Shown: piece by piece, positions 1-64,000 of the stretch | How the letters are laid out: each line of letters begins with the position of its first letter | How positions within the stretch are numbered: position 1 is the first letter of the stretch | From: Hysterangium stoloniferum | Taxonomy: Eukaryota; Basidiomycota; Agaricomycetes; Hysterangiales; Hysterangiaceae | Reading direction: 5' to 3' | Assembly: GCA_015178975.1 (NCBI GenBank) | Contig: WHVD01000121.1 | Coordinates: forward strand, 62,001-126,000 | Length of the DNA: 64,000 bases | Notes under the pieces: generated by a model | The model's database searches: none | What the model was told of the DNA's origin: nothing | The model's input: only the letters and a program-made list of their open reading frames with translations | Made by a program: the position numbers and the translations under genes

Positions 1-1713
1 GTCTAGTTTCAGACCTGCCCACACAGCTTCAAAGGACATCCATAAGAAGGAAGGGTGTCTGCGGTCTAGGTTGCCATTAACAACGTTCCCTCCACCTCTG
101 CACATCGTAGTGAGTTAGCAAGGAGTATATAGAAGAAATAAGATTAATAGATTGACATATCTGAATGGGTTCCAGGAAACCACACTTCCTTGATGTGTGG
201 AATTTTCTGTGATCGCTGTCTCTTTTTCGGCAAGGTAGGGTTTTCACTTGGGGTGTGAGGGATTGCAGCGATCCGGTCGTTATGTGGAGGATCTTGCGGC
301 GGATTCTTCGATGATTCTGCGAAAAGCAGGTATAATAAATCCATACTGTAATACAACGGCTTACTTTCATCACCCATGACTCCACCACACGCGTACTCGG
401 GAAGGAATTTAACTCGGCGCTCATCGAGGGCCAGCGCATGGCGAAAATAACAAATATGATCCAATTTCACCGTGCCGGGAAGATTCCGACCTCTCACAAT
501 CCCGATGGAAGAGACAGTATCCCTAATAACGCATAGGGATCATTATTAATAGGGAAGACCGACCAACCAGGTAATGAATTGTACCAGACCCCAATAAAAT
601 GCACTCGTACGCCTTTTCTCGAGAAGGTATCTTTGAAACGTTTTGCCAAGTTTAGGGGCTCTGATGGTAATGAGGGCCGTGGTGATCTCTTGAGGTATTT
701 TTGAAAGAATCCAGATTTGAAAAGTCCCTTATCCTTGGGAACAGGTGTTCCCTCAGGACGATTCAATTCCGGAGACGGGTCTTCCGATTGATGCGCCTCT
801 TCAATAGGTTCCTTTAAGAGAGATGACCTCCTTTTCCATGGTCTTGAAAAGCGACGGCTAGGTCGGGTCGTTCCATCGCTCCTCGGATCTGCATATAACT
901 CGTATGCACTAATATGACCTCAGTAGTCTCCTGGGATTCATATGCGGAAACCCATCTCACAATGGAATCTGTTCTTCGTTCCCTTTGTACATGAGACCAA
1001 CCTAATCATACCAGGATCTCGTAGAATCTTCAGATGGCTAATACGGCGTAATCCCTTACTTTGTCAATCATTCCCGCCAAAACGCGCACTTGATAAGCCC
1101 CGCGTGAAAATCCTATCATACACGGGTGTGATAATTTAATGAGTGTCAGTAAGCACCAAATTTGTTCTATCTCACCGAACAAATAAATTTTGTCGCCATC
1201 TTGGTAATTATCGGCCAACCACCGGTATGCACTGATCACAATCTTCTCAAAATTCCTTGGAGGTGCGGTGTTTAGTTGGCTACAAGCTAGACACATTGTT
1301 GACATACCAGGCAATCGCCAAATCGATTTTGTTGTTAACAACTTGTTTCAGGTAACTCCAAGACTTCCAAGACGGTTTAGCATAAGTACCGACACCACTG
1401 TTATAGTAAGTGAGTTGTGTCCCGTCATCCTTAACGAGCTGACTGTATAGCTCGATAACATTAGTGTTCTGCAGAGCCAAGTCTAAAACATTATAAAACC
1501 TCTGGAAGATATTTGAAGTTACCTTTTCTCCAAATTGATTGGAGGTACCGTCAATGCAGACGATCAAATTCCTGCCAGACTTCCCTTCAGGTGGGGCTTT
1601 ACATTCGCATAGAGTTCCTTCGGGATTTTCACTACATGATGAGTGAGTAACACTAAGTCGAACATCAATGATAGACCTTATTAGTATATTGCTGACCTTG
1701 GGTTGTCGGCCAT
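1..1713 (-). CDS. DUF2235 (Tle1-like) alpha/beta hydrolase, 10 exons, 3' end outside window
   Basis: Partial gene; its 3' end lies beyond base 1. Splicing GT-AG introns of 48-65 bases gives exons 1697-1713, 1523-1631, 1308-1468, 1176-1255, 1060-1112, 961-1001, 585-908, 365-522, 157-316 and 1-97. All phases join without a stop, giving about 400 visible residues. Seen: CIDGTSNQFG near the N-terminus, nucleophile elbow GFSRGAYQ (across the exon 4/5 join), and HFIGVWDTVSS (across exon 7/8). These are hallmarks of the DUF2235 family, related to bacterial type VI phospholipase effectors (Tle1) and expanded in Agaricomycetes; the substrate in fungi is unknown. The start is the ATG at 1713, giving MADNP before the first intron. 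Ten consistent splice joins argue that the gene was recently functional. An inverted, dead paralog lies at 18849-21594, and homology continues about 190 bases upstream of the start. Confidence 0.85.
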
Positions 1714-2345
1714 CTTGCTCAAGCTGGATGGATATCGCCTGGTTGGTTTGGAGACACCATCTAGCCTCTTACCTCGACTAGAGACGCCGTCAGTTTAGAG
1801 TTCATTCTGGATAGGAACTTCAATGCTGGCGAACACTCAACATCAGTCAGTGAGTGGAGTGAGCATAGCCTGCAGAAATCATCACAGTCGACGCTGAATT
1901 CTTGGACGAGAGAAACGAAATACAGATGTGTTAAGAGATCAACTATATATCAAGTATATCACCTCTATGGTAAAAATAGTAAAGGACCTCTATAGGTAAA
2001 TGAGCCCTTGGGTGGGCCGGGCGTTTTTAGATGCCGTACAGGTACCGTTTTTAGCGCCATTTTACTAAACCCTGGTCCCATACTGGTAAATTTGTGTTTC
2101 GGAAGCATGTTTGAAATTGTGGGAGCAAATCTTCGCGCCGCGGGAGCATTTTCATCAATGCCGGAGCATTCCAACTTTTCCCGCGCTCAAAGGAAGCCCG
2201 GAAGCCTGCTGGATAGCCTTGAAGCTGCCACACCTTCTCCCTTTCCCTCTTCCTCCGCTCCCCTCTGCTCCCCAACTCATAATTAGCTACTGTGGAATAT
2301 TTTTGAGAGCTGTTAGACCAAAGACAAAGGTGAGTGAATTTGTAA
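1714..2345. other. upstream region of the DUF2235 gene, no gene seen
   Basis: The first 190 or so bases match, in inverted orientation, the segment just upstream of the paralog at 18849, so the duplication included the promoter side. The rest is AT/GC-mixed sequence with short open frames on both strands and no recognised motif. Confidence 0.5.
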
Positions 2346-2350
2346 AGCCT

Positions 2351-3037
2351 TGTTAAGTTCCGGATCTCGGGGCAGAATTTCCGATGGACATTCTGGACAC
2401 TTCCCAGAAATATGTCCTCGGAGTTTCGGAGAATTAGTCCGGGAGTTTCCAGGGATTAGTAATGGGAGTATCGGAATATTACCAGAGTACAGATGGACTT
2501 GGCTTCAGCTTATGTGCTGCACCCTCATGTACTCACTTGGGTGTCCATATTTCAGAGGATGAATATATGTCGGAATGTTTACGGATACTTGGAAGTTCCG
2601 GGAGTTTTGGATATCCGGAGTCCAGAGAGTTCCGAAGATTGAGCGTACAGAAAGACAGAAGAGATACAAACTAATTCGAGATTAAAACTAAAGAGTAAGT
2701 ACATGGCTATGGAAGACTATATAGATGTTCCAGTAATTGTACTACAAATCTAGAAGTATAATAAGACAGATTAGGATGAAGATTCTGAAACAGGAATACA
2801 ACAATAAACAAGCAAATGAATAACTGTTAACCTGTCAGTTACTAAATACGGAACAAGGATGAGGTTCGGAAATATGGAAACTATAAATGTTCCATAGTCA
2901 GAAGTCGGGTCGGATTTTGAGGTGGATGTCAGAAAGTCAGATCAGGTTGCAGTGGATTTCGGATCTTGATACTGGTCTGGAAGATGGTTCGGAAGTTGGA
3001 AGTCGGATATTGAAACATCCAGGAACGGGTCATAACA
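2351..3037 (-). repeat. solo LTR, family 1 (the family of elements A and B)
   Basis: Begins TGTTAAG and ends CATAACA, and is flanked by the 5-base duplication AGCCT (2346-2350 and 3038-3042). Internal segments match the LTRs of element A, such as the GGCTTCAGCTTATGTGCTG block and the GAAACATCC-GGAACGGGTC end. It is 687 bases, longer and more diverged than the 557-base LTRs of A. No internal element remains, so it is a product of LTR-LTR recombination. Confidence 0.85.
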
Positions 3038-3386
3038 AGCCTGTTCTTTGATCTATTTTTAAATTCTCATGCAATATCAAAGGTGTGTTCTATTTATTGT
3101 TATTTAATTATCATTTTTTTAATGATTAAATAATTTATATCCAGTCAAAACTGCTCCTTCCTGGCAGTTTTCTTTTATTCAATTTTTGTTATACACAGTA
3201 TAATGCCCACTCTGAAATTTGAGGTGTGTTCTGGGCTTTTTTAGACTGTTTTGAATTATTTACACATTATTTTTGTATTTTGGGGGTATTTATTGAAACA
3301 GTTGAATAATGTTTTGCAGAACACTCTGTGAGTGTGTAAGTAAACACTAATATATTCAACTGTAAAGACATACCTGTGAGTGTATG
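3038..3386. other. AT-rich spacer, nothing recognised
   Basis: AT-rich sequence between the solo LTR and the next LTR fragment. I see no open frame, terminal repeat or known motif. Confidence 0.4.
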
Positions 3387-3587
3387 TGTTAAGGGTGCGT
3401 ACACGGAGGGTTTCCGGAGAAACTGGTGGAAAAGCCGGTAGGACTTGGCTTCAGCTTATAGCCTCTGCCCTCACGAGATCGTCTTGTCCAATTTCAAATG
3501 GGCAGATGGGAATCCTGGGGAGTCTGGGCAGAGTTCATGGGTTGAGAGGTCGGGGAGTCAAGATAGATATGTAAGTCAGAGGTCGAG
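3387..3587 (-). repeat. truncated LTR, family 2
   Basis: First 200 bases (TGTTAAGGGTGCGTAC onward) of a family 2 LTR in antisense orientation. It is interrupted at GGTCGAG by the 5' LTR of element D, which lies in the opposite orientation. The remainder of this LTR is not seen downstream. Confidence 0.7.
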
Positions 3588-5431
3588 TGTTACAACTGGA
3601 AATCCCGCCGGACTCTGGGCACTAACTTATATGCACCCATGCCCTATACGCACCCTTTATCAGTTTACCGGAATTCCCACCGGACTCCATATGTCAGCCT
3701 CATCTATGTTCATCTTCGTTACGTTGTGTTTCAGTCACCAGAAAACCCACCAGACTCCGTTCTGTCTATGTCCGACCTCGTCCCACACATCAGTCACCGG
3801 ACCCTGCTCAGAAAACCTGTTACCTCTCTAACAGAGCCCCGTTCCCATTTTAGTCAAATGACCTGTCACAATTCAGACTCTGCTCCCGCTCCATTTCCTG
3901 ATATGGTTTATGATTTGTCACTATTCAGACTCCCCTCCATTCCGTCCCATTCCTAACACCAATTTGGTGTTTACATTTCCTGTTTTATGTTTTGCTCATT
4001 CCATTTCATTATTACTGGATTCAGTATGACATTTACTCCATGGTCTATTTAAACTGGCAGATATTGTACAGTGACTCAAAAAACCCTTTGCATGTTTCAC
4101 CCTTCAGACTTATATCCCTGATAACTCAAAGAATAAAAATGCAAAAATATCAAAAATATTTGTGAATATGCTCTATCATATCTAGAATATGGAATTATGA
4201 TGCCATTACATAAACTCCAAATCCAATAAGTCTCCTATATATAAATATTTGTAGTATTTCCATATTTGGAGCTTATGTAATGGCACTGTATTTCCATAAT
4301 ATAGATATAATAGAGCATATTCACAAATATCTTTGATATTTTTGCGTTTTTATTCTCTGAGTTATCAGGGATGTAAATCTGAAGTACCAAACATTAGAAG
4401 GGTTATTGAGGCATTCCCAACCATATTAAGACTATTGTACACAGTTTGGGTGCAGATGAACTGGTTGGTGACACTCCTAAGAGCTTTCGCCACATCAACA
4501 GCAGTGTCAGCCTTCCCAGAGCTGATGAGGTGCTGTGCATAGTGAATGTTGGTAGGGGAAAGCTTTGAGGGATGACCACCAATGGACTTAGAGAGATGAG
4601 AACAATGCTTAGAGTGAAGCTTAGAGACTGTGAAAATGCTATGACCAGTAAAAGCTGCAATGTGGCTAGCTGAATGACCAACATCAAGCAATGAGAGGAT
4701 ATGATTCTGGCTGGCAAGAGACAAAGTGTGCATTTTGGGAATTGGAGCATTGCTGGTTGCTAAAGACCATATATTTATACTCCAGTACAACATGGTCATG
4801 TGACATCACCTGATTTTGTTAATATGACCCAATTGGAGGTAAACAATCAACAAGGTCACATGACTGTAAGCATTATAGTCATCAAAGTTGCCAGCAAAAA
4901 AACCCTTCGCATGAGACTCTTGTATATAAATATTTGTAATATTTCCATATTTGGAGCTTATGTAATGGCATCATACCCCAATAATCTAGATATGATAGTG
5001 CATATTCACAAATATTCTTGATATTGTTGCATTTTTATTCTTTGAGTTATCAGGGATATAGGTCTGAAGGGTGAAACATGCGAGGGGTTTTTTGAGTCAC
5101 TGTACATACAATCCAGTCAGAAAATCAGCTTAGATTCCCCCCAGTAATCTAATACATTTTCCGCTCTAAACTCCTACTTGAATTACACCACTTGCACTAG
5201 TCAGAGCCCATGGGCTCTGGCACATCTATTTCTCTCACGACATCTCGACCCATGACCTCTGACCTCTGACCCCTCAACCCACAACCCCCACCCAGACTCC
5301 CCAGGATTCCCGTCCGCCTGTCTGAAATTGGATGACATGATCTAGCGAGGGCGCAGCCTATAAGCTGAAGCCAAGTCCTACCAGATATTCTGTGGGTTTC
5401 TCCGGAGACCTGCCCTGTACGTATCCTAACA
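3588..5431 (+). repeat. 5' LTR of element D (family 2), split by a Tc1-like insertion
   Basis: TGTTACAACTGG to CGTATCCTAACA in sense orientation. Removing the Tc1-like element at 4069-5102 leaves about 808 bases, like the other family 2 LTRs (820-827). The U3/R part has CTATTTAAA about 35 bases before the 11-mer AGTCAGAAAAT (5115-5125), allowing for the insertion. That 11-mer is the exact complement of the primer-binding site at 5434-5444. Confidence 0.8.
4069..5102 (-). mobile_element. Tc1/mariner-like element with truncated transposase
   Basis: Both ends carry the inverted terminal sequence CAGTGACTCAAAAAACC and are flanked by TA, which matches the uninterrupted family 2 LTR sequence (TTG-TA-CATAC). 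The terminal repeats are long (about 180 bases), and a third inverted copy of the same end occurs at about 4250-4390, so two related copies are merged. A minus-strand frame (4365-4799) resembles the N-terminal helix-turn-helix DNA-binding part of Tc1 transposases; no DDE/D catalytic domain remains. Non-autonomous. Confidence 0.8.
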
Positions 5432-5433
5432 GT

Positions 5434-5444
5434 ATTTTCTGACT
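5434..5444 (+). promoter_or_regulatory. self-priming primer-binding site of element D
   Basis: ATTTTCTGACT lies two bases after the LTR end. It is the exact reverse complement of AGTCAGAAAAT at 5115-5125 in the LTR, which sits where the transcript should begin. This is the arrangement of Tf1/sushi chromoviruses, which prime reverse transcription with the folded 5' end of their own RNA. Confidence 0.75.
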
Positions 5445-5467
5445 AAGACTCGCAGATTGTTTTCATT

Positions 5468-6745
5468 ATGCCACCAAGAAGAAATACACATGCACAGGCA
5501 TCATTACCTGGACCGTTGACTCTTCATTCCATGTTAACTTTGTATACCAGTCAGACACTTGCGAACCAGTCAGAACCCATGGAAGAAGCCCATATCGAAG
5601 AAGTCACGGAAAACCAGGACGACTCCAAGCACAAGGACGAATCCATGGCCCCCAACAAGGGCAAAGGTGTCGAAAATCCTCCGCCTATCAAATGACTGCA
5701 CTCGAGGGATCCTACTTCTGAATTTTTAGCAGGTACTATAGATACATTCATGACACACCTGCTCGAAGAATGAAAGAAAAAGGAACAAGAACCTCCACGG
5801 TCAAAAGTCAATGCTCCAGAACCCTTCATGGGTTCCAACCCAAACAAACTCTCTACTTTCCTCATGCAATGTCGCTTCAATTTCCACGATCGATCTGCCG
5901 CATTCTCCATGGACTCCCAAAAAGTCAACTACGCACTTTCATACTTGTCAGGATCCACGTTGAAATGGTTCAAACTGGCTTTTAGCGGAATTTCCAAGGA
6001 AGAGCCGCTTTGGCTTGAAGATTGGGATGCTTTTGTTGAGGAGCTTGAAACCAACTTTGGCCCATATGATCTGACAGGAGAAGCCGAGAATAGTCTCACA
6101 AATCTTCATATGAAGGACACACAGCGCATCATGGACTATATTGTCCAATTCAATAATATTGCAGCTCGTTGTCAGTGGGGTGATCCCGCTCTCCACCACC
6201 AATTCTATGCCGGTCTGCCATCCTGCCTTAAAGACGAAGTCTCGAAAGGAGAAGATGGCAGGCCAAAAACCCTGTCCTGTATGCACCTCAAAGCTCAAAA
6301 CACAGATACACGTTATTGGGAACGTCACGTGGAAGTTGCCTGTGAGACCTCTGTGGACAAAGTGAACAAGTCCATGGCCAATAAAAACAACAACAACAAC
6401 TCATCAACCAGCAACCAGAACTCCACACAATCCGACAAGAAGAATGATAAAAAGTCTTCAAACAACAACAACAATAACAACAAGGACAATAACAAGGGTC
6501 AACAGTCTGGCAAGCAAGCCAGAAAACCCGACCTCTCAGGCAAACTCAGACCCAATGGCAAATTGACCCCACAGGAAAGACAACATCGCATGGACAATAA
6601 CCTCTGTCTCTTGTATGGGAAACCCAGTCATTGGGTCCCGGAATGTCCGCTGGCAAAAGCAAACTCTTCAAAGGGTCGTACAGCCAAGGCCTCCATGGAA
6701 ACCCTGTCGAAGGACAAACCGGCTTCCGATTCGAAAAAAGAGTAA
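5468..6745 (+). pseudogene. gag: gag of element D, Ty3/gypsy, broken
   Basis: Start ATG at 5468 (MPPRRN, shared with element C). An in-frame TGA follows at 5693-5695, and another stop precedes the capsid region, which is open from about 5828. The capsid shows the Ty3 gag pattern (FLMQCRF, ALSYLSGSTLKWF, WDAFVEELETNFGPYD, MDYIVQFNNIAARC). An Asn-rich linker follows, then a zinc knuckle at about 6595-6640 whose second cysteine is replaced (CLLYGKPSHWVPEC), so nucleic-acid binding is probably lost. It ends SDSKKE-stop, exactly like element A, at the frameshift cassette. Confidence 0.8.
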
Positions 6746-6780
6746 GCAACCCCATGGACTCCACGTGGGTTGGGGGTTGC
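6734..6780 (+). promoter_or_regulatory. gag-pol frameshift cassette of element D
   Basis: A6 run at 6734-6739, gag stop TAA at 6743-6745, then the stem GCAACCCC (6746-6753) pairing with GGGGTTGC (6773-6780). The pol frame is -1 relative to gag. The same layout occurs in A and B with a different but still paired stem. Confidence 0.65.
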
Positions 6781-9190
6781 GTTGCCTCTCCACACATTCA
6801 AGAGTTTACTCGCCTCAACACATCTGCTCTTTCACATTCTGATTCATTTTTCATTAAACTTATGTCTAATATGATCCCGAAATTCGTTTTTTCAGCTCTC
6901 ATAGATTCCGGCTCGACTCATTGTTTTTTAGATACAAAATTCACGCAAAAAAGTTCTTTGTCAACTTATTCGATAAATCCTGTCGGCCTCCGCCTCTTCA
7001 ATGGCACAAGTAATTCAGTTATTACTCAAGCTTGTGATTTATCCATCTGTTTCCTGTGTGGAACATCTCAATTGGTCACTTTCTATGTGACCCAGTTAGA
7101 CTCAAGTTGCTCGGTGGTCCTAGGACATAACTGGCTTACCCGCTACAATCCGTTGATTGACTGGATAGCTAACAGTATAACATTCCGGACTCCCGCGGCA
7201 GCCAAGGAAACTGCACCCGTCCTGGCCTCCACGGCACCTATGGCCTTCCCAGCATCTGCTGTCTCAAGGACTCCTGTGATCCCTATGGCACCCATAACTT
7301 CCCCGGAACCCACGGCACCTCCCTCTATTTCTCTGATTAATGCTGCAGCCTTTATTAGGGCTACAAAAATGGATGGGTCCCAGGCATTCACTATCAACTT
7401 AAAAATTGATGAAGCAACTGGACATTTTTCAACCCCAGTATCCGAATCTGAGAAAGCCGCTGACCTAGAAGGCATCCCAGAGAAATATAATGACTTCGCG
7501 GATGTTTTTAGCAAGCAGAAAGCTGACCGGCTTCCGCCTCACAGAGAATACAACTTAAAAATCAATCTTGAAGATGGCACCCAGCCACCCCTAGGACATA
7601 TTTACCCACTCTCATCCACGGAACTTTCCACAATCCACGATTTCCTGGATGAACATTTGTCCATAGGTTTTATCTGACCCTCAAAGTCTCCTTTTGGAGC
7701 ACCTGTTCTGTTTGTCAGAAAAAAGGATGGATCCCTTAGACTATGTGTTGATTTTAGAGGCCTCAATGCTGTCACCAAAAAGGATAAGTATCCACTCCCA
7801 CTCATATCTGATCTGCTCGATGCTCCACAGAATGCCCAGATTTACACCAAAATAGATCTCAAACATATAGATCTCAAACATGCCTATCATTTGGTCCAGA
7901 TTGCTGCAGGTGATGAATGGAAAACCACTTTTAGAACCCCGTTATGGGGCCTACGAGTGGTTGGTGATGCCCTTCGGACTCACCAATGCTCCATCTGTTT
8001 TTCAGCATTTTATCAATGACATTTTCTCCGACATGCTCGATGTATGCATCATTGTTTACTTGGATGACATTCTTATCTACTCTGAGAATCCCGCAGAACA
8101 CGACAAACAAGTCCATGAAGTTCTCTGGAGACTCAGACAACATGGTTTATTCATGAATGGTAAAAAATGTACTTTTGACACAGACTCCGTGGAATACCTG
8201 GGTTTCATCATGGGACCTGACAGACTCTGCATGGACGAAACTAAAGTGCAAGTCATCAAAGATTGGCCCCAAAAAGTTAAAGATATACAATCCTTCCTCG
8301 GCTTTGCCAATTTTTACTGACGTTTTATCCGTGGATATTCTGACATCACGGTACCCCTTACCAATCTTACGTGTAAGGGTACTCTGTGGAATTTTAATGA
8401 TAAGTGTCAAAAAGCTTTCAATCTTTTAAAAAATTCTTTTTCCTCAGCTCCTATTCTGTCGCATTGAAACTGGACCTCCCGCTCATCGTTGAAACAGACA
8501 CCTCGGATTATGCACTTGGAGCCATTCTGTCTATCCAGGACTCTGATGGAGAAGTCCACCCCGTGGCTTTTCTGTCCCGGACTTTTACCGGAGCAGAGCT
8601 CAACTACGATGTTCATGATAAGGAACTCCTGGCAATCCTTTCAGCTTTCAAAGCATGGCGACACTATTTGGAAGGCTCGGGAACTCCTATTGATGTTGTA
8701 ACAGATCACAAAAACCTGGAATACTTTTCTACCACAAAATGTTTGACCTGTCGGCAGGCCCGCTGGTCTGAATATCTATCTGCCTTCAATATGATTATCT
8801 GTTTTCGACCCGGCCATCTTGGCAGCAAACCCGACGCTTTAACTAGACGATGGGACATCTATCTTAAAGAGGGGAGCAACGACTATGCCACAGTAAACCC
8901 GCACAACCTGAAACCTATTTTCACCAATCAGCAACTTACCCCATCGGTCCGCACAACTTTCCTCATCAATGCCATTGTCTGTGGAATTATCATTATGGAT
9001 ATCGAAAAGTTACATCAAGATATTCTATTGGCAATTCCGCTAGACCTGATAACTAAAGAAAGCTCACCGTGACAAACCCATGGACCCCCCTCAGTGGTCT
9101 CTTGATCACCATGGTTTCATTAGACTTGACAATTGAATCTATGTACTGGACTCCAATGGCCTCTGCCTCAGGATCCTTCAATACAAACAT
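6740..9190 (+). pseudogene. pol: pol of element D (protease, RT, RNase H, start of integrase), broken
   Basis: The -1 frame after gag holds the aspartic protease (ALIDSGSTHCF near 6895) and runs to a TGA at about 7675, where element A has a CGT codon. RT continues after this with a small tandem duplication (about 7850-7880) and a frameshift near 7940. The YLDDIL catalytic motif is intact at about 8058. Another TGA lies at about 8318. RNase H ([23 protein letters not shown]) is open from 8404 to 9072. The integrase N-terminal region then continues in another frame to LQYKH and stops at 9190, where sequence jumps directly into a different gag (E). Confidence 0.8.
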
Positions 9191-9459
9191 TTCCGCAATC
9201 AATCCACTGCATTTTACACAGACTCCCGAAAAGTCAATTATGCATTTCATATCTCTTGGGATCTGCATTGAAATGGTTTGAACCAGCTTTTAGCGGACTT
9301 TCAAAGGAAGAGCTGCTCTGGCTTGAAGATTGGGATGCTTTTGTTGAGGAACTAGAAACAAACTTTCACCCATATGATCTGACCAGAGAAGCTGAGAATA
9401 GCCTCACCAATCTTTGCATGAAGGATAGCCAGTGCATCATGGACTATATTGTCCAATTC
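9191..9459 (+). pseudogene. gag: gag remnant E, first piece
   Basis: Begins mid-capsid (FRNQSTAF, then RKVNYAF) directly after the integrase of D, continues through WDAFVEELETNFHPYD and stops at the TSD AATTC where a solo LTR is inserted. Same family as D gag. Stop codons and a frameshift show it is dead. Confidence 0.75.
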
Positions 9460-10286
9460 TGTTAAGGATGTGTACATGGAGGGTTTCTGGAGAAACCCAG
9501 GGGAAAGCCAGTAGGACTTGGCTTCAGCTTATAGGCTGCACCCTTGTGAGATTGTCTTGTCCAATTTCAAATGGGTGGACAGCAATCCCAGGGAGTCCAG
9601 GTGGAGTTCATGGGTCGGGAGGTTGTGGGTCGAGAGGTTGGGGAGTCGAGATAGATAAGTTGGAGGTCAAGTGATATGTAGATGCGTCAGAGCCTGTGGG
9701 CTCCGACTAGTAAGAGTGGTGTGTTTCAAAGAGGAATTTAGAGTGGAAAATATACTAAGATTACTGGTGAGAATCTAAGCTGATTTTCTGACTGGATTGT
9801 ATGTACAACATCTGCCAGACTATATAGACTGTGGAATGAATAACATACTAAATCCAGTAATAATGAAAATAAAACTAACAAACATAAAATGAGATAAGTA
9901 AACACCAAACTTGGTGTTAGGAACAGGACAGAATGGAGCAGGGTCCAAATCGTGACAGGTCATAGAACCATAACGGGAACAGAGTGGGAGTGGAGTCCGA
10001 ATCACGACAGGTCATTTGACTATAACGGGAATGGGGCTCAGTTAGAGGAATGATGGGTTTTCTGAGTGGGGTCCAGTGGCTGATGCATGGGACAGAGTTG
10101 GACATAGACAGGGACGGAGTCTGGCAGGAATTCCGGTGACTGATACATGAAGTAACAAAGTCGAACGTGGACAAGTCTGACGTACAGAGTCTGGCAGGAA
10201 TTCTGGTAAACTGACAATTGGTGTGTATAGGGTGTGGGTGCATATAAGTTAGTGCCTGGAGTCCGGCGGGAATTCCAGTTGTAACA
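9460..10286 (-). repeat. solo LTR, family 2, inserted in gag E
   Basis: 827 bases, TGTTAAGG to GTAACA, flanked by AATTC on both sides (9455-9459 and 10287-10291). Removing it rejoins the gag reading ATTGTCCAATTC-AATAATCTTGC, which matches D gag. Confidence 0.9.
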
Positions 10287-10578
10287 AATTCAATAATCTT
10301 GCAGCTCATTGTCAGTGGGGCAATCCTGCTCTCCATCACCAGTTCTATGCTGGTCTGCCATCCTGCCTTAAGGACAAAGTCTCAAAAGGTGAAGATGTCA
10401 AACCAAAAACACTGTCCTGTATGCACCTCAAGGCTCAAAATGTGGATGCATGCTATTGGGAATGTTGCCCATGAGACTTTGGTGGACAAGGTCAACAAGT
10501 CCATGGCCAACAAACCCAACAACAACACCTCGTCTACCAGCAACCAAAACTCCATGACTCTGATTGGAAGAATGATAA
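10287..10578 (+). pseudogene. gag: gag remnant E, second piece
   Basis: Continues capsid and linker of E (LAAHCQWG, VCHPALRTK frame-shifted, then Asn-rich linker) to GAATGATAA at 10578, where element A is inserted. The third piece is at 18069-18245. Confidence 0.7.
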
Positions 10579-11135
10579 TGTTAAGTGCCGTGTCGGGAAC
10601 TTATTCCGGAACTATCGGGAAGTCACCGGGAAGTCGGAAACTCGTGGATAGGGTCAGGACGTCGGCTTCAGCTTATGTGCTGCGCCTCTACGCAAACGCT
10701 CAATGTCCTTAATTTCGGAAGTGAACTTAACGACGGAAGATATGGATATTCAGAGTTCCGAAGAGTTCCGAATATCGAGCGTACAGAAAGACGGGAGGAG
10801 GAATAAGAAACTAAGTCGATATCAGATCTAAAGTAAAGTACAAATTCGCGGAAACTAATATAAGTCTACTCGTTATTGTACTACAAACTGAGACCATAAT
10901 AAGACGGAAACGGAAGTATTCTTAAAACGGAAATACAATAAGACATATTAGGAAGACAATATTCCGAGACGGGAATACAACAACAAACGAGTGAATACTT
11001 GTCAATGGACAAATTACCAAATGCGGAACAAACGAAGAACACGGATGATACGGTAACTATGATGTTCCGTAGTCGGATATCGAATGTGGGAGATCGGAAG
11101 TCGGATATTGAAACATCCGGGAACGGGTCGTAACA
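10579..11135 (-). repeat. 3' LTR of element A (family 1)
   Basis: 557 bases, nearly identical to 17512-18068. A G6-containing purine-rich tract lies next to it (about 11136-11146, minus strand GGGGGGTAC) and is the candidate polypurine tract for plus-strand priming. Confidence 0.92.
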
Positions 11136-11263
11136 GTACCCCCCTGTTAGGCTGAAATCCCATAGAGGCGATTAGGTACTGAGTGTTTGAAGCGACGGCT
11201 GACTGTTATGTGTCGTGAAATTTACGCAATTATGGAGGTGAGAGTTTCGGTTATTATTCTGAG

Positions 11264-11270
11264 TATAAAA
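11264..11270 (+). promoter_or_regulatory. TATA box of the antisense gene in element A
   Basis: TATAAAA 50-56 bases before the ATG at 11320, outside the LTR. Equivalent TATA sequences precede the antisense gene in B (minus strand, about 46775) and C (TATATAAAAA at about 39723), so the promoter is conserved with the gene. Confidence 0.65.
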
Positions 11271-11319
11271 CCCTCCAAATATTCGAATTAACGTTTTTGT
11301 TTCTTTATCCACAACTTGT

Positions 11320-12447
11320 ATGTCGATTCGTCGGCCGTTATTCATCACTACCCCGGAAGACTCAGATACCGAAATATCCGTACTTCAAAAGATGTTGAAG
11401 GTCGCAGAACTTCAACAAAAATGCCAGAAAATGGAGGAGTTGAAGCGACGACAGGAGGAGGAGGAAAGAGCGTTGATGCAGGAGTTGAAAGATGCGGAGG
11501 AGGCGGAGAAGCGGGAATTGGAGCGGGTGAAGGCGGAAAAAGAAAAAGAGTTGGCGAGGTTGCGGAAAGTGATGGAGGATCGGAGGTTGAAGGAAAAAGA
11601 AGTGAAGAAACAACAAGAAGCTGAGGCGGTGGAAAAACGTAAGGAGGTAAGGGAAGGAAAGGTGAGTCCAATTCCATAGATTTCCGTGGTTCCAACCGAT
11701 AACTGTTGCGTACAGCGAAAAGCCGTGGAGGTGGAAATAGAGGGAGAAGCTGGGCCTTCGAGTCCTAAAGTAAGTGCATCTACAAAAGGTCGGTAATTGA
11801 CTAATCCTTCGAAACAGAAACAAAAGGTCAAGGGTCCGGAACGGATGGAAATTGTCCACGAAACTCCGTGTTATCGATGTTCCATACGGAACATGACGTG
11901 TTGGAAACAGAAGGTAAAATGGGGCGGAACTTGCTATCCCTGCGCGGTTCTCAAACTTCCGTGCACCCTTGCCTCAAAAAGGGTTCCGAAAGGTGAGAAG
12001 ACTCCGAAAACTAAGGCTGCGGAAACTGAAACGTCGAAAACGGATAGTACAGGCATTGAGCTTCTCAAGGACACCGTCGACGCGTTGGTTTTTATCGGGA
12101 CGGAAGTTATGAAAATGCGGGATACAATGGATCGCCATAATGAGATCCAGGAGAAGGGTTTCCATTCGTTGGTCCGGAATTTCCGGAGGCAAAACGATTT
12201 CCTGGAGAAGATAATGGTTAGCATTGGTGTGATCGCAGTATCCGAGGGGTTTTCCGATAAGGCACGGGAAAAAGCTAATGATCCGTTGGCGGAATGTGTT
12301 GAAAAGAGGTGGGTGTCGGGAAAAGGGCCAGAAGAATCAGAGAGTGAAGATGACGAGGTACAGGATATGGTGGAAAGTGCGGAAATTGCTGAAGAGCCGG
12401 AGGTTGGGACGGAAGGTGGATTTGGGGTGTCAGAGACTTTAAGATAG
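11320..12447 (+). CDS. antisense accessory gene of element A: coiled-coil protein with Zn2Cys6-type cysteine array
   Basis: Lies opposite to gag-pol, between the pol stop and the 3' LTR. Exons 11320-11661, 11716-11769 and 11818-12447, joined by introns of 54 and 48 bases (gtgagt...acag and gtaagt...acag, the second with a CTAAT branch site), give 341 residues with no phase error. Residues 22-114 are a charged Glu/Lys/Arg coiled coil. Cysteines at 150, 153, 160, 171, 174 and 181 have spacing C-x2-C-x6-C-x10-C-x2-C-x6-C, the fungal binuclear zinc-cluster pattern, although the usual Lys/Arg-rich stretch is weak. A helical part (about 205-265) and an acidic Glu/Ser/Asp tail follow. The same gene, with the same two introns, is in C; B carries a broken copy. 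Possible roles: DNA or Gag binding, regulation of the element, or counter-defence. None is demonstrated. Confidence 0.8.
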
Positions 12448-12537
12448 ATTTAATAATATATTTTTTTTGACTTGCAAAACCTAAAACGAGTGTGAAAACG
12501 GAAGTGTCGGAAACTTGAACAGAAAAGAACAGAAGGA

Positions 12538-15500
12538 TTAAAGTGATGATAAAGGTCCGGGTTTGCCTGGATAAGCCGTGTGGAAGTCAGTAACAATTTC
12601 CATAGCATGTCCAAGTTCCGTGGCCAATATCCATGAAGTTTCCTCGTCGGTACCTTCATAACCTGCCCATTTAACTAAATAGAGCAATTTACAAGTACGT
12701 CGGCGATTGTCGATTTTAGAATCCAATATTTCGGAAACTTCGAATTCGGGTTCTCCATCAATGATGACCGGAGGGGACGGAGGTTGAGTACGTTCCGGGA
12801 ATGAGTTGGGAACACAAGGTTCCAACATGGAAACGTGGAAAACGGGGTGGACTGCTCGCATACTGTCGGGAAGACGGAGAGTCCATGAAAGTGAACCGGC
12901 TTGTGCTATAATTTCAAAAGGTCCTAAGAATTTCTCAGCGAGTTTTTTAGAAGGTCGGGTAGTACGGAAGAATTGAGCTTTTACAAAAACCTGATCACCA
13001 ACTTTAAAATTAGGAGGCGGAATCCTGTTTTTGTCCGCGGAACGTTGATAATGTTCCTGTGTGGAAGAAATAGCTTTCCGAAGTTCTTGATGTAATTCGT
13101 CAAGGTCGGTAATAAATTCTTGAGCACGGACAGAAGCCAAATCTCGTTCGGAATGTACTGTGAGATTCGGATTATAGCCTTTATTGGCGAAGAAGGGAGA
13201 TATGCCGGTGGTTGCATTCGGAGAGTTATTGTAGGCGAATTCCGCGATCGGAGAGTTATTGTAGGCGAATTCCGCGATCGGAAGAAGGGATTTCCAGTTG
13301 TCCTGTTGATAATTACAATAGATGCGGAGATATTGTTCCAGTGTTTGATTAACGCGTTCCGTTTGTCCATCACCTTCCGGGTGATATCCCGAGGTGAAGT
13401 GTAGTTTCATGTCGAGGGCTTTTCTGAGGGCCTGGAAGAAATGGGAGACGAACTTGGAGCCTCGATCGGAAGTTACGTGAGATGGAACTCCGTGTTTGGA
13501 AAATACGTGAATAATGAAAAGTTCCGCTAATTGTAAGGATGTGATTGTATCATGAGTGGGTATGAAAATGCCTTGTTTCGAGAATCGGTCCACAACGACT
13601 AGAATGGATGTAAAGCCTTCGGAAGTCGGGAGTTGTTCGATAAAATCCATGGAAATTGAATTCCAGGGTTTTTCTGGTATCGGGAGTTGCTTGAGAAGGC
13701 CGTACGGCTTATGCCTTTGGGTTTTGGAGCGTAAGCAGGTGGTGCATGACTTACAGAACTGAGTTACGAAATCTCGGAGGTTGGGCCAAGTATATTCTCT
13801 ACGGATTAAACCAAGAGTATTGTTAATGCCGTAATGTCCAGAGATTGGATGATCGTGTTTATACTGAAGTACGCGGAGTTGAAGATTGTCGGAATCTGGA
13901 ACGTAGATACGTCCATCGAGACGGATAAAACCTTGAGAGTCTTGTGACCATCGGGGTTGGTTGGGATTGTCGGGAATGTCTAAATGTGGCTTGAGGGCCG
14001 GGTCGGAAGTGAGTGCGGAAAGGATATCTTGATGTAATTGCTCAATGTCCAAAATCATGACGCTACGCATAATTGGATAGTAAAGGGAAGTTGCTCGGAT
14101 AGATGCGGAAAGTTGTTGCGTTGTAAAAACCGGTTTCAGGTTATGTGGATTAACAACAGCGTAGTTACTTTCCCCCTCTTTAGGATAGACGTCCCAACGT
14201 CGAGTCATGGCATCTGGTTTTCCACCAAGACGTCCGGGTCGGAAACGGATAATCATGTTGAAAGCGGAAAGAAATTCGGACCAACAGGCCTGCCGGCGGG
14301 TTAAAAGTTTAGTGGTAGAAAAATATTTGAGATTTTTGTGATCGGTAACGACGTCAACGGGAGTTGCGGAACCTTCGAGATAATGGCGCCAATGTTTGAA
14401 AGCTTCAAAAATTGCCAAAAGTTCCTTATCATGAACGTCGTAATTGAGTTTGGATACTGAAAGTGTCCGAGAAAGAAATGCGACCGGATGAATTTCACCG
14501 TCGGACTCTTGAATGGAAAGAATCGCGGCAATTGCATAATTGGAAGCATCGGTTTCCACAATAATCGGAAAATCAGGTTTCCAATGGGAAAGAATCGGGG
14601 CCGAAGTGAAAGCATTTTTCAAAGTCTGGAAAGCGGAGCGGCATTTATCGTCAAAAACCCATGGTTGAGTTTTACGGGTAAGACGAGTGAGCGGTACTGT
14701 AATATCCAAGTAGTTCCGAATAAAACCACGGTAAAAGTTGGCGAAACCTAAAAATGATTGAATGTCCTTGACCTTCCGTGGTTCGGGCCAGTCATGGACA
14801 ACTTGAACCTTGGTTTCATCCATACGGAGACCATCAGGGCCGATGATGAAACCTAAGTATTCAATAGAATCCATGTCGAAATAACATTTTTTACCGTTGG
14901 CGAAAAGGCCGTTTTTACAGAGTCTTCGGAAGACTTCACGGACCTGTTCATCGTGAAGAGCGGGATCCTCGGAAAATACCAAAATGTCGTCCAAATAGAC
15001 TATAACACATACGTCAAGCATGTCGGAAAATATATCATTAACACAACGTTGAAAAGCGGAAGGGGCGTTGGTAAGGCCGAACGGCATAACCAACCATTCA
15101 AAGGATCCATAGCGAGTCCGAAAAGCAGTTTTCCATTCGTCACCCTCGGCAATTCGAACCAAATGATAGGCGTGTTTGAGGTCTATTTTGGTGTAAATTC
15201 GAGCTTTCCGTGGGGCGTCGAGTAAGTCGGTAACGAGTGGGAGTGGATACTTATCTTTCCATGTGATGGAATTTAATCCTCTGAAATCAACACAGAGTCG
15301 AAGGGAGCCATCCTTTTTACGGACGAAAAGGACGGGTGCTCCATACGGAGACTTTGAGGGACGGATAAAACCTATCGACAAATGTTCATCCAGGAACTCC
15401 CGAATAGACGAAAGTTCCGATTGGGATAATGGGTAAATAGGTCCTAATGGAGGGTTTGAACCGGGCTCAATATCGATTTTTAAGTCGTAGGGCCTATGTG

Positions 15501-16253
15501 GTGCAAGCCTGTCAGCTTTTTGCTTACTGAAAATGTCCGCGAAATCATGGTATTTTTCGGGAACTCCTTCCAGATCGGCTTTTAGCTCGGATAATTCTGG
15601 AGTCGCAAAACGTCCAGATGCTTCATCAACTTTTAAGCTGATCGAAAAACATTGCGAACCATCCAGTTTACTCGCCCTAACAAATGCCGAAGCGTTGATG
15701 AGAGAGATTTTTGGGGGCTCGGAAGTTTCGATAGAAGCCAGAGATGCCGTTGATGCCGAAAAGGCGTTGGCCGGAATAGACGCTGCAGGAGGAACGGAAG
15801 TGTCGGGAGTCCGGAAAGTAATACTGGCCAATACCCAGTCAATCAACGGATTATATCGGGTGAGCCAGTTGTATCCAAGAACTGCCGAACAGCTAGAGTC
15901 CAACTGTGTTACGAAAAATGTAACCGTCTGGGATGTTCCACAAGGAAACCGGATAGACATGTCGCAGGCTTGAGTAATTGCCGTATTGCTAGTGCCGTCA
16001 AACAAACGCAAGGAAATTGCGGGAACAGAATGGAGTTTCAGATTATGTTTCATGGCAAAGGTGGTATCTACAAAACAGTGTGTGGAGCCGGAATCTATTA
16101 GAGCTCGGAACACTAAATTTCCAAAAAAGTCAGGGACGAGTTTTACAAATAATGAATCGGGATTAGAGAGAGCGGACGCGTTGAGACGGACAACCTCGGA
16201 AACATGGAGAGAGTCGACGCAACCCTCTGTCCGTGCAGGTTCCGGAGGGTTGC
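12538..16253 (-). CDS. pol: pol of element A: protease, RT, RNase H, integrase, chromodomain
   Basis: The open frame from 16253 to 12538 is -1 relative to gag and is probably made as a Gag-Pol fusion; the first internal Met gives a 1191-residue stretch (16113-12538). Using that numbering: aspartic protease ALIDSGSTHCF at the start; RT with [22 protein letters not shown] and catalytic YLDD near 371-374; RNase H (ETDASNYA, VTDHKNL); integrase with the HHCC zinc region (GHYG...CKSCTTC) and the DDE core (SMDFIEQLP, TSDRGSKF, DGQTERVNQTLE); and a C-terminal chromodomain (LLYLVKWAGYEGTDEETSW). All catalytic residues that I can check are present. Odd: ten residues, IAEFAYNNSP, are repeated in tandem near 13223-13285; B and C have them once. 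It ends 90 bases from the stop of the antisense gene, so the two converge. Confidence 0.9.
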
Positions 16254-16265
16254 TTACTCTTTTTT
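16219..16265 (-). promoter_or_regulatory. gag-pol -1 frameshift signal of element A
   Basis: Minus strand: A6 (16265-16260), 6-base spacer GAGTAA that contains the gag stop, then a 9-base perfect stem, GCAACCCTC (16253-16245) with GAGGGTTGC (16227-16219), and a 17-base loop. Spacer and stem fit a programmed -1 frameshift; the heptamer G-AAA-AAA is not a textbook X-XXY-YYZ site. Confidence 0.7.
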
Positions 16266-17477
16266 CGACTCCGTGGCGGGTTTATCCTTAGACGTTGTAG
16301 TCGTAGTGGAAGTTGCCGCGCAAGCCTTGGAAGAGCTAGATTTAACAGTACAGTCGGAAACCTTGTGTCCGCCTTTTCCGCAGAAAAGGCAGAGGTCGTT
16401 GTCCATACGCCGTTGTTTCTCCTTCGGGGTGAGTTTACCGTCGGTACCCAACAAATGGGAAATGTCGGGTTTGTCGGAAGTTGACTGTTTTTCCTTGTTG
16501 GATTTCTTGTCTTTCTTCTGGTCGGAATTTGATTTGCCAGTATTAGTGCCAGAGCCGGTATTATTGCCTGAATTGTTGCCGGAAGACTTGCTAGTCGACG
16601 CCTTGTTGTTCTGAGAACGTTCCGTCGGGTTCTCTCGAGAAACCTCGGCTTTTCGTTCCCAATAACGGGCATCGGATGTTTGAGCTTTCATCCGCATGAG
16701 TTGGAGAGTTTTTGGCTTCCCATCTTTGCAGATTTCATCTTTAAGGCGTGATGGAAGTCCCATATAGAAATGGTGCCTGAGGGCGGAATCATCCCATCCA
16801 CATCGTGCGGCGAGGGTATTGAACTTGACGAGATAATCGGAAACTCGTTGATTGTCCTTCATCTTGAGCGTCATTAGTTCGTTTTCTGCTTCGCCGGATT
16901 GATCGTAAGGTCCGAAATTAGTTTCCAGTTCTTCCACGAAAGCATCCCAGTCGTCGAGCCATACGGGTGTCTCGTCGGATATTCCGGATAGTCCGGGTTC
17001 GAACCAATCCTGAGCGGTATCCTTGAGATATGAGAGCGCAAAATTGACTTTTCGACTGTCGGATTTAAAAGCATTGGGTCGATCACGGAAACTGAAACGG
17101 CATTGAAGAAGGAAATTCTTCAATTTTTTTGGATCCTTGCCGGTAAATGGTTCGGGTTCTTTGACTCCGGTGCGGGATGATTCTTTACTATCCTCAGCGG
17201 ATTTCAAGTAATCAGCGAATTTGGAAATGGAGTTAAAAAGCAACATTCCAGTTTGATCATCGGAGGGTTTTGTCGATGTATCCGGTTGATCTTCTGCTTC
17301 GTTGTCGGTAGTGTGGGGAACATTGGTGTCCTTCGTTACCTCGGTAACCTCCTCGGTAACTTCTTCGACAGAAGCTGATGTTGTCGGCTGAATTGGGGTT
17401 TCGGGTTGGGTGGTGTAAAGTTGCAACGGGGATTGAAGTTGGGATGGTCCTTCGGCAGCTTTGCGTTTGGGACCCAT
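16254..17477 (-). CDS. gag: gag of element A (capsid plus zinc knuckle)
   Basis: 407 residues from the ATG at 17477, 34 bases downstream of the LTR edge. The acidic, Thr/Glu-rich N-terminus is followed by the Ty3-type capsid (FLLQCRFSFRDR, NFALSYLKDTAQDWF, WDAFVEELETNFGPYD, VSDYLVKFNTLAARCGW) at about 125-255. Next come a Ser/Asn/Gly-rich basic linker and a CCHC zinc knuckle CLFCGKGGHKVSDC near 370-383. It ends TESKKE-stop at the frameshift cassette. Intact; forms the virus-like particle and packages RNA by analogy with the family. B carries a copy with a stop inside the zinc knuckle. Confidence 0.9.
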   Translation of the reverse strand: MGPKRKAAEGPSQLQSPLQLYTTQPETPIQPTTSASVEEVTEEVTEVTKDTNVPHTTDNEAEDQPDTSTKPSDDQTGMLLFNSISKFADYLKSAEDSKESSRTGVKEPEPFTGKDPKKLKNFLLQCRFSFRDRPNAFKSDSRKVNFALSYLKDTAQDWFEPGLSGISDETPVWLDDWDAFVEELETNFGPYDQSGEAENELMTLKMKDNQRVSDYLVKFNTLAARCGWDDSALRHHFYMGLPSRLKDEICKDGKPKTLQLMRMKAQTSDARYWERKAEVSRENPTERSQNNKASTSKSSGNNSGNNTGSGTNTGKSNSDQKKDKKSNKEKQSTSDKPDISHLLGTDGKLTPKEKQRRMDNDLCLFCGKGGHKVSDCTVKSSSSKACAATSTTTTTSKDKPATESKKE

Positions 17478-17498
17478 GATGAGCGAGTCGCAGAGTTG

Positions 17499-17509
17499 AG
17501 ATCTGATAT
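17499..17509 (-). promoter_or_regulatory. self-priming primer-binding site of element A
   Basis: Minus strand ATATCAGATCT, two bases after the LTR end. It is the exact complement of AGATCTGATAT in the 5' LTR (17762-17752). TTATATTA (17796-17789) lies 34 bases before that LTR segment, placing the likely RNA 5' end exactly on the matching 11-mer. Confidence 0.75.
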
Positions 17510-17511
17510 AC

Positions 17512-18068
17512 TGTTAAGTGCCGTGTCGGGAACTTATTCCGGAACTATCGGGAAGTCACCGGGAAGTCGGAAACTCGTGGATAGGGTCAGGACGTCGGCT
17601 TCAGCTTATGTGCTGCGCCTCTACGCAAACGCTCAATGTCCTTAATTTCGGAAGTGAACTTAACGACGGAAGATATGGATATTCAGAGTTCCGAAGAGTT
17701 CCGAATATCGAGCGTACAGAAAGACGGGAGGAGGAATAAGAAACTAAGTCGATATCAGATCTAAAGTAAAGTACAAATTCGCGGAAACTAATATAAGTCT
17801 ACTTGTTATTGTACTACAAACTGAGACCATAATAAGACGGAAACGGAAGTATTCTTAAAACGGAAATACAATAAGACATATTAGGAAGACAATATTCCGA
17901 GATGGGAATACAACAACAAACGAGTGAATACTTGTCAACGGACAAATTACCAAATGCAGAACAAATGAAGAACGCGGATGATACGGTAACTATGATGTTC
18001 CGTAGTCGGATATCGAAAGTGGGAGATCGGAAGTCGGATATTGAAACATCCGGGAACGGGTCGTAACA
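17512..18068 (-). repeat. 5' LTR and promoter of element A (family 1)
   Basis: 557 bases. Inferred parts: U3 17763-18068 with a TATA-like TTATATTA at 17796-17789, and R-U5 17762-17512. It differs from the 3' LTR at seven positions, six of them CpG to TpG or CpA. Confidence 0.9.
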
Positions 18069-18245
18069 GATAAGAAGTCTTCCAACAACAACAAAAACAA
18101 CAACAAAGGTTAGCAGTCTGGCAAGCAAACTGGAAAAGCTGACCTTACAGGTAAGCTCAGACCTGATAGCAAACTTACCCCACAGGAAAGGCAGTGGTGT
18201 ATGGACAACAGCCTTTATCTCTTGTGCAGAAAACCTGGTCATTTT
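18069..18245 (+). pseudogene. gag: gag remnant E, third piece
   Basis: Starts with the second GATAA copy and resumes the Asn-rich linker interrupted at 10578. It reaches a degraded zinc knuckle (LLCRKPGHFV) and then stops matching gag. Confidence 0.7.
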
Positions 18246-18848
18246 GTTTTTTGGGATGATTTCCTGAATTACTGCTGTGAATGCTTTGATGTTAGCCTTG
18301 TTATCTTTATTAATGCCATTATTGGCAAGGATTGATACCAGATCTCCCATGTCATTGTCACAGAGATCTTTGTCAAGTTTATGTGCACTGGGATGGCATG
18401 GCTAGCCCGTTTTTGAGGTTGAGGGGGCATCATAGCGCCAGGATCTGCCGCAATCAGTCTAGGTTATTCAAAGGAGATGTTAGTCAATGTAGAGGGATGA
18501 AAAAGAAGGTCGTATAGGTGGGTAGAAAATTGGGGTTTTGAAGATTGTTTTGAGTGTGGGAAAAATGGAGATGATGATGGTGGTTTAAGGCAACCTGGTC
18601 TCTTGGATGATATGGGGATATATGGGGAGATTTAGTCAATATAGAGTTGATCTCGTAATACGTCTATATTTCCTTTCTCTGGCCCATTAATTTAGCACTG
18701 ACTTTGATGGTTTCTGCAGACTATGCTCAATGCACTCATTGGATGAAGTTCCTAACCAAAATGAACTCTAAGCTGATGGCATCTCTTGTCAAAGTAAGAG
18801 GCTGGTGTCTCCAAACCAACCAGGCAATATCCATCCAGCTTGAGCAAG
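18246..18848. other. unassigned sequence plus upstream region of the DUF2235 paralog
   Basis: A minus-strand frame at about 18245-18420 contains a run beginning MGDLVSILANNGI that I do not recognise. The last 190 or so bases match, inverted, the sequence upstream of the DUF2235 gene at 1713. Confidence 0.4.
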
Positions 18849-20470
18849 ATGGCTGACAATCCAAGGTCAGTAATATATTTAATAGTGTTGATCATTGATG
18901 TTCTACTTAGTGTTGCTCACTCATCATATAGTCAAAATCCCAAAGGAACTCAACACAAATGTAAAGCCCCACCTGAAGGGAAGACTGGCAGAAATTTGAT
19001 CGCCTGCATTGATGGTACCTCCAATCAATTTGGAGAAAAGGTAACTTCCTATTCTAGAAGTTTTACAATGTCTTAGGCATGGCCCTGCAGAATACTAATG
19101 TTATCAAGCTATACAGTCAGCTTGTGAAGGATGATGGGACACAACTCACTTACTATAACAGTGGTATCAGTACTTATGCCAAACCATCTTGAAAGTCTTG
19201 GAGTTACCTAAAACAAGTTGTTAACAACAAAATCGATTTGGCAATTTCCTGGTATGTCAACAATACATATGTCTAGCTTGTAGCCAACTAAACACCGCAT
19301 CTCCAAGGAATTTTGAGAAGATTGTTATCAGTGTATACTGGTGGTTGGCTGATAATTACCAAGATGGCAACAAGATTTATTTGTTCAGTGAGGTAGAACA
19401 AATTTGGTGCATTATGACACTCACTAAATGATCACATCTGTGTATGATAGGATTTTCATGTGGCACTTATCAAGTGTGCATTTTGGCTGTCTGAAGATTC
19501 TATGAGATCTTAATATGATTAGGTTGGTCTCACATAAAAAGGAAACAAAGCACAGATTCCATTGTGAGATGGGTTGCCACACATCAATCTCAGGAGACAA
19601 CTGAGGTCATATTAGTGCATATGAGTTATATGCCGATCCAAGGAGTGATGGAACCACCCCACTTAGTGGTCACTTTTCAAGACCATGGAAAAGGAGGTCA
19701 TCTCTCTTAAAGGAACCTATTGAAGAGGCACATCAATCGGAAGACCCATCTCCAGAATTGAAAGGTTCTGAGGGAACACCTGTTCCCAAGGATAAGGGAT
19801 TTTTAAATCTGGAATCTTTCAAAAATACCACAAGAGATCACCATGGTCCTCATCACCATCAGAGCCCCTGAACTTGGCAAAACATTTCAAGGATACCTTC
19901 TCGAGAAAAGGTGTATGAGTGCATTTTATTGGAGTCTGGTACAATTGATTACCTACTTGTTTGGTCTTCCCTATTAATAATGACCCCTGTGGATTATCAG
20001 GGATACAGCCTCTTCCATTGGGATTGTGAGAGGTCAGAATCTTCCTGGCACCATCAAATTGGATCATTTCTGCCATGCACTGGCCCTCGATGAGTGCCAA
20101 GTTAAATTCCTTCCCGAGTAGCATGTGGTGGAGTCATAGTTGATGAAAGTAAGTTGTTGCATAGCAGCATGGATTTGTTATAACTGCTTTTTGCAGAATT
20201 ATCAGAGAATCCACTGCAATGTCCTCTGCATAGTGACCCACCTGCTCTGATCCCTGACACTCCAAGTGAAAATCATAACTTGCTGAAAAAGAGACAGCAA
20301 CGAGAGAACATTCCCCACATCAAAGAAGTGTGGTTCCCTGGGACCCATTCAGATATGTCAGTCTGTTGATATTATCACTTTAATATACTCCATGCTAACT
20401 CCCCACGATGTGCAGAGATGATGTTGTTAATGGCAACCTAGACCACAAACATCCTTCCTTCCTATGGATG

Positions 20471-21046
20471 ATGGTCACACTTTATTGAATATACAAAATT
20501 TTACTGAATAATCCTCATATTTTTAAGTGAGACTACTTCCTCTGGCCATGACAACTTTTTCTATGAGTTTATATTTAATTACCTGAAATTTCATCTTTAA
20601 AATATGCATGCCCTTTTAAAATATACACAAATGACATAGTTACACAAGATTATTTGGGTTAACCTAGATTATTTGGGTTAACCTAGATTATTTGGATTAA
20701 ACAAGATTATTTGGGTTATGACTTAATCTTTGGGTTATGATGTATTCTCTTGTATACAAGCAAACTTTCAAATATATTTCATATAATTTAAATTTAGTTG
20801 GTTTAGAGAGTTAGCCAGAACTATCTGGGGTACCAATCCCCATTGTGCAATTTATTCCAAAAGAATAATCTACAGATGATTGTTTGACTAAATTTTGTCA
20901 GATATATGTAGGATAAATATTAATATTTTTGCATTCTTCAGAGTGATACCTAATCAACTGAATTTGATTAAATATTAATTTTACAACAAAGAATAGAAAT
21001 ATATATACTTTAGTGGATAGATAACTTTTAAAGTTTTGGGTTATCC
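20471..21046. mobile_element. 576-base AT-rich insertion in the DUF2235 paralog
   Basis: Flanked by the direct repeat TCCTATGGATG (20460-20470 and 21047-21057), of which at least 8-9 bases are probably target duplication. Its first 200 or so bases recur inverted at about 37575-37800, so it is a repeat family. No coding sequence and no clear terminal inverted repeat. A long duplication would fit a hAT or MULE type non-autonomous element; undecided. Confidence 0.55.
20648..20740. repeat. tandem repeat of about 20 bases, four degenerate copies
   Basis: Unit AGATTATTTGGGTTAACCT and variants, inside the insertion at 20471-21046. Confidence 0.75.
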
Positions 21047-22024
21047 TCCTATGGATGTTCTTTGAAGCTGTGTGGGCAGGTCTGAAACTAGACCATTCCA
21101 ATGTAGCATGGAACTGGGATGAGCTAGGCTCAATGTGTGAATCCCTGATGCTTCCTTGGCAAATTCTGGAGTATCTCCCTATGAAACAACTATCCTACCA
21201 GTCAGCCAATAGTGTCACTTGGTGGTACATGCATGCCATCAATGAGATGAATATAATAATTTCTCCAACATACAAGGCCCCATCGTGGTTGGGGATGCAA
21301 ACTACAACCTGGACAGAAGGTACACATTTCCTTGGGATATTGTGTGGAACCATACTGTATTTGCCCAAGGCTTCACTTCATGTGAAAGGAACATGGTCCA
21401 ATTACATGAGTCCTTATAAGCTGGAAGTGGAGTATGATCTCCCATGGGAAATTAAGCATGACAAGAATGATATGTTCAAACTTGATATATTTGATGCCAA
21501 TGCAACGGAGCAGGTCCTGAAAATGATTGAAAGCACAGCTGACTCAATGGGGGGGCTGCACCATCTGAAAGTTATCCTCAAGTCATGTTCTTAAATCCAC
21601 CTATTATATCTTCCTAATGCATACTAATCTGTATGTTGTAGACAATGGGTGAGAAGCTTTGTGCTCTGTGGACAACACTGGCATTCACTTGGTGTCACTT
21701 ATGCCACACTTTCCTTCACAGCTTACAGTAGATTGACTATAATCCATCATCTTGCATATAATCCCAGGAACATTGATCTATTCTTCAATCCCTGGGATCA
21801 TTTTAATAGAACAAATGGTGATGCTGACTCATCCACACAGTATCTTGTGGAGATTCTCAGCACATGTAACAAAGCATTTTTTGAGGAACTTCTAGCATAC
21901 CAACAGCAATCAGAAGTTACTCAAGGGGACTTCATTATTTTGGAAGGCTTGATTCACAATACAAATACAAGACATCAGAAAATTCTCAACATATTACCCG
22001 ATATAGTATAGCATATTAGCTTTA

Positions 22025-22717
22025 CAGCTGTTCCGGATATCTATGGCGGGGTTTCAAAATTCAAAAAAGTCCCGCTTTGGAATTCACAGACAAATTTTGT
22101 GATATCTCCCGAATGGAGTGGAGTTAAGACACAAAATTTTAGGATATATATTTGATAGTGTAGAGGTATCAATATATGTATATATTTGGTCTTATGACAC
22201 CTTATTTAATATTCAGCTCAATATCACTTCAATGGCTCTCCACCATTCAATTATTATCAGATTTGCCTCTAACCTTGGGGAATTAATGTTATGTATTGTA
22301 TATAAATATTCTATGAGCTGTGGGGTTTAATGTGCCTTGTTGAACACAGCATACTACTCACTATATGCTAGCTTGAAATGTGCCCAGTCACCAGGTTTAG
22401 AAGGCAGTATTAAGCCTCAAATCTCAACGAACATTTAGGATAAATATATATTATTATTTTTCAGAACCTAGACATGCATGTGACAAGAATTGAATGATGT
22501 AGAACAATTGCAGTGATATTGAGCTGAATATTAAATAAGGTGTCATAAGCCCAAATATATATATATATAGATACCTCTATTATATATAATACATGTCCTA
22601 AAATATTGGGTCTTAATTGCACTCTGTTTGTGAGATATCACACACTTTATCCATGAATTCCAAAGTGGGACTTTTTTTTGAATTTTGAAACCCCGCCATA
22701 GATATCCGGAACAGCTG
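22025..22717. mobile_element. MITE with about 200-base terminal inverted repeats, TA target
   Basis: CAGCTGTTCCGG at the left end and CCGGAACAGCTG at the right, flanked by TA on both sides. The inverted arms continue for about 200 bases (GGCGGGGTTTC..., AAAGTCCC). The related sequence at about 37195-37310 (inverted) runs through the same point without the element, giving an empty site (GCTT-TA-AATGG). No transposase inside. Confidence 0.85.
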
Positions 22718-22744
22718 TAAATAGATGGTTAGATTATGTAATTC

Positions 22745-23683
22745 GAAGCCAAAATGGTGGAATGGTAAATGAAACAAGATAATCATTCATTGGAATGATT
22801 TTTTGACCCTATATTATTTTAACAGAAAAGCTACTATTTCAGTAAAAATATAAGTCTAAACCAATTGTAATAATAATGAACATGTAATGTGACTTGTTTA
22901 CATCTATTTGACATGTTGACAGTTGGTTCAACCACTTTTTAGCTTTTACCATTACTATGAAAGCTATTTATGCTACTCAGCACTTTAATATTATCTCTCT
23001 TCTTCCAGAAGGGTGTTCCTATACTCAAATCCAGACTAACACTGACTCAGGAAGGGATACAATAAGTGTGATCAAGGTTGAAGTACTTTTGGATAAAGAA
23101 AACACCCTAGCTGGCCATCCTTCCAAGCTTATTACTCACAACAAATAGTCAATTATCCATCAAATTAGCTCTGGAAATCTTGACAATGCTGTTCAAGCTA
23201 CCCAGTTCATTAATTCTACTATCCCCAACTTTGTCACTCTCCAAACAGTCAGGAATGTACTCAAGAACAATGGTTTTTACTCTGCAACAAAGAAGAAAGC
23301 ACCCATGTTGAAGAAGACTCATTATCAGAAGTCACTTGAGTTTGCTCAGTACTATGAAAACTGGACTATGACACCTTTCCACCAGATGCAATTTTGTTAA
23401 TATTGGTCTTATCTATCCACAACACTCTCTTCCAGTCCCCTACAATCCAGGTTTTATGGTACTAAGCAAACTCAAGTCACTTCTGATAATGAGCCTTCTT
23501 CAACATGGGTGCTTTCTTCTTTGTTGCAGAGTCAAAACCATTGTTCTTGAGTACATTCCTGATTGTTTGGGGAGTGACAGATTTGGGGATAGTAGAATTA
23601 ATGAATTGGATAGCTTGAACAGCATTGTCAAGATTTCCAGAGCTAATTTGATGGACAATTGACTGTTTGTCATGAGTAATAAG
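22745..23683. mobile_element. Tc1/mariner remnant, palindromic: two inverted transposase fragments
   Basis: The left arm (+) encodes a broken Tc1-type N-terminal part (frame 22957-23148, then LDNAVQATQFINSTI and the start of the catalytic domain KSLEFAQYYENW). The right arm (-), 23683-23456, repeats it inverted after a spacer of about 90 bases, and continues across element F at 36812-37339. Both copies are disrupted. The terminal sequence CAGTGGCTCAAAAAATCATTCCAATG is visible at 37339. Confidence 0.75.
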
Positions 23684-23688
23684 CTTGG

Positions 23689-24323
23689 TGTGAGAGGTAC
23701 AGCGAAGTATACCCAGGAAATATAGTCTGGATGAGCTCATACTATATTTCCATTATTATTTCTACTTTCTCTCTATTTTGTTATACACTTATATTTAGTT
23801 TGACAACCTATGTATGTGGTACATCGACTCTTGTGGGCGCATACACGCCAGGCTTATATATTCTAGCACCCATAGTTAGAACTCAGACACTTTTTACCCC
23901 ACAACCACGACTTACCCAGACACCAGTTAGTGTCCTGTAAGTTGTGATTGGGGTATCATCTCGACCATCACAGACAGGCTTTAACTATCCACACAATCAG
24001 AGTTTCAAACTGTACCAGTCAAAACTCCATCTATATCTCAATCCGTGTGGACTACGTCCACGCTACTCTATTATTCGACTCTCTCGTTACTCTCTTCTAT
24101 ACTCGAGCAGTCATTTGGAATTGCACTTAACAGTCAATTCCCTTTATTCATTTTAGCTCTCTATTCTACTTTAGATAGCTATTTCACTCAATCGTATTGA
24201 ACTAAGTAGTCAATACCCGTTCTGTCTGTATTAGACTTAGACAGTCAATACATCTTTGTGTTGTACCTAAATGGTCGATATTCTTTGTATATAGAACAGT
24301 TAGAACTTCCACCACTCTTCACA
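23689..24323 (+). repeat. 5' LTR of element F (family 3)
   Basis: 635 bases, TGTGAGAGG to TTCACA, followed by GTGGTGATCCAAGCTGG, where a primer-binding site would lie; I could not assign a primer. Confidence 0.88.
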
Positions 24324-24336
24324 GTGGTGATCCAAG

Positions 24337-27268
24337 CTGGACCGCTCTTTCCCTATGAAGAAAATGTTACTCTACGACTATTAATTTCTAAGCACATGAA
24401 TGACCACTGGCAAGAACCAAACACCGAGATCTTCAATGACCCCGTGTAGTTCAAAACCTCATCAAAGACCTGCTAGTCTGGAACCACCCTGTAATGTCAC
24501 CATGAGGAAGTCTTCGTTGACTTTTCAAAGACCAGTTCCTCCTGGGAATTCCCCCGGAGCAGCAGCTGGACCGTCAACAGATACTCCCTCAGATCCACAT
24601 GAGGAACATCCATCAACCAGGCAGTTGAGCACTCCTGGAGCTAATGTCGAGCCTACCCATGCACTTGAACCCATTCTCTCGTTCCTGCCAAGGCAGGTCA
24701 TCCTCAAGCAGTTCTTTGGGGGTCATTTGGTTTACGCTGAGCCTATCGATTTGAAATGGGACATGTACTATGCCGATCAAATCTCCGTGGATCAGATTAC
24801 TCCCTTTGTGGAGGAGTACGATACAGATTACCCTTCTTTACCGGTGACTGTAGCAGTCTGGTTAGGTCGTTATCAGGCCATCTTATCGGTGCAGGACTTA
24901 TCTATTTACGTGACCTGGAACCCTTGAGGATCTGACCCACTTGATTCCCAAATGGTCGAGTGAGGTTACTTCTGTTATGGAAGGAGGAAGGATGATTTTC
25001 AAGCAGGAAGTGTTCTCTTTATTCCTTGAAGTGCTCCGTGCACACGATGCTGCATTGCAAATCCTTCACATCCTACTCGGTGGGGATCACATTGTGCCCA
25101 AGGTTGACTACCAGTATATGTACATCTGAATGTTGGAGGAATCTCTTAATGGAGTCACACAAAATGCATCATTTGCATACTTTACTCTAAGGGGCCAGTT
25201 GAGGCGAAATCAGAGGAGACTCGATAAAATGGTTTTGGAAGTGCTTTTCCCTTATAATAACTCGATTCAAGTGCCCAATTCGCCCATCTCCACAACTAGT
25301 TCATTTGTTTGTAACCTAAATGGGTCTCCTGATACTTGTTTCTTCCATTCACTCAATTGTCCTGTTATTTTGCAAGACTCCCCGTTGGATATGAGGATGC
25401 AAGTTGCAGACTGTCTTCAGGAAAAGGGGATGGAAATCTGCACTCCCTTCCACCAGCCTCAGCCGCATCGGCCTTTGAATACAATTGAAATCAAGAGAGA
25501 AATCGCAAAAGAACCCAGCCCTGCACCCCATCAGGGGATTCATCGCTCTCGCATCACATTTGAATGAATTCCGGATAATCCTAACTTTGGTGATGAACAA
25601 CCCGCGACTAGGAATCGATCGGTCGCCAACAGGGGTCAACCATCCCTCTCTACTGCATTCACTGAGGGTATAGCTGGTCAGGTTGCTGGTTGAGGATTGC
25701 TGAATCCAGATGATCCCTGCCATTCCCTGCCAATCTCCTCTAATCCTTTTCTGCCTGCAGGAGGACCCCCTAGAAGTTCATCCAGGAACTCTAATAGTTC
25801 AGACTATGGAGGGAATTCGGGACATGGGGGGCGTCACGGTGGAGTACCTAACTCTCCCTTTCGAACTACGATGCAGCCTCAAGCCAGCGCACCTATTGAT
25901 GACTTACCTAAGGATAAAAGGATCACTCTTAACACCAACAACATCAAGATAAAATAGTCTGACCTTCCCGAATACAATGGAACTCAATCCAAAGCTTTGG
26001 ACTACATCATGGATATCATGAGTCTCTCGGAGATATCAGACTCCATGAGCACATTGTTAGGAGTCGCTCTGCCAAGATGACTCACTGGCAATACCAAGAT
26101 ATGGTGGAGCACTCTGGACCATGAACATCACACTGAATTCAGTCGATCTCATGGATCATTCCTTTGGGGTATTGTAGAGGGATTACTTGGAACTCGTTGG
26201 CATGAATCCTTAGCCTTAGAATGGGAAGCTATGAAATTTTGACAAGCCAGCCACGATCGTGAGACACCTGTTCACTATATTCAATGGAGAATTAAGCTTT
26301 ATTGATTCTTGTATGGGTTTCACCAAGATCGAAAGGGTGAAACATGCAGACTTATCCTCACACTGCCCACGGAATGGCTTTACCTTCTACAAGGACAACC
26401 CATTGACAACATCATGATCTTGCAGACTTATGCTAACAATCTACAAGAGGCTTTGATTAATGCTTGGGTCCAAACACATCAAGAGCGTTATCGGTTTCAG
26501 AAGCCTAGAGTCATGATTGCTGAACAGGAAGAATCGGATCCCTGGCATGAGGAAGAGCACTCCAGAGGAATCGACCCCACTAATCGAGGCCACATCCTTC
26601 TCAGCGAAGCCGAGGATAAAACCGTCCCTAGGAGATCCAACATGAAACAGGGTAAGAAACACGGCAAGTTCTTTTTTGAATGAAGCAACAAGAAAAGTGT
26701 TGCTAAACCCCTGAAGGAGTGCTGGATTTGTGGGAGCTTAGAGCATTTTAAGATTGACTGCCCTCACGCTGGTAGGATGTCACACTATGTCTCTATTAAC
26801 AAATGCTCCACGCAGAACCTGACCAAGGAAGTGGAGGATCAGAGGGCTTATGAAACGGTTTATGGATTAAGCATACAGGGACAAGTACATAACATTGATG
26901 AGGAATCGATTTTCATTTCTGTCTACCTTCCTCAATCAGAGGACAACATTGTTTTAGACACGAGTTCATCCCCAAATGAGAATGAAGCATCACAAGTCTA
27001 TGTTTCTATATCAGACTGTGATTTCCTTGAGAAAGGAGACTGGCTGGATGCTCATCATCAGAACCAGAAAGGTCTGACTGAGATGGGAGCCTTATTGTGA
27101 TCTAAGCCTCCTACCATTGAGGAAATCCTTGATGAGGAAGTATTTGCAAACTGATCTAAAGAAATAAGTCAGACCTACATTATAGAAGACCCCTCTGAGT
27201 TAGAGGGACTGGAGGAGGAGAACTTCCCCTTCAACCCAGGGCAGTTACCCAACCTAATTCCTTGTGAG
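24337..27268 (+). pseudogene. gag: gag of element F, broken
   Basis: One mostly continuous plus-strand frame with at least nine in-frame stops, nearly all TGA or TAG. Order: Pro/Ser-rich N-terminus (24400-24650), capsid-like region (DLPEYNGTQSKALDY near 25965, TRWHESLALEWEAM near 26200, TYANNLQEAL near 26430), and zinc knuckle CWICGSLEHFKIDC at 26721-26762 (C-x2-C-x4-H-x4-C, intact). The frame runs on toward the protease until a solo LTR interrupts it at 27269. Confidence 0.75.
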
Positions 27269-27629
27269 TGTTGAAGACAAAAGGCACCGCATATATGTGG
27301 CAGGGTCAACATATTTGGGGACTGTCTGAATAATGGTGATACCAGTGTGGTAACAACATGATCGGTCATCACGATCAGGCTCCACTCATCCACACGTCTC
27401 ACATATGAGCACATGGTCCTTTTGTTTATGTAGAATATATAAAGGGATAACCTACATAGCTTAACCTCAGTCTGTTATACTTATACGAGACTGAGGTGAG
27501 CACAGAATGATCCTTTCTCTCTTAGTATATGTGCTTACTGTATACAATAGCTCTTCTTAGGTACACATTATATGAGTCCGTTATACTTATACGAGACTGA
27601 GCTCTTCTTAGGGACTATATATTTTAACA
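27269..27629 (+). repeat. solo LTR, family 4, TSD GTGAG
   Basis: 361 bases, TGTTGAAGAC to TTTTAACA, flanked by GTGAG at 27264-27268 and 27630-27634. Contains two direct copies of TTATACTTATACGAGACTGAG (about 27476 and 27579). The short length suggests a Ty1/copia LTR; no internal region is present to prove it. Confidence 0.85.
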
Positions 27630-27634
27630 GTGAG

Positions 27635-30600
27635 GAGTCGGATTCTGAAGCGGATGACTTTGTTCCGAATGTACCTAATAGTAGACGTGTCAGGAGGAAT
27701 GTCAAACTGGCTGCAAGAAAGGAAAGCAAACGACCCAGGGTCCAATACCCTCAATCCAGTCGGCTTATGAAAGAGGATTTGACCATCATCTACTGCAGAA
27801 GGGATCCCCCAGGTGGATACTCCAGTATTGGGATTTCACCATTACACATCTACAGATGTGTAGGGGACTCAGAAGCTTCTAATCCTATTAAAATCAGGCT
27901 GGACGCTGGAGCCAATCTTTCCTTAATTTCAGAGGATTTCTATAAGGAACTAGTGGACCGCCCCAAGCTCAAGCAAGGACTCAAATTACACCTCGTACAG
28001 CTTACCGGTAATGCTAAAGTCTTAGGATACGTCAATATCCCCATTTCCCTCGAAGACAACACTGGTATGCTCCTTAAATTTACCACTGAAACGTACATTG
28101 TCTGAGGCATGACTGTCCCTATTCTTCTCGGAGAGGACTTTCATGTGAACTATGAAATCGGAACACTATGAGACCAGCTGTTGGGCCCTAGATTGATTCT
28201 GCCAGGGAGGGCGGGGTCTATCCCAGCCAGTTCCTCCAAGGAGCCACAGCCTTTAGCCTTCTCAATTAGCAAGATCCCCCTTGAGGAACTAGCCAATGAC
28301 TCACCCGAATTGACTTCCAAACCAGACAAAGGGGTGCATACTGAAAGAGTTGCATGGGCCTACAGGATTGTACTATAGAGCTGGAATCAGCTCGATTAGT
28401 ACCAATTTTTGTCAGAGATCTTATTGGTGACCAATGGATAGTCGAGGGAGTTGTCCTGCAGAATGACAATGGAAGTATACTAGCCACTCCCACCACTGCT
28501 ATCTCTAGGGAACGTGCCGCGATACATCTCACTAACCCCTCTCTGACACCAAGAATCATTAGACGAGGGGAAACCATTGGATTAATTCACGATGCGAACG
28601 AATGGGCCCAGACGCCTAGATCTTCAACTGAGAAGGCATCAATGCAGTCAATGGCAACCAAGATTGCTCACCTCGTAGAGAGCCTATCAAGAATAGAAGA
28701 GGAGTGTGTCCTTAATCCTCGACCTTCTGGACAGCCCCCAGAACAGGAACTCGCAGACGATTTCGACCCAGCAGGCCCTAAAATGTCAGAAGTCACCACC
28801 ACAGAAACATTTTGGGTGGAGGACCTACATAAGTTGGTTAACTTAGGATCTGACATTCCTGCTGATGTCTCCTCCTGCCTGGAGTCGGTATTGACTCAGA
28901 ATGTCCAAGCCTTTGGAGTAGATGGGCATTTAGGACAAGTAGACGTCAAAGTCAATGTCCCATTGAAAGAAGGTGCACAACCTATTTCGATGTCAATGTT
29001 TCCAACTTCCCCAGCCAATAGGAAGGTCATTGATGAACAAATGGATACTTGGTTTCAACAGGGAGTAATCGAACTGTCCAAAAGTCCTTGGGGGGTGCCA
29101 ACCTTTGTCATCTATCGCAATGGGAAACTGCGAGTGGTGATTGACTATAGGAAGTTGAACAGCCTAACAGTTCCCGACGAATTCCCATTGCCATGCCAGT
29201 CTGAAATCATGCAAGCACTTTCAGGATGCAACATCCTATCTTCTTTTGACGCACTAGCTGGCTTTACCCAACTTGAAATGTTAGAAGAAGATGGACCAGA
29301 GACCACTTTCAGATCCCATCGAGGACTGTGGCAATTCAGGCGAAGGCCCTTTGGACTTCATAATGGACCCTCTATATTCCAGAGAGTTATGCAAACTGTA
29401 CTTGCACCTTATGGATATTCTGTCTAGTCTATATTGACGACATCGTGATCTTTTCTAAGACATGGGACGATCATTTAGAGCATCTAGACCAAGTTCTACA
29501 AGCCATAATTGCAGTGGGAATCACTCTCTCACCCAAAAAATGCTACGTGGGGTATAACTCAATTCTATTACTAGGACATAAGGTGTCTAGACTCGGTTTT
29601 TCGACCCATCAAGAGAAGGTCGCTGCCATACTGGAACTAGCAACACCTTCTAAGATAGCAGATCTTCAACACTTCCTCAGGATGGTTCTGTACTTTTCAG
29701 CTTATATACCATTTTATTCCTGGACAGTTGCTCCACTCTTCAACCTCTTAAAGAAAGGAGTCCATTGGACTTGGGATTCCGAACATGCCTAAGCTTTTGA
29801 AGACATCAAGGTTGCGTTGAGCTCTGCTCCAGTACTCAGACACCCTGTGAGTGGCATGCCTTATTGGCTATATGTACATGGTGCTTCGGACTTCGGACTG
29901 GGATGTTGTCTTCAACAAATACAGAAAATGATGCTTAGGGATCTAAAAGTTACTAAAATCTACACCCAAGCAAGATCAGCCTTCAACCAATCTTGAGATG
30001 TGCCCATTTTCGTTACTCGTTATAAAACCAAGGAGCCGGAATTCACTTGGGCAGATTCCTGGGCCTCAGATTTTGATGACACCAGTGTCACTGTCGAGTG
30101 TGTCATTGCCTATTGGAGCCGCACACTCAAGAAAGTGGGATTTGCACAACCTCCCAGAAATGATGAAATTGATGAGGCAAACTTTACTCTCTCAAACCCC
30201 CAATTTCTTATATAAATTGATGAGAATTATGTCAAGGAACTTTGCAATGGATATCAGAAAGATCCCACCTTCAGAAATCATTATGCCGCCAATCCCATTT
30301 CCCCAAATATGTAGCTACCCCCTCACACTATTTCATCGGCAAGAATAAGCTATTATTCTTTCAAGATTCGGACTGGAAAAGTCAAATCTGCATACCTAAC
30401 AGCATGATGTCAACCATACTCAAATTGATACATGACAACCCCTTCGAAGGAGCTCATGCAGGCGGTCACAGACTTTTTCAGCTGATGAAGGACCAGTTTT
30501 TCTGGCCAAGGATATTACAGGACTGCGTGGCGTATGCTCACAGCTGTGACATATGCCAGAAAACTAAAGTTGATCATTCTGCTTGACAGGGAGCTCTTCG

Positions 30601-31725
30601 ACCTGCAGATGTACCATTAAGGCTGTTTGAGGTTGTCTCAATGGACCTGATTACCAGATTGCCTCCTTCTGCAGAGGGTGCTTACTCAGCCATCTCTGTC
30701 GCTGTGGATAAACTCACACATTTTTTAATTTGTGAGCCCACGACTTCAGATCTATCCACAGAAGGATTCATGTGAATCTTTGTGAATAAAGTAGCCACTC
30801 CTTTTGGCTTACCCTCAAGGTTAATCTGTGATCGAGACAAGAGATGGACCTGTAGGTTCTGGAGAGAGGTCTGTAAAGTATACGGAAGCGCCCTCATGGT
30901 ATCCTTGTCTCATCATCCTCAAACTGACGGTCAAACGGAAAACACCAATGCCATTGTCAAGCAAATGCTCAGAGCGTACTGCACTTCTTTGAAAGAGGAA
31001 TGGTCTAAATGGACTCAGGTGGTGGCTCATACCTACAATTCGATGGTTCAGAGTTTGACAAGTTACACACCAGCCTTTTTACTGATGGGATACCTACCGA
31101 GAGGAATGTCTCGCTGCCTAGGAGGGGACGATCCTGTGGTTCCCAGGGAATTGTCAGATAGCCCTTTAGCTGACCAATGGATTCTAGAATTGAAAAACCA
31201 TCAACAGGTGGTGTGGGATTCAATTGCGCGAGCACAAGAAATGCAAGCTTGCAGCTACAATAAGAAAAGGAGATCAGTGGAAGATATCTCAGAAGGAGAC
31301 TATGTTCTAATCAATTCCCATTCCCTCGAGCTTGTCAAAGCCAAAGGACCTGGGAGGAAACTTATACAAAGATGGATAGGACTGTTCGAAGTCTTGGAGA
31401 AGATCAATCCTCAAGTCTTTCGACTCCACATTCCCTTGGAATATCAACTACACCCAGTGATCAACTGAGACCATCTTAAAAAGTACCATCTCTCCCCCAA
31501 GGAATTCAGATCAAGGGAGCTACTCGAGAATCCTTGGGAACTGGACCATAATGATGGGAAGTACGAAGGAGAAGCTATAGTAGGACACAAAAAGCATCGA
31601 AATTGACTCCTCTTCCAAGTTTGATGGAAAGGGTATGGACCGGAAGAGGACACCTGGTTAAATGGCAATGACCTTCATAACACCCCTGCTCTTCTCAGAG
31701 CTTACAAAACTATTGATCAAATTTA
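27635..31725 (+). pseudogene. pol: pol of element F (protease, RT, RNase H, integrase, chromodomain), broken
   Basis: Protease near 27895 with IRLDAGANLSLIS (Ala in place of Ser/Thr after the catalytic Asp). RT at about 28900-29500 (VVIDYRKLNSLT, RRPFGLHNGPSIFQ, and YIDDIVIF after a stop and frame change). RNase H and connection are poor. Integrase includes the zinc region CDICQKTK near 30545 and the core (MDLITRLPPS, ICDRDKRW, DGQTENTNAIV). The chromodomain at about 31570-31690 (EAIVGHKKHRN, WKGYGPEEDTW) has two stops. At least eight stops or frame changes in all. Confidence 0.8.
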
Positions 31726-33519
31726 ATGATCATTTCACCTTTTCACGATGATAACACTGTTTATTTACTTTAACTCTATTCATCCCCCTTGGCCTTTCAC
31801 CTCAATAACCGAGCAGAGCTTGAAATTAATATAAAATACGTAAATCTGCTAAAGAAAATTTTATCCCCCTATCTCTTCCCACCACATCAACCTCTCAAAT
31901 CAGTACATTATGTTGCAGGACCAACAACCCAAACCCAAATTCCCCAACTTCAAAAGAATACTGTGACCCCAACCTATTAATACTTCTACCTAAACCCTAA
32001 ACCCTAAACCCTACATCATCTTGTACTGAAAACGTCGAGCACTGTATGGGTAATTCTGGGATGCCATTGTCAATGCACTCCACCTTGCAGGACAACACGG
32101 CAGGCACCTCCACCAACTTGGGGAGTGGCACTGCTTTCACTCCATATACTCCATCCCCCAGACCCTGACTCCCCAACTTCAAAAGGATACCTTGACCCCA
32201 AACAACGGTTCCTCCTCCCCCACCACCTTGAACAGAAATTGTCGAGTGCCTGGGGGAAGCCTCTTCATCCACATACCCTACGTGGATGGACCCCATTCCA
32301 GAAGCCACACCCCTGTCCTCTGGTACTTGGGGGGCTCCCTCGGGAACATGGAGCAAAACCCCCCCACCCCCTCGTAGTATCTTCCCTTCCACCAAGGAGG
32401 AGATCAGGAAGAAAGGGCAGTCCAAGGCTTTCTCCATGCAGGTTCAGGAGGAATTGAAAATGCTCAAGAGGAAGAGGAGGGAGGAGTACTTAGAAGGACA
32501 GTGAAAGATGGGTGCTAGGGATCATATCCCCTCAAGGCGGACATGACAGGAATGGAGGAGAATGGAAGGAAACAACAACCCTTCAACCATCACTCCCCCC
32601 TCAGGCCATAAATGGATGGATTTCGCTGAGACAGATTGCAGTGACGGGGGCATGCCATGTGTTCAGAGTGTAGGACAGAAAAGCAGGAAAGGAAAAGATG
32701 GGGTCACCTTTTACAATTGGGACAAAGTACGGAGGATCAAGCTACAAAGCATTGCATTGTGACGTGGGGATGGAGTTACACTACCTCCTAGACCTCCTTC
32801 CCAATGTGGGCCTCAGGAACGAACCTACCGGATGGGACCCATCGACTTCTCATCTGATTTGGAGGATGACTGATTGTGCTACCCCGCCTACGACGGCAAG
32901 TACCTTGGCACTGATTGCCATGAAGGTTTCTTACTTCTGGATAACATTCACTTCTTCACGAGTGACCCTAATCAATGATGAAAACTGCCAAACATCAGAG
33001 TTTGGAGGGGGTATCATCCAACTGACCCTGTGATGCTGTCCAGCTCCACTCCCCTCCCTCCACCTCCATCTGTCTCTTCTGCACCCTCACTGCAGTGCTT
33101 TACACCCTTTTCAGAGCTGCCGGGAGGTTGTGAACCGTCTACTGACTGTCAGGGGACAATCTTAAGTTTTCCATTCTCTCTGACTCTCCTTAATATAGTT
33201 TCATAAGTAAAGACTGAGAGGGGCACCTTGTTGTTATCACATTTTCAAACTCAGCTGCACCTTTAGTTAGTCACCCGCTAGCCGAGGATTCCTTAGACTT
33301 TTCTCTTCGGATTTCCTCTGCTAGGTAAGTAATATTGTATTCTACATGTATGTAATTAGACAGGTATAAACTCACTTCGGATTTCCTCTGCTAGGACCCC
33401 AACTCAGTCATAGTGCAAGTTAGTGCGGTCTAGAGAATCGCCCTTACACTGACCTGCCTTCTCTTCCCCCCATACCATTGCCCCTCCCCCCCCCACAGGA
33501 TCTTCCCTCATACCACTGC
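31726..33519 (+). other. 3' internal region of element F, first part, function unknown
   Basis: Follows pol, before the solo LTR at 33520. Contains a plant-type telomere-like run (TAAACCC, three units, near 31993), a direct repeat of roughly 230-base periodicity (CCCCAACTTCAAAAG... at 31940 and 32170), and Pro-rich plus-strand frames at 32125-32762 and 32698-33033 that match no family I know. This is where A, B and C carry their antisense gene, but I see no equivalent here. Confidence 0.45.
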
Positions 33520-34339
33520 TGTTAGGATACACACTCAGGCCGGGTTTCCGGAGAAACCCGCGGGATATCCGGTAGGACTTGGCTTCAGCTTATAGGCTGC
33601 GCCCTCGCTAGATCGTGTTGTCCAATTTCAGACAGGCGGACGGGAATCCCGGGGAGTCTGGGCGGGGGTTCGTGGGTCGTGAGTCGTAGGTCGTGAGTCG
33701 AGAGTCGTGAATCGAGATAGTCGAGAGAGATAGATGCGCCGGAGCCCGTGGGCTCCGACTAGTGCGAGCGGTCTGATAAGAGTAGGGTTTTAGAGAGGAA
33801 AATGTATTAGATTACTGGGGGGAATCTAAGCTAATTTTCTGACTGGATTGTATGTACAACATCTGCCAGTTTATATAGACCGTGGAATGCATGACATACC
33901 GAATCCAGTAATAATGAGACAAAACGAGCAAAACATAGAACGGGAATAGTAAACACCAAATTGGTGTTAGGAACGGGACGGAACGGAGCGGAGTCCGAAT
34001 CGTGACAAAGCATAACCCATAACGGGAAACGGAGCGGGAGCGGAGTCCTAAATCGTGACAGGTCATTTGACTAAAACGGGAACGGGGCTCGATTAGAGCG
34101 GTGACGGGATTCTAAGCGGGGACCGGTGACTGATGCGTGGGACGAAGACGGACATAGACAGAAACGGGGTCCGGGGGAAGTCCGGTGACTGATATGTGTC
34201 TTAATGAGGTCGAACGTAACGAGTCTTGACGTGACGGAGTCCGGGCGGGAAATCCTATAAACAGACGATTGGTGCTTGTAGCGCGTGGGGGCGTACGAGT
34301 TGGTGCCTGGAGTCCGGCGGGATTTGTCCGGTCGTAACA
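33520..34339 (-). repeat. solo LTR, family 2, TSD ACTGC
   Basis: 820 bases, TGTTAGGATACAC to GTCGTAACA, flanked by ACTGC (33515-33519 and 34340-34344). CpG-rich compared with the other family 2 LTRs, so probably young. Confidence 0.92.
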
Positions 34340-34344
34340 ACTGC

Positions 34345-35606
34345 CCTCACCTGCACCCAAGCCCTCTCTGGCACCGTGGCCAACCCCACCCCCCCTCACA
34401 TCTCCTGACCCCCTTGTCATCACCTGCTCTACCCTGGCACCATTTTTCCCTGCAGTGTTGGACACTTCCCTTGTTCCCCTGCCAGCGTGGAGCCCACCTC
34501 CCATCTCTCCTTACTCACCTTGCATTTCCCTGGGGAGCCCCATTCATCAACCCAATGTTACATTGATGGATGTCAATCACCCTATCCAGGAACTGCCTTG
34601 TGGCACCTTCCTCAGTCATGGAGGAAGTCCTCAAGGTGCCTCCCACAACCATGGATGTCTTCGAGGAACCCTCCCCTGCCATGGAGCTCTTCAAGGAACC
34701 TCCCCCAGCCATGGAAGTCTTTGAGGAGCCTCCCCCCTTAAGTGAAAAAGTGAAGGGGAAGTGGAAAGCTGATGTTCAGGTTGACGAGCCCCTTGCCATT
34801 GACCCTTTCCCGGCTGACCCCATTTGCCACCCTCTGTCACAGCTGCCCTCTCCCCCTCACTCTCGAGACACACCTGACTCGGCTTGTTTCTTGCAGACTG
34901 GTTGGATGTGGGTGTTCATTAACTACCCCTCCGACATTTTCACTGTGGGATGACATTAACGTGCCTGGGGCCAACCTTGCGGCACCCCCTTCTTAAAGGG
35001 CATATCCAAGGGTATAGTGGGTCTCCCACGCTGTTGGATCACATGAGTACATTTTACTTATGTGTCAATGACCCTAAGGAACAGCTGTGTTTAGTGGAGG
35101 ATATCGAATGGGTTGGGCTCTCCATGTTCTGGTCCCTGCTTGTTGACTCCTCTTGTGTCCTTCCTGAGCATGCACCAGTCCACTTGGCTGTGGACCTAGT
35201 TGACCTGTTGGAGCATCTGTTGTCAGATTCTGACCCCTCGGGAGGACCTCCCTCTGGTGGAGATGCAGGCTGCGCACCTCTTCTCACTCCTGCCCCGCCA
35301 TCACTACACCCCCAGCCTCCTCTCATCACCCGCATTACTGATGCCTCCACTGATCGTGTTCACGCTGTCATTTGAATGTGTCAAAGGCCTACGGCCGTTA
35401 GGTCTCTTCAATCCAGAAACTGGACAGGTTGACATCTGCCACCAATGTTTTGAAGTGGGAAGACATTGCCCTTTCCTTTCACGCCAAGTGTCTCGCCTGG
35501 GGAAATGCTATCCTGCACCTCAGAGGTTCCTTGCAGGACACATGGGGAGGAGTTCCAAGCATCCTTCAACACCTTCTTTGACATAGCTCTTCGACCTGGT
35601 GGGCAC
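34345..35606 (+). other. 3' internal region of element F, second part, unknown frames
   Basis: Plus-strand frames: a repeat-like Pro/Glu stretch (MEEVLKVPPTTMDVFEEPSP... type, 34570-34953), then 34950-35375, then a frame with CHQCFEVGRHC near 35440 (C-x2-C-x6-C, half of a zinc-cluster pattern). Possibly one accessory gene on the sense strand, broken by stops; not recognised. Confidence 0.4.
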
Positions 35607-36811
35607 TGTGAGAGGTACGGCGAAATATACCCAGGAAATATAGTCTGGATGAGCTCATACTATATTTCCATTATTATTTCTACTTTCTCTCTATTTTATT
35701 ATACACTTATATTTAGTTCGATGACCTATGTATGCAGTACATTGACTCTTGTGGGTGCATACACACCAGGCTTATGTATTCTAGTGCCCATAGTTAGAAC
35801 TCAGACACTTGTTACCCTGCAACCACGACTTACCCAGACACCAGTTAGTGTCCTGTAAGTTGTGATTGGCATATCGTCTCGACTGTCACAGACAGGCTTT
35901 AACTATCCACACAATCAGAGTTTCAAACTGTACCAGTCAAAACTCCATCTATATCTCAATCTGCATGGACTACATCCATGCTACTCTATTATTCGACTCT
36001 CTCATTACTCTCTTTTACACTCTAGCAGTCATTTGGAATTGCACTTAACAGTCGATTCCCTTTATTTGTTTTAGCTCTCTATTCTACTTTAGATAGCTAT
36101 TTCACTCAATCATATTGAACTAAGTAGTCAATACCCATTCGGTCTGGATTAGACTTAGACAGTCAATACATCTTCGTGTTGTGTTACGACCCGTTCCCAG
36201 ATGTTTCAATATCCGACTTCCGACCTCCGACTTCCGACCTCCAATCTCCGACTACGGAACATCATAGTTACCGTATCATCCGCATTCTTCCCTTGTTCCG
36301 CATTTGGTAATTTGTCCGTTGACAAGTATTCACTCGTTTGTTTGTTGTATTCCCGTTTCGGAATATTGTCTTCCTAATATGTCTTATTGTATTTCTGTTT
36401 TAAGAACACTTCTGTTTCCATCTTATTATGGTCTTAGTTTGTAGTACAATAACGAGTAGACTTATATTAGTTTCCGTGAATTTGTACTTTACCTTAGATC
36501 TGATATCGACTTAGTTTCTTATTCCTCCTCCGGTCTTTCTGTATGCTCGATATTTGGAACTCTTCGGAACTCTGAATATCCATATCTTCCGTCGTAAGCC
36601 TTACTTTTGAAATTAAGGACTTTGAGCGTTTGCATAGAGGCACAGCACATAAGCTGAAGCCAACATCCTGACCCTATCGTACAGTTCCCGACATTCCGGT
36701 GACTTCCCGATAGTTCCGGAATAAGTTCCCGACACGGCACTTAACATGTTGTACCTAAACAGTCAATATTCTTTGTATATAGAATGGTTAGAACTTCCAC
36801 CACTCTTCACA
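35607..36811 (+). repeat. 3' LTR of element F, carrying a solo LTR
   Basis: Same family 3 sequence as 23689-24323. Interrupted at 36182 by a family 1 solo LTR. Confidence 0.88.
36182..36746 (+). repeat. solo LTR, family 1, TSD TGTTG
   Basis: 565 bases, TGTTACGACCC to CACTTAACA, flanked by TGTTG (36177-36181 and 36747-36751). The uninterrupted site is seen in the 5' LTR of F near 24257. Confidence 0.92.
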
Positions 36812-37339
36812 CTTGGAAGGATGGCCAGCTAGGGTGTTTTCTTTATCCAAAAGTACTTCAGCCTTGATCACACTTATTGTATCCCTTCCTGAGTCAGTGT
36901 TAGTCTGGATCTGAGGATAGGAACACCCCTCTGGAAGAAGAGAGATAATATTAAAGTGCTAAGTAGCAAAAATAGCTTTCATAGTAATGGTAAAAGCTAA
37001 GAAGTGGTTGAACCAGCTGTCAACATGTCAAACACATGTAAAAAAGTCACATGGCATGTTCATTATTATTATAGTTGGTTTAGACTTATATTTTTACTGA
37101 AATAGTAGCTTTTCTGTTAAAATAATATAGGGTCAAAAAATCATTCCAATGAGTGATTATCTTGTTTCATTTAGTATTCCACCATTTTGGCTTCGAATTA
37201 CATAGGCTAAGCATCCATTTAAAGCTAATATGCTATACTATATGGGATAATACTTTAGAATTTTCTGATGTCTGGTATTTGTATTGTGAATCAATCTTTC
37301 CAAAACAACAAAACATTGGAATGATTTTTTGAGCCACTG
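36812..37339 (-). mobile_element. Tc1/mariner remnant, other side of the F insertion
   Basis: Inverted match to about 21940-23110, split from 23456-23683 by element F. It ends in the terminal repeat CATTGGAATGATTTTTTGAGCCACTG followed by TA. It contains the empty site of the MITE at 22025-22717. Confidence 0.75.
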
Positions 37340-37341
37340 TA

Positions 37342-37878
37342 CTAAAGGGGTCTGAGGTGGCAAGTGAGATATGTACATAAAAGGAGATGGTGATGGGGGA
37401 TTGGATGGGATGGAGATGGAATCAAAGCTAGAGGGCTAACTACTATAATTAAACAAGTGTCAGGAGTACCGCAAGCAGTGATACCTTGGGTGGGGGTACC
37501 AATAGTGAGTTGACAAAGGGTTTTAAGTCTAAAATTGGTCATGGGGATCCAAAATGATGGAATCCTAACAAGAATGCATTTTATCCACAGATGAAGTCTT
37601 GACCCAAATAATCTTGTTTAACCATGACATTTGTGGATACATATTTTAAAAGAGTATACAAGTATTAAAACTGAAATTTTGGGGTAATGAAATATAAACT
37701 TTTAAAACATGTAGTCATAGCCAGAGGAAATACTTTCACTTAAAAATATGAGGACTTTTCCATAAATTTTTGTATATTTAATAAATTGTGACTATCCTCC
37801 TATATTTGCAGGGAAAAGTCTAGAAGCAGTGGGAAGGGAACAAGGGGAAAAATTCAGACAGATGAGCCAAAATACTGT
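37342..37878. other. no gene seen; partial copy of the 20471 insertion
   Basis: About 37575-37800 matches, inverted, the first 200 bases of the insertion at 20471 (TATTTTTAAGTGAAAG..., CCTCTGGC-ATGAC). The rest is low-complexity or unassigned. Confidence 0.4.
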
Positions 37879-38060
37879 GAGAGTATGATACTACAGCTCT
37901 AACATAGTTTATTATGTTACCTATATTTCTCCCTATATTTTTCTGGTATTTGTAATATTTTTCCCAGCACTGTAGGTGCAGTATTTAGTGAGTTACTTAG
38001 TTTGGTAACTCTTGTGTGTTTGGATAAGCACCCAGTAGAATACTCCACTGTGGTTGAGGG
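37879..38060. repeat. dispersed repeat, copy 1
   Basis: Matches 57951-58115 in the same orientation: AGTATGATA-TACAG, CTATATTTTTCTG-TATTTGTA, GCACTG-AGGTG, GATAAGCAC. Type unknown; LTR-like in composition. Confidence 0.55.
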
Positions 38061-38098
38061 AAAGTCTCCTTAGTGTTTACTTTCCAATCATATCATAC

Positions 38099-38713
38099 TG
38101 TTATGACTGGAATTCCTGCCGGACTCTGGGCACTAACTTATATGCACCCACACCCTATACACACCAATTGTCAGTTTATCGGAATTCCTGCCAGACTCTG
38201 TACATCAGACTTGTCCATGTTTGACTTCATTACTTCATGTATCAGTCACAGGAATACCCACCAGACTCCATCCCTGTCTATCTCTGACCCTGTCCTACAC
38301 ATCAGTCACCAGACCCCACTCGGAAAACCCATCATCCCTCTAACTGAGCCTCATTCCCATTATAGTCAAATGACCTGTCACGATTCAGACTCCACTCCCA
38401 CTCCATTCCCGCTATGGTTTTATGACCTGTCACGATTCGGACTCCACTCCATTCCATCCTGTTCCTAACACCAAGTTTGGTGTTTACTTATGTCGTTTTA
38501 TGTTTGTTAGTTTCATTTTCATTATTACTGGATTTGGTATGTTATTCATTCCACAGTCTATATAGTCTGGCAGATGTTGTACATACAATCCAGTCAGAAA
38601 ATCAGCTTAGATTCTCCCCAAAATCTTAGTATATTTTCCGCTCTAAACTCCTCTTTGAATCACACCGCTCTTACTAGTCAGAGCCCACAGGCTCCAATGC
38701 AGCTATCACTCGA
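38099..38713 (+). repeat. truncated LTR, family 2, sense
   Basis: Begins TGTTATGACTGG after CATAC and contains the TATA and AGTCAGAAAAT start segment. Cut at ATCACTCGA by the next LTR. Confidence 0.75.
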
Positions 38714-39574
38714 TGTTAGGATATACGTACAGGGCGGGTCTCTGGAGAAACCTGCGGAATATCCGGTAGGACTTGGCTTCAGCTTATAGGCTGGGCCCTC
38801 GCTAGATCGTCTTGTCCAATTTCAGATGGGCAGACAGGAATCCTGGGGAGTTCGGGCGGGGGTCGTGGGTCAAGGGGTCATAGTGGGAGGTTGTGGGTCG
38901 AGATGTCGTGAGAGAGATAGATGCGCCAGAGCCCGTGGGCTCCGACTAGTGCGAGTGGTGTAATTCAAGTAGGAGTTTAGAGCGGAAAATGTATTAGATT
39001 ACTGGGGGGAATCTAAGCCGATTTTCTGACTGGATTGTATGTACAACATCTGCCAGTTTAAGTAGACTGTGGAGTAAATGTCATACCGAATCCAGTAATA
39101 ATGAAACGGAATGAGCAAAACATAAAATGGGAAATGTAAACACCAAATTGGTGTTAGGAATGGGACAGAATGGAGTGGAGTCCAAATAGTGACAAATCAT
39201 AAGCCATATCGGGAAATGGAGCAGGAGCGGAGTCCGAATTGTGACAGGTCATAAACCATATTGGGAAATGGAGCGGTAGCAGAGTCCAAATTTTGACAGG
39301 TCATTTGACTAAAATGGGAATGGGGCTCTGTTAGAGAGGTGATGGGTTTTCTGAGCAGGGTCTGGTGACTGACATGCGGGATGAGGTTGGACATAGACAG
39401 AACGGAGTCCGGTGGGTTTTCCGGTGACTGAAACACAATGTAACGAAGACAAACATAGACGAGGCTGACGTATGGAGTCCAGTGGGAATTCCGGTAAACT
39501 GATAACAGGTGCATATAGGGGGCGGGTGTGTATAAGTTAGCGCCCGGAGTCCAGCAGGATTTCCAGTCGTAACA
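38714..39574 (-). repeat. family 2 LTR, probable 3' LTR of element C
   Basis: TGTTAGGATATAC to GTCGTAACA. It is followed by GTACCCTCCC and the sequence that lies next to the 3' LTR in A, so it borders the internal region of C. It is clearly different from the LTR at 51194-52012, and the flanking 5 bases do not match, so pairing is tentative. Confidence 0.7.
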
Positions 39575-40042
39575 GTACCCTCCCTTTATGCTGAAGTCCC
39601 GAAGAGGCTCTAGACCTAGATAAGGTTCTTGTCGGCTACGTGCATGTGTCAAAAGTCATGTCGGTTACACGTATGTGTCAAGAAGTCATGTGATCTGGAA
39701 GGTAAGGTTCAAATGCGATGAGCCTATATAAAAATTTGAAAAAATAGAAATTCTTCTTCTTTATTACCCCCATCTTCGAAAAAATGGGACCCAAACCAAT
39801 GCCAAAACGAGCAATGCCAACTGCCGGGCACTCCGTATCGGGCACCTTGGAGTGCAGCCTAACTTTTGACGTGGCAAGAAGAGCAGCACCGACTTCGTGA
39901 GGAAGCAGAGAGGGAGGCCCAGGGAGGCCCAGGAGGCTCTGGACAAGGAGTACCAGGCGGCATTGGGTGTGGAGGAAGAGGCTGCAAGGCAGAGGGAACA
40001 AGAAGAGGAGGAGGCTGCACAGGTGGCCGCAGAGAATGCCTG

Positions 40043-40576
40043 TGTTATGACCCTTTCCCGGATGTTTCAATATCTGACTTCTGATCTCCAACTATGGAAC
40101 ATCATAGTTACCGTATCCTCTGCATTCTTCCCTTGTTCTGCATTTGGTAATTTGTCCGTCACTCGTTTGTCTATTGTATTCCCGTTTCGGAATATTGTCT
40201 CCCCAATATGTCTTATTGTATTTCTGTTTTAAGAATACTTCCGTTTCCGTCTTATTATGGTCTCAGTTTGTAGTACAATAACGAGAAGACTGTATATTAG
40301 TTTCTGTGAATTTGTACTTTACCTTAGATCTGATATCGACTTAGTTTCTTATTCCTTCTCCTGTCTTTCTGTACGCTCGATATTCAGAACTCTTCGGAAC
40401 TCTGAATATCCATATCTTCCATCATAAGTCTCACCTCTGAAATTAAGGACTTTGAGCATTTGCGTAGAGGCGCAGCACATAAGCTGAAGCCAACGTCGTG
40501 ACCCTATCCGATAGTTCCCGACTTCCCGGTGACTTTCCGATAGTTCCGGAATAAGTTCCTGACACGGCATTTAACA
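40043..40576 (+). repeat. 5' LTR of element B (family 1)
   Basis: TATATTA at 40293-40299, then AGATCTGATAT at 40326-40336 (33 bases later). The complementary primer-binding site ATATCAGATCT is at 40579-40589, two bases after the LTR. Confidence 0.88.
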
Positions 40577-40610
40577 GTATATCAGATCTCAACTCTGCAA
40601 CTCGCTCATC

Positions 40611-41826
40611 ATGGGTCCCAAACGCAAAGCTGCCGAAGGACCATCCCAAATTCAATCCCCATTGCAACTTTACACCACTCAACCTGAAACCCCAATTCAG
40701 CCGACAACATCAGCTTCAGTCGAAGAAGTTACCGAGGAGGTTACCGAGGTAATGAAGGATCCCAACATTCCCCACACTTCCGACAACGAAGCAGAAGATC
40801 AGCCGGAGATATTGAAAAAGAAATCTTCTGATGAACTGACTGAAATGTTGTTTATCAACTCCATTGTGAAATTCGCTGACTATTTGAAATCCGCTGAGGA
40901 TAGTAAGGAATCATCCCGCACTGGAGTCAAAGAACCCAAACTATTTACCGGCAAGGATCTGAAAAAATTGAAGAATTTCCTTCTCCAATGCCATTTCAGT
41001 TTCCATGATCGACCCACTGCATTTAAATCCGACAGTCGAAAAGTCAATTTCGCACTCTCTTATCTCAAGGATACCACTCAGGATTGGTTCGAACCCGGAC
41101 TATCTGGAATATCTGATGAGACACCTGTATGGTTCGACGACTGGGACGCTTTTGTGGAAGAACTGGAAACTAATTTCGGACCTTACGATCAATCCGGCGA
41201 AGCGGAAAATGAATTAATGACGCTTAAGATGAAGGACAATCAACGAGTTTCCGATTATCTCGTCAAGTTCAATACCCTCGCCGCACGATGTGGATGGGAC
41301 GATTCCACCCTCAGGCACCATTTCTATATGGGACTTCCGTCATGCCTTAAAGACGAAATCTGCAAAGATGGGAAGCCTAAAACTCTCCAACTCATGCAGA
41401 TTAAAGCTCAAACATCCGATGCCCGTTATTGGGAACGAAAAGCCGAGGTCTCTCGAGAGAACCTGACAGAACATTCTCAGAACAACAAAGCGTTGACTAG
41501 CAAGTCTTCCGGCAACAACTCAGGCAATAACACTGGCAGCTCTGGCACTAATACTGGCAAATCAAATTCCGACCAGAAAAAAGACAAGAAATCCAACAAG
41601 GATAAACAGTCAACTTCTGACAAACCCAACATTTCCCATTTGTTGGGCACCAACGGTAAACTCACCCTGAAGGAGAAACAACAACGTATGGACAATGACC
41701 TCTGCCTTTTCTGAGGGAAAGGCGGACACAAGGTTTCCGACTGTACTGTTAAATCCAACTCTTCCAAGGCCCAGGCGGCAACTTCCACTACGACTACAAC
41801 ATCGAAGGAAAAACCCGCCATGGAGT
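40611..41826 (+). pseudogene. gag: gag of element B
   Basis: About 90 percent like A gag from the ATG at 40611. A TGA replaces the second cysteine codon of the zinc knuckle (CLF-stop-GKGGHKVSDC, 41713-41715). Otherwise the capsid is open. Confidence 0.85.
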
Positions 41827-41828
41827 CG

Positions 41829-41875
41829 AAAAAAGAGTAAGCAACCCTCCGGAATCTGCACAGACAGAGGGTTGC
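41829..41875 (+). promoter_or_regulatory. gag-pol frameshift cassette of element B
   Basis: A6 at 41829-41834, spacer GAGTAA, stem GCAACCCTC (41841-41849) with GAGGGTTGC (41867-41875), loop 17 bases. Same as A although the loop has changed. Confidence 0.7.
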
Positions 41876-44800
41876 GTTGACTCTCTCCATGTGTCTGAGG
41901 TTATCTGTCTCAATGTGTCGCTCTCTCTAATCCCAATTCATTATTTGTAAAACTCGTCTCTGACTTTCTTGGAAATTTAGTGTTCTGAGCTCTGATAGAT
42001 TCTGGCTCCACACACTGTTTTGTAGATACCACCTTTGCCACGAAACATAATCTGAAACTCCATTCTGTTCCCGCAATTTCCTTGCATTTGTTTGACGGCA
42101 CTAGCAATACAGCAATTACCCAAGCCTGCGACATGTCTATCCGGTTCCCTTGTGGAACATCCCAGACGGTTACTTTTTTCGTAACACAGTTGGACTCTAG
42201 CTGTTCAGTAGTTCTTGGATACAACTGGCTCACCCAATATAATCCGTTGATTGACTGGGTATATTAATTTCCGAATTCCCGACACTTCAGCTCCTCCTGC
42301 AGCGTCTCTTCCGGCCAATGCCTTTTTGGCATCAACGGCATCTCCGGCTTCTACCGAAACCTCCGTGCCTCCAAAAATCTCTCTCATCAACGCTTCGGCA
42401 TTTGTTATGACGAGTAAACTGGATGGTTCGCAGTGTTTTTCAATCAGCTTAAAAGTTGATGAAGCATCTGAACATTTTGCGACTCCAGAATTATCTGAGC
42501 TAAAAGCCGACCTGGAAGGAGTTCCCAAAAAATACCATGATTTCGCAGACATTTTCAGTAAGCAAAAAGCTGACAGGCTTGCACCACATAGGCCCTATGA
42601 CTTAAAAATCGATATTGAGCCCGGTCCAACCCCTCCGTTAGGACCTATTTACCCATTATCCCAATCGGAACTTTCATCTATTCGAGAGTTCCTGGATGAA
42701 CATCTGTTGATAGGTTTTATCCGTCCCTCAAAGTCTCCGTACGGAGTGCCCATCCTTTTTGTCAGAAAGAAGGATGGCTCCCTTCGACTCTGCGTCGATT
42801 TCAGAGGATTAAATTCCATCACACAGAAAGATAAGTATCCACTTCCACTCGTTACCGATTTACTCGATGCCCCATGGAAAGCTTGGATCTACACCAAAAT
42901 AGACCTTAAACATGCCTATCATTTGGTCCAAATTTCCGAGGGCGATGAATGGAAAACTGCTTTTCGGACTTGCTATGGATCCTTTGAATGGTTGGTTATG
43001 CCATTCAGCCTTACCAATGCCCCTTCTGCTTTTCAACGTTTTGTTAATGATATATTTTCCAACATGCTTGGCATATGTGTTATAGTCTATTTGGACAACA
43101 TTTTGGTATTTTCCGAGAATCCCGCTCTTCACGATGAACAGGTCTGTGAAGTCTTCCGAAGACTCCGTAAAAACGGTCTTTTCGCCAATGGTAAAAAATG
43201 CAACTTTGATATGGATTCTATTGAATACTTAGGTTTCATTATCAGACCTGAGGGTCTCCGCATGATGAAACCAAGGTTCAAGTTGTCCGTGATTGGCCCG
43301 AACCATGGAAAGTCAAGGACATTCAGTCATTTTTAGGATTCGCCAACTTTTACCGTCATTTTATTCGGAATTACTCAGATATTACAGTACTGCTTACTCG
43401 TCTTACCCGTAAAACTCAACCATGGGTCTGACACGACAAATGCCACTCTGCTTTCCAGACTTTGAAAAATGCATTCACTTCTGCCCTGATTCTTTCCCAT
43501 TGGAAACCTGATGTTCCGATTATTGTGGAAACCGATGCTTCTGATTATGCAATTGCCGCAATTCTTTCCATTCAAGATTCTGACAGTGAAATTCATCTGG
43601 TTGCATTCCTTTCTCGGACACTTTCAGTATCCAAACTCAACTACGACGTTCATGATAAGGAACTTTTGGCAATTTTTGAAGCTTTCAAACATTGGTGCCA
43701 TTATCTCCAAGGTTCCGCAACTCCTGTTGATGTTGTTACTGATCACAAAAATCTCAAGTATTTTTCTACCACTAAACTTTTAACCCGCCGGCAAGCCCGG
43801 TGGTCTGAATTCCTTTCCGCTTTCAACATGATTATCCGTTTCTGACCTGGACGTCTTGGTGGAAAACCAGATGCCATGACTCGACGATGGGATGTCTATC
43901 CTAAAGAGGGGGAAAGTAACTACGCCATTGTTAATCCGCATAACTTGAAACCGGTTTTTACAACACAACAACTTTCCGCATCTATTCAAGCGACTTCCCT
44001 CTACTATCCAATTATGCATAGCATTATGATTATGGACATTGAGCAATTACATCAAGATATCCTTTCCGCACTCACTTCCGATCCGGCTCTCAAGCCACAT
44101 CTAGAAGTTCCTGACAATCCCGACCAACCCCGATGGTCACAAGACTCTCAAGGTTTTATCCGTCGCGATGGATGTATCTACATTCCAGATTCCAACAATC
44201 TCCGACTCTGCGTACTTCAGTATAAACACGATCATCCAATCTCCAGACACTATGGCATTAACAATACTCTTGGTTTAATCCGTAGAGAATATACTTGGCC
44301 CAACCTCCGAGATTTCATAACCCAGTTCTGTAAGTCATGCACCACCTGCTTACGCTCTAAAACCCAGAGGCATAAGCCATACAGCCTTCTTAAGCAACTT
44401 CCGATACCAGAAAACCCCTGGAACTCAATTTCCATGGATTTTATCAAACAACTTCCGATGTCTGAAGGCTTTACATCCATTCTAGTTGTTGTGGATCAAT
44501 TCTCGAAACAAGGCATTTTCATACCCACTCATGATACAATCACATCCTTACAATTAGCGGAACTTTTCATTATCCACGTATTTTCCAAACATGGTGTTCC
44601 GTCTCACGTAACTTCCGATCGAGGCTCCAAGTTCATCTCCCATTTCTTCCAGGCCCTCGGAAAAGCCCTTGACATGAAACTACACTTCACCTTGGGATAT
44701 CACCCGGAAGGTGATGGACAAACGGAACGTGTTAATCAAACATTGGAACAATATCTCCGTATCTATTGCAATTATCAACAGGACAACTGGAAATCCCTTC

Positions 44801-45516
44801 TTCCGATCGCGGAATTCGCCTACAATAACTCTCCGAATGCAACTACTGGCATATCTCCTTTTTTCACCAACAAAGGCTATAATCCGAATCTCACAGTACA
44901 TTCCGAATGAGATTTGGCTTCTGTCCATGCTCAAGAATTTATTACCGACCTCGACGAATTACATCAAGAACTTTGGAGAGCTATTTCTTCCGCACAGGAA
45001 TATTACCAATGTTCCACAGACAAAAACAGGATCCCACGTCCTAATTTTAAAATTGGTGATCAAGTTTTTGTAAAAGCTCAATTCTTCCATACCACCCGAC
45101 CTTCTAAAAAACTCGCTGAGAAATTCTCAGGTCCTTTTGAAATTATAGCACAAGCCAGTTCACTCTCATGGACTCTCTGACTTCCCGATAGTATGCAAGC
45201 AGTTCACCCCATCTTCCACATTTCCATGTTAGAACCCTGTGTTCCTAACAAAATCCCGGAACGTATCCAACCTCCGTCCCCTCCAGTCATCATTGACGGA
45301 GAACCTGAATTTGAAGTTTCCGAAATTTTGGATTCTAAAATCGACAATCACCGCCGTACTTGTAAATTGCTCTATTTAGTCAAATGGGCAGGTTATGAAG
45401 GTACTGACGAGGAAACTTCATGGATATTGGCCACAGAACTTGGACACGCTATGGAAATTGTTACTGACTTCCACACAGCTTATCGAAGCAAACCCGGACC
45501 TTTATCATCACTCTAA
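41876..45516 (+). pseudogene. pol: pol of element B
   Basis: Same domain order as A with scattered stops and frame changes: TGA near 41986 just before the protease, a frame break at about 42265, a one-base loss near 43262, TGA at 43427 and 43843 (CGA to TGA), 44908 (CGA to TGA) and 45178. The RT catalytic motif is YLDN instead of YLDD (43090-43101, GAC to AAC at a CpG), so the enzyme would be dead even without the stops. Integrase 44180-44930 and the chromodomain near 45380-45440 (LLYLVKWAGYEGTDEETSW) are recognisable. Confidence 0.88.
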
Positions 45517-45615
45517 CCCTTTTCTGTTTTCTTCTGTTCAGTCTCTGACACTTCCGACACTTCCGTTATCACACTCGCTTTTAGGTTTTGCAAGTCAAAA
45601 AAAATATTATTAGGA

Positions 45616-46721
45616 CTATTTTAAAGTCTCTGATACCCCAAATCCACTTTCCATCCTGACTTCCGTCTCATCAGCAACCTCTGCACTTTCCACCATATCC
45701 TGCACCTCTTCATCCTCACTCTCTGATACTTCCGGCCCATTTCCTGACTCCCACCTTTTCTCGACACATTCCGCCAACGGATCATTAGGCTGTTCCCATG
45801 CCTTATTGGAAAATCTCTCGGATACTGTGATAACACCGATGCTAACCATTATCTTCTCCAGAAATTCGTTTTGCCTCCAGAAGTTCCGGATCAACGAATG
45901 GAAACCCTTTTCCTGGATATCATTATGGCGATCCAGTGTGTCCCGCATTTTCATGACTTCCATCCCGATAAAAACCAATGTGTCGACGGTGTCCTTGAGG
46001 AGCTCAATGCCCGTACTATCCATGTTCAGCATCTCAGTTTCTGCAGCCTTAGCTGTTCCCGAACCTTCCACATCGTTAGCTTTCTGAGCCTTCTCACCTT
46101 TCAGAACCCTTTTCGAGGTGAGAGTGCATGGAAGGTTGAGAACCGCGCAGGGATAACAAGTTCCACCCCATTTTACCTTCTGTTTCCAACATGTCATACT
46201 CCATACTCCATATGGAACATCGATAACATGGAGCATCATGGACGACTTCCATCCGTTCTGGAGCCTTGACCTTTGGCTTCTGTTTCGGAAGTTAATCAAT
46301 TACCAATCTTTTACAGATCACTTACTTTAGGACTCAAAGGCCCAGCTTCTCCCTCTACCCCCACCTCCATGGCTTTTCGCTGTACCCAATAAGTTATCGT
46401 CTGAAATTAAGTTTTTCCGCCACCTCTGACTCCTGCTGTAATCTGTCCACCTCTTCCTTCTTTTTCTGAGCCTCCGCTGTTTTCCAGATCCATGCTTCTT
46501 TTTCTGCCTTCGCTCGCTCCAACTCCCATTTTTCCGCCTCTTCCGCCTCTTTCAACTCCTGCATCAATGCCTTTTCTTCCTCCTCCTGTCGTTGCCTCAA
46601 CTCCTCCATCCTTTGTCATTTTTGTTGAAGTTCTGTGACCTTCGACATTTTTTGAAGTACGGCAATTTCGGGATCTGAATCTTCCAGGGTAGTGATGAAT
46701 AATGGCCGACGAATCGACATG
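45616..46721 (-). pseudogene. antisense accessory gene of element B, broken
   Basis: Starts MSIRRPLFITT at 46721 like A, preceded by a conserved TATAAAAA. Exon 1 has a TGA at about 46620 (TGC in A). The zinc-cluster region has a 7-base duplication (about 46200) that shifts frame between the second and third cysteines. The C-terminal helix and acidic tail (45616-46150) remain open. Confidence 0.8.
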
Positions 46722-46904
46722 CAAGTTGTGGATAAAGAAACAAAAATGTTAATTCAAATATTTGGAAGTTTTTATACTCAGAACAACAGCTGAAACCCTC
46801 ACCTCCAGAATTGCATAAATTTCACGACACATAATAATCAGCCGTCGCTTCAATCACTCAGTACCTAATCGCCTCTATGGGACTTCAGCCTAACAGAGGG
46901 GTAC

Positions 46905-47446
46905 TGTTACGACCTGTTCCAGGATGTTTCAATATCTGACTTCCGATCTCCGACTACGGAACATCATAGTTACCGTATCCTCCGTATCCTCCGCATTCTT
47001 CCCTTGTTCCGCATTTGGTAATTTGTCCGTCACTCATTTGTCTATTGTATTCCCATTTCGGAATATTGTCTCCCCAATATGTCTTATTGTATTTCCGTTT
47101 TAAGAATACTTCTGTTTCCGTCTTATTATGGTCTCAGTTTGTAGTACAATAACGAGAAGACTTATATTAGTTTCCGCGAATTTGTACTTTACCTTAGATC
47201 TGATATCGACTTAGTTTCTTATTTCTTCTCCCGTCTTTCTGTATGCTCAATATTCGGAACTCTTCGGAACTCTGAATATCCGTATCTTCCATCATAAGTC
47301 TCACCTCTGAAATTAAGGACTTTGAGCGTTTGCGTAGAGGCGCAGCACATAAGCTGAAGCCAACGTCCTGACCCTATCCGATAGTTCCCGACTTCCCAGT
47401 GACTTTCCGATAGTTCCACAATTAGTTCCCGACACGGCATTTAACA
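46905..47446 (+). repeat. 3' LTR of element B (family 1)
   Basis: TGTTACGACCTG to CATTTAACA, 542 bases, preceded by AACAGAGGGGTAC, the candidate polypurine tract. Confidence 0.9.
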
Positions 47447-49964
47447 GCCTGGGTGGCTGCGGAGAAAGCCTGGGTGGCCACGGACAGGGCCACGATTGTT
47501 GCGGGAAAGGTAAGTCCCAATTTAACTTGCTGTTTTTTTTTTTTTGACTGACTTGTTATTTTCAGCGCAAAGCAACAGAGGTGGAGTTGGAGTCCAAGGG
47601 GGAGCCAGAGAGCCCCCAAAAGGTAAGCCTCAGGTCCATGGGATAACCGTAGGAACTGACTGTATCAACAGAAGGCAAGGAAGGTGGCGCCAGTCCACCT
47701 ACCCACACAGAATGACCCGCAGTGTTCCAGTTGTAATGACCAGAACACTGAATGCAACCGAAAGTCTGGCCGGGGTCCGGGCTGCTATCAATGTGCACAC
47801 CTCAAGGCAAGGTGCTCGCTCATTCACGAGCAGGCCGTGGGGTCCGGGGCACGAGACATAAGTGGGTTGGACGGGTTGGATGGGTTGGACAAAGTCTTAG
47901 GACAGATTGCCGAGGGCATCGAGGCCCAAAACGAGTTGTTCCGGAAGAGCAACAAGGTCCACATAGTGGTGGCGAAGGAACTGTGTGGACTCCGTGAGGA
48001 ATTTTGGAAGTTCCTGGCAGAGTATGGTGGCTATGTATATGAAGAGCCGCAAGTCGGGAGTTCCGAGGATGCTGGGTCAGATGAGGATGGGGTTGCCATG
48101 GAGGTCGTGGAGCTTCCTGAGAAGGTAGCTCAGGAGGCGGGGAAAAAACAAGTCCCATAAATGTAGACTGAAAAAGTAGTATAGAATAAAAAATAATTTG
48201 AACATAAAGGTAAAGTGTGAAAAACATAAGAAATTGAAGTCAAAGTCAAAGTCCACGGAAAATCCATTTGAAGACTTGAAAGACATGTCAGAACCTGTAA
48301 AAGCAAAGAGAGACATAGGGTGACAGGGAATAATGAAAATAAGTCCAAATGTACTGTAACATGGGGTCCCCAGAGTGTGGTCAGAGAGACGATAGTGGTC
48401 CGGGTTTGAGTGGGTAAGCTGTATGAAAGTCAGTAACGATTTCTGTGGCATTACCGAGTTCTGTGGCCAAAATCCATGAGGTTTCTTCATCAGTGCCCTC
48501 GTAACCCGCCCACTTGACCAAGTAAAGCAGTTTACAAGTGCATCGACACTTGTCAATTTTCGAATCTAAAATTTGCGAGATTTCAAACTCGGGTTCTCTG
48601 TCAATAATGACTAGAGGAGGTGGAGATTGCATGCGATCTGGGATAGTGTTAGCAGTACAAGGTTCTAGCATAGAAACATGAAATACCGGGTGTACCGCAC
48701 GCATGCTATCCGGAAGCTATAGAGTCCAAGAAACTGAATCTACTTGTGCGATAATTTCAAACGGACCTAAATATTTTTGAGCAAGCTTTTTTGATAGATG
48801 GGTAGTCTGGAAGAATTGAGCTTTGACAAAAACACGGTCGCCAATCTTGAAATTGGGTGGCGGAATCTGGTGTCTGTCCATGGAAAGTTGGTATTGCTCT
48901 TGGGCGGACTTTATTGCAGTCTGGAGTTCCTCGTGGAGGTCTGTGGTGAACTCTTGAGCACGAGCAGAGGCGAGATTTCATTCTGGATGTACTGTAATAT
49001 TTGGATTATATCCTTTATTTGCAAAGAATGGGGAAATGCCAGTAGTGGCCGAGGGTGCATTGTTGTAAGCAAACTCTGCAAGTGGTAACAAGGATTTCCA
49101 ATTGTCCTGTTGGTAGTTGCAATATACGTGGAGGTATTGTTCCAATGTCTGGTTGACATGTTCGGTTTGTCCATCCCCTTCCGGGTGATGTCCGGACGTG
49201 AAATGTAGTGTCATGTCCAAGGATTTCCCAAGGGATCTAAAGAAGTGAGACACGAACTCTGATCCTCAATCGGAAGTCACGTGGGATGGAACTCTGTGCT
49301 TGGAAAATATGTGGATAACAAAACATTCTGCTAACTGCACGGACGTGATTGTGTCATATGTAGGGATGAATATACCTTGTTTTGAGAATCTGTCAACAAT
49401 GACTAGAATGGCGGAAAAGCCTTCGGAATCCAATAGGTGTTCAATGAAATCCATAGAGATAGAATTCCACAGGTGTTCCAGTACCGGGAGTTGTTTCAAA
49501 AGGCCGTATGGCTTGTGTCGCTGAGATTTCGAGTATGGACAAGTAGTGCAAGATTTACAATCGTGCTTAACGAATCCACGGAGTCTGGGCCAAGTATATT
49601 CTCTTCTTATTAGTGATAGAGTTTTGTTGTACCTGAAATGTCCTGAGAATGGATGATCACTAAAGTGACATTGCATGAGGAAGGTGGAAAGTTTGCTGGG
49701 GTTGGAACCCATGAAGGGTTCTGGAGCATTGACTTTGGACCACAAAGGTTCCTGATCCTTCTTTTTACCTTCTCTGAGCATGTGATTCATCAATCTTTCT
49801 AAAGTGATTGTTAACAACTTGGAAGTGGCATCTGAAAGTGGCAGTCGGTCATTGAACAAGGAATTTTCGACACCTTTGCCCTTGTCGGGGGCCACAGACT
49901 CATCCTCATGTTCAGATTTGTCCAGGTTTTCTGGGACTTCTTCAATACAGGGCTCATCTGTGGC

Positions 49965-51047
49965 TGTTACAACTGGAAATCCCACCGGACTCCAGGCATT
50001 AACTTATACGCACCCATTGTCAGTTTACCGGAATTCCTGCTGGACTCCATATGTCAGACTTGTCTATGTTCGACTTTGTTATGTTGTGTTTCAGTCACCA
50101 GAAAACCCACCAGACTCTGCCCCTGTCTATGTCTGACCTTGTCCCACACATCAGTCACTGGACCCCGCTCAGAAAACCCGTCATCCCTCTAACAGAGCCC
50201 TATTCCCATTTTAGTCAAATGACCTGTCACGATTCGGACTCCACTCCTGCTCCATTTCCCATTATGGTTTATGATTTGTCACGATTTGGACTCCACTCCA
50301 TTCTGTCCCATTCCTAACACCAAATTTGGTGTTTACTATTCCCGTTTCATGTTTTGCTAGTTCCATTTCATTATTATTGGATTTGGTATGTCATTCATTC
50401 CACGGTCTACTTAGTCTGGCAGATGTTGTACATACAATCCAGTCAGAAAATTGGCTTAGATTCCCCCCAGTAATCCGTTAAATTTGATGATGAAACACAC
50501 CTTTTTATAGGGGGAGTCCACCAATTATTGCAACTTTTCATATGAAGATGCTAATTGTGGACCATGCATTTGGAGGTTAATGTGTGTCAGAACCACTATA
50601 CACCTCCCAGAGCATCAAACCTATATTGTCAGGAGGTGCTATACTAACTGACACAAGATATTGAGAAACAAGTACTTTTATTACAAGCTTATTAAACCCT
50701 TGTATATTGTGTATTGCAATAGAGTCAACTCATACTATTTTTAATATAATCTAATACATTTTCCACTCTAAACTCCTACTTGAATCACACTGCTCATGCT
50801 AGTCGGAGCCCATGGGCTCCGGCACATCTATCTCTCTTATTTCTCTCGACTCACGACCTCTCAACCCATGACCTCTGACCTACAACCCCTCGACCCACGA
50901 ACCCCACCTGGACTCCCCGGGATTCCTGTCCACCTGTCTGAAATTGGACAACACGATCTCGCGAGGGTGCAGCCTATAAGCTGAAGCCAAGTCCTACTGG
51001 ATAATCTGTGGGTTTCTCCAGAAACCTGCCATGTACATACCCTAACA
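49965..51047 (+). repeat. solo LTR, family 2, TSD GTGGC, with an insertion
   Basis: TGTTACAACTGG to CATACCCTAACA, flanked by GTGGC (49960-49964 and 51048-51052), inside gag of C. A 271-base insertion sits at 50476-50746. Confidence 0.9.
50476..50746. mobile_element. 271-base unidentified insertion, TSD TAATC
   Basis: Interrupts the solo LTR, with TAATC at 50471-50475 and 50747-50751. Other copies of this LTR are continuous here. The ends (CGTTAAATTT / TTTTTAATA) do not form a clear inverted repeat or TG-CA. No coding capacity. Confidence 0.6.
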
Positions 51048-51180
51048 GTGGCATCTGGCTGGTTCATGAGTGTCTGGCTGGTATACAAAGTAAGTGGGGA
51101 ATGAAGAGTTGAGGGTCCAGGTAATGATTCCTGTACAGGTACTCTTCTTCTTGGTGGCATATTGACAATCTGTGAGTCTC

Positions 51181-51191
51181 AGTCAGAAAAT
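51181..51191 (-). promoter_or_regulatory. self-priming primer-binding site of element C
   Basis: Minus strand ATTTTCTGACT, two bases from the LTR that starts at 51194; identical to the site in D. The family 2 LTRs contain the complementary AGTCAGAAAAT. Confidence 0.65.
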
Positions 51192-51193
51192 AT

Positions 51194-52012
51194 TGTTAAG
51201 ATGCATACAGAGCTTAGTGGAGGGTTTCCAGAGAAACCCATGAATAATCCAGTAGGACTTGGCTTCAGCTTACATATAGGCTGTGCCCTCATGAGATAAT
51301 GGTGTCCAATTTCAGACAGGTGGATGGGAATCCCGGGGAGTCTGGGAGTAGTTGGTGGGTTGAGAGGTCAGAGGGTCAATTGTGGGAATCCTGTGGAGGT
51401 TGAGGGGTCAGGCAGTGATGGTTGGATGTCAAGTGATTGATAGGTCAGAGGTCAGGCAGTGATGGGTAAGATCCCATGGGCTCTGATGAGGTAAATAATG
51501 GTGCATTTCAAAGAGAGGAATAGAGTGGAAATATACTGAGATTACTGGGGAGATCTAAGCTGATTTTCTGACTGGATTGTATGTACAACATCTGCTAGAC
51601 TATATAGACTGTGGAATGTATGTTATACCAAATCCAGTAATAATGAAATCCTAAACAAGTAATCATGAAACAAGATGAGTAAACACCAAACTAGGTATTA
51701 GGAATGGAACAGAATGGAGGTGGAGTCTGAAACATGATAGGTGATTAGACCATAACAGGAACAGGGCTCAGTTAGAGAGCTGTCAGGTTGTCTGGGCAGA
51801 GCCCAGTGACTGGTGCATGGAACGGGGTCAGACATAGACAGGCTTTGGCATCAGCAGAGTCTGATGACTGATGCATGAGATACAGAGGGTCAGGTGTAGA
51901 CAGGCTTGATGTCAAGGTCCTGGAGGGTTTTCTGGTTAGCTGTAACTTGATATAGTGAGTCAGGTGCATGTAGGATAGGGTCTGGAGCCTGGTGGGTTTT
52001 CCAGTCCTAACA
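51194..52012 (-). repeat. family 2 LTR, 5' LTR of element C, degraded
   Basis: TGTTAAGATGCATAC to GTCCTAACA, next to the primer-binding site and gag start of C. Strongly CpG-depleted. Confidence 0.75.
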
Positions 52013-52542
52013 CATATTCAGGGTGTAACTAGTTTGACATTCAAACTGGATTGTAAGTACATAAGTATGGGAGACTTATATAGACTGTGGAATATAATAA
52101 TACCAAATCTGGTAATAATGAGGGGCAGAACAATTAAACATAAAATGAAACAAGTAAATACTAAACTGGGAATTTGGGATGGGATGGAATGGAAGCAGAG
52201 AAGAAACTAGACAGGTCATTAGACCATAATGGGAACAGGGTTCTATGCTTTGTTAGAGGGGTTCTAGGAGTCTAGTCAGAGTCCAGTGATGGGCCCATAA
52301 AACACAGAGAGTCGGGTATAAGCAGGTTGATGTGTGGGTCTGGTGGAGTCTGAAGACTGGTGCATGAGACACAGTGTCAGATATAGACAGGTTGATGTGC
52401 AGGTCTGGTGGAATCTGAGGACTGGTGCATATAGGGTGATGTGTGGATCCCAGCAGGTACTCTGGTTATAACTGTACCTTGGGTACAATATAGAGAGTCG
52501 GGTGTGGAAAGGGCAGAGTCCAATGGGTTCCAGGTCATAACA
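52013..52542 (-). repeat. degraded family 2 LTR fragment
   Basis: Contains the TATATAGACTGTGGAAT and CCAAATCTGGTAATAATGA blocks and ends CATAACA. The start is missing. Confidence 0.6.
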
Positions 52543-52799
52543 GAAAGTGTCTAGTTGAGGGGCAGACTGACAGAATGGGATGTGAGTCAAAGGGTCCTTG
52601 AGGGATGAGAGTCAGGTTCTGGTGGATTCCAGATCTTGATGCTGGTCTGGAAGGTGGTTCAGAACCTAATATAATATCTGGAGGATACTCTGTGGAGTTC
52701 CCAGGAATGGGTCTTGACAACAATGAGGTGCAAGTAGTTATTGATGGTAGTTCAAGCTTCAACTATATAGTATGAAGCTAGAAAGAGGTAGCAAGTTCT
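52543..52799 (-). repeat. degraded fragment resembling a family 1 LTR end
   Basis: GGATTCCAGATCTTGATGCTGGTCTGGAAGG resembles the segment near 2965 of the solo LTR at 2351-3037; the end GGAATGGGTCTTGACAAC is decayed. Confidence 0.45.
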
Positions 52800-53622
52800 T
52801 GTTAGGATACACACAGGGTGGGTCTCCAGAGAAACCCGTGGGATATCTGGTAGGACTTGGCTTCAGCTTATAGGCTGCACCCTCGCTAGATCGTGTTGTC
52901 CAATTTCGAACAGGCAGACGGGAATCCTGGGGAGTCCGGGCGGGGTTCGTGGGTTGTAGGTTGTAGGTTGTAGGTCGGAGGTTGTGAGTTGTGAGTCGTG
53001 ATAGTTGAGAGAGATAGATGCACCAGAGCCTGTGGGCTCTGACTAGTGCGAGCGGTGTGAATCAAGCAAGGGTTTTAGAGCGGAAAATGTTATTAGATTA
53101 CTGGGGGGAATCTAAGCTAATTTTCTGACTGGATTGTATGTACAACATCTGCCAGTTTATATAGACCATGGAGTGAATGACATACCAAATCCAGTAATGA
53201 TGAAACGAAACTAACAAAACATAAAACGGGAATAATAAACACCAAATTTGGTGTTAGGAACGGGATGGAACAGAGTGGAGTCCGAATCATGACAAAGCAT
53301 AACCCATAACGGGAAGTGGAGCGGGAGCGGAGTCCTAAATCGTGACAGGTCATTTGACTAAAATGGGAACGGGGCTCGATTAGAGTGGTGACGGGATTCT
53401 AAGTGGGATCCGGTGACTGATGCGTGGGACGAAGATGGACATAGACAGAGACGGAGTCCAGGGGAAGTCCGGTGACTGATATGTGTCGTAATGAGGTCGA
53501 ATGTAACGAGTCTGACATACGGAGTCCGGGCGGGAAATCCTATAAACAGACAATTGGTGCTTGTAGCGTTTGGGGGCATATGGGTTAGTGCCCGGAGTCC
53601 GGCAGGATTGTCCGGTCGTAAC
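52800..53622 (-). repeat. solo LTR, family 2, TSD GTTCT
   Basis: 823 bases, TGTTAGGATACACAC to GTCGTAACA, flanked by GTTCT (52795-52799 and 53623-53627). Confidence 0.92.
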
Positions 53623-53627
53623 AGTTC

Positions 53628-54370
53628 TAGTTGAAAGCCATTTGAGACAGCTGAGATGATATCCTAATTATGGCTTTCAGGACACTTCAAAGGGGTGTCT
53701 GGGAAAGTTGTGGTTACAGGGGTAAAAGTGTCTGAGTTTTGTAGTTACACCCACTAGTGTACATACATACATAAGTGTAACAGTATGTAAGCACTCATAA
53801 AGTCTATGTACCCACAGGCATATGTACATATGTAGATCTTCAAACTAATATAAACATTTGTAATCAGAGAATTAGATGGTTTAAAAATAGTGAGAAATAA
53901 GGAAAAATATGGGGAATATAATGTGATAAGATGGTTACATTCCTGTGAAAAGGATACCTCTCACACTCAGTTCCTACTCAAAACCAACTCCTCCCTCCCA
54001 AATAGAACTCTAGCCAATAACATCTCACTTCTCCTCACCCTCAGAAATCATACCCAAGCCCAAACCAGCTTACTCATATGTGACATGTTTTATGGTTCCC
54101 ATGGCCTCTCTCTGCCTTGTACTGGTGTATAACAGTAGGAGCACAGGTCAAAAAATAAAGGGTCAAAAAACTGTCCCAATGAGTTGCTGTTTTGTTTTAT
54201 TTATTATTTAATGGGTTTTGATTCAAATCACATGAACCAAGGCTTACCTTCAAGCCATGATCCTATAGTACCTTTGATAATTTACTTACATTTTCTGCTT
54301 ATGTCAGTGGTCCATACCAACCTAACCTTTCAAAAATGAGAAAACATTGGGACAGTTTTTTGAGCCACTG
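53628..54370. mobile_element. Tc1/mariner remnant at the right end, otherwise unassigned
   Basis: The right end CATTGGGACAGTTTTTTGAGCCACTG followed by TA is a Tc1-type terminus, and an inverted partial match (CAAAAAACTGTCCCAATG) lies at about 54165. From 53628 to about 54150 I see no gene. Confidence 0.5.
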
Positions 54371-54714
54371 TAGATTGGTAGTATTGTCAAGATTTCAAAT
54401 TCAAGCATAGCATTTGAGGGTGACTTGGTGTCATGGGATTCTTGGGTATTTCTGACTCATTATCATCAATGTTTCATCAGCCATCACTTCTATTCTTCAT
54501 ATTGCTCCATCTCCCCTAGCCCTGTTGTTGTCTTGATCTGGATACTAAGCAGAACATGTTATACTATCCATCGGTGTATCTGAACGATTACACCATAACA
54601 GCCAACCTGGACAGGATGATTGTAACACCTTTTTGTTGTGTCTCAAAGACAGACGTGTTTTAATCACCCCCAATCAATAATGACAACTTTTCTGGCATCA
54701 ACGAACGGTGGCAT

Positions 54715-54818
54715 CTATTTGAACGAAGAGAGGGTCACAAGCTGTGAGCCTGTGAGCAATTGGTTTATATGTGCAAGTGCTGCTTCATACACCTTGTGAT
54801 CAGACACCAGAACTTGCG
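54715..54818 (-). other. possible terminal exon of an unknown gene
   Basis: A strong acceptor (CTCTCTCATTTGCTTCTCAG) precedes a 104-base open stretch reading QVLVSDHKVYEAALAHINQL... and ending in TAG. I could not find upstream exons; it may be a relic. The rest of 54371-55133 holds nothing I can support. Confidence 0.3.
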
Positions 54819-55133
54819 CTGAGAAGCAAATGAGAGAGAATTAAAGATGATATATGGACATGATAATAGTATCTAGATTGACGACGCATAGGAACTCTGC
54901 GTGTACACTAGATTTGAAAATGGATTGGCAATGTAGAAATGCAACAAAAATAGCCAGCAAACAAGGCAGACAGGGAGTATATGAGGTATCTTGAGAAACA
55001 AGTAGTGGGAAACGGCTTCAAATTGATAGTTTGATATTATATTAAAATATCAAGATTTATTATGTTCAATTAAACTCTTGTTGTGATGTCGCAGAAATCG
55101 TCGGTGTTCGCGTGGCTGTAGGCAGTCACCGTT

Positions 55134-56037
55134 TTATACACTATTAGGAGGAATTTCAGACCGAGATGGAGAGCGCGCGCTCACCATATAATAATACATG
55201 CTCGTCCAAATTAACGACATCTCGTAACGACACCGATATATGAACCATTGCGAGTCCATCACTTCAGACGGAAAAGTATAAGCACTCTCAAAGTCAATCT
55301 TAAAACATCGTCAGACTCTCGAACGTTAATGAGAAAGATGCTTTTACCCAGAACGTATTGCCATCAGGGCGTACGACTATGTTTCGCATCTCAGGGTCCC
55401 GATGAATTATTCCAAAGGACTGGATCCGTTGGAGAGCATCAACCACAGCAGGAGCCATCTGAGGGGTATAATTCTCTGCAGAAAGGGGCACCGCGTCTTC
55501 AAGATACTCCAGAAGTAGGGCCCGAGGTGCCACCTCGTCTTCCCAAATAAATGGCACATACGGATGGCGTTCTGACAGAACGACGGGATCATCCGAAGCA
55601 AAATCATACCAGCCATAACAATGAGGCACCAGTCCCTCATCGCAAAGGCCAAAGTGAGTAAGATTCGAATATGCTACAAATTCCCGAATGAATCCATCAA
55701 GCCTGGTATCCCTGTATCTGGATGGGACCTGATACTATGAATGAAGAAAATTTTCATCCGAGTTCCACGACATTTCCATTCAACTTACCACTTTCAAAAT
55801 GGCCAGTTTCTCGATGCCATTAACTTTCGTATATACCTTCATTACTTCTGTGCTGTCGTTCGTCGAGTCAAACGAGTCAATAACGCTGTACTCCAAAGAA
55901 TCCAACTGTGGAATGCAAGGGAATGGAGGAGTCTCTAAGACCCAATTGATCCACCCGGCCTGAATAACCTGCTCCCATTTCCAAGGATTAGAACGGAGAA
56001 TCTCCCTGTCTTCCTCCTCGCCACTTGAGTTAGACAT
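55134..56037 (-). CDS. small kinase-like (aminoglycoside phosphotransferase/protein kinase fold) protein, 3 exons
   Basis: Exons 55789-56037, 55348-55734 and 55134-55298, introns of 54 and 49 bases, give 266 residues in phase. Exon 1 starts MSNSSGEEEDRE at 56037 and ends with the candidate ATP-binding lysine (KLAILKV). Exon 2 has the catalytic loop HRDPEMRN (H-x-D-x4-N). Exon 3 opens with IDFESA, in the place of the metal-binding DFG/DFE. No Gly-rich loop of standard form and a short C-lobe: it resembles the many short kinase-like proteins of Agaricomycetes, whose substrates are unknown. It stands alone, about 0.3 kb from the divergent gene at 56352. Confidence 0.75.
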
Positions 56038-56351
56038 AATTGAAAATGTGGTACAAGTATAGAATGATCGTTGTGGTGTTTGGTGATAGGTGCTTCACGG
56101 TATCCTTGTTTGTCACACGTCAAACATAACATTATGTAAGCCGATAAGATCAAATAGCTAGCTGAGGGATACTTTTTTTGGCAAAGAACGTAAAAAAATC
56201 CTCTTGAGATGCTGTTTTGGGTACTTTAGGGTAACAGGATTGCATAGCCTCGGTTGTATTTACATTCAAACTAACACATCATAAGCTAATACTTCGAGCC
56301 CACTGTGATAACAAAACGCCCTTATCATCTTTGCTGTTGAGAATTACCACC

Positions 56352-57932
56352 ATGTCTCAATCGGAGTTGTCATTGTATCTAACCGCTAAACTCACCAAGT
56401 TGCAGGTTGCGAATAACAACGGCCAGCCTCAACCGACTCGTAGCAAGAAAGAGTTTTATAGTCCTGACCACATTGATCACACCTGGGAGAGGTGGCTGGG
56501 CTTCAGCTACAAGGACATCATAGCGATGTACAGTCATATTTTGGATACCCCGACCCAACAATACACCCCACAACCACCAGTTGATACTCGAAGTTCCATA
56601 CAATCGGAACAGGATTTTGTGGAATTTTTTAAACAACATCTAGACCAAACAATCAACTACGCGTTGGATATCACTTTCAGTTCTCCCGTATCCATCGTCC
56701 TTAAAGACTTTATATCTAACGTTGAAGGAAATCCAGATATTTCGCAACGTATTATCAAGGCGTTGCCTCGTCAAATGGTGGCAGAGATTCTTAACGATCA
56801 ATATGGGTGGGACATCCAGACAAGGGCCACCGATACACAGATATCGAATGAAATAGGAAGTCATTTAAAGACACATTTCACCGTTCGGGGCGAAGTCAGT
56901 AATGATAATGATCAAATCGAAGCTGCTCGCATCTTTCAAAATCCGCCCACTGAACAGGCTCTTTGTTTCCTAGTAGCGCTATCGCTCAGAAACACGCTCA
57001 GTCAACACTCAATTCCGGAACGTTTGTGTAAGAACAAAAACGATCTGAAAAAAATCGTGGAATTGCTGCCATTGGATCTCAAGGTTAAGCAGATCCTTCC
57101 ATGGATCAATGATGACTTCAAGTTACAAGTAAATGAATTTCGCAAGCTTGTTTATTCCGAACGATTCAAAGAACCCCAATTCAAGTCCCTCCTCGGTTTA
57201 CTTCCGCACAGACTTCAAAACCTTGCTCGGGGAGATACGTCATTGAATGGTCTCAATTTGATATTTGCATCTCTTCCGTCACCTCTTGAACGCCATAAGT
57301 TTTTTGGCGGAAAGGGGAACCCTAGGGCGATTAGAATGGTACCCACTGGCGGTATCACCCAATATGAACAGCTGGCCCCAGATTTAGCATCGACGGTGCC
57401 AGATGATCCTGGTCGCAACATCCTCCCCGGCGAGTTTAAATTTTCCGATAATTGGCAACCACATTGGGAGGCCTCAAATGTTGACAAACAAACAGATGCG
57501 TTCTGGTCTGCTCTCGCCCAGGTACAATGCTATACATACCAGCATCAAGTGCGGTACGGGTATGTTATCTGTGACACTGGTTTACGGTGTTTTCGTAGGG
57601 TGGCGAAAAAAGATTCCTCCGGTCGAGAAATATCAAAACATGGTCATGTCGAACTTTCCCCTGTTATAACATGGAATGACAACGGTCAACGACTGACCAT
57701 CATGTTGGCAGTATGGTATCTACATATGGTTGCTGCAGAGGAGGGCTGTAGTTTACCGAATGAACTGTGGGTACCGGACAGGCATAAATCTAGTAAAATG
57801 GTGTTTGATCGCAAGAGAGATTCTGTTGACGACCCGACATTCGCCAATGCTAACTACCCTGGGCAAGGACGTCGACACATTCATCCCCCGCAACCTAATC
57901 CCAACAATAGAAGGAATAACCTCTGGGGCTAG
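56352..57932 (+). CDS. uncharacterised protein with PD-(D/E)XK nuclease-like domain
   Basis: Single exon, 526 residues. I choose the ATG at 56352 (ACCACC before it, MSQSELSLYL). The N-terminal 300 residues are helical and unrecognised. At about 360-470 the pattern GEFKFSDNW...ALAQVQCYTYQHQVRYGYVICDT...FRRV...LAVWYL fits the PD-(D/E)XK-type domain found in many fungal proteins of unknown role: the Glu and Lys of GEFK would be catalytic residues, followed by the Q-x3-Y helix. The tail is Pro/Asn/Arg-rich. Whether it is an active nuclease is inference. It lies head-to-head with the kinase-like gene and shares its upstream region. Confidence 0.7.
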   Translation: MSQSELSLYLTAKLTKLQVANNNGQPQPTRSKKEFYSPDHIDHTWERWLGFSYKDIIAMYSHILDTPTQQYTPQPPVDTRSSIQSEQDFVEFFKQHLDQTINYALDITFSSPVSIVLKDFISNVEGNPDISQRIIKALPRQMVAEILNDQYGWDIQTRATDTQISNEIGSHLKTHFTVRGEVSNDNDQIEAARIFQNPPTEQALCFLVALSLRNTLSQHSIPERLCKNKNDLKKIVELLPLDLKVKQILPWINDDFKLQVNEFRKLVYSERFKEPQFKSLLGLLPHRLQNLARGDTSLNGLNLIFASLPSPLERHKFFGGKGNPRAIRMVPTGGITQYEQLAPDLASTVPDDPGRNILPGEFKFSDNWQPHWEASNVDKQTDAFWSALAQVQCYTYQHQVRYGYVICDTGLRCFRRVAKKDSSGREISKHGHVELSPVITWNDNGQRLTIMLAVWYLHMVAAEEGCSLPNELWVPDRHKSSKMVFDRKRDSVDDPTFANANYPGQGRRHIHPPQPNPNNRRNNLWG

Positions 57933-57950
57933 GAACCACATCAAGTGTCT

Positions 57951-58115
57951 GCTATAGTATGATATTACAGTTTTATGATGTTCTATGTTACTCCCTATAC
58001 TTTTCTGATATTTGTATTATTCTGCTCCGCACTGAAGGTGTAGTAGTTTGTAAATTACCTAGTTAGGCAATTATGTAAGTTCCTGGGAACCTGAGTGCTT
58101 AGATAAGCACAGTAA
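57951..58115. repeat. dispersed repeat, copy 2
   Basis: Matches 37879-38060. Lies just after the stop of the PD-(D/E)XK-like gene and may supply its 3' end. Confidence 0.55.
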
Positions 58116-58251
58116 GACTAGTATCTGCCGCGGGCGCACAGACACAAGAATGAGTGATGGGGAACTAACCACTGCTTTATTGAAAATCCACATGTACATA
58201 TTATATATAGTAGTGGGGGAAAGCAACCTTAGAGCTTGCTTACATCTCATC

Positions 58252-58460
58252 CCTCACAATGTTCTGGGTGATCTTCAGCTACATATTGAAGTGTTTCAAC
58301 AATTTCTTCATCATTCAACATAAACCCTTCAAGTTTCAATAGCCTTTTCTTTTTTCCTTTTATACTCTTTTGACTCCGAAGTCGCACACCAATAGGTCCC
58401 TTACTCGGTATGGTCGGCTTAAGAAAGGTCTCATACTTAGAAAGGTCTCATACTTCAAAA
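58252..58460 (-). other. possible C-terminal fragment of an unknown protein
   Basis: Minus strand open stretch reading KYETFLKPTIPSKGPIG, RLRSQKSIKGKKKRLLKLEG and DEEIVETLQYVAEDHPE before TGA. The start of this reading is preceded by a tandem duplication of AAGGTCTCATACTT. No family recognised; probably a relic of a mobile element. Confidence 0.3.
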
Positions 58461-58549
58461 GACCTGACGTTATAATACTGATGCACACAAGACAATTCCA
58501 TAATGTATACAGTATAAATAGAATACCATAAAAATGATGACATAACAGC

Positions 58550-60793
<2,244 letters not shown>

Positions 60794-61253
60794 TGGAGCT
60801 CGGTCATCAATGGCCCTTCGCAAACACGCTTCAACCTGGATTTAAAGACCTTTTCATGTAATACTCACGTTGTTATAACCGTTATTATATCTAGACGTTG
60901 AGTGCTCTCTAGCCTGAGCCCTGGAGGGAGTGTGGTAGAAGATGAGGAAAGAAGGACTGGTTGTAGAAAACGACGAGCAACCTGATGCTTATGTAAACAC
61001 ACGATCACCCTCCGTCGGCCTGATTATCCGCAGAGTAGTCCCGAAAAGTACTTTGTTCGATCCAGCGAGCTCTACTATCGCGTTATGCATACTCAAAGCG
61101 GCTGGTCTTGCCTTCTATAATGACCGCACAAGGCCTTGAAGAATATCTCCATGTTGGATTAGTAAGCACGCAATAGTCCCTTTGTGCGCAGCCACACGGC
61201 CACGCGCGACCGCAGACAAAAGACGTGGTGTTCCATTGTTCCACTATTTCCTT
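60794..61253. other. intergenic, upstream of the GH47 gene
   Basis: Promoter side of the mannosidase gene. A 65-codon plus-strand frame (60942-61139) has no recognised domain and I do not call it a gene. Confidence 0.4.
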
Positions 61254-61550
61254 TGTTAAATGAAACATTTCTAGTACATTCTATTACAATTGCGTTATTG
61301 TTACCACTTTTCCTTTTGTTCTTAGATAGCTTAAATACAAGCCATCCTAGTTAGCATCACCTCAGCTATTTGGCATACTGCGTGCAAATACTGAGGTGAG
61401 ATAGTTATCATCACCTTTATCTAGTCTGTTACTTACTTTCATTACCTAGTTCATATTCTCGTATCTAGGTAATCAATCAGCTATTTGGCATACTGCGTGC
61501 AAATACTGAGTTCATATTCTCGTATCTAGTATCTTGCACCCATTCTCACA
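61254..61550 (+). repeat. 5' LTR of a Ty1/copia element
   Basis: TGTTAAATGAAAC to TTCTCACA, 297 bases. Contains two direct copies of a block of about 36 bases (CAGCTATTTGGCATACTGCG..., at 61362 and 61478) and of TTCATATTCTCGTATCTAG. It is followed by GGTTATTGGGCCCCACGC, where a primer-binding site would lie (perhaps TGGGCCCCACG). The other LTR is beyond the window. Confidence 0.7.
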
Positions 61551-61604
61551 GGTTATTGGGCCCCACGCTACACTACGCTTACTTCAAAATAACCATTTTT
61601 CGAA

Positions 61605-64000
61605 ATGTCCATTACAGCCACTTCCTTATCTGACTCTCTTCCATCCTCAATTCCCAAGCTTGATAACACTGGTGTAAACTGGGCCATTTTCGCAGTCCGT
61701 TTCCAAGACGCTATCGAAGCGAAAGGTTTTTGGGGCCACTTTGATGGCACTACCCCACGGCCAACTGAAGGGACCAAACCTACTGAAGAAGAGTTAGCTG
61801 CAATCACATTGTGGGACAAAAACGAAAAATCTGCCAAATCCTTGCTCACCCAAAAAATTCCTGACTCAACACTTATGAGGGTACATTCAAAGAAAACCGT
61901 AAAGGAACGTTGGAGCTCAATCATCTCTGAATACACAGAGAAGGGTGCTTATGCACAGATGGAGTTGAGAGCACGATTCCTTGAGATGCGGTGTGCAGAA
62001 AAGGCAAATGTACGAGAGTTTCTTGACACTCTGCGGGTCAAGAGGGAAGAATTAGCTTCTGTGGGAGTTGATATAGATGAAAAGGATTACTGTTCTACAA
62101 TCATTTCATCTCTCCCCATAGTGCTGTCAAATTTTGCTTCAAGTCAGTTAGCAGCAGCCTGGATGTGGAGCCCAACTGGCTCAATTTCACCAGACAAACT
62201 CATCACGCTTATTTCTGAAGAGTTCGAGCGTCAGAAGACACTGCGAGCCAGGTGTTCAGGAAAATCGAAGGATGATGAGAAAGATGAGGCATTGTTTGCC
62301 GGATCATCTAAAAAACCCCACGGTGTGTGCTGGAACTGCAATGAGAAGGGTCACAAGCAGGATGCATGTCCCAAACCAAAGAAGGAAGAAAAGAAAGATG
62401 ACGCATCTAAGAAGTCTAGTGGCTCTGCAAATGCTGCTATGGACTCCGATTCTGATAGTGAGGGTGTATTTGCTGCAGATGCTGAGTCTGTATTAGACTC
62501 TAGTGACAGCTTGCCCGACTTAGAGGCACGTACTGGAATGCCTCACGATACTGACATACCTGATCTATGGTCCATATCTGATTCCTCTTGTGCAGAAGAA
62601 TATTTCGATGACGACAAATCTGACTGGTTCTCTGTTGTTGGCGACAACTGCCATAATAGTGCCTGGGACTCCAATGAGTCAGCAAGCACCTGGAGTAAAA
62701 ATACAGATAACTCACCAGACACTGTCGCTGCAATAATATCTGATACTGAACATCCTACCACCCAGTTCTGCACTGAGTTAGTTGACTCAGGCTGCTCCTC
62801 TTCTATGACGCCATACCGTGAAGACTTGCTGAATTTTGTCAAAATTACCCCGAAGTCATTTCATGCTGCGAATAAGGATAGTTTTCAGGCTGTTGGCACA
62901 GGAGAACGTGTGTTGGACTTACCAAATGGTGTAAATACCTCCAAGTTGCACTTAACTGAGGTGCTGTACTCCCCTGAAGTGGGGTATACACTGATCTCCG
63001 TTGGACAGCTGGACGAAAAAGGTTTCACTGTAACCTTCGGCTGTGGCAAATGCATTATCCGAGACCCAGCAGGCATAATTGTGGGAGAAATACCCAGGTC
63101 AAAGAAGAACCTATATAAAAATGTTACTGAGAACGACTCTGCAAATGTAGCAGATGAAGAACTCACCGTGGATAAATTTCATTGGCGCATGGGCCACATT
63201 GCACCAGATGTTGCACGTCATTTGGTGGAAAAGGGTTTCATTACCGGTGTCAAATTAGAATGCTCATCAAGCGGAGACCCCTTTTTCTGCGAGTCTTGCA
63301 TCTATGCCAAGGCCACTAGGAAACCGATTGTAAAAATTCGTCAGGGTGAACGTGCTGAAAAATTCGGTGATGAGGTACATACCAATGTATGGGGACCTGC
63401 ACCAGTAGCAACAAAAGGGGGTAGATGTTACTATGTGACATTTACGGATGATAACACACGTTTCACTCACCTGCACCTCCTCCGCACCAAGGATGAAACC
63501 TTGGATGCCTACCGGAAATTCGAAGCCTGGTGTGCTACACAGCTTAATACGCCAATTAAGAAGTTGCACTCCGACAGGGGTGGCGAGTATTTGAGCAAAG
63601 CTTTTGAGTTACACCTAAAACAGAAGGGAACACAGCAGAAACTTACTGTCCATAACACCCCACAGCACAATGGCATTGCAGAGTGACGAAATTGTACCAT
63701 TCTTGAACGCATTCGTGCCCTCCTGCATGCAAGTGGCTTACCGAAGTCCTTGTGGGGCAAAGCTGCTCGTCATGTTATTTGGCTACTCAATAGAACGACA
63801 ACGAAGGCAGTGGGTGCCATGACGCCCTTTGAGGCCGTTTTCCAAAGAAAACCTGATTTGAAGGATTTGCGGGAATGGGGCGAGAAGGTCTGGGTCAAGG
63901 TTGAGAGCGGTGATAAATTGGGAGGGCGAGTGCGTGAGGGTCGATGGATGGGAATAGACGATCGCAGTAACGGCATTCGGGTTTATTGGCCTGCTACACA
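61605..64000 (+). pseudogene. Ty1/copia gag-pol (gag, protease, integrase), broken, runs off the right edge
   Basis: ATG at 61605, 55 bases after the LTR. Gag (copia type, LDNTGVNWAIFAVRFQ at the start) has a CCHC knuckle CWNCNEKGHKQDAC near residue 243. Aspartic protease ELVDSGCSSSM is near 390. The GAG-pre-integrase zinc region FHWRMGHIAPD...CESCIYAKATRKP is near 525-575. The integrase core has HTNVWGP near 592, where the family has Asp (HxDVWGP), so the first catalytic Asp is Asn. LHSDRGGEYL and PQHNGIAE keep the other two. A TGA follows at 63684-63686, after which the same frame continues open to 64000 (LERIRALLHASGLPKSLWGKA). RT and RNase H would lie beyond the window. Confidence 0.85.

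Follow-up and report, generated by a model that had tools for sequence, protein, structure and literature searches.

Why do retrotransposons conserve genes on the strand opposite to gag and pol? The question is open, and for plant retrotransposons that carry such antisense genes the cited account gives the function as unknown (PMC11963269). The window analysed here, a stretch of 64,000 nucleotides from the genome of the basidiomycete false truffle Hysterangium stoloniferum (Agaricomycetes, Hysterangiales), raises the same question for a fungus, as three of its LTR retrotransposons (A, B and C) carry an antisense gene. In the literature searched, PMC3248453 included, no fungal antisense gene of this kind was found, which does not prove that none exists.

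Structure of the antisense gene

Element A spans positions 10579-18068; the minus strand encodes its gag and pol, and identical five bases flank its LTRs. It is a chromovirus by its reverse transcriptase, RNase H and integrase, present in that order, and its C-terminal chromodomain (Pfam). A and B belong to one family (family A) and C to a second (family C). The coordinates of all three are given in Table 1.

The original prediction, made from the letters of the window, placed a gene on the opposite strand between the chromodomain and the 3′ LTR. In A this was borne out: the gene lies between the minus-strand end of pol, chromodomain included, and the 3′ LTR. Its three exons are joined across two GT-AG introns, both in phase 0, and the spliced product is 341 amino acids long. 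Glutamate, lysine, arginine and glutamine make up 57% of exon 1, and exon 2 holds a basic stretch that, judged by eye, looks like a nuclear signal. The tiny exon of 18-19 codons foreseen between two introns common to A and C has 18 codons in A and 19 in C. The six cysteines, expected with a central spacing of x9 or x10, read C-x2-C-x6-C-x10-C-x2-C-x6-C in A, with x9 replacing x10 in C. The acidic C-terminus is likewise there, with 15 acidic and two basic residues in the last 45 of the A protein, and the TATA boxes claimed upstream of the ATG were found in all three elements. The stop codons of the convergent pol and antisense genes of A are 90 bases apart.

The copies in the window differ in their state. 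That of A has an open reading frame and lacks 27 in-frame bases that are present in B and in most other A copies. A gene had been claimed for B at 45616-46721, and there is one, but its ATG starts at 46720 and it is broken in three places: codon 35 is a stop, 47 bases that include the intron-1 donor are deleted, and exon 3 has a 7-base insertion. The two pieces claimed for C were both found, but exon 1 contains a stop and the gene is interrupted by B. A six-frame search of the whole window with the cysteine spacing returned three matches: A, C and one low-complexity sequence.

Table 1. Coordinates within the window of the antisense genes and the elements that carry them.
Feature	Position	Strand	Remarks
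3′ LTR of A	10579..11135	-	CGGAA-dense
TATA box, antisense gene of A	11264..11269	+	
Antisense gene of A, exon 1	11320..11661	+	charged, helical-looking N-terminal part
Antisense gene of A, exon 2	11716..11769	+	18 codons, KRKA...SPKK
Antisense gene of A, exon 3	11818..12447	+	six-cysteine cluster, helix, acidic C-terminus, stop
Six-cysteine cluster codons of A exon 3	within 11869-11964	+	
pol of A	12538..16113	-	protease, RT, RNase H, integrase, SH3_Tf2-1, chromodomain (Pfam); CGGAA excess
gag of A	16254..17477	-	
5′ LTR of A	17512..18068	-	98.6% identity to 3′ LTR
TATA, antisense gene of C	39725	+	
Antisense gene of C, exon 1 first piece	39784..40042	+	internal stop
Element B (family A)	40043..47446	+	inside antisense gene of C; GCCTG each side
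Antisense gene of B	45616..46720	-	broken
TATA, antisense gene of B	46770-46775	-	
Antisense gene of C, remainder of exon 1	47452..47509	+	
Antisense gene of C, exon 2	47566..47622	+	19 codons
Antisense gene of C, exon 3	47672..48160	+	six-cysteine cluster

Other mobile sequences share the window. One element that carries an antisense gene (B, 40043-47446) sits within the antisense gene of another (C, 39784-48160). Positions 28354-31468 hold the remains of another gypsy family, with reverse transcriptase and SH3_Tf2-1 matches. This family is numerous in the genome (3073 candidates, of which 114 were scored), and its copy in the window gave no six-cysteine antisense gene. Positions 61605-63686 hold the beginning of a copia-type element, open for 693 codons. 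Stretches of 182 bases that recur, and a frame on the minus strand whose weak helix-turn-helix match is below the Pfam cut-off, at 4226-5092 and 4365-4799, are perhaps the relic of a DNA transposon.

Conservation across the genome

The search for further copies covered the 111.1 Mb assembly (554 contigs). For family A, 40 copies were scored of 352 candidates and 30 loci were analysed, window copy A among them. For family C, the 744 candidates yielded 40 scored copies and 30 excised loci, of which 29 were analysed, the window copy being left out because it is split. Copies of one family are not independent of one another, and the following counts are to be read in that light.

Start, stop and both GT-AG introns (54 and 48 bases) are kept in 30/30 A copies, 23 of which have a reading frame open throughout. 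Each of the four splice dinucleotides is kept in all 30, compared with 53% of the 170 other GT or AG dinucleotides of A. The ATG is kept in 28 of the 29 C copies and the splice dinucleotides in 29, 29, 28 and 29; ten of the 29 combine the ATG with a frame of 294 open codons, and an eleventh open copy (L037) lacks the ATG. All six cysteines are present in every A copy (30/30) and every C copy (29/29), decayed copies included. Mean residue conservation is 0.90 in A and 0.87 in C, and the TATA box is kept in 30/30 and 27/29 copies, respectively.

The place of the gene is fixed as well. A convergent pol end adjoins the antisense gene in 60/60 loci. Conversely, of the 40 family A pol 3′ ends listed (from 1468 candidates), 25 adjoin a listed antisense gene by coordinate comparison, and the gene is also there in all of five more that were fetched, although one of these has lost much of its interior. 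These 30 of the 40 are the pol ends examined. In one family A copy (L068, G000:C410:385140-386490), the antisense gene is mostly deleted between exon 1 and the last 50 bases, and the pol end beside it is 99% identical. Copies of this type might depend on others for the protein.

Selection on the antisense gene

Diversity at codon positions 1, 2 and 3 is 16.4, 9.4 and 31.3 in exon 3 of A (27 of 30 copies) and 12.7, 11.7 and 32.5 in exon 3 of C, a pattern absent from the introns and from the C upstream region. It is this pattern that settles the coding strand, as the sense strand of the same span also holds long stop-free runs (137-221 codons in A, 126-215 in C). The antisense gene has a dN/dS of 0.31 when open copies of one A subfamily are paired with those of the other (112 pairs), 0.27 within C (55 pairs, 11 open copies) and 0.50 within the seven open copies of subfamily A2, beside 0.20-0.22 for the adjacent pol (the 16 of 23 open A copies with a pol frame long enough). 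A dN/dS near 1 with loss of the cysteines had been named in advance as an outcome that would refute the original interpretation. The opposite was found, with ratios of 0.31 and 0.27 and the cysteines in all 59 copies. The antisense gene is thus genuine, spliced, protein-coding and under purifying selection in both families, and this much of the interpretation first proposed, a conserved spliced antisense protein gene in two chromovirus families, stands.

These data bear on two alternatives. The first, that the frame is a functionless chance opening or a relic, could draw on the stop-free stretches of the sense strand, and we give it next to no credence: third-position diversity is confined to the antisense exons, splice sites and cysteines are kept, and the homologue in a second family, whose pol lies at a dS of 2.0 from that of A, shares both introns. 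The second holds that the antisense transcript matters rather than the protein, by overlapping or abutting convergent pol RNA and so leading to dsRNA silencing or interference. With stop codons so close together in A, the untranslated ends may overlap; selection at the protein level and the retention of cysteines and splice sites make this reading highly improbable.

The proteins of A and C are homologous (BLASTP 2e-7, with both phase-0 introns in common) and have diverged fast. They are identical at 84/285 aligned residues, compared with 970/1237 for pol, and dN is 0.79 for the antisense gene and 0.14 for pol. The antisense protein has diverged about 5.5 times as fast as pol. The divergence is also mosaic. 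Copies L013 and L027, one from each A subfamily, differ by 0-7% per sliding window outside a block of 13-31% that covers the zinc cluster and the part following it. L007 and L013 differ by 0-4% save for one block of 9-24% farther downstream, and L023 and L027 by 0-6% save for one block of 17%. Recombination between diverged cassettes would give blocks of this kind.

Relatives and domain assignment

The spliced A protein had no match in the protein database at E ≤ 10. A profile of exon 3 had one (E ≤ 1), a gene model from Hysterangium stoloniferum with resemblance to a fragment of family C. In the public annotation (P0121), this fragment appears as a hypothetical protein whose cysteine cluster is missing its first half; the annotation of the gene is therefore probably wrong. 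Pol has 3373 relatives at E ≤ 1e-10; among the 120 listed, three carry an organism name, Trametes. Metagenome contigs also hold pol relatives, with 65-76% identity. Despite these many pol relatives, the protein database held no antisense relative from outside this genome, which may reflect the introns, fast divergence or true absence. Among viral contigs, none was confirmed to carry pol.

Zn2Cys6 domains (PF00172) have the spacing C-x2-C-x6-C-x(5-12)-C-x2-C-x(6-8)-C, and both proteins fit it, with x10 in A and x9 in C. The Pfam cut-off of 21 bits was not reached for this family: A had no match and C scored 8.0 to 10.6 bits. Compared with solved structures, a profile of the zinc region found PPR1 (1PYI) best at E 0.33, and a profile of the whole of exon 3 placed PPR1 eighth at E 1.9, with unrelated proteins ahead. 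Structure models from two window sequences, in which a binuclear zinc fold would be looked for, were too poor to judge it, with pLDDT values of 45 and 41. The TRP28 domain (PF04195) was not among the Pfam matches of the A and C proteins. Elsewhere in the genome, a duplicated host region (L066, G000:C56:37000-46900, at 2180-2780 and 7802-8393) holds three Zn2Cys6-type clusters per copy. Two of these lie near each other within a single frame of about 220 codons; such a multi-cluster layout is unusual.

Family-specific CGG-type motifs

Zn2Cys6 proteins typically target pairs of CGG triplets, as described in PMC5559640. In a count of all short words, CGGAA occurs 98 times over the 7.5 kb of family A, both LTRs included, where 28 are expected; in family C, also with both LTRs, GGACTCC occurs 19 times against 1.4 and CCGTGGA 17 times against 1.3. 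The density of CGGAA is 13 per kb in A and 0.6-1.8 in five other stretches of the window, and it is again the top 5-mer in a third A-family copy, from subfamily 2. Motif words were picked and tested in the same few elements. The reciprocal pattern in two families and a dyad test over all classes, both described below, reduce this concern, which persists in part.

Dinucleotide shuffles served as the null for LTRs, which are not known to encode a protein, and shuffles preserving protein, codons and all dinucleotide counts as that for pol. The two A-copy LTRs hold 14 and 15 CGGAA against 2.0 and 2.3 when shuffled (0/1000), with no GGACTCC, CGG-N3-CCG or CGG-N5-CCG. The two C-copy LTRs hold four and five GGACTCC against 0.17 and 0.14 (0/1000), three CGG-N5-CCG each against 0.42 (8 and 5 of 1000) and two and six CGG-N3-CCG against about 0.4 (50 and 0 of 1000), with no excess of CGGAA. 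Motif density peaks in the LTR, at 25 per kb.

The enrichment extends into pol. That of A has 40 CGGAA against 26.9 and 18 TCGGAA against 8.5 (0/1000 each). That of C has 16 CCACGG against 5.0, ten CCGTGGA against 2.0 and six AGTCCGG against 1.5 (0/1000 each), together with 13 CGG-N5-CCG against 3.1 and ten CGG-N3-CCG against 3.2 (0/400 each); the pol frame of a second C copy has seven against 2.0 and five against 1.4, respectively (2/400 each). CGG-N5-CCG tops all 804 well-populated dyad classes in C pol, at a level that the best class did not reach in 1000 shuffles. The picture has exceptions. Among the dyad classes of A pol there is no outlier, CGGAA comes behind CGGCA in the ranking of its 5-mers, and CCACGG, a word of the C type, shows a mild excess there (5 against 1.8, 18/1000). 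CGG direct repeats in A fall within the codon-preserving null, A gag shows no excess of CGGAA (10 against 9.8) and, in the antisense genes of A and C, the words of the respective family are not significantly enriched. As a control, a pol frame of another gypsy family (one copy, 2,295 bases) has four CGGAA against 3.5, no excess; it contains one CGG-N5-CCG and no CGG-N3-CCG, in a frame that is short and poor in such words.

None of the 19 alignable C pol dyads is found in A pol, and 10/39 CGGAA sites are common to A and C pol, about the rate of arbitrary 5-mers (458/1971). To judge from these alignments, the motif sites arose anew in each family. The listed motifs are absent from the antisense promoter stretch (window 11136-11319, and 209 bases in L061), an absence that over 180 + 209 bases is below significance. 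It is as if the antisense gene were perhaps outside its own control.

Several motifs are biased to one strand (GGACTCC 18 to 1, ACTTCCG 14 to 1). Such bias is compatible with sites of the kind bound by VANC proteins of plant VANDAL transposons, and also with an RNA-level signal. The motifs could then guide a protein whose target is the RNA or cDNA of the element and whose role lies in packaging or in the steering of integration; their presence in pol would suit this too. We consider that very unlikely, as CCGTGGA shows no strand bias (8 to 9), CGG dyads in inverted orientation are sites of the DNA type and the antisense gene, if expressed, uses a separate antisense promoter; according to PMC5735166, VANC21 motifs are likewise strand-biased.

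A further alternative is that a host Zn2Cys6 factor drives the LTR through the CGG sites while the antisense protein acts otherwise, for example by contacting the silencing machinery. LTR promoters commonly use host factors, and at least 42 Pfam Zn_clus matches are listed in the host genome. Pol is full of sites as well, however, and the codes of the sister families differ, which would suit a factor that varies from element to element, as the antisense protein does; this leaves a host factor quite unlikely.

Discussion

In two chromovirus families, a spliced antisense gene with conserved splice signals is kept by purifying selection in a fixed place beside pol, diverges fast and in mosaic fashion, and is accompanied by family-specific motif enrichment. 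The original prediction had suggested that the gene perhaps controls element expression, and the CGG motifs in LTRs and pol lend this support. Its other suggestions, that the gene may have been captured from the host and may serve dsRNA production or integration targeting, are more conjectural. A Zn2Cys6-like cluster, a basic stretch, a predicted helix, an acidic end and family-specific CGG sites are most simply read together as a self-addressing regulator. We put at about even the chance that the protein is a Zn2Cys6-like, self-targeting DNA-binding activator or anti-silencing factor that acts as VANC does. Its own TATA promoter, on the antisense strand, would drive expression of the protein, which would bind zinc, enter the nucleus and recognise CGG-containing motifs scattered across its own element family. 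It would thus return to the copies of that family, binding most densely at the LTRs, and once bound would keep or switch on the gag-pol promoter as a self-specific activator or anti-silencing factor, activation being in our inference more probable than repression. Retrotransposition would leave the introns in place, as they are present in the sense genomic RNA only as reverse complements.

Against this explanation we count the strand-biased motifs, the Pfam score below cut-off, the low rank of PPR1 with the whole exon-3 profile, the choice of words in the elements tested and the single control element, together with the lack of word excess in A gag and the antisense genes and, in A pol, the rank of CGGCA, the mild excess of CCACGG and the lack of an outstanding dyad class. 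The same self-binding protein might also repress its own family as a control of copy number, by closing down the LTR promoter or by preventing further insertions as copies accumulate. The structural and motif evidence, including the peak of motif density in the LTR, fits repression equally well. Selfish copies should easily lose a purely self-limiting gene, yet all 30 A pol ends examined have it, one of them internally deleted, and the acidic C-terminus would point to activation; we therefore regard repression as unlikely.

An anti-silencing activator would probably have a target in this genome. In decayed copies, transitions are 2 to 4 times as frequent at CpG as at other C/G sites, and the genome has two DNA-methylase matches, so methylation of the elements is likely. 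A comparison for protection of motif CpGs gave a decay of 0.066 vs 0.070 in A and 0.112 (21/187) vs 0.173 in C.

A wider model is more tentative, and we hold it at somewhat less than even. It proposes that a lineage of Agaricomycete chromoviruses carries an antisense-encoded, family-specific anti-silencing activator, a coevolving CGG address code and an exchanged recognition cassette. The code would run through the LTRs and also through pol, there mostly at synonymous positions. Between sister families it would have been rewritten, sites of the CGGAA type giving way to CCACGGA and inverted CGG-N3/N5-CCG sites, with the recognition part of the protein swapped as a recombining cassette. Since the candidate target code is visible alongside its protein and differs in two families, a single binding experiment can test it. 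If the model is true, the sequence-specific self-addressing that has been shown in DNA transposons of plants evolved in LTR retrotransposons of fungi too, with a different type of protein.

There are several known systems with which this one can be compared. Bdelloid rotifer LTR retrotransposons also carry additional ORFs; these are of enzymatic origin, and the cited account mentions no antisense intron-bearing genes (PMC5408684). TET/JBP dioxygenases are likewise carried by fungal mobile elements and thought to aid escape from silencing, but they are enzymes on DNA transposons, for which the cited account reports no sequence address code (PMC12730594). The antisense ORFs of Retand, Grande and RIRE2 are closer in position, lying between pol and the 3′ LTR of Ty3/Gypsy elements; they are kept across families and suspected of DNA binding (PMC11963269). 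Retand differs in belonging to a non-chromovirus lineage and in its TRP28 domain, which was not found here, and a target-site code is not reported for these ORFs in that account (PMC11963269). PPR1 (1PYI), Gal4 and Pho7 share the six-cysteine spacing and CGG-type sites, pairs of CGG for most of them, and the TCGG(A/T) site of fission yeast Pho7 is near the TCGGAA in excess in family A (PMC5559640). In contrast to these fungal regulators, the proteins described here fall below the Pfam cut-off, differ in the residues between the cysteines and are borne by mobile elements.

The closest likeness is to VANC. In the reports cited, the VANC proteins of Arabidopsis are encoded by VANDAL elements and recognise short motifs of their own family, which differ in related families and turn over quickly between them, and silencing is lost as a result (PMC5735166; PMC10398659); VANC21 motifs are enriched solely in their own family and frequently in one orientation (PMC5735166). 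Those motifs lie mainly in non-coding tandem repeats, unlike the A and C sites spread over LTR and pol, and VANDALs are plant DNA transposons whose loss of silencing was shown by experiment, as opposed to LTR retrotransposons known from their sequence. Unlike VANC, the gene here is antisense and encodes a six-cysteine cluster. What is new is that each family bears its own CGG-containing motifs. As with VANC, these short family-specific motifs are concentrated in their own element (by comparison with one control element) and often lie in one orientation, the protein has conserved and fast-changing parts, and the candidate code turns over quickly.
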